DNA from: Auricularia sp. M13
Taxonomy: Eukaryota > Basidiomycota > Agaricomycetes > Auriculariales > Auriculariaceae
NCBI GenBank assembly: GCA_037042915.1
Contig: CM073199.1
Coordinates: 558,001-622,000 of the forward strand
Length of the DNA: 64,000 nt
Direction of reading: 5' to 3'
Shown: piece by piece, positions 1 through 64,000 of the stretch
Layout: every line of letters starts with the position of its first letter
Position numbering within the stretch: position 1 is the stretch's first letter
The notes under the pieces: generated by a model
What the model saw: the letters and a program-made list of their open reading frames with translations, nothing else
Database searches by the model: none
What the model was told of the DNA's origin: nothing
Translations under genes and position numbers: made by a program

Positions 1-655
1 TATTTCTAGCGTGGTAAAGAGCACAGGTAAAAAACCGCAGAAGAGGGGCTTTCACGGATCGCAAAACATCCAGAATAAATTGAGCATCCTCCCAGTTCAT
101 AATCATCAGCTCGAAGCGCACGACCCGGCTCATGTTCTCGACAATGGCGTCGAGTCCACGTTTCCACTGAGCCCGCTGCATTGGATGGAGTAATCTGGTG
201 CCTGCATTCATTGGGCTCCGTACGAAAATGTAGAGGCCAGAGTTGCCAGACCGTCGTAAGGTATCCGGAAGCATCGATAGATCTCGACAGGATTTTGTCT
301 CTACCCAACCCCAAAGGCGAGGCGTAGCAAGCATGATAGTGCGCCAGTGCATGCAAACGTGGCTAGCTGGTACGACATAGTACCAAGACGGAGGCACGTC
401 GGCGACGTTGTCCCATACCCGATGCTCCAGGTCGATAGCACAGGTTAGAGACATGAAGATCATGGTTAGGATTTCGACCGGCAGGTCGTTGATGGAGCGT
501 AGTCGCATGGATGCGCAGTGGCTGGTCTCGTGATGCTGCAGCGCCAAATGCAAGTTGAGCGCAAGGTGGTCCAGGAGCAAGATACGGACGCAGATTAAAA
601 TGGCGCCACCCCCTGCGTCTATCGATCGGCCAGTTGCGGTACTTATTGTAGCCAT
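1..655 (-). CDS. F-box protein, 5' part (runs off the window)
   Basis: An unbroken frame runs leftward from an ATG at 655 to the window edge (218 codons, no stop). This is the first ATG after an in-frame stop. After about 55 residues with leucine-rich heptads comes a typical Agaricomycete F-box, roughly residues 57-110: INDLPVEILTMIF, then SHVCMHWRTIMLATPRLW. F-box proteins bind Skp1 and bring substrates to SCF ubiquitin ligases; such genes are numerous in mushrooms and usually continue into leucine-rich repeats, which would lie outside the window. No intron is needed in the visible part. The family call rests on the F-box motif alone; the substrate is unknown. Confidence 0.8.
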   Translation of the reverse strand, partial: MATISTATGRSIDAGGGAILICVRILLLDHLALNLHLALQHHETSHCASMRLRSINDLPVEILTMIFMSLTCAIDLEHRVWDNVADVPPSWYYVVPASHVCMHWRTIMLATPRLWGWVETKSCRDLSMLPDTLRRSGNSGLYIFVRSPMNAGTRLLHPMQRAQWKRGLDAIVENMSRVVRFELMIMNWEDAQFILDVLRSVKAPLLRFFTCALYHARN

Positions 656-806
656 GATAATATTTGTCGAAGCTACTTGCTGCAGAATTTCGCTCCATAT
701 CACTTAGAGCCAGGTTTTCTGCACACGAGACGCCTCAAGAAACCCAGAAGAAATATCTCATTGGCGTGAGTGCCGCCTTCACGTACAACCTCTCCTCGTG
801 TACACT

Positions 807-1490
807 CTAAATAGCGATGGAAAACTCGAAACGCTCAGCGCGACCGTTGAGCCGGCTGCGACGGCGGCTGCCTGCAAGACCCTGGCGCGTGAAGTTGGTG
901 AAACCGTTGCGCTCGAGCAGGTCAGCGACGCTGAGGCCCGTCGCGCAAAGCGGCTCGTCGAGCGTCTTCGCGCTCAGGGCATTGGCGACGTCGCTGCCGA
1001 CGACAGCAGGGTCGATGAGCGGCGTGATACCGCGCAGCTCGGGCGTGGCGGGGAGCGAGGCGTCGGAGCAGATGGTCGGGATGCTCTGCGCGAACGGGTT
1101 GAAGTTTTTCTCGGCCGCGACGAGCGCCTGGGCGGCCTCGATCGCGCTGTCAGAGCCGCCGAGGTCGGCCACTATCTTGTCGGCGAGCTGGAGCTGTAGG
1201 ATGCAATACTCGTGTGAACGAGAGCGTCGTGGGAAAGAGACGGCACGGGACGCACCTTGGCGCAGGCATTGGCACCGGCGAGAAGCACACCGGGCGAGGC
1301 ACCGGCATCCGTGGGGGCCACACCAGGCGCCCCGCCGTCGGCAGCAGCAATGATACCCTGGACAGCGCCTTCCTGGCCGAAACTGAAGAGTATAAGGACG
1401 GATAAAGAGCGAGAAAATGGCTGAAAGGCTTGCTCACCGGGCGCTGACGAAGGCTGCGAGGAGCGAAACAACAAAGGTCTTTGCGAACAT
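807..1490 (-). CDS. small secreted protein, 188 aa
   Basis: Three exons, complement(join(807..1193,1256..1382,1438..1490)), with GT-AG introns and a total of 567 nt in frame. The first 17 residues, MFAKTFVVSLLAAFVSA, are a clear signal peptide. The mature part is alanine-rich with a few cysteines (for example near NACAK, TICSDAS and PLCATG) and an NFT glycosylation sequon near the C-terminus. I recognise the general style of an Agaricomycete small secreted protein but no named domain or enzyme motif. It sits upstream of, and in opposite orientation to, the secreted lyase gene. The last ~25 residues are arginine-rich and unlike the rest, so the 3' end could be wrong if an unseen intron exists. 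Confidence 0.7.
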
Positions 1491-2634
1491 GGTCGATACG
1501 CAAGTCAAAGATGAGCGAGTGTTGGCGTTAGAGAGCGCGAAAGGTTGCAGAGAAAGGCGATACAGAGACTAGCTCTGGGCAAGGGCGTAGAGTCGGTCGA
1601 CGACTGTGAGGAAAAGGATCTGAGCGAGATGCAGGGATTTTATACGAGGATCTCACAGCAACGGTCGTCATGGCGTGTTCCGCGCGGCATTGATGGCTTC
1701 GTGCCTAGCCGTGATCCTTGTACGTTTGTCGTTCTCTTCCTGAGGTCTTTGTCTCGTCTTGGAAGCAATTTCAAGCCAGGGAACGTTGAAATATGAGCGC
1801 AGACTTCCAGATATCTTGGGCTACCGAATGCAGCGGAGCGGTATGAGGAGAAGATGAATAACGGCGCCGAGCGCTCGGCTAACGGTGTCCGGGATTTCTC
1901 CGACGCTACTCTTCCTCTTGCAGCCATGTCCAACGACTGTTCCTACCGTAGCCTGAATGTGCCCGATGCTCTATGGCAACAACGGCTGTGGCCTCCGAGA
2001 CACACGAGTGGAGCATGGCTCGGTTACGACGGCTAGAATTGGGCTCGTTCTTGACGACGGTGACCCGCGACGCCCGCCCCCAGCAGAAGCTTTCAGACGA
2101 CCAGGATCCCACGATGGAATGACGTGCTAGGAATACTCTAAACTGTCAAACTGGTGCTGAACTCTACGTGTCTAATGACAAGGCTGTCTGCTCGACCGAC
2201 CGCTGCAGCACCTGCCAGCATAGGCATGCTTGTAGCGAGCCCGCGCTCCGAATGAAGACGATTGCAGCGCCATCCTTCCACGCCTCAAACACAAATTTAC
2301 GCTGGCACACAGCTCCCGCGAAGCGCCGACTCTGCAATCAGATTCAGAACCGGTCAATCTTCTCGTACCCAGGCTCACGTGCGCGCCAATGCGCGATCCT
2401 GCTCGTCCCACGCTGCTGGCAGGCGACACGTGGTGCGGCCACGACCTCCGCTCTCCCCCCAAGCCTTCAATATACGCTGTGCGTGCGCGCATGGTCACGG
2501 TCGACGGTCCGGGCTCGCCCATGTTCGCGCTTCTCGTTCATGTGGGCGGCGATGGTCTTAAATAGCGGACAAGATGCTATCGCGAACCTGGTGCAGACGT
2601 GCTGTTGTCCAGTGCCCATCTGTCGCCAACTTCG
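1491..2634. other. intergenic, no gene seen
   Basis: About 1.1 kb between the secreted-protein gene and the PL8 lyase. Only short overlapping open frames with no recognisable protein features; it probably holds the divergent upstream regions of both genes. Confidence 0.5.
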
Positions 2635-5434
2635 ATGTGGACCTCGCCGTCGATTGTGTTGCTGGCTGCCACCGTGCTCCGTCCCGTGTGGGGTTCTGAC
2701 ATCGACACCATTCTTTCCCGGCGTGTCGCGCTGTTGAAGAGTGGATGGGACGCGGCGAGTCTCGCGTCCAGCACGCAGAGATTGCTCAGCACTGTACGTG
2801 CGGACTATACTTGGGCGGACGTCAACTACGCCGCTGGATGTCCCGCGCAACGTTCCAACTGGCCTGCGCAGGTGCGTTGTACGAAGCGCCGCTTATGATA
2901 GGCTCACGCTCTATTCAGAGCCACTGGAATCATATCAGTCCGTCGGCGAATTGTGACGCGAGCGAGACTTTTGTAGACTCACTATGCTTTCAGATCAACT
3001 CGCGGGTGCCTACGTAGGCGCAGCAGCCACGCAGTATGAAGGCGACGAGAACGTCCTGAACGTTACTCTCAGCGCCATGGACTGGTGGTTCTCGCGGGAC
3101 TTTACGAACGACAACTGTCTCGTGAACGGCGGGACGTCGAGCTGTCCATGTGGCACCGCGGGTCTGTGGAACACAAACTGGTGCGTCTGATCCCTAGTCT
3201 GCCTAGGATCCATCACTAAACATCCTTCAGGTATAGTAACGTGAGCGAATCAATCGTCGCTCGCGCACGCCATCTAACCCCAGTCCATACATAGGTCATC
3301 CTAATCCCGTCGTTGGTCGCCAACGTGTGCCTGCTACTTCAATCCTCCGAAGCTCTCACGGACACGGCGCGCGGGAACTGCACGCACATCACGGCGCGGG
3401 GGTTCAGCACGTTTGGCACTGGCGCCGGCTTTCTTGCTGGCGCCAACATTCTGCAAATAGCCTCGATAGGCATCTCCGCGGGATTGCTGAGCGGCGATGG
3501 GGATATGCTCGCCGAGGCCTACGGCCACATCAACGACGAGGTTGTCGTCCATCCCGAGATCAAGGTCGATGGTATCAAGCAGGATGGCGGATTCCAGCAG
3601 CATTTGGGCGTGCTGTACAATGGTGAGCCGCAGTCATCCTCCGCCCGAGGTCGTCGCTCACTTAGCGCCAGGGAACTACGGGAAGGCATTGTGAGTCGGT
3701 CGCGTCTGCGGAGCTCCCGAGTCTAAAGCGACGCAGCATCGAGAGCATCTTGTCTCTCGCCACTGAGTCGGCGGGAACGCAGTGGGAGAGCGCGCAAACG
3801 AACAAGGACGCCTTCGCTAGCCTGATCGACGGATCGGCATGGATGATATACGAGAATGTCAAGACTAAGATCTTGCACTGGGACTTTGTCAGCGTGCACC
3901 GCGTCATCCACATTTATGCTAAAGAATATCATAGAGCTCCCTTGCGCGGTTCATCAGCTTCCGCACTAACGACCTCGGGTATGCACTCCATTGGTTTGAC
4001 ACTGAAATCTCCTAGTCACTGACGGAATGTATTAGAGGCTCCGCGCAGACGGCTGGCATCCTCCTGAATGTCGACAGCATCCGGGATTTGGGTACGCTAT
4101 GGAATGAGCAGACGTTGGTCACAGTCGCGGACCTTCTCGAGACGCCGACTGGCAATGCAAATGTCGGCAACCTCTTTGGGAATCGAATGTTCTGGGCCAA
4201 CGACTATATGGTGAGTGGGAAATGGTGAATCCGAATTCCCTCTCAGTGTTTCCAGGTTCATCGTGGACGCAATTACATCACGACAGTCAAGATGTACTCG
4301 TCCCGCACCTCCAACACAGAATGCGTCAACGCGGCCAATCCTCTTGGGTCAGTCCTCGCTGCGATCTATCTCCTGCGATTGCACTCACGCGTTCGTAGAT
4401 TTCACCTGAGCGACGGGACGGTCTACACATACCTCGACGGCGACGAATACGAGAACATTGCCGCGTCATGGGACTGGAATCTTATCCCGGGGACCACTAC
4501 CGACTACGCTGCGACGCCGCTGTCATGCGGCACCGCGCAGCAGACTGGTCTTGAAAATTTTGTCGGCGGCGCATCTGACGGCGAGATCGGTGTTGCAGCT
4601 ATGCGGTTCACCAACCCGATCACCAAAGCACTCAGCTGGCAGAAGGCGTGGTTCTTCCTTCCCGGGGACGTGAGGAAAGTCATGGTGAACTCCATCGCGT
4701 CGTCGTCGCCTGGCATCGACGTATACTCCGTGCTGGAGCAGCGCCGCTTGGACGGAGATGTCTTGCTCGATGGTCGCCCTCTCCCGCAGCGCGATGGGCC
4801 TGCGAACTTCACAGAAGCCCGTACGCTATGGCATGGGAATACCGGCTACATCTTTGATACAGTCTTCCCGGACGCTGGGCTCAGTGTATCTTTCGGTCCT
4901 CGAACCGGCGCATGGTCATCTATCGGCACGTCCACGCAGCCGCCGGAAACTGTCGACTTGTTCGCTGCGTGGCTGCAGCACCCGCCCGCCAATCTTTCCG
5001 CTCCCGTATCATACTCCTTCCTCCCCGGCCTATCCAGCGCTGACTTCACGCAACAAGCGAGAAGGCTCCGCGTTCAGACGCTCGCGAACGACGACAACAA
5101 GATGGGTTTGTGGGACGATCGGAATGGCGTCCTCATGGCCGTGTTCTGGTCCGCAGACGAGCCGATGCAGCTCCCCAGCATTCTGGGAGTCTTGCCTGGC
5201 TTGAGCATCGAGGTGACGCAGCCCGTGGTGCTCATCGGGCGATTCGACAGCATCGACCCGCGAACGTGGACGCTCACCGTCGCCGATCCTGCTCAGAGTG
5301 GGGCAGCCCAGGTCGAGGTGAAGTTCGAATGGCTTCCAGGACCGTTCCCCATCGGAATTAAGCTGGGAGAGGTGAAGGTCGCGTTGCCTCAGGGCGCACA
5401 GGCGGGTAAGAGCGTTACGGTGTCCGTATTGTGA
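2635..5434 (+). CDS. secreted polysaccharide lyase family 8 (hyaluronate/chondroitin/xanthan lyase-like)
   Basis: Eleven exons: 2635..2871, 2919..2937, 2994..3180, 3231..3240, 3295..3622, 3672..3690, 3737..3887, 3935..3978, 4036..4210, 4256..4347, 4399..5434. They sum to 2298 nt, 765 aa, a normal PL8 length. A signal peptide (MWTSPSIVLLAATVLRPVWG) is followed by the alpha-toroid domain with GGTSSCPCGTAGLWNTNW (catalytic Asn region), then DGGFQQHLGVLYNGNYG around residues 248-264 (catalytic His and Tyr region) and MYSSRTSNTEC around 403-413 (Arg pair). The last exon encodes the beta-sandwich domains. PL8 enzymes cleave uronic-acid polysaccharides by beta-elimination outside the cell. Three exons are tiny (19, 10 and 19 nt), all forced by frame and by family alignment. 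The intron at 3691-3736 is the least certain. The substrate cannot be told from sequence. Confidence 0.93.
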
Positions 5435-6480
5435 TGATTCAAGCGCCAGGGACTTACGAACATGATGACATGGGGGAATACGTTGTCAAACAGCCTGCGC
5501 TTCACTTTCGCCGATGCGCAATGATCTGGAGTGAGGCGTTGCCGCCGGGCCGATGCCGTCTACGTCCGTTCACCCCGCTCTTGTCGGTCGTCTCAAGTGT
5601 CTCATCGAAGCAGAACGCCAGCTATTTCGAAGATGGTGTCTCAGAGAATTATCTTGCTCGGATAGGTCAATTGTTGTGACCGATCCCCGCTGCGGCGCTT
5701 CCTGCACGCGTGCAGGCGTCGGAGATGTCACAGAATGCGCCGCGCGCAGGTTGCTGGAGTCACCATGTTCCAACTGGAAATAACTGGATCTCATTTGTGA
5801 TATGTTGTTGTCGCGGTTGAACTGATTCACCAGCCATCGAACGGCGCCCGAGCATTCTCTGAGCGTCCTCTACCAGCGGTAGAACGGCGCCCGAACGTTC
5901 ACTGAATGTTCGGGCGCCGTTAAACGGGTGGAACCAGTGTGCTCGAGCTGCCTTTATGCTGCGCCCACGGAACCCATATAAAGGCCGCAATCCGAGGAGG
6001 TGCAACCAGTCGTTCCCATGCGGAGCATACGCTATCCGCGATTTTTGTCCTTGCTATGTCAGTTTCAGTCCTCGTCGGAAGCCCGAGCAATGTTACCAGA
6101 CGTTGGAACGACACGGCTACCTACGAGCACGGGAGGAGATTCTGAAACTGGGAGAGACTGAGTACGCTGCTTCCCTTGACTGAATCGTTCGAGCTGATGC
6201 TGTGCCCAGCCCGGAGCTCGTTCAGGTATGCAGGCGCGTATTGGGTGGGGCATAAGGATACTGAGCCATGGCCATTAAGTCTGGGGCCACCATCGGCTGG
6301 CCCTTGACGGGCTGGCCGGTGGAGAGCCTCGAGGAGACGGTAACCAGGCGTAAGTGATGATTACCCTCGATGATGCACAAACAATGTGCCTGAATTCTGG
6401 AAGCTGGAAGCTTGGAGGGCGCCCTTGATATCACGGACAACAATTCATTATGCAAGCAACTCTGCTTGCATTCTCAGTGG
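5435..6480. other. intergenic with one GC-rich palindrome
   Basis: Apart from the palindrome at 5838-5923, no gene or repeat is seen in this kilobase downstream of the lyase. Confidence 0.4.
5838..5923. repeat. GC-rich hairpin with direct and inverted copies
   Basis: The motif GAACGGCGCCCGA occurs at about 5838 and 5882 in direct orientation and again inverted (TTCGGGCGCCGTT) at 5909-5921. The second and third copies face each other across an 11-nt loop and form an almost perfect stem of about 14 bp. It could be a cruciform, a terminator-like structure or the end of a small element; no target duplication was found. Confidence 0.6.
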
Positions 6481-6489
6481 CGTTTCGAT

Positions 6490-7160
6490 AGTCCCCCGGC
6501 CCACGAGCGCATCCTTTGTCTCTCCCGCCCATAAATACGACGCATGACCGGGCGTTGGCACCCATCGGCTCCCTTTTGTCTCTCTGACCATGATGATGGT
6601 ATCCCTATTTCCCGTGATAACGCTGCCCGCTACATGCACCCACGCCAACCCTTCCCGGCAGGTCCACATTTGCTCCGGCCTTAAAGAGTGCGCATATTGC
6701 TTGCATTTGGCATATTTGAAGCTTACTGTGACGTTGCAATGCAGCCGAGTTCGAATCTGACGGGATCTTGTTCCCCCGCTCATCCCTGCAGACTCAAGGC
6801 TCTCGATACCGCTTCATGGGTCAGTACATACCCTAAGTCTCCAACGCTTTGTATGTGGTGTTCCCACCCTTCGTTGTCACCCGTCTCAGAGGGATTAACA
6901 ACTTCTCAGGGACGGCGAGACATCTGCGTTCTAGGCACGACGCTCTGACCGTGGCACGTAGTATTGTTTTTGCTGCCACAGACGAGACTGACAACAGCAT
7001 TTCCATGCACTGGCAGCGACAAACCCACTCAAGAGGATGCGTGCCATTGCCTGAGTTCCCATCCACCGCGCAATTTCGACAGCGGCCTATTAGCAAATCT
7101 CTGCTCACGTCTCGTTTCGTGTTATGCCTCCGAAGCGAGGAAGTGTCTAAGTAGGCCCAT
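6490..7160 (+). pseudogene. decayed copy of a dispersed gene family: promoter block plus remnants
   Basis: The segment from about 6512 (TTTGTCTCTCCCGCCCATAA, a TATA-type core) through ATGATGATGG at 6590 to CATGCACCCACGCC at 6634 matches blocks at 22,530-22,690 (+), 28,300-28,440 (-) and 31,739-31,900 (-). Further downstream, a stretch translating as FPPFVVTRLRG near 6870 resembles LTPFVVARLNG near 22,800. No continuous reading frame joins these pieces, so I treat the locus as a relic or unexpressed paralogue. The protein family is unknown. Confidence 0.45.
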
Positions 7161-7710
7161 ATAACCCTGTACTTCCTCCCTTCCTTCCTGTCCTTGGCTG
7201 CCGAGAATGGTGCCGAGTGTGTGAGACGAAGCACCGCCGACTTGGAGATACTGCACGGCCAAAAAAGCCAAGAGCTTAGAGGGGTTCCGAGATGGAGCTC
7301 AGGATCCAGTGCACCGTTTCCCGCGTCGCCGCATCAAGAAACCTCATAACCACCCTTCATCACCGGCAACGGAAAAGGCAGGCCGCGAGCGTGGGTGTTG
7401 TGGACTTGCCCATTAGTTGAATTTCAGACGGCGTGGTCCAGGTTAGAGTGACGCAGTCCGACGACTGTGCGATGTCCGACCGCGCACGACGCAGCACTTG
7501 TAGCCACGGGACTCGTCATCTGCGGCAATTCTGACCCAGCTACTGTGGACGGCGCCGGTGTTTGGCATATCGCCGATAGAGGAGACCGCGAAGACCATGA
7601 ACAACACAAACATGGATCTGAAAGGGGTGGATTACCCTCAGAGCCGCGAAAGTAAATCAGCGTCCAATTTAATACCGTAACAAGACGCCAACAACCAGTG
7701 ATTGGTCTCG
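7161..7710. other. intergenic, no gene seen
   Basis: Between the family remnant and the 3' end of the first rhomboid gene. Nothing recognisable. Confidence 0.4.
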
Positions 7711-9153
7711 CTAGACACGAACACAGGCTCTGATCCTTTCTCCTCGGTTGTTCATCTCATAACGCGTCTTCCTATTCCCGACATGGTCTCTCATCCATTG
7801 CCAACAACCAGGTCCCCAGCGAGAATAAGCGGCCCCGAATAATGCGCCGGAGAGATGTCCTGGTGCACTAGTCCAAGCAACCAAGTGCCGTACAGCTTCT
7901 GCAGTGGCATAGACCGCGCCGGCCTCCCGCCATGTAATGTCCCGGTTGAAGATAGTGATAATGGTTTCGTTACCTACTGGGCTGCACCAGAGTACCGCAG
8001 CGCCCGCATATGCTGTCCCAGAAGCACCAAAACTGAAGAGCAGTGGAATTGGATGCCAGGGCTTGAGCGTATGCGACATGAGCATTGCAGAGCTCGGCAA
8101 GCTGCGGATAGCTCTTTGGAATGCGATGAGCGAAACGACTTCGGGAAAGTAGGCGCTGAAGGCGCCAGCTAGAAAGCAATTCATGAGAGAGAGAGCGATG
8201 TGGTATGATGATCCCAGGACTGACAAATGACCCAGAAAGCGACTACTTGTGGAATTGCATATGTCCATTGAGGGTGGACACCGTCGTTCTCTCCGAAAAA
8301 TTCCAATGCCCCAAGAAAGGCTTCGAGCAACCTAAGTGATAGCAGAATCATATTGATCTCACATACCTATGCCATAAAGACAAATAGTGTTCAACGCGAG
8401 ATGTGGGAAGTCCATGTGTCTAAGCACCCGTCAGAATGGGAAGGAGCTGGATGACCAACAACTTACACAAATCCTGCAGTAAAGTACGTGTAACTGCGAC
8501 CAGATAATCCGTGGTGAAGAGAATGCCTGGCGAGGAAAGGCCAGCAGCGGGGTATGAGAAACGCAAGCAGTACACCGACGTGAATGCCAGTGACGATTTG
8601 GAACACGCGGAAAGCGTCATGGTGCTGGAAATGCATCCAGATAGTTCGACGGTACACCCAGTACACAGATCGGTGGATGAAATACGGCAGCCCGACGACG
8701 TGCTCATTGTACCATTTCCTCAAATGCTATGGCATTGGTGAATAGATAATAGGTGATACCGACCTTACTCACGTTCAGGGAATTGTGCATGCGAATGATA
8801 AGAGGGTTATTCTCCCCGAAACTGGCAAGGCAGCCGCATTTTCGTCCGTCGCCTGAATCGGGTAGATCGTGCAAAGCCCTGGTCCACCAGTACGCTTCTT
8901 GGCGATTTGTGACCCAGGCCGCGGACGCGAAGATGACTGCAGAACCGCCAATAAAGATCTGTAAAGAACGTCAATGCGCTCCGCCGGAAAACATCCCAAA
9001 CCGAACCGCGGTTTTGCGCAGAATGCGTGGTTGACGGCACACGGGGCCATCTGCGGTTTGCAGTACCATATTGATCTCCTTATCGTTCCCGACAAGGAGC
9101 TTAAGGGAGGTGCAAATACGTGGCCACGAGCGCTGCAGCCTGTGCGTGAACAT
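7711..9153 (-). CDS. rhomboid-family intramembrane serine protease, paralogue 1 (399 aa)
   Basis: Six exons: complement(join(7711..8168,8225..8320,8367..8419,8467..8726,8773..8958,9007..9153)), 1200 nt in frame. The C-terminal half carries the rhomboid signatures: GASGTAY (nucleophile Ser, GxSG) and, about 60 residues later, HLSGALFG (catalytic His). Several hydrophobic segments precede them, including TGIHVGVLLAFLIPRC. Rhomboids cut transmembrane substrates inside the bilayer; the hydrophilic, arginine-rich N-terminus before the first membrane segment would suit a mitochondrial (PARL/Pcp1-like) or secretory-pathway location, not resolved here. All intron positions match those of the copy at 11,263-12,717, which fixes the start MFTHRLQ and the unusual GTTCGG donor of intron 1. 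The acceptor of exon 5 (GCTCGAAG) was chosen by frame and alignment. Confidence 0.85.
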
Positions 9154-10557
9154 TGTTGACACGGGATGACGGGAGGTGTTCAAGAGTGGAAAAACGTGAA
9201 CAAACACAGGTTAAAATAATATTCGACATCCGCTGCTTCAGACAATGTTTGTGGACGACGTCATCACTGGTGTTTCTGGCCACGTTGGTTGCAGATTAGA
9301 AAGACCCTGTCGAAGAAGAATGCTCGCTCCAGTCTCACTTGATCAACCGATCAACCCTCTCAATGCATCCGGTATCGAAATTTCAGCGGAGTCTCATCAA
9401 GCACGACCGTACAAACGTTCACAAAAGAATGGGATCATTGGCTAAGCTTTCTCAACCTTAGTGTCGTCAAGGAGTGCGAGCTGCACAGGCAATGTGACTT
9501 CCGGATCTGCACCCGGAATAACTCCCACAGGCCCTTTCGGGCAATACCTGCTACCTTGTATGCTCAGAACGAGTTATGGATACGATTCTGTGGAGTGAGT
9601 AAGGAGTCCTGTGGTCCGTACTACAGTTACAGCTGACCAAGTTTGGCAATGCTCAAATATCGACGAATGCCAGATTTGAAAATGAGCTGTGAACATCCGG
9701 CTTTGGTAGATGGAAATTCCTGCAACATTGAAGACACTTCACGGAGCTATCAGTCATCACATTGAAGTACATAGAGGCCTCGATACGAATATGACGGGAA
9801 GGCTGCGCCGTCAAGTTTGCTCGGACCGCCTTCATTCGTAGTACAGCTGCAGACTGCGCCGAAAAAAATCTCAGGAAAGATATGCGGCGAAACCATAGAG
9901 GTTGAATAGAGGAAGTGAGGCTGCTTGCTTTCGTACGTGCAATTTCTTGCTGCAGAAGCCCAGGCAACTCTATGTAAGGCGACCTTTGTCCGCCTTAGAC
10001 ATCGATAATACTTATACCACGGACGACGCCCTTCCGCCTGCAGAAACAGATGTGTTGGGGATTCGCTTGTGCGTGCGGCGCAGTCTGACACGCCCGTTAT
10101 TGCGAAGAAGTTTAAAAGGTCCACAAACCGAGCCGGAGGTCACCGACAGGCAGCCTGGTCACCCGACAGATTGTGAGTGCTAGCGAGCCCAGACAACGGG
10201 CCTGCGCCTGCGATTACAAAATGTAAACGCGAAAGTGGCAGCACCAGACGGTCGAGGTCGAAGATCTGTGCGCGCCTGGTGCGCGCTCTGTCGGACCGCA
10301 GAGCCGTGCATTTCCGCGGATTATGCCCATTTATGGGCAACTTTCCGCGGAAAATGCCCATAGAAGGAAGGTGCAGCAGGAGGAACGTTTCGTATCAAAT
10401 AGTTTTCTATTGCGGATTCCGGCATCGAACGCTAAGACCTACTACCAAGGTAGCAGGAATGTCATTGCAAGCTCCGCGGAGGTTGTGCGTCGCGGAAAGT
10501 GAAGGATATCCATGCTGCTTCGGGCCATAAAAGTCTCACGCTGAAAGCATGCTATGG
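9154..10557. other. spacer between the rhomboid genes, with palindromes
   Basis: No convincing gene. Contains the Sac-type CCGCGG hairpin at 10,306-10,361. The region holds the promoter side of paralogue 1. Confidence 0.45.
10306..10361. repeat. nested hairpin with CCGCGG arms
   Basis: GCATTTCCGCGGA near 10,308 pairs with TTCCGCGGAAAATGC near 10,346; between them GCCCATTTATGGGC is itself a perfect palindrome. The CCGCGGATAT motif recurs inside both CAAGGGG MITEs, so the hairpin may derive from a related element. Confidence 0.55.
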
Positions 10558-11060
10558 CAAGGGGACACCGGAAGCAAATTGAACGGCACCGGGTCGGTAA
10601 CCTCTGCAAGCCACCGAGGCCCGACCCATCCATCCTATTTCCGCGGATATACCTCCGGTTTGCTTCCGGACAAGCGCAGCTCACCAAATTTTGTGGTACC
10701 TGGCAGCTTTCTGCTCCGAAAATAATATTTGATCAGCCACATGGGGTCCCAGACTGCCTTTGCATGCAGCAGGTTGCCCAAGGGTCTGATCTCGGAATGT
10801 TGATGTATTATGTCAGCCTATAATATGCATCCGAGGCTTCCCGGATCAGTGCCCTTGTAGTCATTCAGGGGGGTACACAAGGCCTAAAACTACTGCAAAT
10901 GTTGCACAATTTATTTTCTCAGTCAATATGAAGTTGAAATGGGCTCATTTGACCCTCTCCGGAGCTAAATTTGTGGGGGTCCCGAACCTCCCTAGCAGAA
11001 GGTCGACCGACCCATCCATCCTAACCCGGTGTTCCGGATTTTGCCGGCTGGGTCCCCTTG
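10558..11060. mobile_element. CAAGGGG MITE, copy 1 (hAT-type, 503 bp)
   Basis: Ends are CAAGGGGAC...GTCCCCTTG with a longer imperfect terminal inverted repeat (CAAGGGGACACCGG against CAAGGGGACCCAGCCGG). It is flanked by an exact 8-bp duplication TGCTATGG at 10,550-10,557 and 11,061-11,068. The 8-bp duplication and CA-GGGG termini fit nonautonomous hAT elements. There is no transposase frame inside. It shares both ends and internal stretches (GTCGGTAACCTCTGCAAG, CCCATCCATCC) with copy 2 at 46,518-46,935. Confidence 0.88.
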
Positions 11061-11262
11061 TGCTATGGGTCTCGTGTGCGAGAGGGTATGGTTGGAAGGC
11101 CCCTGACAGGCCGCGACACCGCACGGCTATGGACCAAGCTGATCGGACCGCTTCCTTGCGTGGGCTACGCAGTCATAGTTCCCGAAAGATGTTGCGAGAC
11201 ACACATTAATCCAAGGCGACGGATGCGTATATTGAAATGATGGTGATTCGAGCCTTTCTGTA

Positions 11263-12717
11263 CTAGATCTGAATACAGGCTCTGACCCTTTCCCCTTGTT
11301 CATTAAGCTCATAACCTGTTCTCCTATTTCCAACATGGTCTCTCATCCATTGCCAACACCGAGGTCCGTAGAGCACGTAAGCTGCCCCGAACAACGCACC
11401 GGAAAGATGCTGCGGTGCACTTGACCAGGTTACCAGATGGAGTGAGCCCTCTACAATGATAACTACCAGACCCGCGTCTCGCCAAGTAAAATCCCGGTCA
11501 AACAGCGTGAATATCTTCCGATCAGCTGCAGGGCTAAGCGCTAGTGCCGCTGCCGCTGCGTACACGACGCCTGATGCACCGTGATGTAAGAGGAGTGGGA
11601 CTGGATGCCATGGCTTCAGTGTATGCGCCATAAGCATTGCGGAGCTCGGCAAGCGACGGATAGCTCTTTGAAATGCAATGAGCGAGATGACTTCGGGAAA
11701 GTAGATGCTAAAGGCGCCAGCTGAAACGAGACGGGCATGTAAGAACGAGAGAGTATACTGGTGAATTCAAGACTTACAGATTACCCAGAAGGCGGCTACC
11801 TGCCCCAGTGTATAAGACCATTCTGGAGATGCACCGTCGTGCGCTGCGGCATATTCCAACCCAATGGCTGTAGGTACGTGAGCGTTAGTGGATATATGCC
11901 TGAATGAGACTCTCTGACATGCAGTGTAGAAGCCAATAGTGTTCACAACAAGGTGTAGGGGTTCTATGTGACTACGAGCACGTTGAGAATGCCGAAGAGC
12001 TTGGAGCAAAGGCAGATAAAAGAGGACTTACACGAATGGAGTAGTAAAGTACGTATAACTGCGCCCCGACAGCCCATGATGGGCGAGGTGTTTCATGATT
12101 AACGGCCGGCAGCGGGGCACGAAGGACGCGAAGAGGATGCCAATGTGAATACCAGTGATGATTTGGAATACGCGATAAGCGTCACTGCGCTGAACGTGCC
12201 TCCAGATGGTGACTCTGTAAGCCTCGTGCAGAATTCGGAAAACCGCAGGCGGCAGGCCGACGATGTGGGTTGAATACCATGTCCTCAGATGCTATTAATC
12301 GGTGAGCAGCTATCATGCAGGGGCGCCAAAACGGTCACTCACGTTGAGTGAATTGTGCATTCGAATCGCAGCAGGTCCGCCCTCTTTGGAAACAGGGCCG
12401 CATCGTCGTCCGTCGCTTGACTCGGGTTGATCTTGCAGTGCCTGAGCCCACCAGCGTGCTTCTTGCCGATTTGTGACCCAGGCCGCGGATGAGAAAATCA
12501 GTGCGGAAGTGCCAAAGAATATCTCAAGTAGAGTTAGATGGCCTTCCCCGAAATGCTGCTGATCACGAACCGCGGTTTTGCGCAGGATACGCGGCTGGCG
12601 GCAGACCGGGCCATCGATGGTTTGCAGAAGAATATCGACCTGCGTCTGTGTGCCGAGCAGGCTCTCGAGAGAGGTACGGATACGTGGCCACGAGTGCTGC
12701 AGCCTGCGCATGAACAT
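11263..12717 (-). CDS. rhomboid-family intramembrane serine protease, paralogue 2 (395 aa)
   Basis: Six exons at positions equivalent to paralogue 1: complement(join(11263..11720,11778..11867,11919..11971,12032..12291,12343..12522,12571..12717)), 1188 nt in frame. Exons 1, 3, 4 and 6 have the same lengths in both copies (147, 260, 53, 458 nt). Catalytic signatures are kept: GASGVVY (Ser) and HLSGALFG (His). The N-terminus shares QPRILRKTA, and the middle shares ITGIHIGIL and HHGLSGRSYTYFTT. Intron 1 here is 48 nt and has no stop, so a reader could mistake exons 1-2 for one; comparison with the sister gene shows it is an intron (branch CTAAC, end TTGAG). Same orientation as paralogue 1, so a tandem duplication, with protein divergence large enough to be old. 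Confidence 0.86.
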
Positions 12718-13119
12718 GGCTGACGACGGGACGACGGAAGGTGTTCAAGAACAGGAAAACATGAACAAACACAGGTTAGTATTCAACCTCCGCATGTTTC
12801 ATACAATGTTTGGGGACGACGTCATCAACAGCACAATGCTGCCGATGCAAAGGAATACTAGGTTTGGAAAGCTGCTTTGGTGACTGAGGTTCAAAGCTAA
12901 CCACTCGTTATCAGCGGCGACTCGCGGGTGAGTGGTTACGAGTCACCGGCCCCTTCAATTAACTGTATTGACGGCCATTTTCAGGTCCAATAACCCTCGC
13001 TACCGGTTTCCGCTGAGTTTCCCACATCCACGTTAGTGCAAACAAGGGAACGTGCTCGCGCCCATATACGGATTCTGTTTCTGCGGGGAGCATTTCCGAC
13101 GAGAACCACCGTCTTCCCC
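12718..13119. other. spacer ending at the KDZ target duplication
   Basis: About 400 bp without a gene, probably the paralogue 2 promoter. Its last 8 bases, TCTTCCCC at 13,112-13,119, are the left copy of the KDZ target-site duplication. Confidence 0.5.
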
Positions 13120-13470
13120 CACCCGTCCGGTATAACAAACAAGCCTAGATAGGCCCGTATCACCGGGGGGGTGATGCAAGCCTAAGTAGGCTCAGTAGGC
13201 ACCTGTACAACCTCATGCATGAATTATCGTCTTCATCTCAAGAAACCTCGGGCCGCACAGGAGAGCATGAGAAGATCAAGCTGCGGGGCCCTGACAGGCC
13301 CGTCCCTGACATGCGTCAGCGGGCGCCAATGCTTCGCCGCCGTCCCGGCGCCATCAACGGGCTGCTGTCATTGTTGCCGCCGCCGCCGACGACGACTACG
13401 ACCGCCGTCGAACCTCTCTCCCGTGCCCTCGACATATATATACCATTCTGCTCGCATTTTCGAGCAGAAT
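13120..13470 (+). repeat. KDZ left terminal inverted repeat
   Basis: 351 bp, matching the reverse complement of 20,932-21,282 apart from about three substitutions. The outer 80 bp hold repeated palindromic GCCTANNTAGGC motifs and a CACCGGGGGGGTG core, plausible transposase binding sites. The inner end holds an inward-facing TATATATA box and GCTCGCATTTTCGAGC. Confidence 0.92.
13431..13444 (+). promoter_or_regulatory. TATA box in left TIR, facing inward
   Basis: GACATATATATACC in the left repeat. All element genes read the other way, so a transcript from here would be antisense to the HMG-like gene. Inferred from sequence only. Confidence 0.4.
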
Positions 13471-13833
13471 TCATCTCGATACAGTAAATAAAATGTATTC
13501 AAAGGCTATTGAAGGCAGACAAAGCAGCATAGCAACATGAACTTGCGGTAAATAGCAAAGAGAGTATGCCAGGGTAAAGCGGGGTGCGAGAGCAGGGAAG
13601 GGCAGGGATGAGCTGAGCAGAGCGGGGAGAGCGGGGAAGGCAGGCAAGACGAAGAGCGGGAAGAGCGGGTGGACGAAGAGCGGCAAGAGCAGGTAAAAGC
13701 GGGCAAAATAGCGTGTATGCAGGAAAGGGCGGGGAGAGCAAGATGAGCGAGAGCGGGTATGATTAGGAGGGGGGGCTAGACATCGGCGTTCAAGTCCCCG
13801 AGAGGCTGGTTGCGGGTGCGGGTTGTGTTCTTG
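13471..13833. other. purine-rich tract inside the KDZ element
   Basis: Between the left repeat and the 3' end of the HMG-like gene. About 13,600-13,760 is an almost uninterrupted run of AGAGCGGG/GGCAGG-type purine repeats. No gene. Confidence 0.55.
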
Positions 13834-15124
13834 TCAGAGCGAGTCTTGCGAGGCTCGGGGGGGGGTGTACTCGGGATTAGCATCGAGGGCCTGCTTGCGG
13901 GCCTCGACTTCGTCAGCAGGCACCTTGCGCCAGGTTGCGCTGCCCGACTTGATGGCTGCGATGAGCTTCTTGAGCTGTGCTGGCTTGCCCAGCTTCTGGA
14001 AGTTCGGAGGGCCGCCGGACCAACCCACGAACTCCACGCTGTACTTGTCGAGCGCGGAATGCGCGTTGTACACGATCTTCACGTCACCGACAACTTGCTC
14101 TGCAAAAGGATCAGCGGCGAGATACGTAGCACAGCTGTCTGGTGCGTACCCCAGTTCTCGCGCAAGAGCCGGCGCGCCTCTGTTGTCAGTGGGCTGTGCT
14201 TCTCCACGACCGCGCCAGAGATTGTCGTACCTGAAGATCATGTGAGCATGACGCTACAACCAAAAGTAAAGGACGTACCAGGGCCACGGCCAACGGCCCA
14301 GCCTTCAAGAGCAACGGCAAGATCTTCAGGCGTGCATTTGAGTCGCTCCTTCGTGAACAGTGCGATATTTTCCGACATGAGCAGCTTCGTGTTCGCCTTG
14401 ACGCGCGGGTTGCGATTCACGATGATGGTCAGGTGCTCCACGTCGCACCGGTTCTCGAGACCTGCCAGCTGAAAACAAAATGAGTACGAAACCGTTAGAC
14501 AGAATAATGGGGACGTACCTTCAACTGATAATCCTGCGCAAATTTGTCGACGTCGGTGGCCTGCGCCTTGGCGAGATGGTGGCCGGTATTCTCTTTGTCC
14601 CACCGGTGCTGCTCGAGGTCTTGCATAAGGCCTTCCTTCTCAGCCTCCGTCAGCGCGTCGTACTCGGCCCGGAGGTCGGCGCTCGCTGACATAGCGGGCA
14701 TCTTGCTCCTGCCCGACACTGCGTACGAGTCAGCTTATGAATCTACGGAGAGAGCAATACAAACTTACCTCCAGACATTGTCGAGGCCTTCTTGTGTATG
14801 AAGGCATTATATGCCGTGACCTTGCGCTTCGTGCGCTTCGACAGCGCGATTTGATTGAAGCGAAGCCGGACGTACTCAATGGGCCTTGTAACCTGATCAG
14901 CGAGACGACACTTCCCTACGAAAGAAAAACACTCACTTGTTAATCTGCTGGGCGAGGTCGGCAAACTGTGCCTCCTGCGTGCGCCCGAGTGCCTCGAAGA
15001 GCGCGCTTTCTTCTTTTTTCTTGTCCGAGATTTCTTTCTTCTGCACGGGGGTAAGCGGCGCCTTCTTGACAGGGCGGCGCGAAAAGGACTCTCGGCCGGT
15101 CTTCTTCGTCTTAATGGGGGCCAT
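13834..15124 (-). CDS. KDZ-associated HMG-box-like protein (346 aa)
   Basis: Six exons: complement(join(13834..14099,14150..14230,14279..14468,14519..14718,14769..14884,14937..15124)), 1041 nt in frame. After a lysine-rich N-terminus comes RTKRKVTAYNAFIHKKA (about residues 75-95), then LRAEYDALTEAEKEGLMQDL (about 115-140), the layout of an HMG-box-like helical domain split by an intron. The C-terminus has the sequence DKYSVEFVGWSGGPPNFQKL and SGSATWRKVP, resembling the 'GWP..VPF...W.+L' tail seen in proteins that recur beside KDZ transposases in Agaricomycetes. It may bind element DNA or bend it during transposition; that role is inferred. The exon 4-6 joins are the ones most dependent on frame reasoning. 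Confidence 0.78.
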
Positions 15125-15384
15125 ACGTGGGGGAGGGGAAACAAGACAAGGGAGCGAGGAAAGCGATGAGCGAGCGGGGAGAGACGAAGAATCGGGGGAT
15201 GAAAAAAATGATCACAGCTTTTATGACGAAAGTGTTCCGATTGCCTAAGCAACGGAGTCGGCAGACAGACCATGGGTATCGGGCAGTGAAGAGCTATAGA
15301 AAGAGGAATGAGTGTGGTGTGGAAATGAACGGGATGAGGACGAAGATGAAGTTCATTATATACAACGAGCACGGCGGCAGCGGC

Positions 15385-16884
15385 TCACATGGGCCACTGC
15401 TCAGCCGTAGCATCCTCAACTGCAGCTTGCAGCAGCTGGGCAGCCGTCACGGGCGGGATGGCGCAGGCCTTGGTGAAGAGATAATACCAGTCGGCGGCGG
15501 GGTGGTGATGCGGAGAGGAGCTGCGCAGCATCGCGAGGATCTGCGTGCGCGTGTCGACGGGAATGGTGGGGAACTGGCTAAACACGACGTGGACACGGCT
15601 GAACCTGGGCGGCGTATCGTTTCTCATGCGCCGCCAGTTGACGCGTTCCGTTGCCCGGTTGATGTTTTCCTTGATGAGGCCTTCGACGTTGTCGCGACCC
15701 AAAAGCAGCGCGATGTCCGGGGCCGCAACGTAGCGCCAAGGCTCCACGGTGTTGACGACGACACGAGCGGGCAGGTTGGTGTACAGCGGGGAAGTGAGGA
15801 GGTGCTTCTTGCGCTCGGAGAACGTCGCAGCGTGCGGCGCGGCAACCAAATCACGGTACATGTCGACCAGGACCGTCTTTTTGAGAGCGGCGTTGGCGCC
15901 ACCGATGGACAGCGGCGGCGGCGAGTGGATGGTAACCTTGACGTTTTCCGGGATGAGGACGGCACCGTCGTGTGCGGGGTGGACCTCGGGGATGCCGTGC
16001 AAGACGAGTGTCGCCGAGTCAGTCACGCGGTCAGCAAGACGGGCCTACAATGTAAATCAGTATAAGGATAGGGATGCTAGTAACTACTCACCAAGTCGCA
16101 GATCAGTGCGAAGATCTCTTTCCTGAGGTCCTCGCGTTTTTGGGTCTCGATCCAATAGTCGTCGTGCACAACGCCTGCGTTGCTGTTGTCGCGGCCATCG
16201 TTACGGGTACCCAGAGCCCATTCGAGGAGGAGGTAGGGGCGCTCCTCGTCGCTCAGGTTGTCCAGGGCCCCCGACGTGTACTTTGAGCGGTGTTTCTTGG
16301 GCGCCGCAGGTGCGGCACGAGACGGCGTGGAAGAGGCAACTCGAGATGCCGTGGACGAGGCAGCGCGAGACGGGGTCGGAGCCGGGGTAGGAGCAGGAGT
16401 ACGGGACGGTGTCTTCGGCACCGTGAAGTCCCAGGTCAGCGCAGTCGGGGGCTGCGAGAAACCCGCCTGCTGACGGCGGGTCGGTGTCTGCGGCACCTGC
16501 TCGAAGTCCTCGTTGCCGACACCATACCTGCTGTCGATGGGCTGCTGTAAAAAAATGAGTGAACGAAATAAAACACGGCAAATGAGCACATACCGCAGCT
16601 GGATGACCAAAGACCTGGTGGTACATCCGGGCGAGCATGTCGCGCTGAGCCGGGCTGAGCTCGCTGGTGCTGACAGATGACAGCGTGGACATGGTAGATG
16701 GGCTTTCTGGGTCTCCAGGCAGGGTCTCGTTGCGAAATCGGCCGCCGAACACGTCGTTGCCCTCGAATGCTGCGCCTGAGGTGCCAACACGTGTCCGGTC
16801 CGCAGAAGGAGCAGAAACGTCCAGCCTGGTCAGCTTCTGCCCTTTTTGCTTTCCGCGTGCATGCGCCGACGAGCGCGAGTCCAT
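15385..16884 (-). CDS. KDZ passenger protein of unknown function (467 aa)
   Basis: Three exons: complement(join(15385..16044,16092..16544,16594..16884)), 1404 nt in frame, start MDSRSSAHARG. The N-terminal 200 residues are low-complexity, with a Pro/Thr/Ser/Ala repeat (TPSRTPAPTPAPTPSRAAS). The middle has EERPYLLLEWALG and EIFALICDLV. The C-terminal 220 residues look globular (VVVNTVEPWRYVAAPDIALL, VHVVFSQFPTIPVDTRTQIL). I recognise no named domain. It lies between the HMG-like gene and the transposase, same strand, about 260 bp and 700 bp from each, inside the same inverted repeats, so it moves with the element. It could be a second transposition protein or an anti-silencing factor; neither is shown. 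Confidence 0.72.
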
Positions 16885-17589
16885 GGTGCGTGTAACGAGG
16901 CCGATGCGTCGACGAGGTGGTGGTAAGAGGGAAAGGAACGATGCTTCCGGTCCGCACATGCCCGCACGCAGATATTGCACTGCAGACGACTCACACAGTA
17001 AATCGTCTCAAAACTGCGTTGAAGAGGTTGCTTTAGAGTCAGGTACCCATGATATGAAATTTGGAAGCGGTATGTTTTGCAGTTAGCAAGATAATCGGTG
17101 TTCATTGCTAGAGGTTGGATGGACTCAGTCACCTCGCGCGGTCTGTTCGACCATTACAACGATGTGTCGTGCGTCTCCCAATATAATATCGACGGATTCA
17201 AGGGTATCTTAGCCTATAAATGAAATACTGAAGTAATTAAGCTTATCGGTCAGAGCGGTAGTCCGTTATGCCGTCGAATGCTCGAAAAGCTGGGGTTCAG
17301 TGCAACATGCACCGTGGACCGAACACGTTCATTCGTCTCCACAGTTTGTCCTGGGGCAAATGTTCCGATTTATACACCTTGGTATGTCATCTGAAGCTCG
17401 TATACACGCATTAAAAGAGCATAAATGCTCCTGGTCTTTCATGTGTGCTAGAAACAGCAGAGTCAGTCATGCATTGCGGCCTCACTGTTCTGACTTCTTG
17501 TCTTCATTTGCTCAAAAACCTCCAATATAATGGGAGCAGGACAATTTCAAAAGCAAATGGCATGTCTATAGGGCAGAGAGAACACCGTA
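16885..17589. other. internal KDZ spacer
   Basis: About 700 bp between the passenger start and the transposase 3' end. AT-richer than the genes. No reading frame of interest; likely the passenger promoter and the transposase 3' untranslated region. Confidence 0.5.
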
Positions 17590-20500
17590 CTAGTCAAAGA
17601 ATGCGAGGGGGAGAGCATCGTCACCGGAGATTGCAGTCTCGAAGGCCTCCATTCGGAGCGACACCTCCAGCTGCCCTTCGTCACCAGAATCGTCACTCCC
17701 ATCGTCCAGGGCGTTGGACGATGCAGACTGCGCGGGAGGAGTTTCAGGAGGAGGCGTTGGAGTCGAGCCTGCGCGCGTGCCCGGTCCAGGAGTACCGGAG
17801 AAGCCGCTCGTCTTCTCCAGCTTCATCAGACGCACGCGATGAACGTGGTTGACACGTGCCCGCATGTGCTGTAGCTCGCGCAGCTCGACTGCGATAGGCT
17901 CGTTGTCGTTGAGGGCTTTCTCCGCCGCTGCTGCGAGCAGACGATCTTCGTCTTCGATCCAGGTTCGAAGTCGGCGCGCTTCCACGTTGCAGCGTGTGAT
18001 CTCCTCCTGCGCGCGCAGCTTCTTGAAGTAGGCCGTCATGAACTCCCTGTTGGTTAAATTAGCCCATGGTCTGTCGCGGATATCCTGGCGCGCCATTCGC
18101 AGCAAGCTGAAGTCCGATAGCTCTGACCACTGAGCTATCGTTCGCCACTGCAAATCCTGCGCGTGAGGATTGACCGCCTTGTGCGCACTGTTGAAGTTCT
18201 TGAGCGCAGTCTGTATCGCGCGCGAACGGCGCTGCAGCGCCTTGGCGATTTGGTCTCGAAGTTTGTAGCCTTCAAGACGGATTAGAAATTGCATGCGACA
18301 GTCGAAACGCACTTACAGACATCCGACATATTAGCCTTTGTCAGTTCCAGCAGGCGCTGAACGACAAGGCGCTCGAGCTGATCGAGCGCGCGATGAAACT
18401 GACGCCGTTGAATGTAAACGAGAGTGTCGCGCCACTCGTTTGACAACGGCGTCCACCTGCGACCAGCAGGGACCTCCAGCTTCTCCTCATACGAGCGGAC
18501 CTCGCCCTCCACGATATCCAGATCGCGACGCGCGTTAGACCTGGCTCGATCAAGCTGCGCCACATGCTGGTTGTATGTGCGAATCTTGCCGCTCGGCCGG
18601 AAAGTTTCAGGGCTCGCGCTGCTGAACTCGTGCATGGCATTTGCATAGCGATTCCTGATGAGTTAGTGAGCGCAAAATATCGAGCATGACACAAAGAAAC
18701 TTACTGCACATTCTCCAGCTTGACCAAGGACTCAACGTACCCGACGGCGAGTGCGTCACCGTCGGGTTCCTTCTTCAAGCCCTCCAGGTAGTCGTATTCT
18801 TCCTGGCGCCACTTCTCGAAGTCCGAGGCTTCAATTCCGACGGCGGCGGCGGCGGCGATGGCCTTGTCGCCCGCTTTGATGAGGCCAAGGGCCTGCTTGT
18901 AATTACCGATGATGAACTTGGACAATTCGGAGTACTTGATGTCGTCCCAGTGCTGGAAATGCATATCGATGAATTGTCGCCAGTGGAAGTATGTGCCAAA
19001 GCGGATGGTGCGCGCGACATCGTTCGACTCCGAAAAGACGCGCTCGCAGGTTTCCAAATCCTCGAGCCCGACGCCTTCGCTGATCAGCGGGTGGTTGACA
19101 AGCTGGCAAAGACGATGGTGGGCGTGGCCGTGGAAGGCGTTCGTTATTGTTCGGACGTCGAGTTCCTTGGCGCGCGCGCCCAACGAACTCCTTGATAGAG
19201 TGGCTGCGAAGCCACAGCCAATGTCGTATCCGCCGCGCTGAGCGACAGGGAAAAGGTCCATGAGCTTGGCAACCAGCGCCAATGGGTACTTTGCCCTGAA
19301 AGAATTTAGCACGTCAGGAATTAGCCCAGAGACGAGCTCGACGTACAGCTCGCCGCTCCTGACCATCTCGAGAATAAAAAGAACCAGTCCGTGCCGGCAC
19401 GCGCCCAGGAAGATGCCCGTCTGCTCGAAGAAGTCGAGCTGGCGCTTCATATGCTCTGGTTGCATATTCTTCCAGTTATCTTGACACGGCGGGGCCTCCT
19501 GATCGCCGCTGTCGCCTGGCTCTGCGCCAATATTGAATTTTGCTGTCTTGCCATGCCGCCGAACCTCGTCCTTAAACTCGTCCGCGTTGTCGAGGAAGTA
19601 ATCGCTCGCAAACGTGCGAGTGTCTGCTGACCCTGCGTTGGCATGGCGCTTGAGCGAGCCATTGCCATCCATGGCCCATAAGCGTTGGATAGCGAGCGGC
19701 GGCTCGGCTTCAAGCTAGATGAAAGAAACGAAGTGAGAGAGTATCGACGCGAAAGAGAATAATGACACACCGTATAGCTGCACGCTGGGCATGCATTCAG
19801 CGCGCGCCAGTCGGGTGTGTCACGGCCGAGGTACACGCGAACTCGGCGCGAGACCTCGCGTCGTATGTATAAGTAGGCGTCGAACGCGTCGGATAGTTGA
19901 CGACGCAATTCGGGTCGGTAAGGGATATTTGCGAGCGAGGCGAGGGTGCGCGCGAACGGCTGGAAGCCAAGGCGTGGATGATGAAGCCGGAGCAGTCGAT
20001 ATAGCTCCAGCGCGCGCATGCCAACGCCAAACGCGGGCTGTAGAGGCGTTGAGGCGACAAAGCCGTACCGCATCATGGTGAGCACGGCGTGCTCGTTCTG
20101 GTCTTTCCGCACGAAAGTCTGCTCATGCTCTTGATCTAATAAATGAATCAGTTACCAGTATACATATCGAGAACGGAATACGTACGATATAGCTCTTGAA
20201 TCTCGATGGTGAAGGCCGACGAGCCTTCGTCGCGCGGTAGAATATCCAAAGGCTCCTCCGCAGCGGCACGCCGCTTCCATTCCAGGTATACGTCGACGAG
20301 TTCGGGCATAAGTCTATCCCAGTGGATATGGTGCGCGATATTGCGCTCTTGACGCGTGCGGAAGCCTTTAGCTCGCATATAGAACCTTTGCACATGTTCA
20401 GCCAAGTTCAGATAAAATACATTGAACAGCACGTACTTTCGGGTATGGGTAAGGCGTGCGAGGGACGGGCTGTCTTCGTCCTCCGTCTCCCAGGCGTCTT

Positions 20501-20825
20501 GGGACAGCGTGAAGTCGGGCAGTGGGACGATGCCATCGTCGTCGGTGTCGAAGAAACCAAGGGCAACTCGCGGCAATTCCTGCCCCTCGAGCGCAGCCTG
20601 CTCGGTGGGATTGTCTGCAAACCCTGTATGCGAGGGATCAGATGATACAAGAGTGGCTATAGGACGTTGCGCACTGCGACGATCTGCGCGGTTGAGAGCC
20701 TGGTTTCGCGTGCCCGACAAAACCTCAATCTGAGCAGCAGACAGCCTGGACCTTGACGTCAAGACCGTGATCTTGCCCCGTTTGGCAACGTTCGCGCTCT
20801 TGGAGAGGCGCGGCTGGCGCTGCAT
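17590..20825 (-). CDS. KDZ transposase (about 976-993 aa)
   Basis: Exons: complement(join(17590..18269,18317..18654,18705..19295,19347..19714,19771..20135,20186..20825)); a further 51-nt in-frame intron at 20,386-20,436 is likely. The protein carries the KDZ landmarks in order: CPACSY (zinc-binding), MDGNGSLKR (first catalytic Asp candidate), DYFL, EQTGIFLGACRHG, SGELAKYPLAL, GYDIGCGF (second Asp candidate), FHGHAHHRLCQL, GVGLEDLETCERVFSESN (Glu candidate), FGTYFHWRQFIDMHFQHWDD, NYKQAL, then a coiled-coil region with YKLRDQIAKALQRRS. The 51-nt intron at 19,296-19,346 is in frame and shown by the family motif it interrupts. KDZ transposases are RNase-H-fold DDE enzymes. All key motifs are present and no break was found. 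Confidence 0.92.
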
Positions 20826-20931
20826 GGTGGTGTCGAGCGTGAGCGGTGCGGTCTGAACTAAGGCCGTTCAACTCCGAAGTGCCCGCGGGCAGACTCTTCC
20901 AGACTATTTTTTAAATCACTATCATAATCGT

Positions 20932-21282
20932 ATTCTGCTCGAAAATGCGAGCAGAATGGTATATATATGTCGAGGGCACGGGAGAGAGGTTCGACGGCGG
21001 TCGTCGTCGTCGTCGGCGGCAGCGGCAACAATGACAGCAGCCCGTTGATGGCGCCGGGACGGCGGCGAAGCATTGGCGCCCGCTGACGCATGTCAGGGAC
21101 GGGCCTGTCAGTGCCCCGCAGCTTGATCTTCTCATGCTCTCCTGTGCGGCCCGAGGTTTCTTGAGATGAAGACGATAATTCATGCATGAGGTTGTACAGG
21201 TGCCTACTGAGCCTACTTAGGCTTGCATCACCCCCCCGGTGATACGGGCCTATCTAGGCTTGTTTGTTATACCGGACGGGTG
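20932..21282 (-). repeat. KDZ right terminal inverted repeat
   Basis: Mirror of the left repeat; differences seen are a C/A in GGGGCCCTGAC, a C/T in the GCCGCC run and a T/G in GACTACGACC. The terminal base is followed directly by the duplicated TCTTCCCC. Confidence 0.92.
20955..20970 (-). promoter_or_regulatory. TATA box in right TIR, likely transposase promoter
   Basis: ACATATATATACC on the minus strand, about 135 nt upstream of the transposase ATG at 20,825. The only strong TATA in the upstream interval; the same box sits in the left repeat. Confidence 0.5.
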
Positions 21283-22529
21283 TCTTCCCCGATGACAGCG
21301 GCGCTCACAGATTCGAAGTTACTACGCATTGCAATGAAACGCGAAACCCGGCTCCCACGTTAATACGACGAGTCTCTTTCCAGCTCTCACACCGATGGAA
21401 CGGCGGCGGCAACAATGCGTCAGACGTCATCGGGCGTGAACAGGTATGACCAGACAGTCTAGCCTCTCTCTCTGCGCCTCTCTACCCGGAAATCCTGGTA
21501 GGCATATATATATGTGTCTGCTAACCAGAGGATTTGCAACGCGGATATATCAGTCAAAGCCCTGGAGACGCGCTGCCAATGCAATGGACCTCCGCGGAGG
21601 CGGCCAGCGGGTCCTCTCGGGAAGCGTTCAATCCACCGTGTTGGGCCTAGGCTCCGCCGATATAGCGTGGCATGGTCTCTCGTCCACGTTTCCTGCATAC
21701 GAACTCCTGACTGGCCGAATATTCGGCGAGGAACGTAGGACGATCGAGATTTGAGACGGTACTGAAGAACCGAAGCTGCGCGCAAGGAAAGCGCATGGGC
21801 GCACCGTCCGGGAACGACCACATGAGCAGACTGAGTGCTTCCTCCCAGTGCCCAAGAAGTCGGGCCGATGCACGAGGTCAGGCCGAAACATCAGCCCGAC
21901 GTACCTTCTCCCCGCGTGGTGTGCAACTCAGGTAAATGCACACATACAGCACCTCATGCGAGGGAATGTCCCCGCCGGGTCACGGCTTCGTCATCAGTTC
22001 AGCGCTCCTCAGGCAGCAGTGGTGGCATGTGTCGGCCGACACTGTCAGCTCCACCCAGACGCCTGACGCTTGACATGTCAGGCTCCGGCGGGCTGACAGT
22101 GTCTGACCCCCGTCAGACACTTGCGTCATCCCGCCGCACAAACACGGCGGGGTCGAGCGTGCCGAGTTCGCGACAGGCGCTTATATTTTAAGCGCTGGCT
22201 GCGCAGTCAGACACCCATCAAGCGATGGAGCGCCCGTGGAGCCTGACCTGACACTGACACTCCTGACTCGCCGACCGTCCGGAGTGTCAGACAGTGTCTG
22301 ACCCGGGTCGGTGACACCACTGGAAGTGCCGACCGTTTTGCGTCCCATGGCAGGTAATAGCGCTGCACGCCGTTAGTGATAATGGGTCGCCATGTCCGTT
22401 TCAGCGCAGGAAAACTCTCAGGAATCGCCGGGAGGAGGAGCTGAGAGGGAGAGGGAGAGGGACCGAGTTCGGGCTGAGATGTTGTCGATGCCACTTGTGG
22501 CCTCACTGCCTCTAGCCTGAGTGGCACCC
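21283..22529. other. intergenic with GTGTCTGAC repeats
   Basis: No gene seen. From about 22,030 to 22,330 the motif GACAGTGTCTGACCC appears twice directly (about 22,098 and 22,292), along with inverted TGTCAG/CTGACA copies, which suggests remains of a small element. Confidence 0.4.
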
Positions 22530-23113
22530 GAAAGCACATCCTTTGTCTCCCGGCCCATAAATGCACCACATGACATCGGCAGTGGCGCTCATAAAACACA
22601 TCTCTCTCTCTTTCTTTGACGATGATGACTGTACTCTCGAGGCTGTCAGCCACGCCGCCCATATGCACCCCACGCCACCTCCCGCCCAAAAGGGTTCGTG
22701 CCTGTATACCTGCGCCCGTTCATCCAGCAGCTCACTGTGACTCCGCGACACACAGGCAGCTGATTTTGACCGTACTCGTGGTTGTCGACCCCTTAACTCC
22801 GTTCGTCGTCGCCCGGCTCAACGGGTCCGCAACTTCAAGTTATCGGGGACTTCAGATCGGCGCGCGCGCGGAAAGTCGCTTGTATTCGAGGCCACGGATA
22901 GCGCGTGCGCCTCGGGGGGCACTGCGTACCCTCCGTCCATCTGCCGAGCGACAGTGCATTGCGCGCTATAGTATGTTCACCACAGAGGGCCGTGAAGCGG
23001 TGAGTGATTTCGATATATCCCACCGCAGCCAGGTCTGCTTACGACCGCCCATCATCGCAGTGGCGCGATGCCCTTGTGGCGGGCAGGTCCGAGTTGAAGT
23101 TCTTCAAAGGTGA
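22530..23113 (+). pseudogene. second + strand copy of the dispersed promoter/ORF block
   Basis: Starts with the same TATA block (TTTGTCTCCCGGCCCATAAA near 22,540), ATGATGACTG at 22,619 and CATATGCACCCCACGCCACC near 22,660. A 165-codon frame is open from 22,616 to 23,113 but its composition (Arg/Pro-rich, no domain) and lack of agreement with the other copies make a functional protein doubtful. Homologous to 6490-7160. Confidence 0.4.
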
Positions 23114-25325
23114 GCAATGCACCGTCCCTCGCGGGGGATAGCATTGTATTCACTCACTGCATCGTACGTGCAGCGAACCCGCGACACTTGACCGGCCTCC
23201 TCGTCTCCGAGTCTTCAGGATCCCAAACGACGAGGCAAACGCGCGGCGACGAAGAGACTGGATCCTGCCAAAACACAGCACCGGGTCATACCAAAACGGC
23301 GAACCGCGGGAGCGCGCCCTGATGACAGAGACAGCCCAGACTCTTCATCACATACCCTTGATTACTTACTAACCGCGCGCTGAGGGGGAATGTCGAAGCG
23401 TGGTGTCCAACATTCTGCAGACTCCAGCCGAGGAGGACATCGGCCACGTTTACAAGGGGGAGACCGTCCGTGCCACGCCCGCGCGCGGAAATCCAGCTGC
23501 AGATAGCTCGGAGGCGGGCAGCGAAACGGCCGCTCGGCCCTGGAGTACTGCACCGGCTACGATTCAACTTGGCTTGACTCTCCACCAGCAAAAAGCTGCC
23601 TGAACCGATGCAACCTCGTGCGAACAGCGCTGAATCGCAGACCGTGACGACAGCGCCGACAGATCCAAGATCTGAGAGACTGAGTCGGAGTTGCGCGGCA
23701 GGTCTCCATTGACAGTACCTCAAGGGAGTGGATACGGCGGCTACGAGGTGACCCGAGAGCGGCTCCTCCTGTTGACTCCAATCCCAAGTACACGATTTCC
23801 CAAAGCAAACAGCTGCGATCTCCAGTCTGGTTCCACCCCACCCTCTGAGTGGGAATGAGGATGACCCTAGTCTCCTTCGCAGACTTTGAAGTTCGAAGAT
23901 AATCGTTCGAATTAAAGTCTGCATCAATACGCGCCCCCCTGATAGAGAGCCCCCAATTCGGAGGCAATCGCTGATCCGCCCTGATCCGTGACGGGCGCTT
24001 ACTTCGTTGGGACGCTCGTATGCCTCGTAGAGAAGGCCCAATCCTTCAGGCGAGCAGCATAACGTGAGACGAGTCGCGATCCCTCTAGCATTCCCACTTA
24101 GCTGGAGGAGAGACTTTCTTTTGTCTACTCTGACACGACGCGTCTCGATCACGTGCATCACGGCCCCAGCCGAATTGGGGGCTCTCTATTAGGCAGGTGT
24201 GATTTGATACAGACTAGGATGACCCCTGCTTCATGGACGCGCAGACAGAGCGAACGAGCGTCACAGCGGCAGAGTCTGTCTCAGGTACTAGTAGCTGCCA
24301 TGCGCCAATATACAGCATTACCCACTGGCCGTGGGGTCGAGGGGTCCACCCAGCAAAAGACTATCCGATGGCTCTAGTGCCCGCGGTGGCGGAAAACGAA
24401 TGATGCTGGGATGGTCTGAGTCGCGGTGCAACAAGGTATGTAACCCCTTTGCAGACCGATTGTACGGGCGTCAGATCTAGAGGAACCGGGGAGGGGTTTG
24501 GCCCGTCGTCCGTGGATTCGCGAGTGCGGCTGACGATGTTCGACCAAATCTGAGTCACGGCGCTGACGTAGAGGGTCGAAATGCCAGAGGAATTCCAGTA
24601 TTCGAAGGGGATGAATCTGTAATAGCAGGGCTCAGCGGAGCCAATTTGCCCATAATAAATTCCAGCCGCCCCTTCAGAAACGAGTAAATGTAGGCAAGAC
24701 TGTGACACGCGGTATTCCGGAGGCGGCGGCGACGAAGACGAACCTGCCCCTAAAGTCGCAGTCCAGATTAAGAGCAGCAGCACAAGCCCCCAGTGCGGCA
24801 TGCGCAACACGCGACGAAGACGAAGCCAGCGCGGGGGCGATCGATAGTGCATACAACCCTTCAGGGGCCTAAGACCTAGTGACAGTGAACAAAGAAAGAA
24901 AGCGAAAATCTTTCCATCTCCGCTGCTGGCCACAGACTGGAGGCTGACTTGCGAATGTGACTGTCGAAAGTTGAGGCCTTGAGGTCCTTGGCATGGAGGT
25001 TTGAGTAGCAGTACATACGACAGGCCTACGAGCAAAGCTAGACAACAGTAGCAGTAACATAAAACGGGGCACCTTAATTCAGCAGCGGCATGAAAGCGTA
25101 AAGAAAAGGAGGGAGGGAGGAAGGGGAGTAATGCTAGCTAAGGACTACATTGCAGCGGGACACACAAATTGCGGGGTGGGAAGCGAGGCGGTCAGATGCA
25201 GGCGGGGGGCATAGGCTGGCGAAGAGGGAGTCGGCGGGCGGGGGCATAAGCTGGGTTGGCGGGCGATGCATGGCCATATGGTGACAAAAGGAGAGCAAGC
25301 GAGCGAAAGAGCGAGCGTTCAGCGT
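23114..25325. other. intergenic, apart from an inverted repeat
   Basis: Over 2 kb. Long minus-strand frames at 23,286-24,161 and 24,361-25,035 lack any protein-like feature I can support. The inverted repeat at 23,916-24,215 lies inside the first. Confidence 0.4.
23916..24215. repeat. 46-bp inverted repeat with a ~208-bp loop
   Basis: Left arm 23,916-23,961 and right arm 24,170-24,215 share GATAGAGAGCCCCCAATTCG and AGTCTG(C/T)ATCAA, about 80 percent identical over the arms. It could be a foldback element; no flanking duplication was identified. Confidence 0.6.
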
Positions 25326-26188
25326 TCAGCGGCGGGCGACGCGCTTCCTCTCGCGCGGCTCGTCCTCGACGTCCATGATGTCCGCAAACGCCGGCGCGGC
25401 GGGCACGGGCAGCGGGTTGGGCACGCGCGCGCTCTTGGGCTTGCCGCGCTTCACGCGCTCGGTCTTGTCGACGCCGCCGCCGCCGGCCGAGAGAAGGGTC
25501 ACGCCGGGCGCCTCGTAGAGCGATGCGTGGCGGCGCTTCGTGCCCTGCAGCGGGCTCGGCGGGCGGCGCGGCGGCGGCGAGGGCGACTTGGACGCCAGCT
25601 TGGCCGTCTTGCGGTGGTGCTCGCGGTGGGCGTTCTCCTTGGCCTGCGTGATGCGCTTGACGAGCTGCTGCGCGGCCGCCGTCGAGCCCGTGGGCACGGC
25701 GACGATCTTGGCGCCGGCGTGGTGGTGCTCGTCGTCGTCGTCGTCGGACTGCACGGTCGCCGCGCGGGCCTCGAGCCAGTCGAGCACGGCGCCGATGTCC
25801 ATCGAGCCGTCGGAGAGCCCCGTCTGGACGTACGACAGCACGTCCTGCAGCGCCGCCGTGTAGCCCGCGCTGTGCGCCCGCTGCTGGGCGGCGAGCGAGG
25901 CGCGGTAGAGCGTGGTTATCGACAGCGCGGCCTCTGCGTGGTGGCAATCGAATCGCGGCGCCAAAAAGATGCGATCACAAAGCCAGAGTCACAATAACGA
26001 CAAACGGCGTCCAGGGCGGGCACAGCGACGACGAGTAAAAGCAGATTATAATCAGATACTGGCTATAGCCTCAACAACGCGCTCGGCAGCTCACCCTTGA
26101 ATTTGGCATTGAGCTCGTTGCTGGTGGCAGCGTTGGCGGTGGGCAGGCTGCTGGCGAGATTATTCATGCTGAGCGAATCGCGGTCCAT
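25326..26188 (-). CDS. HAPSTR1/C16orf72-like nuclear protein (233 aa)
   Basis: Two exons: complement(join(25326..25933,26095..26188)), 702 nt in frame, start MDRDSLSMNN. Around residues 30-65 the sequence FKEAALSITTLYRASLAA, then AGYTAALQDVLSYVQ resembles the core of animal C16orf72/HAPSTR1 (UPF0472), a HUWE1-associated stress-response protein (AATAVTNLYKES, then GYQ, then DVLAWV). An acidic stretch (SDDDDDEHHH), a basic middle, and a C-terminus with KTERVKRGKPKSA and RERKRVARR suggest a nuclear protein. The homology is by eye and weak outside the helical core. Exon 2 is very GC-rich, which makes long false frames on both strands. Fragments of its last exon lie at 28,672-28,925 and 30,090-30,195. 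Confidence 0.72.
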
Positions 26189-27312
26189 AGTCATAAAAAT
26201 CGGCAGTCAGAAATGCGGCCTCGAGCTTGTCGTTAACGGACACCCAGTGGGTGCGCTGAGAGTAGAACGGGAACAAGATGCGGCCCGGAACGTCGGAGCG
26301 GAGTTACAATACCTCACCGGCACCTCGGAGACGGCCGAGCACCGTCAAACAGCCTCTGCTTCTGCCCCCTCAACCACAGGCGCTCAAAGTGGTCGCGTGC
26401 GCCACGTCCCCGTGACTGTCTCCTGCTTCTAAGAAATGTCTGGACTCGCCGCTCACATGTTTTCCTGCTCGATTCGACATGATTCTATCCATCCGTGATT
26501 CCTCACTTGGGCCTCCTCAGGCGCGGTTTATCCACAATCAATCACGGCAAAAAACAGGCAACGCTGAGTAGACCATGCTCTCTTCGGATACTTTTTTGTG
26601 CTTCTCCAACCGCACTGCTCACTGAACGACCAATGAATGACCACGGAAGCCGATGCCAGCGCTTCACCTCCGCCAGCTTCTGTCGTCGCAGACCATACGA
26701 AATCGATCTCCATTGCCAACAAGCACATTTATATCTTGACATACAAATATTATGGCGCGTCCACGCCCCGTCGACGTGTGAATATTCTGTCACATTCCAT
26801 TGCAACTTTCAGGCGATGACGCCGCTTGCATGTTCATAGTGACCGCGCAACTGAATCACCGGACCTCAGAACTGGGTTTACTGGTCTACGCGTTTCGCGC
26901 CGCCGAAGGTTCTGGCGTGACTTTGGCCCGCGCGACTGTCTTACTACGGGATAACGTCTTGTTTCGCTACTAATCGCCTGCTGGTTTGCTAGTTACGATT
27001 TATGCTTTGGCCGGCGATTGATTAGAGGGAGCGCGAGTCCCACGCGTCATGTCAGGCAGCGGTTGTTCTCCGCCAGGGGCTCGCCGCGTACTTGCGACCG
27101 AGGCTCGGGACATGCGAGCACTTCTCTGAGCTCTTGGATTCTGTCGGCCGCGCAGCGTCTCCCCGCGCCGCCGACACTCGACACCATGCCAGCGCAAGGA
27201 CAGAAACCCTCTCGAAATCAAGCCGCCCTCACATTTGCGCGTCTGGCAACGCATGTATCATTCGCCGCGGCGGTCTAGCGATTCAATCAAGTGTCCCCGA
27301 TGCTTTATAAGA
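26189..27312. other. intergenic, no gene seen
   Basis: Upstream side of the HAPSTR1-like gene; nothing else recognisable in about 1.1 kb. Confidence 0.4.
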
Positions 27313-27412
27313 CTACATAAAGCGTGGAATAACGTTTAACTCATATCTACACAGTATACAGTCTCTGAGGTTAGTGGACACAGAGACTGCTAATGGAGGG
27401 ATGGCGTGGCGT

Positions 27413-28445
27413 GCATATAGCTGCGTCGATGAGACGTATTGTCGCGGTAGCTGGGTTCTGAGGCACCGGCGCGTCTTGAGGAGCTCCGTCGCAGCTCCAA
27501 GTGTTACGGATGCCTGTAACTGTAATTTTACGCGGGTCGGTTGAGCGTTACGGATGCCCTGTGAAAGCCAACGACGGTGCACACTCCCTGCCGTGCTTCG
27601 CGCGTGGCTCGTTGACGCTCTCGAGGTACTCGCTCTCGTCTATGACGCTTGCGCCGGAGAGTTGCGGGTGGACGGCGGGGGAGGAGCGACGGGGTGTATA
27701 CAACGAGCCGGCGACGATGTTGTGGCTCTCCCGCGGCGGTAACCACATTGGCACGGGCTGCGATGTCGACGGAAGAGGTGCAGTGAAGGCTCAATCACAA
27801 CAGCGGCGAATGTCGACAGGTCGGGCTGTCGCAGCTCGAGAGGAGCGCATTTGACGCCGTGGACGATGCATACGTCGCCGCGGTAGCTGGAGTAGACACT
27901 GCGGTATACGACGACGGAGGCGCCGGTTGAGACGCCGCGGTTTCCCAGCCCGAGACCGAGGGCGAACTGGTAGACTGGGTGCCATTCCGCAGGAGCGCCG
28001 CGGGTATAGGATATCTTGGCGACGAAGGGAACAGTGCAGACGCCGGGTCGAATCCGGCGTCAAGTCCACATCGTTATCGTACGGCGGGAATGTGCCCCAG
28101 ACGAACGGCGGTCGCTGCTCGTAGCTTAACGGTACGTATGTCCTGCTTAGAGCGTGAGCAGGTATATTCTATCGCAAGAGCAACTTCGTTGGCCCACACA
28201 CCTAATATCGTTGAAGTCTGAGGCGGACAGTACGAGTGGCTGGGGTACCAGGAGCGGGTCCTCGGGGAACCTCTGGAGCAGAGATAGCGGAGGCAGGGTT
28301 GGCGTGGGGTGCATATAGCTGCGAGATTGAGACGCGTCGTCGCGCCATCGTCAGATGGATGCATGTGAGCAGATGAGATTTGTTGCCACAATCTGCCAGA
28401 CGGTGTCGCGGTATTTAAGGGCGGGAGAGACAAAGGATGCGCTTC
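27413..28445 (-). pseudogene. unknown proline-rich gene family, decayed copy 1
   Basis: Reads on the minus strand. A TATA block (CCTTAAATAC at 28,412-28,421) precedes an ATG and ARRRVSISQLYAPHANP near 28,320; farther down come VDLTPDSTR, LFPSSPRYPIPAA (near 28,000), PPRESHNIVAGS (near 27,740), VIDESEYLESVNEPRAK (near 27,630) and a second QLYARHAIPP near 27,410. The same blocks in the same order occur at 30,900-31,905. The frames of successive blocks do not line up without several joins, so this copy looks broken or has unusual introns. No known domain. The direct repeat GGCGTGG-GTGCATATAGCTG bounds the unit at 27,413 and 28,301. Confidence 0.6.
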
Positions 28446-28671
28446 ACGTCGTGGGCCGTGGGACCTGAAGCGCGAAGCGCGACTGACGGTGAAGCACTGA
28501 TCTCACTTTAATCCTCGATATACCATGATGGTAATCTCAGCCGCTCTATGAATGTTTGCCGCTGGTATGCAGTTGGTATCACGAATTCCCATTCAGCAAA
28601 GTTACAGCGTGACGGTCGGCGTCAGGGCGCGACGGTGTGGCCGTGCAGGTTTGGCTCCGAGGGTTGCTTGT

Positions 28672-28925
28672 CACCGTTCCGGCCGGTCCAAGTCGTCGTC
28701 GCCGCGCCGAGCCCGCTGCAGGCCACGAAGCGCCGCCACCCAGTGCTGAACGAGGCGCCCGGCGTTATTCTGCTCTCGGCCCGTGGCGGCGACAAGACCG
28801 AGCGCCTGAAGCGCGGCAAGCCCAGAGTCCTGACCCGCTGCCCGTGCCCGCCTCGCCGGCGTTTGCGGACATCATGGACGTCGTGGACGAGCGCGAGCAC
28901 GACCCGTGCGAGAGGCGGCTACCTG
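28672..28925 (+). pseudogene. fragment of the HAPSTR1-like last exon, inverted
   Basis: On the plus strand, GAGCCCGCTGCAGGCCACGA through GCGTTTGCGGACATCATGGA and on to about 28,915 matches the 3' third of exon 2 of the gene at 25,326-26,188 at roughly 85 percent, with small gaps that shift the frame (LQATKRRHPVLNEAPGVILL in one frame, PAFADIMDVVDE in another). No start or upstream exon accompanies it. Confidence 0.82.
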
Positions 28926-30089
28926 CACCATGGATGGCCCACCGCAAGACTGCCATCGCCGACCCGCTGCATGGTACGGCTTGCCGACGCCGGCGTCTCG
29001 CTCGCGCCGACCGGCTACAGTACACCGCGCCGCGAGACGGATGTCTGTGGGACGTCCGGCCGCAAAGCTCCGGATGTGAGCCGGTCGGCAGCCGGAAGAT
29101 TCTAGCCAAACATCCACATGATGTAAATCCTATTATGCACAGATGCTCCACAGACATGGATGTCCGAGGGATGTCCTGGCCATACATCTGAGCAATATAT
29201 TCTGGCCATATCCTGCACTCAGCAGCACTGACAGCCTCAACTGCTGCTCAGATCATCTCATAAAATTCGTTATTATTGATCTTTCTATTTGGAGGGCGGG
29301 GAAGGCACAGAAAATACGCTTAAAAGATATTTATTGGGTCGGGAAAGCAGTATGTACAGAATATAGCAGTATGGACAGGTCTCGACTGTAAGCAAAATCA
29401 AAAGTTAGTAAAGTGAGAGGATGGGACAGCAAGAACGACCCAGGAGAGCCCAGTTGAAAAGCGACAAGACGGGAGTGCAGGACTCAAAGCCAGATAGCGA
29501 CACAGCCAGCAGGGAGCCAAGAGCAGAGCAGACCGGACCAGAAAATCTCAAAGACTCGCGTCAGTTGGGAAGGATTTTCAAAGGAGTTGGCATGGAGCCT
29601 TCAAGCTTCAAGACGGTCTTCAGAACAATCTTGACGGTACGCGCGGCAAAGCGAGTGAAGGCCTTCACCACGACGAGCATGGAGACGGGACCGTGCGAGC
29701 ATGGGCCCGGGGGGAGGGAAATCCGTAAATCTCGCGTGCAAGAAGCAAGTCATAGTCGAGGTCCGTGCGCAGTCCATTTCCGCGTTCAACGGCGGCTTGG
29801 AATCATGTCATCGACCTGGGCAACTCAAGCGGCATTACTTAGCGTCGCCCTGGGCAATGTAAAGCAGCCAGAATGACTGTCTGTCATTGGCTGTCGAGGA
29901 GGAGGCATTTGCAACCAGCCGGACGGAGAGATTCAAAGGATGTTGGATGACTAACGTCATATGGCGAGACATTCGTACGTCCTGAGGGCGTCTTGCACGC
30001 CAGACGTCTCATGGACATACTGTGAACGTCTCTTTGATCACGGCACCGGATATAATACAGAGTTTACGCGGCGCTGTCCGGCTGATCGG
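28926..30089. other. intergenic, no gene seen
   Basis: Includes open stretches on + at 29,421-29,876 without domain or composition evidence. Nothing else recognised. Confidence 0.4.
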
Positions 30090-30195
30090 GAACTCGTTTG
30101 GTGGTGTACTCAGAGCGCATCGAGCGCGGCAAGCACAAGAGCGCGCGCGCGCCCAAGCTACGTATGGACATCGAGATGCGCGTCGCTCGTCGTTA
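30090..30195 (+). pseudogene. second, shorter fragment of the HAPSTR1-like last exon
   Basis: GAGCGCGGCAAGCACAAGAG plus neighbouring sequence translates as ERIERGKHKSARAPK, then a gap, then MRVARR, matching KTERVKRGKPKSARVPN...KRVARR of the intact gene. About 100 bp, more degraded than the fragment at 28.7 kb. Confidence 0.6.
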
Positions 30196-30899
30196 CAATC
30201 GAATGTTTATTCTGCGTTATTCTGCGCCTTGCTATGACCTCTGCATCCACCCTACCTGGAGTCAGTGGCAATCTCGGGAGATTCAAAATTTTGTCCTTGC
30301 CTCTACACTCGGTCTTGAGGTTGTCCTGCCGCGCGCTCGTACCCGATAGCCCCGCGCCGGGCCTTCGCTTCGTTCTGTCGCGCAGACCACCTCGTAGGTC
30401 TTTGTCTGGACTTTGAAATTGTTCATCTGCGACTTGCAGTAACGCGCTGGCGGCTGGCTGCCTTCGTCTTCCGCAGCACCGCCGTTGCTGACTACTGGGC
30501 TTCGACTCTCGAGCTCCTCACGTTTGTAATACTACGGCGTGTCTGGCTCCTCGATATATTACACATTGCGACTGCAATACCCAGCCCAGCCGCCGCTGGT
30601 ATCGACTACAGTACATGGCCGGCCAACAATGGAACATCCCAAAGTCAGGCTTGCCCTACAAGTACTTGTACAACTCGACGTGGCTCAGTTAAGTGTCACA
30701 GATTCCCTTCAAGTTCGAATGGCGATGCGTCAGCGCACTGGTAGAGCGCAGCTGCGAACTTGGACGCCCGCCTGGTCCGTCAGAGTCAAATTCGACTGTT
30801 TTGGCAACGTCAGAATCAGCTGCGGAACGATTCGAAGCCAAGATAAATTAGTGGTACGCACTCTCTGAGGCGGGCGTAAACGGTGAGCCGTCGAGGGGT

Positions 30900-31905
30900 G
30901 GCGTGCGGTGCATATAGCTGCGAGAAGCGTCGTCGCAACGGCTCTCACGGTGGTATGTGAGGCGCGGGCTGAGACTCGGATGCCCGAGCGACGGCGCACG
31001 GCCCTTGTAGGCGCGGGGCTTGTTCGCGTTCGCGAGGTACTCGCTCTCGTCGATGATGCGTTTGCCGGGGTTGCGAGTGTACGGTGCGGAGACACTGGGC
31101 GCCGGTAGCAGGGGTGCGTACGAACGAGCCGGCGACGAGGTTGTGGCTCTCCTGCGGCGGCACCTGCAGCGAAGGGAGAGGCTGGTACGAGAGAAGCGAA
31201 GGCGTAATTCCAACAGCGTTGTATGTCGAAAGGTCGGGCTGTCCCAGAACGAGGCCAAGGGCGGGCTGATCGACGCCGAGGTCCGAGGGTGGGCTGGTAG
31301 ACTGGCTCGAACAGAGCGCCGCCGCTGTTCTTGTGTCCTTCAGGACCGCCGCGGGTATAGGATATCTTGGCGACGAAGGGAACAGCGCGGGTGCATATCC
31401 AGGCGGGGTCAAGTCCGGCGTCAGGTCCACGGTGCCATAGGACTGGAATGCGGGCCAAAGCTGAAAGCTGGTCACTGCTGAGCGTTACGGATGCCCTGTA
31501 TACAGCGTAAGCAGTTGTGCATTATCGCGAGGGAGCGACGCGGCCCACGAACCTAATATCGTTGAAGTCGAAGGTGGGCAATGGTCACGGTGTAAACTGT
31601 GAATCAGTGAGTACAGAGCGAGCGAGGGATGTGCTGGGTAGCAGACGTACGACGTGTAATCGTCGGATCCTGAAAGTTGGTCGAGAGAGAGCTCAAACAT
31701 GGGTCAGCGAGATGGCGGAAGCAGACTAGTGCAGTGGTGGCGTGGGGTGCATATAGCTGGAGCATCGAGACGCGTCGTCGCGGCGATAACATGATCATCG
31801 TCAGCTGGATGAATGTGAGCAGATGATGTTGCCACATGTCAGACGGTGTCGCAGTATTTATGGGCGGGAGAGACACAGGATGCGCTTCACGTCGTGGGCC
31901 GTGGG
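30900..31905 (-). pseudogene. unknown proline-rich gene family, decayed copy 2
   Basis: Same block order as copy 1: TATA block CCCATAAATAC near 31,857; RRRVSMLQLYAPHATT near 31,750; VDLTPDLTPPGYAPALFP and SSPRYPIPAAV near 31,370-31,430; a middle with LGVDQPALGLVLGQPDLSTY; PPQESHNLVAGSFVRTP near 31,140; IIDESEYLANANKPRAYKG near 31,030; and RRFSQLYAPHATP near 30,905. The block from 31,475 to about 31,100 is open, the rest needs frame changes. The direct repeat bounds the unit at 30,900 and 31,739. If introns explain the shifts the gene may still be alive; I could not find a consistent set. Confidence 0.6.
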
Positions 31906-32493
31906 ACATGAAGCATGAAGCGCGACTGACGCGTGAAGCGCTGATCTCACATAGTAGTTCAAATTTCTGTAAAAGATGACATCAGAGCTCTTCTATGCGC
32001 GGGTGTATGCATTTGATATCACGCTTCACGCTTTGATGAGATGAGGCGACTTTGAAGCGTCGGCCCGTTCTGGCGCCTGCTTCCACCACAAGTGAACCGA
32101 GGACGTGATGTCTTCAGCAAGATCACAAGCAGGACGTAAAATACGAGTACATACAAGATCGTTGAAATAGGATTCAACGTGGTGTGGAGAGCATCTAGCC
32201 TGAGCCGAATCATTCCGGAGCGTACGCATGATGTAGACGTCGCTTCATCGCGATAGACAGGGAGACGCATGTGCGGCTGAGGGTACGCTGCGTATTTTAT
32301 TTATATGCGGAATTGGGCACAATACAAATGCGACACTGACCGTCGTTTTGATGGTATTGTAGGTACCAGTCACGTGATTTGGACTCGAGTTTGAACAGGC
32401 GCGAAAGCCGAATGCGCCTTGATCTTGGAAGCACCGTCCCCATATAGCGAACTGAAAGAGATTTATCTACGGTGCACTGAGCGTCCCCGAGAG
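31906..32493. other. intergenic, no gene seen
   Basis: Between decayed copy 2 and the first kinase-like gene. No feature supported. Confidence 0.4.
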
Positions 32494-33868
32494 TTACAGA
32501 AATCTTCGCAGCATCTGAAACGCGTTATTTGCTGCCGAAGCCGCATGTCGCGCCGCCGTCTGAAGAATTGGTTCGTCCGACCGTGAAAGCCTAGTTCGAC
32601 GTCGCGACGGTGTTACTGAGGCTGCGCATATCTCATCAAAAGCCACGCGGGCCTCGCCGATAGAAGGCCGCTGAGCAGGATCCCGCGCGGTCATCGTGGT
32701 CACAAGCGGCCGAAGAAAATCCAGTTCTTTGTAGACCTGAAACAGATTATGAACGGCTATACAAAGAGTATAAGAAGAGAACGTACGCTCAACAGGCTCT
32801 GCTTGTACATATTGCCAAGCAAGAAGACGTCGACTGGGAACGGATCGTAGGGCTTGTCAAACTGCAACTCGGGGAGTTCTGGATCAATGCATCGTGTGCC
32901 CTCGACAAGAAACGGCTCCGCAGATCCAGGCGGCCGGCGTGAGGATTCGCCAAAGTCGATAAAATAATAACGGATTGGACCTTTGACGCGATCTAGGTCC
33001 GGGATGGAGTCAAACGGCTCGCAATAATCCATGCACGGCGTGACGGGATGTGGCCAGACACCTGGGAAGAGCGCGCTAACGTCCATCCTGACGTTCGAAG
33101 CAGTGCAATCCCTGGATTGGTATCAGTCTTGCATCTGAGAAAAGTCGGAATGCAAGTACCTGTGAGCGACGCCGTTGGAATGCATAAAGGCTATACCCTA
33201 GGTGCATAATCAGTACAGTAGGTAGACTGTGAAGATGAATCACCAACTTCAAGTGTCTGCTGGATGAAATCCAAGGCGTTATCCACAGTCTGAAAGGGCC
33301 ACTGATCAAAACGATAAACGAATGGTGTGACTATGAAGGTAGCTCCCGTTTCACCATTCGGCATGACACATTCAGGGTGATCAATGACCTCGACTAGCGG
33401 TATGCAGTGGTTCTCGGGACCGTCGCGCAGAGAGTCGGACGAAAGAAACCGGTGGATGGCGAGTTCCTTGACCGCTACCGCAGTTGGGCGACACTTCACA
33501 GCTACCAAACTTTCGTCTTGGATGCGATACGCATCAAGAACCATGCCGTTCTATGCCCTGATTTAATGTTTTCTGGATAAGAACACAAGGGTGCGCACCA
33601 AGTTTTGCCATGAATCTTCATGCATTATAGATTCCATGCCAATATCGGGCCAATGCGGCATCCATCGTGGCTGATAGCGCCTCCGGAAGACGTAGCCGTG
33701 CTCGCGAAGAAACACGGCCTGCTCGCGCCAGAAGACCTCGTTGGGTGTCAAGCCGTATATCCTGTAGGCCGGATTGAAGTCCATGTCGGGCCTAGCTGGT
33801 ATGAGTACATCGTCGTCTACCTCAATAGGGTCCATGGGCATCCGAAATGTCTCTGGATTGCGGACCAT
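32494..33868 (-). CDS. protein kinase-like protein, paralogue 1 (392 aa)
   Basis: Five exons: complement(join(32494..32736,32787..33111,33160..33197,33248..33550,33600-1..33868)), that is the last-listed exon is 33599..33868; total 1179 nt. N-terminal 90 residues (NPETFRMPMDP, TPNEVFWREQAVFL, RRRYQPRWMPHWPD) are followed by a kinase fold: ESLVAVKC (ATP-binding Lys), VAHRDCTASNV (catalytic HRD..N), YYFIDFGES (DFG) and EGTRCIDPELPE in place of the usual APE segment, then DVFLLG. The glycine-rich loop is not recognisable. This architecture is common among Agaricomycete kinase-like proteins. HRD and DFG are intact, so activity is possible. Start chosen at MVRNPETF because this ATG is shared with the sister gene. 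Confidence 0.85.
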
Positions 33869-34294
33869 GTTGTGTGCTGCGAGGTCGGAGGAGGCGCGGG
33901 GCGGGATCGAACCAACTCCGGCGGCTCGTGATCCGGCACGTCACAAAATGCCTCCGATTCACTCAGTGGCTCACACGCAACCATACATACCGCGACTGAA
34001 CTCACTTTTCTCTTGATACATAGCATGATCTGTGGACTGATATACCAGCTGGGGAGCGTGTCGCAGGTTGCGCGCTCCAGCCGCACACAGCCGCCGAACC
34101 GCGAAGTCGACGCAACTATGATACCGTCTGGATACCGTACACTTGACAATATCCTTCATTCACATCTCTAACAGGTTCTACATCAGTCCATGGTCAAGGA
34201 AGAACTCCAAAGACAATAGAGGGAAAGTCGCAGTCTTTCAATCCGTTACTGAGAAAACCAAGTCTCCAACTGCTCTGCAGAGAGCCCCCGTGAG

Positions 34295-35675
34295 CTACAA
34301 AATTCTTCGCAGCAGGTGGAGCACGTTATTTGCCGCCAAAGCGGCGTGTCGCGCCACTGTCTGAAGAACCGACTCGTCCGATCTTGACAGTCTAGATCGA
34401 CGTCTTGAGGGTGCTAGGGTTGCACAGACCTCATCAAAGGCAATGCGGGCCAGGATAATGTTGGGCCGCTGACTGGGATCCTGCGCGGTCATCGCGGTCA
34501 CCAGCGGCCAAAGAAAATCCAGTTCGTTGTAGACCTGAGATAGATCAGGAACCGATTCAGACATGCTCGACAGCGGACGCACACCCAAGAGGTTTTGCTT
34601 GTACATGTTGCCTAGTAAGAAGACATCGACGGGGAAGGGGTCGTAGGGTCGGCTGAATTTCAGCTCGGGCAGCTCTGGATCAATGCATCGCGTTCCCTCC
34701 ACGAGGAATGAGTCGATCGACCCTTCTGGCCGGCGGACGGATTTGCTGAAATCAATGAAGTAATATCGTACTGGGCCCTTCGTACGATCTGGGTCCGCAA
34801 TGGGCCCGAATGGTTCACAATAGTTCATGCAGGGTTTGACAGGGTGTGGCCAAATACCCGGGAAGAGCGCGCTAGCGTCCATTCGGACGTTCGAGGCAGA
34901 GCAATCCCTTCCACAGTATCAGTTTCACCGAGTGGCTCGCAATGACTGGGACAGTAACACCCATACCTATGTGCTACTCCATTGGCGTGCATGAAGGCTA
35001 TTCCCTGCGGTAGTGGTTAGTTGAATTGGTCTCTATGAGTTTGACAGTGTTAACTTCAAGCGTTTGCTGGATGAAGTCGAGCGCGTTGTCCACCATCTGA
35101 AATGGCCATTGATCAAAACGATGAACGAACGGCGTCACCAGAAAGGCTGCTCCTATTTCACCGCTTGAAAAGACACACGCGGGGTGCTCGATGACTTCCA
35201 ATAGCGGTATACAATGATTCTCCGTGTTATCGCGCAGGGCATCAGACGAGAGGAAGCGGTGAATGTCGAGTTCGTGGGCTGCGACAGCAGTAGGTCGACA
35301 CTTGACTGCTACCAGAGACTCGTTCGAGATGCGGCAAGCGTCAAGGACCATGCCGTTCTATGCCAAGACTTGAGTTTGGTCCACAGCACACACTTCGTTG
35401 CGTACCAAGTTCTGCCATGAATCTTCGTATTCTTCCGGTGTCATACCAACGTCTGGCCAATGCGGCATCCATCGTGGCTGATAGCGCCTCCGAAAGACGT
35501 ACCCACGCGAGCGAAGGAATACGGCCTGCTCGCGCCAGAATACCTCGTTGGGTGTCAGCCCGTACATCCTGTAGAACGGATTTATGGACATGTCCTGCGG
35601 GACAGGGATTATGATGCGGCCGTTCATTTCGAAAGGGTCCATGGGCATCAGAAACGTCTCTGGATTCCGGGACAT
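34295..35675 (-). CDS. protein kinase-like protein, paralogue 2 (391 aa), DFG changed to DFS
   Basis: Five exons at matching positions: complement(join(34295..34534,34583..34907,34967..35004,35055..35357,35406..35675)), 1176 nt. The first four exons have the same lengths as in paralogue 1 (270, 303, 38, 325 nt). It keeps ESLVAVKC and VAHRDCSASNV but has YYFIDFSKS where paralogue 1 has YYFIDFGES. The Asp needed for magnesium is present, the Gly is lost, which may weaken activity or shift function. The last intron (34,535-34,582) is 48 nt and open, revealed only by the sister gene. An in-frame upstream ATG at 35,744 (MKRSWFDP) exists, but the corresponding stretch in paralogue 1 is in another frame. 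Tandem, same strand, about 0.4 kb from paralogue 1. Confidence 0.85.
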
Positions 35676-36294
35676 CTTGCTGCGTTGCGCCTTGCGAGGT
35701 AAGGCGGAGAGAGCGCTCGCGGGATCGAACCAACTCCGCTTCATTGTGCCGGTCCGGGGCTGTGCAGACCGGCACATCAAATGTTTCCGATTATTTGCCG
35801 CGAGAACACTCCAGCTGGTGCTCGTCACTTCAAGTTCGCGCGGTTGTAGAGAATGAGAAGAGCAAATAGATCCTATAATTTGGCTGATTCCAAAGCTTGA
35901 TTCTGACATGGGAGGCCAAAATAATTGCAGATATCACTATGACCATCTGCTCAAGTCATACAAGACGAGAAGTTGACTACCGAGGCTTTTGCGCTTCCAA
36001 GTGAGAAGGATAGCCAGCGCAAAAGGCGGGCTCGGAAAGCTCAACCCGGCTCGCCCGAGCGTAAACGCTCTGGTCCTCAGTTACATAAAAACCGCCCTCG
36101 TAGCAGCTATCAGCTGTGTTCACTGGGCCTGATGTTTTGCCACGCAGCTCAGACTTTTCTTGCAGATAAAATTTTTCGACGTGCGAAGCTCAGCGCGGAC
36201 ACAGCATCTGGCAGGTTGCGCAAGCCAGCCGCAGACGTCCACCAGCTCCGTTGACAATGTTCTTGATACCTATACAATTCGACCGTAACCTACG
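35676..36294. other. intergenic, no gene seen
   Basis: Upstream side of kinase-like paralogue 2. The frame of paralogue 2 stays open to 35,909, so a longer N-terminus there cannot be excluded. Confidence 0.4.
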
Positions 36295-37021
36295 TCATTC
36301 CGGGTCGAAGGGCACGTCTAGTGAAGAGAAGAGAGGGAGCGACGCAGTCTCTCGATCGGTCAAAAACCAAGTCTCCAAATGCTCCGCGATATGCCGGAGC
36401 AGGTCGTCTTCATTTCTGAAACTGTCGCCGCACAAGCGACACCGAGAAAGATCTCCCCTAGAACAATCTTCAACGCAAAGGAGGCCATCAAAAGCTCCTG
36501 CATCCTCGCATAGTTTATTGCGCCAGGGCAATCTCAGCACTGAGTCAGGGAGCAGATGCGCCTGGGATAGTCCCAACGAGCGATACCCAACGTGTGTGCG
36601 CGGAGTGCCTGCCGACGATTCGTTCGCGGGAGCGAGGTGTGCAGGAGAGCGTCGAGAAACGAGAAACAAGAGACGTGATATTTCTCAGAGCCGCAAGCAC
36701 GTCGGCGTCAGACGGTGGGATGTCTGCGTCGAACAACTCCATAGCCTCGCGCTGTGCAACTTCCCGCCGCAGAATAAGGAGGAAGCGGGCGCCCTCCTGC
36801 ATAGCTTGGCGAGCATCGGTTTTGAGACGAGCTTCGTCGATGCGCCGTTTGGTCGCCTCCAGCAATCGCCCTGTGACCGCGCGCCTGGAATGCGAGTTGG
36901 CGTCGTGTTGATGCTGTATCATCTTCAAGTCTGCATTCAGCCTATGCAGGACTTTCTCGATCCGGCTTAGGGCACCGAAGGCACATCGACGCGTTTTGGG
37001 CAGTTGTGCGGGATGCGGCAT
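36295..37021 (-). CDS. coiled-coil protein with a C-terminal zinc finger
   Basis: Two overlapping open stretches belong together. The upstream part starts MPHPAQLPKTRR at 37,021 and encodes a charged helical region (LSRIEKVLHRLNADLKMIQH, ATKRRIDEARLKTDARQAMQ) likely to form a coiled coil. The downstream part ends with CRLCGDSFRNEDDLLRHIAEH, a C2H2 finger with a normal spacing, about 25 residues from the stop. They are in different frames around 36,560-36,670, so an intron is needed there; I could not fix its ends. Probably a nuclear regulator; no family name. Confidence 0.6.
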
Positions 37022-37558
37022 AAGGTGGGAGACGTCAGGAGGCGGGCTGCTACCGAAGGGGTTAGCTAATTCAATATTTTTGCCTCGATGGGAAGGCTTA
37101 CGGGGTTTGCGTCATAACGCGAGCACAAAACAGCTGGTGTTTGTCGAGTAAGGTGTTGTCACTTGGCAGCAGCCTTTATACTGGCGAGCGAACCACCCGT
37201 CACCCAAGCAACCAAAGGCGAGTTCGTAAACCACGCAAGGCGTGGTCAATCGTTCGAGCGGGATGATGAAGCGTGGAACTAGCAGTGTCGGGAGAAACGA
37301 AGTTGAAGCGCAAAACAAAGGGGGCGACCTCGTTCTGGGACAGACAAGTGAAGCGTGGTCCGCTCCTTACTTGGATCAGAAGTCTATGACAGAGTTGCAG
37401 TGACCACCACACGTCGATAGGGATGCCCGCAGAAAATCCAATGGGGATTGTTACATCGATTACGATCGTCATGTACACGCCCGTAACCTAAGGGTCCATT
37501 TTGCTGCTACTTCGTATGCATGAGCGACTGGGCATCCCTGTGCAATCAAAGCGCACCA
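37022..37558. other. intergenic, no gene seen
   Basis: Between the zinc-finger gene start and the 3' end of the nucleotide kinase gene. Nothing recognised. Confidence 0.45.
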
Positions 37559-38252
37559 TTATACGCCATCGGGATGGTCCTTAACCCAGGTTTCTATCCA
37601 CTGAACAATTCGCGACACGTTCGCCTCAAGTTCCTCTGTCGATTCCGACGACAACTCGACGATGATTTCTGCGCGACATTCAGTACTGACGCGCGACAAA
37701 ATTGGATGAAGACGCACCTTGAGCATATGATTGACGCGCTTCCTCGAGGATGACTTGCATAATTTCGCTCTCGTTATTTTCCTGGATTTTGTTGAGCGCG
37801 TAGCCGCTACTTCATCTCAGCATCTAGAAATTCGCGCAATATCAGAGCACGCACCGAGCTTCCAATCTGTTCCAGAGTTTTGTGTGGTCGCAGCGAAGGA
37901 CGACGACAAGGTCGATCCATCGCTCGGGGAAGGGCTCGCATGCGTGCCAGTCGAGTATGAGGCCGCCGTTCTGTGTCTGAGGTTCGAGCCAGTCGAGCAA
38001 CTACTATCCAAGCTCATCAACGCCAGAATCTTCAACTAAAACGTTTGCAGGGAGCACCTTGTCCTCATCGACAACGTAAGTCTGCCATTCGTCGTCGTAG
38101 CGCTCGTGCAGCTCGTGCTGCTTTACGAGCTCGGAGATGTTGAGGTGCTGCATGGGCACGTTCGTCGACGAGCTCGCAACGAGCTCCGCCGTCGTCGACT
38201 TGCCCGTGCCAGGCGTTCCCGTGATGACTATGTTCGGTGCGCGGCGGACCAT
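37559..38252 (-). CDS. FAP7: adenylate kinase isoenzyme 6 / Fap7 homologue (179 aa)
   Basis: Four exons: complement(join(37559..37668,37718..37806,37855..38000,38058..38252)), 540 nt. The P-loop ITGTPGTGKST at residues 10-20 is the AK6/Fap7 form. It is followed by the NMP region (LNISELVKQHELHERYDDEW), YVVDEDK, then LILDWHACEPFPERWIDLVV and LDWHAC (family: DYHGCDFFPERWFD), the lid with RGYALNKIQENNESEIMQVI, and EEARQSY near the C-terminus. Length agrees with the family (about 170-200). Fap7 is an essential nucleotide kinase/ATPase in 40S ribosome maturation, with the small-subunit protein Rps14 as partner. The first intron ends at GATAGTAG, set by frame. It is head-to-head with the 80-aa gene at 38,347. 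Confidence 0.93.
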
Positions 38253-38346
38253 TGCGAACAGCGAAAAAAAGCAGAGCAAAGTGCGGCTCGGCAATTTGCG
38301 TGTCTTGCTCGCCGACCGCCTCCATGTCATTCACTCCCGCGAACAT
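38253..38346. promoter_or_regulatory. 94-bp shared divergent promoter region
   Basis: The only sequence between the ATG codons of the Fap7 homologue (-) and the 80-aa gene (+). Both promoters must overlap here or lie within the neighbouring 5' ends. No TATA box is visible. Confidence 0.5.
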
Positions 38347-38655
38347 ATGTCATTTCAAGGTAAATTTCCTGGAATTATATTCTCTTTGAATGGCTTGCTA
38401 ATATTGTAAACGCGCAGATGGGCAGACTTAACGCTGGGCGTAGCTACGGGAGCCCTGGCATTTTACTTGAACGAGCACAATCCACGTACTGCGCCGCCTC
38501 CTGGCGAGACATTGGCCGAGCTTGCCAGCTGGCGTATAAGCCAAATCCGCTCCGAGATCACTCGTGATTGGGCTGAGCGGCAGCGGAAAAATTTGGAGCG
38601 CGACTTGGAGCGCGCTCGCGAAGCCGAGCAACGCGAAGCCAAACGTCCGTCCTGA
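38347..38655 (+). CDS. small conserved-looking protein, 80 aa
   Basis: Two exons: 38347..38359 and 38426..38655, 243 nt. Exon 1 is 13 nt (MSFQ plus one base); the acceptor GATGGGCAG was chosen over the earlier CGCGCAG because only it keeps the frame open. A short hydrophobic segment (LTLGVATGALAFYL) is followed by a proline-rich link (NPRTAPPPGE) and a charged helix with RQRKNLERDLERAREAEQRE. It looks like a small membrane-anchored or mitochondrial-type protein with a coiled coil. Not recognised by family. Confidence 0.68.
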
Positions 38656-39054
38656 ATATAATATATATGGTGAGCATCGCGATAACCTCACTGTTGATAC
38701 ATTCTAAAATGAAATTGCTAGACGTTCCGTGCTGTCTGTATCGTTATACTTGACGCAAAACGAGCAATCGATTCAATTCCTCGAAATTGTTCTTTGCTCG
38801 TCTCGACGCGCTGAAGTTGCGCTTCAATTTGACCTCGACGCATGTAATCCGCAGGGACCTGGATTTTGGAAATGGAAGCATTGTCCTCTTCGGCTGCGCG
38901 GTTTCTTTGTCCAGTCGTCAGCGCGTCAACAGGACTGCCAACTGCACCCGTCACAGCCCTTCCGCCAGCCCACTTCTCCCGACGCTTTCCGCAGCAGGGC
39001 AACACAGCGACCGCCGGCAATGGCGGGTCGCCTCTTCGCCTTTGCCCCTCCCAA

Positions 39055-39760
39055 ATGTCGTCTGCCAGCAGCAGCAGCAGCACGACCCATGCGGCGGCAG
39101 AGACCAGCCGTGGCGGCGAGGGCCCTGTCGGTATCACGCAGCTCACCGTCCCAGCGTCGCTCTACGTGCGTCCGATGCTGGATTGTTGTGCAACTCGCTG
39201 AATGCTGATTGAGCTTGTCTGTTAGTTCATAACGCTCGCAGCAGCGCTATCGCTGGTCATCTTCATCTCGTCGATCATGATAGGCCGCATGGCCCTCATC
39301 CGCGCACGCGAGCGCCGTCTGCGCCTGGCAGGCTTAGCGCCCACCTCGTCGAAGGACCACGATCCCGCTCCGCCCATGATGCACGATATCTGGACGCGAC
39401 AACCTAATTCCCAACGGTGCAGATGGGCTGAGGTTTTGGTGAGCGACACCTTTACTGCTTGATGTTTGAGATTGACCGAATTAGCCGATTGCCGTGTACC
39501 CCAGCGAGACGCTGCCGGAACGACCGACCGGCAGCGCCACGGTCTTGCGTCCGCTAACGATACTGGACCGCATATTGAAACTTCCTCCGCTCCCCATTAG
39601 GCAGGCCCCTTCCTCAGTAGAACTCGAAAACATTCTACCCAAAAGTCTGCAGATCGCAGTGCTGGTTGCAATGCCAGTTCCGAGGACCATGGAGCAACGG
39701 GATGTATTTGGAGACGTTGTGCTAGGCATTTCTAGCGCTGTACAATGTCCGTCTCGATAA
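39055..39760 (+). CDS. single-pass membrane protein, paralogue 1 (199 aa)
   Basis: Three exons: 39055..39165, 39226..39438, 39485..39760, 600 nt. A serine-rich N-terminus (MSSASSSSSTTHAAAETS) is followed by one transmembrane segment (FITLAAALSLVIFISSIMI) and RARERRLRLAGLAP. The C-terminal third has ILDRILKLPPLPI and IAVLVAMPVPRT. The same order and intron positions occur in the gene at 51,877-52,754 (RARERRLRAAVAAG, IFQLPPLPR, VAVLVAMPSTQ), which confirms the model. Type of protein: type III-like membrane anchor with a cytosolic tail; function unknown. Confidence 0.78.
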
Positions 39761-40234
39761 AATTTCTGTATTCCTAGACGCCGTTATCGATATTGGCAAA
39801 AATGGAGTTATATCGAAGGTTCCGGACCTTCGTCGTGGTGCGGCAGTTACCGGAGGTTTACCGTGCCTCTACCTCTGCCCAGTACCCCCTCGTTCTTCTG
39901 AGGCTGCGTCCACGACTGCTAGCGGCGCATCACCTGGCTTTTTACGACGCCCACCCATCGCCTAGCCTGACATCCACTGCCCCGGCTTCAACTCGCTTGC
40001 GTCTTCGTTTGTGCTTCGACGTACCTCGCTGTCAGTACGGTCACGATGTGCGAACCTGGGAGCGGCGTGCTTGGTTCTGCTATTGACCTTGACTGCCCTT
40101 CGTATCTGCTCTATCCTGCACCATCTGGTCGTTCCTCACTGGAAACCCCGTGCCCCGAACATTTTTTGCGACCACTTCCGCGCCTTCGTCGAGTCACCGC
40201 ACAAGACTGGGATACCAAAGAAACCTTCAGCCAG

Positions 40235-40900
40235 ATGTCCTATTCCTCAGACGATCCTCGATCACCCCTCCCTGACACTGAAGCCAGGGAAGCTGCCTCG
40301 CGCTTCTATCAGAATCCCTTTGTTGGAGCTCCGCGGCCGCCCGAGGTAACCGCAGAATTGCCAAAGACAGATACGCGGCGCCCTTCGTTAGAACTTCCCG
40401 ACGTCTTGCATCCCAGCGAAAAGGTTACTCATTTTGACTCCGCGTCTTTGTACGTGTTTCCGTCGACGCAAGTGCTCAGTGCCCCAACGCATCCCCCCGC
40501 TCCTCCTCCACGCCCCACATCTACCTCCCTCTCGCACGGTGGTCCCAATGGGAATCCCCGATATTTAACTGCTTCTAGTGGCCCTGATCCACGCAACAGC
40601 AGCACGGTCGTCGGATTCCAGGTTGCGCACCACATTTCCGCAGACGAGATTGCCAGGCGGAACCCTACGGGCTACAAGTGGATACCCTACCGAGAATGGA
40701 GATGCCCCATGGAAGATTGCGACGCACAGGCCTTTCCCCGACCATCCTCTCTCAAAGGCCACTTGGAGTCGGTCCACAGCGTCAAGCAGGAGCTCTGGGT
40801 CTGCGAGCTGTGCGGGATGGAGACGCTCCGGAAGGGATGGCTCACGAATCACCGGAGTCGCCCCTGCAACGACAACTACCACGCCAAGTTGCGTCGCTGA
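40235..40900 (+). CDS. C2H2 zinc-finger protein (about 221 aa)
   Basis: A single open exon from MSYSSDDPRSPLP to a stop at 40,900. The N-terminal half is proline- and serine-rich and disordered-looking. Near the C-terminus are two fingers: CPMEDCDAQAFPRPSSLKGH (first, then VH) and CELCGMETLRKGWLTNH (second). Fungal proteins of this style are taken as DNA-binding regulators. The frame stays open upstream to an ATG at 40,046, but that part has low protein character, and CCTTCAG just before 40,235 could be an acceptor; the true start is uncertain. Confidence 0.7.
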   Translation: MSYSSDDPRSPLPDTEAREAASRFYQNPFVGAPRPPEVTAELPKTDTRRPSLELPDVLHPSEKVTHFDSASLYVFPSTQVLSAPTHPPAPPPRPTSTSLSHGGPNGNPRYLTASSGPDPRNSSTVVGFQVAHHISADEIARRNPTGYKWIPYREWRCPMEDCDAQAFPRPSSLKGHLESVHSVKQELWVCELCGMETLRKGWLTNHRSRPCNDNYHAKLRR

Positions 40901-41252
40901 GGCCTTGACCATATGGTCTTTCCTGATCCATAACTGGGGTATGATTCCTCGACCAGTTCACGTAGCGTCAGTTTTCCCAGTTCATTGACTCATGGTTGAG
41001 TATTCCATGCTGCAGTTAAGTACATATGTACCGCGCTGATATAAATATGACTATTACTGCTCTGCCCTGCGTGCGGGCAACGATAATCGAAGCGTGGTTG
41101 GGTTTATCGGAAACAAACCCAATCACGAAGTCGCTGTGGCGCGGAAGCATCGCGACTTCAACCACCGACAGCTCTCTTGTCCTCTCTCCTCCTCGCTCGA
41201 TATACGGCCGCCCCCTGCGCCTACACCAGCACTTAACAGTTCTTCTTTCATA

Positions 41253-42902
41253 ATGTCGCTTCTCTCGCGTAAATTGGACAATAAGGCCTTCGAGAAATAC
41301 GCCCATAAAAAATACGACGCGGACGACGACGCGGTGCTGCCCGACGCAGACGCCTTTCAATGCTGGGACGCCGACGTGTCCGACCTTATAATTACCGGAT
41401 TTGACGACGACGCCAAGGAGCTATTGCGCGCTGCCAACGCGGGCGACGCAGAAGTCAAGGACACGCCGGAGTTGGTGGTGCAGTGGTGCACGATGGATCG
41501 CGTGGTGAGTCGCGTCTATCACAGAGCAAACTATGCGCACGAGATGCTCATTCTTTTAATTTGATGAATTTAGTATTACATCGTTCGACGCGTAGAAGAA
41601 AAAATCCGCGTGCCCAAGGCATACTGGGTATGTATGTGCTTGAATGGAGCACGTTTCAAATGGTCTCTGTCGTCGGGCATCCTCATTGATGTTGCCTCTG
41701 ATAGTACCTCGCGGCTGAAGGACGGCTTTTGACGCCAGAAACCGTCGCGTGCAATTCGACGGCGTTCAATGGAGTAACCCCAGGTACGTTTCTCTCTATG
41801 CCCAGAACTCGCGTTTCCTCACCTAAATCATGTGTTTTACCACTGGAAGAACTAGTACTGGTTCCCAAGGCCGCACTCGGCGCCTTCAAACAGTCCCTCC
41901 AACCCAAATCCCAAGGCGCGATGCAGAAGGTGGCGGCTCTCTTTGGTCTCGTGGAGCCCCTCGGATCCACAGACGCAAAGGCCTGGACGGCCTACCTCAA
42001 GCAGCGCAAACTATGCAACACGAGGCTACAGCAGACCCTCGCGGAAATGGATGACGAGTCTGAGCCGTGCCGCGCGATGTTTAAACAGATTCGTCGCGGG
42101 ACGGCCGACGTCGCTGGCGACTCAGTGAATCTGGAGAATACGATTACGCCTTGGAGCGTGAGTATTGAGGACGACGATGGCGATGTAAGTCAGCACACTG
42201 CCTCTCCGGGGTCGAAGCTGACGATGTGTACGGGAATGCCAGGTCCGGAGCTCCGATATCCTCACCCGCATCCACTCGCTCACGAAACCTGCGGCGGTGG
42301 ACGTGAAGATCTGGTACTGGCACAAGGCGCGCTACTACTCCGTTGAGTGGGGCTATACCGTGGAGTACCGCATCGCCAACACCGTTTCGGAGAACCCGCC
42401 GAACAAAAAAGGAGGTGCATGGAAGAAGCTGGTCTCCATGCGGCTCGAGGATTCCAACTCGAGCGGCAAGATCAACAAGTGGAATCCGCGCGAGGTCAAG
42501 AATTTTGGTATGACGGGCGCAGACGTGCGCGCTGTGCGCAGTGTGTTGTTCGGCGACAGTCAGGATGCGGGGATTTCGATGGTGGACACCGTCCGCCTGC
42601 TGCTCGCCAGTGTCGGTATCTGCATCAAGCTCCGCGTCGCCGATGCCTCGAAGAAGATGACTGAGAACGGCTCAGACGAGGATGATGAAGACCGGACAAA
42701 CCGCGACAAATTCGATTCCCACGGCTGCACAACCAAGTATGGCAGCCTCGCCGACCCGCGCTGGCTCGGCGTGCACATCCGGCGTGTGTGCTCCGCCGCC
42801 ATCCCCAGCGACGCGGACTTTGTCGACCGGGCTGCCGAGCCGAGGTACGAAGAGGACGAGTTTGAGGAAGACCAGGACGATTACGACGACGATTACTTTT
42901 AG
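41253..42902 (+). CDS. unknown Agaricomycete family, member A (459 aa, looks intact)
   Basis: Five exons: 41253..41504, 41574..41627, 41705..41783, 41850..42184, 42243..42902, 1380 nt. Start MSLLSRKLDNKAF. Shared family landmarks: KYxxDE near residue 15-20, LIITGFDDDAKELL, RRVEEKIRVPKAYW, TVACN, FGLVEPLGSTDAKAWTAYLK, ITPWSVSIEDDDGD, KPAAVDVKIWYWHKARYYSV, WNPREVKNFGMTGADVRA, LLLASVGICIKLRVAD, IRRVCSAAIPSDADF and an acidic tail (YEEDEFEEDQDDYDDDYF). Three copies in this window share all intron positions. I recognise no named domain; the protein is acidic and soluble-looking. TATA-like sequence precedes the ATG at a modest distance. Confidence 0.8.
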
Positions 42903-43407
42903 ATTAACTCCTTATTCCTCCGGAACGTGATATATACTGTGTATCTGTGCTCAAAATGGGCGTGATTGCTGAAATATAATGCCTGGACTATAATCTGGTG
43001 ACGATCCGACTGAGGTTGGCGGAGTCTGCAGTCAGAGTTGCGAGGGGCCAACAGAGGATTGTTCGGAGCCAAGTCGGAGTTATTTGTCATCTTCCCGTCA
43101 CGGTCGTCTTTGATTCTGGAATCTGGAGCGCTCTCCTGTCGGGCCTGCCACCATGCAATGCTTCGTCGAGGCATGCTGCTGATGCGTAACCCGTGGCCGA
43201 AAACCGTGTGGCACTCGCAGAGCGATTGACTGGGTGGCACAATTGACCTTCAGACAACTGCCACCTATTCAGCCTCTCGCTCAGTATGCGTACCACGCCA
43301 GGAAGCGCCATGGAATACGCGAACCGTGGTGCACTCCCATTCCTATGGTATAAAAGGCGGCCTGCGAGCAGCGGAACTGATTCACGCCTCTCGGTTCTGC
43401 GCGTACG
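42903..43407. other. intergenic; TATA box for ZF1
   Basis: GGTATAAAAGGC at 43,347-43,358 lies about 55 nt upstream of the ZF1 ATG. A matching TATATAAGG lies at the same distance in ZF2. Otherwise no gene in these 500 bp. Confidence 0.55.
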
Positions 43408-44618
43408 ATGCAAAACGAAAGGTACGCCCTAAGCTCATGACTACGCCCAGAATATGTGGTATTCAACATATCTTCTGTTCTTACACTCGCGCGGGCATCT
43501 GTTGCAACTACTGGCCTACAAGAGCGCACTCGCGTTTCAGTTCAGCCCTGCCTCCTCCGCGCCTCATGACCGGCACCGACCAGAAGAGGCCGTACAACGG
43601 TGATCACGAATCTACGTGTACGCAACATAGCATCACTCGGTCCTTCTGCCCATGTGCTGCTCTTTCTGCTGATTTGTCTACCTCTCCCGGCGACGATGTT
43701 CGAAGCACCGGCTCGCCTCTCATTGGATTTGACTCGGAGGGCTATTCTACGCTCGAAAACCGCAGCAACTACGAATGCGTTTCTGTGTCTTCGTTCTGCG
43801 ATGTGTATTCTGCCGACTCTCGCGGGCTGGATGATGCCATAAATATTCAAGATAGCGATGCGCACACCGATTCTTGGAGCGTCTCGATCTCCGAAGGCAT
43901 CTCACACGTTGACGATGCACCTGTTGCGTCTGGAAATTCAACAATCCCTATTACTCCTGAGGGATCGCTGGGCCCGATCATGCCAACATTGACGCCGCGT
44001 GAGCTTCGAGCCTCGCGGCGAGCTTCCCAGCAAGAACGGGCGTCACAGTCTTTGGGCCGAGAACCGATGCCTACCTTCAGCAGGGCAGAGTATGAACGCT
44101 TGTGCGACCAGGTTCAGGTCGGGGTGAGGGGCCCGCACTCATGTCCAGTCGTCGGCTGTGGGATGCTCATCGGCCAGAGCACAAATCTGAAGCGACATCT
44201 CGCGACACATATTCATAAGAGCGAGAAACGGCAGCCCAAGTGTCCTACCTGCGGAAGGCTGCTCAGCCGCGAGGATGCCTTACGTCGTCACATGTCGATG
44301 CATGCCGGCGATTCTGTTGACTCGGAGGACCTGGATCCCGAGAGCGAGAGCGAGTCTACACCCGAGTTCGACACCGCTAGCAGCAACCCCAATTCGACTT
44401 TGCTAATGCCGACGCTCACCGAGGGTGAGTTGTACAGTCGACTTCAACCGGGCGCGACGGGTCGGTGGCATTGTCCAATCACAAACTATGAGGATCACTT
44501 CCGCGACAAGAATAAGCTTACACGACATATCCAAGACCTCCATCTGAAGACGGGACATACTTATATGCGCGATTTGCAAGACCGTGTGCTGCCGCAAAGA
44601 CGCTTTGGGTCATCATAG
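43408..44618 (+). CDS. C2H2 zinc-finger protein ZF1 (363 aa)
   Basis: Two exons: 43408..43421 (MQNE plus two bases) and 43541..44618, 1092 nt. The N-terminal 200 residues are acidic and serine-rich. Around residues 215-240 is MPTLTPRELRASRRASQQE, shared with ZF2. Then fingers: CPVVGCGMLIGQSTNLKRHL (plus H) and CPTCGRLLSREDALRRHMSMH. A third unit, CPITNYEDHFRDKNKLTRHI plus H, has lost its second cysteine. It sits between family members A and B on the same strand. Probably a transcription regulator. The second ATG at 43,566 aligns with the apparent start of ZF2. Confidence 0.8.
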
Positions 44619-44916
44619 TGTTGTCATATGAGGGAGCAGCAGGGGGGACGAGACTCTCGAATGATCGATTCCAGCAGACAGCCAGTCTTCGCGTACGATT
44701 AGCTATATATTTTATGGTTTTCCTCTAACACGAGACTTCATTTCTATTCCGCAACGAGCCCGGCACCGATTGAGCCCGGACGCTGATGCGGGGTATCCCG
44801 GCTCCTCATCCGCGGCTTGTCGTCATCCCTTTCATCCAGCCGCTTCTGCCGCCTTCAAAGTGCCGACACCCCTCTACACGAAATCTTAATCTACACCTGT
44901 ACCCACTTATCCTACG

Positions 44917-46542
44917 ATGTCGCTCTCCTCGCGCCGCTTGGGCAACAAGGCGTTCAAAAAATACGCCAGAGACGAATACGACGGCGACGAGCTACCACAC
45001 GAAGGCACATACGCCTGCTGGGGTCTGAGCAGATCGAATCTTGTTCTTCGCGGGTACAATGAAGACGCCAACGAGGTGCTGAGTACTGCTAACAGTAGTG
45101 GCGAGCCGCAGCTGGAGATTCCGTGGTGCGCGCTGGACAGCATCGTGAGCTCATCAGCAGCGCCATTAGAAACCGTACTGCAACTATCGTTTTAGATGTT
45201 CATCATGCACCGAGTTGAAGCAAAAATCAAGGTTCCGCGAGAGCACTGGGTAGGCAACTAGCCAGCCCGTGCATTCAAGCTCACTATTCTACGCTGCTTC
45301 ACCCTACAATTCAGTTTCTTGCGGCAGAGGGCATTGTATTTGACGAGGGGACAGTGGCCTGCAACTCTGTTGTATTCCGAAAACCAAACCCCGGTGCGTA
45401 CATCTCCCAACATATTAGCCGGCTAGTAACGTACTGAACACAACTGTGTGGCAGAGCTCATCCTGCTTCCGAAGACTGCTGTCGACGAGTACAAAGCTTT
45501 GCAGGCGCCCAGAACCCCATCATCCATCGAGTTAGCAAGAACACTTTTTGGAATTGTCGCTTCACCAGAGTCGGCAGAAGAGACGGCGTGGGCGGCGTAC
45601 GTTAAGCAGCGCCAGCGCAGCAACAAGGAGCTAGAGTTCCAGATTCCCGTCGGCACAGGTGAGGCCGACGACTATCAAGATGGGCTAGAAAGCGGGCCGG
45701 CGCTCACCTACGCCATGCTCTCACATATCCGCACATCCACGAGCGAGGTGCTCGCCTCGAACCACGACGTCGAAGACGCTGTGTACTTTGAGGCTGTGAA
45801 TTGCGTGACGCCGTGGGCCGTGGATGTCGAGGGTGACGACAACGTAAGCAGCTGTCAATTTCGGTTGCACAGACCGTTAACCTGACTGCCATTGTATATG
45901 CCTTCGTAGGTGACAGGCGCAGATGTGTGCACACGGATCCACTCTATGGTGCGCCCGGCGGCAGTGGATGTGAAGCTCTTCCATTGGCACAAGCCGCGAT
46001 ACTACTCCGTCGAATGGTCTGTGCGCGTCCTCTACCGTGTACTAGACCCCGTGCCTGAAAACGCGCCACGGACTGGCGACGACGAATTGGGATGGAAGCT
46101 GCTCCTGTCCTGCAGCCTGGAGGACACTAACACGCGCGGCGACATGCGGCGCTGGAACCCGCTCGAGGTGAAATCGTTCGGAATGCTTGGCTCAGACGTC
46201 CGCGCGTTGCAGCGCCTGCTCTTCAGCGATCCCCAATCCGCACCGGCGGACCAGCATCTCAAGGTATCGTTGGTGTCGACTATCCGGCTTTTACTCGCAA
46301 GCGTCGGTATTTTCGTCAAGATGCGCGTCGCGGACGCCGATTACGCGCCGGACCCAGAGTTCCCGGACCCTCGGGGCAACGTCGACCGCTACGCGTGGTT
46401 CGACTGCGCGCCCGAATACAGCCTGCCAGGCGCGGAATGGCTCGCAGTTAACATCCGTCGCGTGTGCACTGCGGCTATCCCTAGCGACGCGGACTTCGTA
46501 GACAAGGCTGCCGAGCCCAAGGGGGGGCCGGAAGCAAAATGA
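44917..46542 (+). CDS. unknown family, member B, truncated by a MITE (460 aa)
   Basis: Five exons with the same boundaries as member A: 44917..45144, 45196..45249, 45315..45393, 45455..45843, 45910..46542, 1383 nt. It keeps VEAKIKVPREHW, TVACN, CVTPWAVDVEGDD, RPAAVDVKLFHWHKPRYYSV, WNPLEVKSFGMLGSDVRA and IRRVCTAAIPSDADF. At AAEP the coding sequence runs into the MITE at 46,518 and ends after eight element-derived codons (KGGPEAK-stop). The original acidic tail lies stranded beyond the element at 46,936-47,022. Member A shows the empty site (GCTGCCGAGCCGAGGTAC). The shortened protein may still fold, since only the acidic tail is lost. Confidence 0.82.
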
Positions 46543-46935
46543 CGGCATGGGGTCGGTAACCTCTGCAAGCTGCAGAGGCTGAGGGTATCCATCCTATATC
46601 CGCGGATATGCTTCCGAAGACCGCGGATATACTTCCGCGTGTTCCGCTTTGGATAGATCCGATCAGTGCTGTCAGAGCGAGCAAGTGTTATTGTCAAGTT
46701 ACTGCTTGGTTGCTGCACATTTGCTGCACACAGAGAGCCTCAAAACTTCATGGAGTGTTGGATTACAGCTCTCAGTCAATATCAGCATGCAAACATGTAG
46801 TCCACTGGGTCTACAACGCACCGGACCGGCCTCCGGCTCCGCCGGAGCCTGGGGTCGGCAACCTCTGCAGCACAAGCTCGGAGGACCCATCCATAGTAAC
46901 GTGATGTACCGGATTTTGCCGGCTGCCCCCCCTTG
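46518..46935. mobile_element. CAAGGGG MITE, copy 2 (hAT-type, 418 bp), in the last exon of member B
   Basis: Ends CAAGGGGGGGCCGG and the reverse complement of CAAGGGGGGGCAGCCGG, flanked by the exact 8-bp duplication GCCGAGCC (46,510-46,517 and 46,936-46,943). Shares termini and inner blocks (GGGTCGGTAACCTCTGCAAG; ACCGGATTTTGCCGGCTG) with copy 1, but its centre differs. No coding capacity. Confidence 0.9.
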
Positions 46936-47022
46936 GCCGAGCCGCGGTATAGCGATGACGAGGACGAGGACGACGAGGATGAGGATGAGGACTGCATGGA
47001 CGACGATGACGATTACTACTGA
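46936..47022 (+). pseudogene. stranded acidic tail of member B
   Basis: From the second target duplication, the old frame continues: AEPRYSDDEDEDDEDEDED then CMDDDDDYY and a stop at 47,020-47,022. It matches the acidic tail of member A in position and composition. It can no longer be reached by translation unless the element is removed by splicing, for which no matching splice sites are evident. Confidence 0.85.
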
Positions 47023-47329
47023 TTTACCTGCAACAGGTGCAGTGGAATGGTGAACTATTACTGTGTCGGGAAAAGTGGTGCGCTCGATAGCGGCGACAGA
47101 GATACAGAATACTTATGCTTATTGAGTTAAGGAATCGTTGATAACCATCCTCGTTGAGATGAATCCGTCCTGACTGGAGGTCTTCAAAAACTCGGTGGTG
47201 AATCGTCGGGCCCAGCAGGAGTTAAATTCGAGCTGAATCAGCTTTGTCATCATATGGTGAAAGGCGCCAGCGACGAACAAACCGAGCATATAAAGTGTCT
47301 GGGATGTGCCGCCTTGGAGAACGACAATC

Positions 47330-47418
47330 ATGCGCGCCCTTCAAACTGCTTCGTATGTCTTCGGTGTCATCGGCGTCGCCACGCTGTTGCCACAGCTCTA
47401 CCGCTTCCTCGTCTTCAG
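47330..47418 (+). pseudogene. first-exon fragment of an SDR gene, with its TATA box
   Basis: ATG at 47,330, then MRALQTASYVFGVIGVATLL and LPQLYRFLVFR, ending at a GT donor. It matches residues 6-30 of the SDR at 47,674 (LQAAIYVFAVIGIATALPAL). ATATAAAG lies about 40 nt upstream. No further SDR exon follows before the intact gene, so this is a 5' remnant of a tandem copy. Confidence 0.75.
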
Positions 47419-47673
47419 GTACTTGATATGCGGTGTTCTCTTCTCTAGGAAAAAGACTGGGAAGCGGATCGATTGAATTCAGAACAGGCGACTCACATTC
47501 TGCTCATGTGTCCAGAAGAAAGTTCCATGAGCGAAGTTTCTCTCGTGCCTGTTAATAATTACAAATACTTCCGGACGGCACGATGGCGCATCAGGAAACA
47601 TTTGTCAGCAAAGCGGATATGCTTAAAGGCACCGTGCGTAACTTGCCTCTGACCGCATTCACGCCTGGAGGCC

Positions 47674-48799
47674 ATGGACCGTGACGGCACACTGCAAGCC
47701 GCCATCTACGTTTTTGCCGTCATAGGCATAGCGACAGCGCTCCCAGCACTCTATCGGCTCCTTGTCTTCATCTACGTCTATTTCCCCGGAGCGCACGACG
47801 GCGCAATTAAAAAATACATGTGGTCCGCAAAGCCATATGCTTTGGTTACGACGGCGACGGACGGCATTGGCTATGCGCTCGCCAAGGAGCTCTACGCGCG
47901 CGGATTCAACCTCATCATTCACGGCCGGAATCCGTCGAAACTGGCTGCGGTGCGCGAGGAGATTCTGCAGAGCGCGGGCAGTCGCAATGATGATCGCGAT
48001 GTGCGCGTGTGGTGCGAGGATGCGGGGAAGCGCCACTGGGATCCGAAGGCGCTCCTGGCGCTCACGGACGGTCTCGACGTGAGCGTCGTTGCGCTGATCA
48101 ACGGCGGCTCAGAACTCAAAACATATCCGTGCGTCTCAGTCACAGCAATTAACGATCGCCTTTCAGGACTTACTTACTTCACGGGCAGTCTTGACGCGCA
48201 AACGGACGACGAAGTACACCACGTCTTCTCGCTCAACCTCTACTTCTCGATTTTCGTCATTCGCACGCTGATGCCGTCCCTACGGGCCACCGCACAGCGC
48301 GGGCCGGTCAGCCTGTTCGGCCTCGGCTCGCTCGCCGCGCTCTCTCCGCCGCCGTACCTTTTGGTATACGCCGCTACGAAGAGCGCACTGGAAACTATCC
48401 TGCGCGGCGTTGCGAGCGACGAACGGTTTGAGGGACGCGGGAGGAACCTCGACATCAAGTACATTCAAGTGCGTACCCGGTACCGTACTGCCTCTGTGTC
48501 AGAGGACATCAAGGCTGATGATAATCCCCCGCTCATACTTCAAGGTCGGAAACGTCAACTCCGCGGGAAACAAAACGAAGCCCGGTCTCACGACGCCCAC
48601 AAGCGCACAGTTCGCAAAAGATCTTGTGCACCGCCTCGACGCGCCGTGGAGATGGGCTGCGGCGAACGCTGTGCATGCGATGATTATCTGGGTGGTTGGG
48701 CTCTTGAGCGAGAGGGTCGTGGAGGAGTCCGCAGCGGAGATGATGAAGAAACAGTGGCCGGAGATTCAGTTTGGGGGAAAGAAGAGTAAGACCGACTAG
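47674..48799 (+). CDS. short-chain dehydrogenase/reductase, 3-ketoacyl reductase-like (329 aa)
   Basis: Three exons: 47674..48128, 48189..48468, 48545..48799, 990 nt. An N-terminal membrane segment (IYVFAVIGIATALPALY) is followed by a Rossmann fold with TTATDGIGYALAKEL in place of TGASxGIG, and ALINGG in place of NNAG. The catalytic pattern is kept: SLFGLGS then VYAATKSAL (YxxxK). The C-terminus has WVVGLLSERVVEE. The layout resembles membrane-bound 17-beta-HSD12 / very-long-chain 3-ketoacyl-CoA reductases, but the changed cofactor motifs make substrate and even activity unsure. Intron 1 must end at CACGGGCAG; the acceptor used by the pseudogene copy at 50.7 kb (GACGCGCAG) is GACGCGCAA here. 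Confidence 0.82.
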
Positions 48800-49306
48800 G
48801 CGCGTACTTAGTTGACGACGCAAATATCCCTTTATTATCCAGGTATTCTCAGCTCGCGCTGTACGTCTTTGGGATTCAATATCGCTCGTCGCGCGCAGAC
48901 GTCTTTCGTCCCACTCTGTACGTCTGCGGCTGGCTCTGACTCAGCTTCCTTTCACCCACAGCGGGTATTGGATCAAACGCGAGGTTTTCTCTCCAATGCG
49001 AGGTCGTGGGAATCTGCCACCGGTGGACGTGATCGCGCATTGCCAGTTGCTCTCACTCCTTGTCCTTCCACCATTGTACCCCTCCCCATGTACTCTAGGC
49101 ACAGGTGCTACATGCGAAATATAACTAGTTATCATGTATTACAACCTATTACATTACTCATTCCCATCAAATTGTCTTTGGGTGTAATGGTAATGTAATG
49201 GATTCGAGCTTTAGCGTCGTCGAGCTGGAGTTATCGCAGTAGCACATATTCAAAAATCCGTGTTCAAGACAGCAGTTTGATTCAGGAACAAGGTCGCGCG
49301 CAATCC
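48800..49306. other. intergenic; short TAATG-rich stretch
   Basis: No gene. Around 49,135-49,200 the sequence is built from ATTACA/TGTAAT words and can fold on itself. Confidence 0.4.
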
Positions 49307-50052
49307 TCAGCCACTCTTCGGCGAGGTCTCTGACTTCCCCAGCAATTTCTGCACGTCGGCGTCGTATGCCGCCAGTCGCCTAAAATGTATGTAAGATTTG
49401 GAGCAAATGCCAACAGAAATGAATCCTCGTACCCCAAGTAATTCCGTACAGCATCGTGATTGGTGACAAAGACAAACTCAACCTGCTTCGGCACTATGCC
49501 TTTTGCCTGTGCTACGGCTTGAATGAGACCGGCGATGGTTTCGTCAGTTGCTGTCCTTGAGAAGTAGTTGATCCGTTTTGCGAACTCCGAGACATCGAAA
49601 TCGTCGCGCTCCACTTTCAGCCATTGCTTGACCCGTTGGATGTCCGCATTCGGTACGTCGGGCATCGCAGCTAGCGGGATGACACCGTTTCCCGTGAAAG
49701 ACAGGTCCTTCAGTTCCATCTCGCCTCGGGTGATGGCAATCATGGTCTATTTTGTTTGGGGGTTTCAACAGCTCCCCATGGATCAGCACAATCCACGCAC
49801 CTTCAAGGGATTCAGCCCCTCATCGGTTTCGTCGTCACGTTTGAGATAACATATCTCAAGAGTGATACCACGCAGGCGCGCTTTGTCATACCAGCGCCCG
49901 AGGTAAGTGAATGGGTCGTCGTGATGCTTGGTGGTCGGATTGATCGCGTGGACAAATTTTCCAATCTCCTCATCGCCGAGGACAAAGCCGCCACGGACGT
50001 GAACTTTAAAGTCGGGAATGCGGAAAAAATCTGGGTTGTCGACCTTGGGCAT
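49307..50052 (-). CDS. uncharacterised protein (212 aa)
   Basis: Three exons: complement(join(49307..49379,49433..49746,49801..50052)), 639 nt. Start MPKVDNPDFFRIPDF. The protein looks globular: FVLGDEEIGKFVHAINP, YLGRWYDKARLRGITLEICY, KDLSFTGNGVIPL, VKQWLKVERDDFDVSEFAKR, INYFSRTATDETIAGLIQAV, VEFVFVTNHDAVRNYLG. No domain is recognised. All three exons have proper GT-AG borders and uniform protein character. Lies between the intact SDR and the SDR pseudogene, reading away from the latter's 3' end. Confidence 0.72.
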
Positions 50053-50163
50053 ATTGGAGAAGCTTCGCGAGTTCCTTTGGGCTGGGAGGCGTAGCTATCC
50101 TGTGTCCACTGTCCGCCCGGCAGTCCCATATTTAAGCTACCATCGGCATTTTCCGAACCGCAC

Positions 50164-51108
50164 TCAATCCATCTTCTCCCCGACCTCGCGCAGCTTCGCC
50201 CACTGCTTCTTCGCCATCTCCGCCGCCATCCTCTCCACGACCCGCTCGCTCGCGAAGTCCAGCGGCCACGCCATGACGGCATGCACGACCCAGCGCCACG
50301 GCGGCGCAGCACGTCCTTGGCGAACTGCGCGCTCGTGGGCTGAGGTCCGGCGCCTTGGGGTTCGCGCCGGAGTTGACGTTTCCCACCTTAACGATTTCAA
50401 ACGTCAAGGGGGACTGAAGAGTGCTGACTGACCTGGATGTACTTGACGTCGAGATTCCCTCTCCGTCCGCGCCCCTCGAACCGCTCGTCGCTCGTCACTC
50501 GCAAGATCGTCTCGAGCGCATTCTTCGCGGCGCTGTAGACCAAGAGATACGGCGGCGACGCGACGCGGGAGCCGAAGCCCAAGAGCGAGACGCGGAGCGA
50601 CGGCATGAGCGTGCGGATGATGAAGATCGAGAAGTAGAGGTTGAGCGAGAGCACGGCGTGCACTTCGTCGTCCGTCTGCGCGTCCGATGCATGACTTAGC
50701 TTTTGCGAAAACCTTAGAGGACGGACGCACGGATAGCTCTTACAGTAATCTCCGTCCCGCCATTCATCAGCGCGACAAGCGTCACATCCAAGACCTCCAC
50801 AATCTCCAGCAGGCAGCAGCCCAATGTCTTCTCTCGGCATCCGCGCACCTCACCCTCACCACCGCACTGTGCAGATTCAGAATCTCCTCGCGGACAGCCA
50901 GCTTCGCCGTGGATGACGACGTTGAATCCGCGCGCATACAACTCGCGAGCGCCTTCCGCGGCGGGCCAGAGGTATTTGCGGACTGCGCCGTCGTGCAAGC
51001 CCGGCCGGGGAAGTAGACGTAGATGAACACGAGGAGGCGGTAGAGTGTTGCGGCGCCGAGTGTGGCGAGGATGTATACGTGGGTCGTGAGCTGGAATGTG
51101 CTGCTCAT
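50164..51108 (-). pseudogene. SDR pseudogene, inverted relative of the gene at 47,674
   Basis: From ATG at 51,108 (MSSTFQLTTHVYILATLGAA, LYRLLVFIYVYFPG) through LYARGFNVVIHG, VTLVALMNGGTE, AQTDDEVHAVLSLNLYFSIF, YLLVYSAAKNALETILR and VKYIQ to SERVVERMAAEMAKKQW at 50,164. Homology covers the whole gene, but the frame changes several times and the cofactor-binding region (TTATDGIG in the intact gene) is deleted. Exon borders near 50,690-50,745 and 50,390-50,440 match the intact gene. Confidence 0.85.
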
Positions 51109-51428
51109 GACCTGGTGGAAGGGGGCAAGTTCAGTCGGCGACGCGTCATCAGCGATTCCCACGACCCCGCATTGAAAGAATAACGTTGCGTTTGATCACA
51201 TGCAAGTCTTTGTCAAGTCTGCATATGCATTCGAATCAGAAGAACTGGTTCTGGGTGAGAATGACGCTGAATCAAGCGCTAGAGACAGCCGCTGAGGAAA
51301 TCCCTGTACTCATCATTCACATAGCAGGGCCGTAACAAAGACCTTACCTGATGCGTATGCCATCGAGCCACACACAAGTAGTGTGCGATCCCAATGTCAA
51401 ACAGCTGGGAGATACCTGCGTCCGCTAC

Positions 51429-51625
51429 TCAGTCAGTGACTGTCAGTCTTCTTTCCCCCAAACTAAATCTGAATTTGGCTGGCCACTGTTTCTTCATCAT
51501 CTCCTCCACAACCCTCTCGCTCATGTGCCCAACCGCCCACACAATCCCAGCGTGCAGTGTTAGCCGCCGCCCATCTCCGGCGCACGAGATCTTTTGCGAA
51601 CTGCGCGCTCGGATACTCAGCACAG
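51429..51625 (-). pseudogene. SDR 3'-end fragment
   Basis: YPSAQFAKDLVRRRWAAAN in one frame, then HAGIVWAVGHMSERVVEEMM and KKQWPAKFRFSLGE in another. Matches the last exon of the SDR at 48,545-48,799. Nothing of the upstream exons was found. Confidence 0.75.
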
Positions 51626-51876
51626 AACCTCGCAAATCTGGCAAGCAAGGTGCGAGCACAAGGACTTTCAGAACAGGCCAGGGCAGCGCACCAATCCGAC
51701 GTCCTGAATTTGACGCGAGGACCGTCCAAGTGTGCGTCGGGAGGTGTAACTGTAAGCGATCGACAAGAATAGACCGTCCGGGTGAAGCGGTGCAGGTGGT
51801 CATTACTGTAGCGGTTCATAGCAGCAGGAATACAACAGACAGACAGGCAGACAGAGACAAGCCAGAAACAGAGCGA

Positions 51877-52041
51877 CTACGGCTTCGGAGACGGCGGGGG
51901 CGCAGACCAGACGACGTCGGAGGTGCCGAACAGCACCTCGGGCAGCTCGCCGTCGCGGCTGTGTTGTGTGCTGGGCATGGCGACGAGGACGGCGACGCGG
52001 ACGCCGCGCTGCGCCTCGAGGTCTATCCGGGGCTCCTCGGC

Positions 52042-52073
<32 letters not shown>

Positions 52074-52754
52074 CGGCGGCGGACGGGATGCGCGGGAGCG
52101 GCGGCAGCTGGAATATGCGCTCGAACAGCGTGCGCCGGATGGGCGGCGGCGGTGGAGGCGGCGGCGCGGGCGGTGCGGTGGGCGAGGGCAGGGCGGCGAC
52201 GGACACCGGCTGCAAATGGGTATGGGTAGCGGTAAGTAGAGTGAGTGAGACACCACCGCGGGGCGGGAGGGGCGGGAAACGCACGACAAAGTCCGGCCAC
52301 TGCACGGCACGGCCCGCGGGCTTCTCCGGCATCCAGGCGTCCCAGCGCACGGGGCGCTCGCCGACGGGGCGGGCGGCGCCGGCGCGCAGGCCGATGCCGT
52401 GGCGGACGGCGAGGTCGGGCTCGAGGACGAGGCCGGCGGCGACTGCGGCCCTCAGGCGGCGCTCGCGGGCGCGCAGGACGACGTTGCGGGCGAGGATGGC
52501 GCAGGAGACGGAGAGCAGCAGCGAGAGCGTGACGGCGAACGTGATGAGCTGCCACGAGAGCGCGATGGACACGGTCGAGGAGGCCATGGTAAGCACGCAG
52601 AAACAGCGGCCAAGACCGCACGCACATATAGCGAGCTCGGCGCCGAGATCGACGGCGCGCCCGGCGCTCCAGCCCCGTTGTCGCCGCCGCCGCCGTTGCC
52701 AGTGGGCCGCGGCAGCCCCGTGAACGTCGACGCTGTCCCAGACACGGTCGACAT
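51877..52754 (-). CDS. single-pass membrane protein, paralogue 2 (241 aa)
   Basis: Three exons: complement(join(51877..52209,52285..52548,52626..52754)), 726 nt, start MSTVSGTASTFTGL. Structure as in the gene at 39,055: low-complexity N-terminus (Gly/Ala-rich), SAPSSLY at the first splice site, transmembrane segment LITFAVTLSLLLSVSCAIL, RARERRLRAAVAAG, then a long proline-rich stretch, RTLFERIFQLPPLPRIP, nine glutamines, and VRVAVLVAMPSTQHS. Intron 2 is open in frame and was recognised by comparison. Very GC-rich; frames on the opposite strand are shadows. Confidence 0.8.
52045..52071 (+). repeat. (CTG)9 microsatellite, encodes polyglutamine on the minus strand
   Basis: Nine CTG units; on the coding strand nine CAG codons in the membrane-protein gene. 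The paralogue at 39 kb has no glutamine run here, so the repeat is new to this copy and likely variable between strains. Confidence 0.9.
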
Positions 52755-54285
52755 GGCAAGAGCGAAGAGGAGAGGAGAGCGCTGCCTAATCCCTGCACGG
52801 CCCCAGAGCCGGCCCTGTGCGCTGCTGTGCTCCACCTACCTACCTACCGGAGACTGAGGCAATCGGATTTCAACCTCCGACAACCCGCCTTCTTCTCCCG
52901 CTGCCTGCCTTGCCAACGCCTGGACGCCCTCGGACTTGACTGGAAGACTCATTGGCATTCATTGCAATCTCCCAGTCTTGAACAAATCTTTCTCTCTTTG
53001 CTTGTGGACTGCCCAGGCCTCGCTTTGGACTACCCCTCAACAGGGAGCAATGCTCGGATGCCCTAGTCCCACAAACTAGCCAATGTCAGCATGTTTGAAC
53101 GACTGCGCAGCAAAGCGGATGCTCTAATTGGATGAAACTCGTCCGACGGTACTCTGGGAATGCACTTCGTACGCCGGATGGGTGCGCTTCCTGACTCTGG
53201 CATCCTGCGCTCTTGTGACCGTGAAAAATCTTTCGCCTTGGGTTTTGCATTTTCGTCTTACAGTAGATGCACTTCCGAATCGCCGAACGATCGCCCGATG
53301 TCCCATTCTGAATGCACATTCTCGTGCTCCGCATCCACCCCAGTGCGCCAGCTCTCCATACGCCATACATCGGTCTGTATAGTATCTCCCTCGTGACTTC
53401 CACCATAACTTGACACTCGGAAGGACCGGCGGGCCGCTGCCAGTGACTCTGAAGAACTGGAACTTCTGACGTCCATAGCAGTCGGCATCCTGTCCGCGGG
53501 TTGTCACGGTCGTTTTCCGCGCCAAGCTCCTGTCTCAGGCTTGACATAACCGTATTGCGGACGCGAAAGACTCCCCAGGCCGCTCGAGTCAGTTGGGGAT
53601 GGATCATCGACACTGCACCTATCATACTGCCCGCACGTCAATCCGGAATTTGCCTGGCTAGCATTTTGGACAGGTTTGTCCGAGTCGCTGTCCAGCTTAC
53701 AGTCGTGGCTGGAATGCGGGCGGGCGTGCAGGACTGGCAGATGTTATGTATGAATTGTGAACGTCCGAACCGCGCGCGTGATCTCGACCCCGAAAGCGTG
53801 CTACTGTAAGTGGGCCTCAATCTTAAGGTTGCCTCCTCCCGAAGTGCAGCCGACCGTTCCACGGGCACGTACGTATTTGGGACATGTTTTCCAATGCGCC
53901 GCAGCCTTGCCCGGGATTCTTCGTGCGGGAGAGCGTGCATTGACTGGACTGGACTGGTGATTGTGCAAGTCGTTGCGCTCAGTCGCACAAATTGACCGTA
54001 ACTCGGACGACTCGGATGCAGTACCGTGTGGGCCTCCGAGTCGAGCTCGCGTCCTCCCAGTGAAGGAGGAAGCTGGCACGATGGCCGGCGGCATTGAGAC
54101 TTGATCACTGGCAGGCATCCGAAAGCGATGGCATGCAAGAGATGTATTCGTGTGGGAGAGAGTAGAATTGAAAGTGTCAGGGGCGTATCAATCAGAGGTA
54201 AAGATTCATGTTCAAGTTCAAGTTCAAGAAAGAACTTTAGTCCAAGCACTACAGTAGAGAACAGCCAGCCTGAGCCTGCCAAACG
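52755..54285. other. intergenic, no gene supported
   Basis: Open frames at 53,124-53,525 and 53,638-54,282 on the minus strand have no domain, weak protein character and no splice context. Probably the upstream region of the membrane-protein gene and the 3' region of ZF2. Confidence 0.4.
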
Positions 54286-56114
54286 TCAGGCTTCTGCCCC
54301 TTGCTTCGCAAGTTCGCATTTCGCGACGTGCGCGTTAAGCATATCGACCCGCTCGCACATCACGCCGCACCAGTCGCAACGGAAGCCCGGCACCGCATGG
54401 GTCATCAAGTGCTGAAAGGAGGCCGTCGGGTCTGAACTCTCGTAGCGACAGTTTGGGAAGCTGCAGACTGAGACTGTGTTCGTGGGGGCGTTGCCGTGAG
54501 CGCGATCAGAGCGTGACGAGACGAGCGCCTGGTTCTTCCTGGAGACACGACTCGGATGAGCGGACGGGCGGGCGATGCGGGCCTTTTTCGAGCTTCCAGC
54601 GACGGTGAGAGACTTCTTCAAGGGCCCTGGGGCCGGGACAACTGCCTGAGGCTGCGGTGCCGGCGGAACGTAGAAAGTCAGGGGCCGCGCCATATGACTC
54701 TGCGATGGTGGGACTACCAAATAGAATAGCGGTGCTGAGTTGGCAAGTGCGGCAGGCAGTGGGATGGGGGGCACGAGCAGAGGCTGCGGCGCGAGAACCG
54801 GGACCCCCGTCGACGCTGATTGAGCTGCAGCGGGTTTGGGGAGCTGTGCAATGTCGGGCTCGGCGTGGGCAGGTATATTGACCTCCTTCAGAGGCCTCGA
54901 CTCGAAGGGAGAGATATCGGCCTGAGGGTGCCGCGCAGGCTCCTCTTGCGCGCGGCCGTCCTTGATAGTTGACGCCGGCGGTTCAGCGCGCTGCCTATTA
55001 GAAGACTCAGTCGCAGCATCTTGCAAATTCGATGCCGGCGTAGAGACTTGGTCGACGTCGCGTACACTCGTCCAGTCGTCGTCGGTCGTCCGTCGCAGTG
55101 ATTGCAGCGCTGGAAGATCCGAGAGCTCTGATGCAAAACGACCCGGTTTCAGCAGTAAGCCAGGCGCGCGGAAGACGCAACCGGAGCTGAAATTTGTCTG
55201 TCAGACGTGTAGTAGTGATCAGCGCTTGTGGCGCACCTTTGGTCTTGCGTCGCAACCGAAGGCCGTTGCGTCGTAAACGAAGGTGTGTCCACTAACTGCG
55301 AGTCTATCTGAGGGGCTGGGGGCACGACGCTTTCCGAAGCGGCTCCAACAGTGAGCTGGCGATCACTGCTATCTGCGAGAGCAGAATTACCAGATTTAGT
55401 GCGCTGCGACCGGTGCTGTGTTTTCATATGACGACGCAATGCGTCCTTGCGGCTGACCACGATATTGCAGACCGAGCATATAGGTCCCCGTTTTTCACTC
55501 GGATGAATGTGCGTCACCAAGTGCCGCCTCAGACATGCCATCGTGGTAGGACGCGCCCCACAGCCCCGGAGTGGGCATGGTCGCCGACCCTGCACGCACC
55601 GTTGACGCTGGTCACTCAAGCGTTCAAATTCGTCCCAGGTGATGGTGAGTTTCCCTTCGTGCAAAGACTGCGGCGCCGCTGCTTCCTGCAGGGAAGCTCT
55701 CCGGGAGGCTCGAAGCTGACGCGGCGTCAAAGTTGGCATGTTCGGGCCCGACGCCTCTTCAGAAGAAATCGATAATGACGGGTTTCCGGGCGTAACAGGA
55801 ACTTCGTCAACGTGTGCACCATCTTCGGAGATCGAGGCGCTCCGGAAGTCCGAGTGCGCGGCGCTATCCGCAAGTTGAATGGAACCCTCCAGCCCGCGAT
55901 AGTGGGAAGAATACACGTCGCAGAGCTCGGAAAGAGAGTCGGAATCGAGCGCAGAATGAACGTCAGAGTCGGATTCAATGAGGAGATCGTCGACGGGCGC
56001 GGCAGACAATTCTGCAGAAACAGATCCGCAGGAGGGGGACCAAGGAGCACCATTTTGCGTACATGTCAATAAGTCATCGCCGCTGGGCGCCCGATTCCGG
56101 TCCTCGTCGGTCAT
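54286..56114 (-). CDS. C2H2 zinc-finger protein ZF2 (592 aa)
   Basis: Two coding exons: complement(join(54286..55186,55237..56114)), 1779 nt. The acceptor AAATTTCAG joins the two frames. The first 320 residues parallel ZF1: MTDEDRNRAPSGDD, acidic region, MPTLTPRQLRASRRASLQE, fingers CPLRGCGARPTTMACLRRHL and CSVCNIVVSRKDALRRHMKT. Unlike ZF1 it then has about 250 residues of Pro/Ala-rich sequence and a last finger pair-like region (CSFPNCRYESSDPTASFQHL; CDWCGVMCERVDMLNAHVAK plus C). In ZF1 translation starts in a 14-nt exon (ATGCAAAACGAAAG); the matching ZF2 sequence at 56,252-56,265 is ATTCAGAGCCAAAG, so the old start is gone. The next ATG, first codon of the following exon, is used here. Confidence 0.78.
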
Positions 56115-56764
56115 CTGGAACAGAGAAGGCGGCATCGAACAGGATCCAAGACTACCAGGTTTCGACCGTTGCCACCACAAATATAAGACGCTTTCAGAGC
56201 TGTCAGTTGGATGTAACAATGTGTAAGGGTAGTGATTTGCTTGCGGCGCACCTTTGGCTCTGAATCGTGAGCGCGGAAGAAAGAGGCGTGAATCAGGTCC
56301 GTTGCTCACAGCCTGCCTTATATACGGTGATGATTTGAGCACACCACGGTTCGCGTAGCCCACGGCTCTGCCTGGCGTGGTGCGCATATTGAGCAAGAGG
56401 CTGAACGGAGTGGCGGTTGTCTCAAGGTCAATTGATAAATTGTGCCAGCCCGTCTTGCACTCTGCCAGTGCCACATGGTGGTCGGACTCGTATTACACGT
56501 TATCAGCGCACGTCGACGCGGGATAGCATGGCGGCAATCGAGACACGTGAGCGTCCAGAATCAAAGACGACATGCAGTTGGAGACTGAGATGAAAATAAC
56601 GGATGTTACATAACTCCGACCTGGTTCCGAACACGTCCCACTCCGCGATGGCAAACATATTGCAAGATTTCTCCCATTTCATGATACAAAGATAACATAA
56701 AACAAAACAAAAAAAATAGGGTGCCGGTTGATTAGAAATAATCATCGTTAGACGGGTCACTACC
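56115..56764. other. ZF2 promoter, lost first exon, and spacer
   Basis: TATATAAGG at 56,317-56,325 (minus strand) and the leader GATTCACGCCTCT match the ZF1 promoter and leader. The intervening 56,115-56,251 corresponds to the first ZF1 intron. Beyond this the spacer leads to the 3' end of pseudogene C. Confidence 0.6.
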
Positions 56765-58340
56765 CTAGCCATCGAAGTCCATCAACTCTTCTCCGTAAGG
56801 CGGAGCGGCGGGCTTATCCACAAAGGAATACTTGCCTGGGAGAACGGCGTTGCACACGCTGCGATTTTAGACTCCTAGCCAACCGGGGTCGAAGAGGTTA
56901 TACTTGGTGGCATCCTGAAAGTAGTCAAAGCGGTCCTTCTCCTCGAACTTGCCTGCATCGTCATTGTCGCCCTCAGTGCCCGCGTCGTTCGCTCCTTTCT
57001 TCTCCCCCCTCACGAAGGATGATGTAGATGCCCATGCTCGCTAGCATCAACCGCACTGTGTCGACGAGGCCGACGTTAACATCTTCGCCGAAGAGGACGC
57101 TCTGGACGTTCTACACTTGTTCTGCACGCGGGATTCGTCCATATGGAACCTCTTCCCTTCGCGAGGGTTCCATCGGGTGATGCAGACGCTGTCGATACCG
57201 TATGACACCCGTGGCTGCCACGGTCTGTCTCGATCGGTGCGCGGAACACCGTTCCCGGGGACAGGATCTAGGACCCTGTACGAAACAGCGAAGTGCCACT
57301 CATTGGAGTGATAGCTCTGCTTGTATCGATAGTGGATCTTCACGTCCACCGCGGCCGGGCAGTACGCTGCGTGGAGGCGCTTAGCTATCTCCGCGTCTCG
57401 CAACTGAATTATAATGATGTGAGAAAGAGCGGAAAGCTAGGCACGACATATGAGGCCTGCTTACGTCGCCATCGTCATCCTCGGCGGTCAAAAGCCATGG
57501 GGTGACTTTATCAGACGCCGTCAAGAAGTGGTCAAGCTCGAGGTCCTTGATGGCAGCTACAACCTCGCTCGTCCCGTCCCGAATCAGCATGAGCGTTGCG
57601 CACTCGGGCGAGTACTCGTTCGGGTTGAGCAATTCCTGCAGACGGGCATTGAACAGCTTCCTCTGCTTGATATAGTCCGCCCAATCGTCATCGTCCGTGG
57701 ATCCGAGTGGTTCGAACAGATGGAAAAGAGACTTAACAATTTGCGTAGCAGTTTTCTTCTTTTTATATTTCACTAACTCCTTGAATTCGTCCACGGCGTC
57801 GCTAGGGACATAAGAGCTGCATAGAGAGCACGTTAGACTACGTCAGGATCCAGCTTAAGATGCGCACCCGGGACGCGCTTGGAAAACTCGACTATGTTGC
57901 AAGCAATGGTATGCCATTCGAGCATTTTCCCTGCAGAGGTCTGTTCTAATTGAGGTATAGCACCCTGCTCAGTACTTGAATACAGAAAGCGTGCACACCG
58001 CGCACCCAATGCACTCTTGGAATCTTGAGTTTATCCTCGACGCGGCGCACTATACTCGACTGCATGCGTAATCAGCACAGCGAAACCAATATGCAACTCA
58101 TGAACCACTTACCACGCCGTCCAAAGCGTACCAGGGTATGTCGATCTCGGCTTTACCGTCCTCGCTGGCTGCGCAAAGCGCGCCTTTCGCGTCGTCGTTG
58201 TACCCACGAACAACAAGAGTAGAAGGTTCAAGGCGCCAGGACTCGAGGGTAGCGGCGCTCGGCAGCCAGTCGTATTTGTGTTTGTTCTGGCCATAAGCCT
58301 TGTACTCGGTTTCGTCTAGACGGAGCGAAGCCAGTGCCAT
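56765..58340 (-). pseudogene. unknown family, member C, broken
   Basis: Starts at 58,340 (MALASLRLDETEYKAYGQ). Exon 1 (58113..58340, 228 nt) and exon 2 (58006..58059, 54 nt) have the same lengths as in member B, with IVRRVEDKLKIPRVHW in exon 2. Exon 3 is degraded but keeps HTIACN. Exon 4 (VDEFKELVKYKKKK, FEPLGSTDDDDWADYIKQ, VTPWLLTAEDDDGD) is in the wrong phase with exon 3. In the last exon CPAAVDVKIHYRYKQSY and RWNPREGKRF are followed by a frameshift near 57,115, another near 57,005 and an in-frame stop near 56,870 (after GWLGV). Weak remains of the acidic tail end at 56,765. Confidence 0.85.
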
Positions 58341-60445
58341 TGCGAGGTGAAGGAGGCGACAAGCGGGTCTCTGGTTCAGAAAAGGCGCCTTTATACCCGT
58401 GTACAACACGGGGCGGGTGACAAGAGAGGCGCAAAAATGTCTCAGACTGCTTCTGCGCCTCCGCCTCGTGCGTGTCGTTTTTTCAAGTGCTTCGCGTCGA
58501 CAAGGTGCTGATAATAAGCCATGGGATGAGCGTAGGATATCCGGCGCACACGAAATTGAAAGCGCTCAAGCGTGAGGCTGCGCCGCATCGCATTATTCCC
58601 AGAATGCGATTGGGACATGTCATGATTGCGCGGCAAGCTTCTGCTGCTGCGAGAGTCCCGACAGAACGCGCAGTCGAGCAGGGAGAAACGTATTCCGGGT
58701 GGATGAGCAACGCATATCCACATTCAGTTCAAATCGTAAAAGAATCGTCAATGCCAGGATGTGAAGGCTCCGAGTCGGTCCGCCAGAGTAAGTTTCCGAA
58801 CTTTCACAGGGTGCCTGGCATCGATATTACCTAGTCCTGGAACCAGATTTTCAGCTGACCTGCAGTGCATGACCACGATGCGGATGCGGACAGAGGACAT
58901 CATAAGCAGGGAACAGAAGAGTATCCAATAGTAAAGGTGGTATTGCGAGTATCCGCGTGAGGTATCAGCCAGATCCTGTATCTCTGCAAAGCGCCGGGCC
59001 GCGAGGACGGAAACGCACGGGGCAGAGGGCAATATACGCTCGAAAAGATGTTCAGTGCATCAAATGCGCGAGCCATGAGTGGTTGTGAGCGAAACTAAGG
59101 TCGTGGTTCCCGGTCGAGTGTACTGTGATCCGGCTTCCGTTGATCCGTAGTCTCAACAGTCATTTAATCCCATTCCTGGTTCACGTGCCCTCAGGCCTCA
59201 GGAGTCTTCCTCTACGCTCACCTGTGTAAACAATAACAAGACAAACCTTCGCTTTGCTTCGGTCTTACATAGACAGTGGTATCAGCGATGAGACTGAGCC
59301 ATGCGGTGAACACAGATTCAGGAATGCGCTTTGCAGCATTCGTCAGGTGTGCATCTACTCTTACTGGCAGATGTCCTACTTATGAGTTAGAGTCTAGCAC
59401 TCAGCATGTGAGCTCCAGGCAAGATCATCGAGCAGCGGCTCCGTTCCTCTACGAATACGGGGGAAGGAAGGGGGAGCGGTTAACCGAGTAATTACTAAGA
59501 CGCAACCGGGTTGACTGAAGCGGGAGAGGTCTTTGCAGGTACTGCAACTCCTGTCTACTGCTACTACTACGGCGGCACGCGTAAAAATATGCAATATTTT
59601 CCTGTTGAGCGAGCATGCTGGTCATGGTGGGAGTCTTGAGCGACAGCGGAGTGGGTGGGCGGCCGGCCCGCCGCAGCCTCTCGAGCTCAGCCGACGCTCA
59701 AATCTCAGAACAGTAGACTATTATGCACTTGAAGACTGCCACGGCGGGTAAAATTGTTGCTGTTCTGAGGTGGCAGCTCACATTGTCTCCTGGCTGTAAA
59801 GCCAAGCGGATGCAAAGAGGGCAAATGTCTCAGAACTTCCGGACGCAACCCACGTGTCTCAGAACTTCTATCTGCGACACACAATGTTTCAGAACTTTCC
59901 TGTGCGACACCTTACCCTCAGCCAGTACGATCCGGCCGCATACATCCGGACTACACCGCCGTTCGGGACGGGTCGCTGACAGACGTCCGGCCTGTCTTGA
60001 CGGGAGGCTTCCGGCGCGTTGTCCGTACGTCACAAGCAGGATGTCTGTAGCGATAGTGCTCTGCAAAACAGGGGGGCATCATAGGGCGTTCTTTTGAAGA
60101 CAGCCGTCCGTTGTCCGGCCGATGTCTATTAGACATCCGCAGGCCGGCTCTCCCAGAACATGCCCTGCAATGGGCACCGGTTCTTTCATTGAAGGATGGC
60201 TTATTTTCACTGGGAACACACAACAGACATAAAGATGGTAAAGCAGGTATATTGTATGATGAGAATAATAAGTAACGTGGTCGATACAAAGGACAAGATG
60301 CTCTGAGACGGATTCACCGCGAGGGCTGCCCAGCTCGTGCGACAGACGGTGGAAACCACGCACTCGTAGCGAAAAACTGGGAGATGATTAGCTCATTGTC
60401 TGTGAATTAATACGAGCACGTACTATTTGATAGCCCAAGCGATGC
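58341..60445. other. intergenic with a short tandem repeat
   Basis: About 2.1 kb. No gene supported on either strand. Holds a three-unit repeat at 59,824-59,911. Confidence 0.4.
59824..59911. repeat. three ~30-bp units, TGTCTCAGAACTT
   Basis: TGTCTCAGAACTTCC, TGTCTCAGAACTTCT and TGTTTCAGAACTTTC, each followed by a GCGAC(A)C(A)C-type end. Spacing is about 27-31 bp. Confidence 0.65.
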
Positions 60446-61040
60446 TAGTGTAGCCGATGTTCGGTTCGGTGCGGTTCGGCAGCATTTTTTCCGAACCTCG
60501 AACCGAACCTGGTCCCGAACCATCAAACCCGAACCTGGGGTTCGGTTCGGGTTCGGTTCGGGGTTCGCACCTTGAACACACTATATAATAATGGATAGAT
60601 ACTTTGAATACTAGTACGAAGCACATATGAATGGTGCTTGATCGTAATTAATGATTATGACTCTCTCTTGATGTTGTAAGCTCTTGCAGAGCCTGATTAT
60701 AGAGCCGCAAGCTTGCATATCACATTGTGGGAATGTATTATGTCATCTGATTGCCTCCTCAACTCCCTGCCAACAATGCCTAAGGTTGATAGACACCTTG
60801 GCACAGCTGGTATACATGTTACATAAGCAGAACTGGGACAAATGTGGTCTCCAAGCCAAGGAAAGTTGAGATGTATGAGCGTTACATAGGAGGAGGTTCG
60901 CAGGTTCGGTTCGGTTTGAACACGGTTCGTACGAGGTTCGGCTTGGCACTGAACCTGAACCTGAACCAGCCCGAACCTCGGTTCGGTTCGGGTTCGGTTC
61001 GGAGGTTCGGAGGTTCGCGAACCGGACTCCGGCTACACTA
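60446..61040. mobile_element. TTCGG-rich hAT-type MITE (595 bp)
   Basis: Termini TAGTGTAGCCG at the left and its reverse complement CGGCTACACTA at the right, flanked by the exact 8-bp duplication AGCGATGC (60,438-60,445 and 61,041-61,048). Both subterminal zones are arrays of GGTTCG/CGAACC words in both orientations (about 60,460-60,575 and 60,890-61,020), able to form long hairpins. The 340-bp centre is AT-richer. No transposase. Its ends differ from the CAAGGGG family, so a different autonomous element mobilised it. Confidence 0.9.
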
Positions 61041-62086
61041 AGCGATGCGCCAAGCGTCGGGAAGCGAGCGACTGTCCGAAGCTGGATATATATGTTAGCG
61101 AGCGCAAACGAGACTGCAGGCAGACGGAGCCACAGGTAATCAAGCCCAAGACCGAAGCCAGGCCCAGAGAAGAATAGTGAAGCACAGAACTGAAGACAGA
61201 ATGAAGCCATCGATGCCAGGACCAGCCAAGTCTCAGTCACAGTAGCCAAGAGCCCGAAAAGCAAGTGCTGTCTGCCCAGAAGCCATAGAAGTAGCCCCAA
61301 AGCCATAGAGGGGATGGGCTGGACACAAGGCTGAACGTGGCCTCGGCGATGGCTCGCCGCCAGCGCGGTCTTGGGGAAAACCTGGTTTGAAGTCCGCCCA
61401 ACCAGGGCCACGAACAAGTCCGCCAGAGTCCGACCGAACCAGTTTGATATTAATTGCTGCCGCGAACCGGTCGTCAACACCGAGTTCAGGCAAATCTCAC
61501 ACATTCTGGCTTGAGAGCAGGTTTGATGTAGCCAAATGCAGCAGGAATGAGAAAATGAGTACGGAATAGGGCTTATCACTGCGTCATGTTAGCAACTGAA
61601 GCGGAAAAACTATGTTAATATGAACCGTCTCCTGGGCATCGATTGCTGAGCCAGCCGTCCGACCTGAGCACGACCTTGCTCAGACACGGACATGAAGGCT
61701 TCCTGAGCATTCAAACAGCTTTGTCCCAGGCGCATCAAGCCTCTCTGCCAGGGACATAACCTGCCAGCCCGGCTGCGAGGTCCGATGTCAACTGTCGGGC
61801 AGCGATCGGACTCGTTTGGCGGTGTATATAAAGGATGAAATCTTCGTTCTTTAAAAGGAAATTTTGCGCGCCAAAAAAGGAGATTGCCTCCGTGTTTGAC
61901 AGCTAGAGGTGAATATGGTAACTATACGAGGGGATCGGCAGGTATGTGGCGCATTCATCACATCATCAATGAAATAGAATTTCATGCATAAATCGGTATA
62001 CTGACAGGCAAGAAACGCAGAATTAGATCAATGCGTGAGTATCGGCGAGATTCAGGAAGCGCAATTAGCTCCATTGATCGAATTTC
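61041..62086. other. intergenic, no gene supported
   Basis: A long minus-strand frame overlapping the MITE (to 61,579) lacks protein character. Nothing else seen. Confidence 0.4.
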
Positions 62087-62874
62087 CTAGCGCCGCTGAG
62101 GATATGCTCCGTCGTACCCCTCAGGAACATCTTTGCAAGAACGCTCTTGATGGCGCCGGAGTGCATCCTTGCGTGAAACTACCTTCGGGCACCATTTGCA
62201 AGACCAAGTGTTCGCTCGAGTATGCACCGTGTTCAAATGGCGAACAAGGGTTGACTTGCATGCGCACGAAATGCCGCAGTGCGGACATTTGTTGCCAGAA
62301 GAGCCGACAACCTCCCGTGAGCTCGAGTCGTTGCGTTTCTTGCGCTGTGTACGCTGCACCAGGCTGGACTTTGCGCGAGAAGAAGATGTACCGGGGTCCC
62401 GATATTCGCCATCGCCATCGTCCGAGTTGCCATCTCCATCGTCTTCATCGCTGTCGTCCCAGTTCCATTCAAGGGCATCGGACAGCTTCGCCATCGCAGT
62501 GTCAGGAAGAGTATTGTCTGTACCCTCCAGACTTTCTCCATCCGTCAACGCCGGCGTCGACAAAGAGGATTCCGACGCGGCCGGAGTTGGATGCTCTTGG
62601 AGGAACGACTGCTGGTCTAAGAGGCTTCCACGAAGTGAGCGCCCCGCCAAAGCAAATTAAACGCAAACGAGAGCATGACGTACAGGCCGTCTGCACAAAA
62701 ACCCTCCTGAATATACGGGAAGGCATCGTAAGGGCCGTCCCAGTGAGCCTCGTCCCCTTCGTAGCTTGGAAGCGGAGGGATCCATGGCTCGAAGGCCTCT
62801 CGTGGATGCGGAGGCCTATCGTAGGAGCATGCATCAGAATATGCGACATACAGTATGCTCGGACCTCCGAGGAC
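62087..62874 (-). CDS. C2H2 zinc-finger protein, 5' end unresolved
   Basis: Two exons visible: complement(join(62087..62616,62703..62874)); the first may begin further upstream, since no ATG lies in its frame before an in-frame stop at 62,875-62,877, implying another 5' exon. Exon 1 carries FEPWIPPLPSYEGDEAHWDG; the join yields YIQEDQQSFLQEHPTPA. Next come an acidic stretch (DDSDEDDGDGNSDDGDGE) and two fingers, CPHCGISCACKSTLVRHLNT (plus VH) and CKWCPKVVSRKDALRRHQER (plus SC, so C2HC). SRKDALRRH is shared with ZF2 and resembles SREDALRRH of ZF1, hinting at a common origin. Confidence 0.75.
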
Positions 62875-63711
62875 TTACAGACAGTGTCCATGCAACGGCA
62901 CGAGGGTCTGCACGAGCGGAGGTCTTTTCCAGCCAGTCAGTGCGGCGAATGAAGGATGAGCGCGACGAGAACATACGTGGGCTCGCGCAGCGGGATGGAG
63001 GTGGTACCGGCCATAAAGACGTCCGCGAAGTCCCTGGATGTCATCTCCGTAACGCTCGCTCAGCAGGCGAGGAGCAGGCTGCAGTGCGGGGAATGACCCC
63101 AGCTTGCTCGCGCTTTGGCCCTATATAAACGCTTCACCGTGGTGCGAAGCGTGAAGCGCGATACGCCGACTCTGCCAACCAAACAAACCCGCTGTGATTT
63201 CATGGAGGGTAACCACGAGCGGCTCCTGCCATTACTATGGGGCTTTGATTGGCCCTGTGTATGCGCGACAGAAAGACCCGGGAATTCAGGACCGGCGCGC
63301 ACAGCCGCGGTCCAAGTTTGCGAACTCTATTGTGTGATTTCCGGCCACAACGTATAACGACCACGCGCGGCTATGCTCCGTTGCTAGTCGTCAATCCCGA
63401 AGTGGAGATTCAACCACGCAGCGTGGAGCAAGTTTGTACGCCTGAAACGCCCGGAGACTCAGCGCGAAGGCGACAAAGTGCCAAAGGATCGGCTTGCTCA
63501 GAGCCTGCGATGCGACAGACGAGAAGGTCGGCTAGAGAAAAAACACCAGGGTACAAAGCCCTAATTCCTCGGCCATTATAGGACACGCTGTCGTGATTAG
63601 GATCCGGATGAGCACCGGGTTCGGAGCAGCGGCTCGATGACATTGCTTCCCGGCACTCCGAGAGCGACGCAACGCCAAACAGTCCCACAGAATGCAATGA
63701 CAGCTGTGTCG

Positions 63712-63786
63712 GGACTTTTCGGTTAACCGATACCCGCACTTTGTGCACCGTATCGGTTAAGCGATTCCCGCACTTTGGCACATTTT
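63712..63786. repeat. CCCGCACTTTG direct repeats with CGGTTAACCG palindrome
   Basis: CGATACCCGCACTTTGTGCA and GCGATTCCCGCACTTTGGCA follow one another at a spacing of about 40 bp, each preceded by CGGTTAA. CGGTTAACCG is a perfect palindrome. It may be the end of an element that continues past the window. Confidence 0.6.
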
Positions 63787-63844
63787 GCGTGTTCATTCGT
63801 GTGTTATGGTATGGATGTAGTTATAAGATAATATTACATGAACC

Positions 63845-64000
63845 GGTTGAAATCGCTTAAAATCGCTTGAAATCGCTGAGATCGGAGCATCATCAGAATG
63901 TATCTAGCTATTCACTAATTATATACCGGTTAGAATCGCTGAACATTGCTGAGACATGAGCACAGTCAATCGGCGCATCGCTGAACATCGCTGAACATCG
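63845..64000. repeat. degenerate tandem repeat of AATCGCTTGA / CATCGCTGAA
   Basis: AAATCGCTTAAAATCGCTTG and then GAATCGCTGAACATTGCTGA and GCATCGCTGAACATCGCTGA: units of 10-13 bp that reach the window edge. Confidence 0.7.

Follow-up and report, generated by a model that had tools for sequence, protein, structure and literature searches.

The analyses support the identification of an 8163-bp element at positions 13120-21282 of the window as a structurally complete cut-and-paste DNA transposon of the KDZ (Kyakuja-Dileera-Zisupton) superfamily, with exact ends, an 8-bp duplication and three spliced genes including that of a DDE-type transposase. The window is the 64,000-nucleotide stretch of Auricularia sp. 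M13 that we analysed (C7:558001-622000, in an assembly of 14 contigs and 52.1 Mb). As a member of the superfamily, the element is new. We consider it probable that it represents a KDZ lineage with a fixed three-gene set, which would move by cut-and-paste with its own DNA-bending cofactor, the gene C product, and a second partner, the gene B product, and with supply in trans. Mushroom genomes are rich in KDZ elements, which are poorly characterised.

Ends of the element and insertion site

The element is bounded by terminal inverted repeats (TIRs) of 351 bp, at 13120-13470 on the plus strand, where the repeat starts with CACCCGTCCGG, and at 20932-21282 on the minus strand. The arms are 99.1% identical, with three mismatches at TIR positions 171, 262 and 278, and they are flanked by exact copies of TCTTCCCC at 13112-13119 and 21283-21290. 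When the window was shuffled 20 times by mononucleotides, the longest inverted repeat measured 26 bp, equal 8-mers occurred at 78 of 2,000,000 random position pairs, and TCTTCCCC is present in the window at these two places only. Thus, the TIRs and the duplication are beyond chance. Together with the transposase match described below, they bear out the sequence-only reading of this region as a clean-ended KDZ element flanked by an 8-bp duplication.

The outer ~81 bp, which are common to non-autonomous copies, contain two GCCTA-NN-TAGGC palindromes (13143-13154 and 13180-13191, plus strand) on either side of a G-rich palindrome, ATCACCGGGGGGGTGAT (13159-13175). The whole block, 13143-13191, is a candidate transposase binding site. 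The inner edge of the TIR (13435-13470, plus strand) is made up of TATATATA followed by the palindrome ATTCTGCTCG-CATTTT-CGAGCAGAAT. The same stretch has its mirror image in the right arm, where it lies upstream of the transposase gene, and the TATA stretch of the inner edge is also present in the related element C6a. The inner edge is a candidate core promoter.

When the flanks are joined, a single open frame that reaches 90 aa, 94 aa in length, spans the insertion site. There is thus no evident disruption of a host gene; we disfavour such an insertion, and the site looks intergenic. An empty site with a single TCTTCCCC, which the initial reading had suggested looking for in other strains, did not turn up in this genome, as a search with the joined flanks returned just the two flanks.

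The three genes

Genes T, B and C all lie on the minus strand. They were modelled by eye; the introns, of 47-56 bp, are of the GT-AG type, and the frames are continuous. Gene T (17590-20825; exons 20825-20186, 20135-19771, 19714-18705, 18654-18317 and 18269-17590) codes for a KDZ transposase of 1010 aa, which matches the Pfam family PF18758 with an E value of 8.4e-66 and 222 bits (cut-off 26.6). Across 19 aligned transposases of this genome, D351 is conserved in 18 sequences and D499 and E556 in all 19; we take these residues to be the catalytic D/D/E triad. A CxC1 match in gene T stays under the cut-off of 26.9 (E 0.0095, 16.5 bits), as do those of the sister elements C1, C4a and C6b (24.7-26 bits). 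A scan of viral_contigs returned no relatives of the main transposase exon.

Gene B (15385-16884; exons 16884-16594, 16544-16092 and 16044-15385) codes for a 467-aa protein composed of a low-complexity N-terminal half and a conserved C-terminal domain of ~220 aa. Neither alone nor with its relatives does it match any Pfam family above cut-off. The sub-cut-off matches include those to Calpain_inhib (0.061) and to SelB_WH_2nd_bact (0.12, in two of seven B proteins). A gene B profile, built from seven of the eight available sequences with that of C3 left out, found nothing in the PDB at E 5, and the single-sequence structure prediction of the last exon (219 aa) was poor, with a mean pLDDT of 36.6.

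Gene C (13834-15124; exons 15124-14937, 14884-14769, 14718-14519, 14468-14279, 14230-14150 and 14099-13834) codes for 346 aa as read. Its frame in use stops early in this copy; a basic tail bearing the motif K-x-R-S-D (13776-13856, minus strand) lies in another frame, past nine consecutive G in the last exon (13857-13865). The tail is in frame, with no stop in the last exon, in all five relatives that we read (C6a, C3, C4a, C6b and C1, with C4b and C8 left out of the comparison). The basic tail could be a nuclear-localisation signal. The sequence-only reading of three spliced genes thus stands as regards the exon-intron models, and its 'no break' gives way at the gene C tail.

Relatives in the same genome

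Used as a query against the genome, the TIR found 14 matches, two of which are the arms of the window element itself. The best full-length match elsewhere is a single pair, 75-76% identical, at C6a, and no near-identical second copy of the element or of its 351-bp ends was found in the own-genome search. The window element is the only representative of its subfamily that the assembly yielded.

The gene order C-B-T on one strand is shared by seven loci: the window element (C7), C6a (C6:1150992-1179960), C3 (C3:3658347-3666397), C4a (C4:2924751-2933751), C4b (around C4:3008438-3014210), C6b (C6:1689043-1724603) and C1 (C1:4198043-4217088). An eighth locus, C8 (C8:3393.6-3395.8 kb), carries B and C, and no T gene or KDZ match was found near it. 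A maximum-likelihood tree was built from 19 transposases of this genome, a sample smaller than the full set of its KDZ matches; in it, the seven C-B-T loci fall on one side of a branch with an SH-aLRT of 99. The tree comes from a quick search without bootstrap, is midpoint-rooted and has one long branch elsewhere. A search of the genome with PF18758 yielded at least 149 exon-level matches, and the C-B-T lineage is therefore a small part of its KDZ load.

All the autonomous elements whose ends were located start with CACCC. Exact direct 8-bp duplications flank five of the six for which both ends were located, namely the window element, C6a (GTGCCCAG), C3 (CCCACTGC), C6b (GTCCCAAA) and C1 (GCAGCCGC); the flanks of C4a are inverted, not direct. 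The ends of C4b were not found within the 8.6 kb examined. A CxC1 match at C4:3020079, near C4b, suggests that its transposase is also split.

Four non-autonomous elements, on C9, C2, C1 and C3, share ~81 bp of the ends of the window element at 90-91% identity. In the copy on C1, which is 9347 bp long and harbours a nested insert, this sharing concerns one arm only. Three of the four have exact duplications, CTGGCAAA on C9, CGCTGTAC on C2 and GTGTGGCA on C1, whereas the copy on C3 (C3n) has none; C3n and the copy on C9 (C9n) are 98.8% identical across 2669 bp. That three non-autonomous copies carry different duplications shows that the shared end type has moved more than once, and its presence in such copies suggests mobilisation in trans. 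With respect to other copies with the same 351-bp ends, which had been proposed as a check, the outcome is therefore divided: the best full-length match reaches 76%, and only the outer part of the ends is shared at 90-91%.

Selection and co-inheritance

The window element was compared with C6a using the NG86 method. Gene T has a dN/dS ratio of 0.09 over 987 codons, gene B one of 0.34 over 455 and gene C one of 0.17 over 327, and the corresponding dS values are 1.27, 1.21 and 1.21; as dS above 1 is near saturation, the ratios are rough. The C8 locus was left out of this set, and a YN00 value was obtained for T against C6a only, the rest being NG86. These ratios indicate that all three genes have been kept under constraint by purifying selection. 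Relative to more distant elements, B and C give ratios of 0.28-0.66, which are unreliable because of saturation. The similar dS values indicate that T, B and C diverged together. On this ground we rejected module swapping, with T from one source and B and C from another, which had come into view because T is 92% identical to C6a in one stretch and B 62%.

We also considered that genes B and C might be captured passengers rather than transposition factors. Fungal KDZ elements are described as carrying cargo such as TET/JBP genes (PMC12730594), and B and C are less conserved relative to C6a (54 and 71% amino acid identity) than T (82%). Nevertheless, B and C are found in the same order at seven loci whose transposases are down to 48% identical, their dN/dS ratios relative to C6a are below 0.4, and in own-genome searches with single proteins, which miss diverged relatives, B and C were detected outside the seven loci only as the C8 pair and, on C10 and C3, as short matches to the C-terminal part of gene C. 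Cargo status for both genes is thus quite unlikely in our estimation.

A possible HMG box in gene C

Like gene B, gene C has no Pfam match above cut-off, alone or with its relatives. A gene C profile was built from four of the eight loci (C7, C4a, C1 and C8), with the sequences joined by hand; C6a, C3, C4b and C6b were left out, as their joined pieces mixed frames or introns. Searched against the PDB, this profile gave six matches at E 0.01 or better, all of them to TFAM (mitochondrial transcription factor A). The best one, to 3fgh, has an E value of 8.8e-4 and covers profile positions 72-143. At E 5, the 16 matches comprise 10 to TFAM, 3 to designed proteins and 3 to copper ATPases. An hhalign comparison of residues 80-150 of gene C with the TFAM box gave a probability of 87.6%, a value biased upward by the choice of the pair as the best database match, vs 0.1% for the gene B control.

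The HMG-box-like region thus corresponds to residues ~80-150 of gene C, and the similarity is remote. The Pfam HMG_box model itself matched one of four gene C proteins, that of a relative, below cut-off (E 0.17). On cut-out gene C segments it again matched one of four, in register, with an E value of 0.046 and 14.6 bits vs a cut-off of 25.4. No HMG_box match was obtained for gene C of the window, either with the whole protein or with the segment; the best weak Pfam match of this protein, also below cut-off, is to DUF6118 (E 0.011), which is unrelated to HMG_box. Ribosomal_S2 (0.14) is another sub-cut-off match for gene C. The single-sequence structure prediction for the last exon of gene C (87 aa) was poor (mean pLDDT 60.9). 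On balance, we lean slightly towards gene C coding for an HMG-box-like protein. A literature search at the level of titles and abstracts revealed no description of a KDZ or Zisupton element with an HMG box.

Age and activity

Within-element TIR identities range from 97.9 to 99.7% for the six autonomous elements with both ends located. The mismatches number 3 of 351 positions in the window element, 1 of 353 in C6a (plus two gap bases), 4 of 363 in C3, 3 of 366 in C4a (plus two gap bases), 5 of 384 in C6b and 8 of 386 in C1. For the non-autonomous elements, they are 3 of 357 in C9n, 1 of 357 in C3n and 18 of 354 in C2n. Among the autonomous elements, arm identity is highest in C6a, yet the transposase gene of C6a is split by an insert of ~20.9 kb. 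This insert resembles an LTR element at its borders, which read TG and CA and carry a 5-bp repeat, CGAGG. A nested insertion can itself be young, and C6a is not proof of great age.

The TIRs of the window element and of C6a differ by a quarter, yet the arms within each of them agree; therefore, arms are probably homogenised within elements. Since, in addition, the already split C6a shows the highest arm identity, TIR identity provides no firm date, and we dropped dating by TIR divergence. Recent transposition of the window element, as initially proposed, is weakly supported. The exact duplication and the mostly open genes speak for it, as would the 99.1% identity of the arms were it not for the higher value of the split C6a; neither a near-identical copy nor an empty site was found in this genome. 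Current activity, which the sequence-only reading had raised, is unproven, and gene C looks frame-shifted.

The break in gene C may be a genuine mutation or may stem from an error in the assembly. Unless it is an assembly error, this copy may be disabled or weakened. If it is a homopolymer error, the element could be a very recent, intact and probably active autonomous copy, in keeping with the exact duplication, the nearly identical TIRs, the open and spliceable T and B genes and the location of the break in a nine-G run, which is typical of sequencing errors. The higher TIR identity of the split C6a and the lack of sibling copies and of an empty site in this genome weigh against such a copy, and we regard it as rather unlikely. 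Conversely, an older copy might have been immobilised by a real frame shift that removed the gene C tail, so that it would move only with gene C of its relatives. The in-frame tail in all five relatives read and the failure to find a near-identical second copy in the genome are consistent with this scenario, but T, B and the remainder of gene C are open, and a single homopolymer difference is exactly how an assembly error would appear. This second scenario we consider no more probable than the first.

Comparison with known systems

The KDZ1, KDZ2 and KDZ3 elements of Cryptococcus neoformans, which were caught moving, are described as ~9-11 kb long, with TIRs of 139-241 bp and a transposase with a CxC1 domain (PMC12810828). 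Their duplications are reported as 8 bp for KDZ1 and 4-8 bp for KDZ2 and KDZ3 (PMC12810828). The window element resembles them in its KDZ transposase, its TIRs and, as for KDZ1, its 8-bp duplication. In contrast, its TIRs are longer (351 bp) and its CxC1 match is only sub-cut-off, the comparison being with the published description of these elements (PMC12810828).

In its 8-bp duplication and TIRs, the window element matches the Zisupton/Dileera type. It shares both features with the Zisupton lineage as described (PMC12730594), and it carries genes B and C in addition. It has a KDZ transposase and CA..TG termini in common with the Kyakuja lineage of the Agaricomycetes (PMC12730594). However, the Kyakuja families of Laccaria are described as lacking TIRs, with duplications of 7 bp and a TET/JBP gene (PMC12730594). 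Its 8-bp duplication and 351-bp TIRs argue against placing the window element in Kyakuja, although its ends read CA..TG, and none of the 19 matches to PF12851 in this genome is on contig C7, where a TET/JBP gene of the element would lie.

Host HMG-box proteins help some other transposons with end pairing, and HMGB1 is one such host cofactor of Sleeping Beauty. HMGXB4 is described as a host HMG-box factor of Sleeping Beauty transposition as well (PMC10138897). The likeness to what we propose for gene C is that of an HMG-box protein aiding a cut-and-paste transposase; unlike in Sleeping Beauty, where the cofactor is host-encoded, it would be carried by the transposon here, if our reading of gene C is right.

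Proposed mechanism and implications

In the mechanism that we propose, the transposase would bind the palindromes that lie within the outermost ~80 bp of each TIR, pair both ends, excise the element and reinsert it with an 8-bp staggered cut, which would generate the 8-bp duplications. The gene C protein, HMG-box-like and presumably DNA-bending, might help the long ends to pair, and the gene B protein might be a further partner, perhaps for complex assembly or target choice. Elements of the lineage may also provide the non-autonomous copies with transposase in trans.

A more specific version would describe a KDZ lineage with machinery of its own, consisting of a DDE transposase, a self-encoded HMG-box bending protein and a partner from a new protein family, with arms that are homogenised, perhaps during transposition. 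We put this version forward tentatively, at somewhat less than even chances. To our knowledge, other transposons leave the job of a DNA-bending cofactor to the host.

For this group of elements, the identity of TIR arms comes with a warning against its use as an age clock. With its exact ends, its three-gene set and a family of non-autonomous elements, the reference copy described here provides a parts list for a transposition assay. It makes testable the idea of a eukaryotic transposon that carries its own HMG-type bending cofactor.

Other open frames of the window

Two open frames of the window, one on each strand, are overlapped by a long, diverged inverted pair (43103-44294 versus 55425-56571; 66.6% over 1215 bp). 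Both frames have C2H2 zinc-finger matches, one above the cut-off (43230-44615) and the other just below it (55152-56492). The inverted pair looks like a duplicated gene pair. Two other open frames, at 42222-42899 and 45910-46539, are similar to each other close to their starts, and no Pfam family was found for either of them at E 0.01. A domain of polysaccharide lyase family 8 (E 1.4e-67) is present in an open frame at window positions 4229-5431.

Sister elements and gene C matches in the rest of the genome

Within the TIRs of the sister element C6b (C6:1689043-1724603), the region between gene B and the transposase gene T contains a gene with a CxC4 cysteine cluster (E 1.3e-25), together with the top TET/JBP match of the whole genome, at positions 471-1778 and 7977-8381 of the stretch C6:1695001-1705000. 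They may represent a nested element or captured cargo.

Comparison of the flanks of another sister element, C4a (C4:2924751-2933751), revealed that the host sequence on its two sides is inverted rather than direct, the exact reverse complement of the left flank being identical to the 29 bases fetched beyond the right end (29/29). C4a may lie inside a larger inverted duplication or be the product of an aberrant insertion.

Outside the seven loci that carry genes C, B and T in this order, the same assembly contains two short segments that match gene C, the HMG-box-like candidate, at its C-terminal end: C10:2444434-2444592 (E 1.9e-10) and C3:3530254-3530448 (E 9.6e-4). Because a sister-clade transposase is found approximately 4 kb from the C3 match, gene C may predate the C-B-T lineage of the seven loci.
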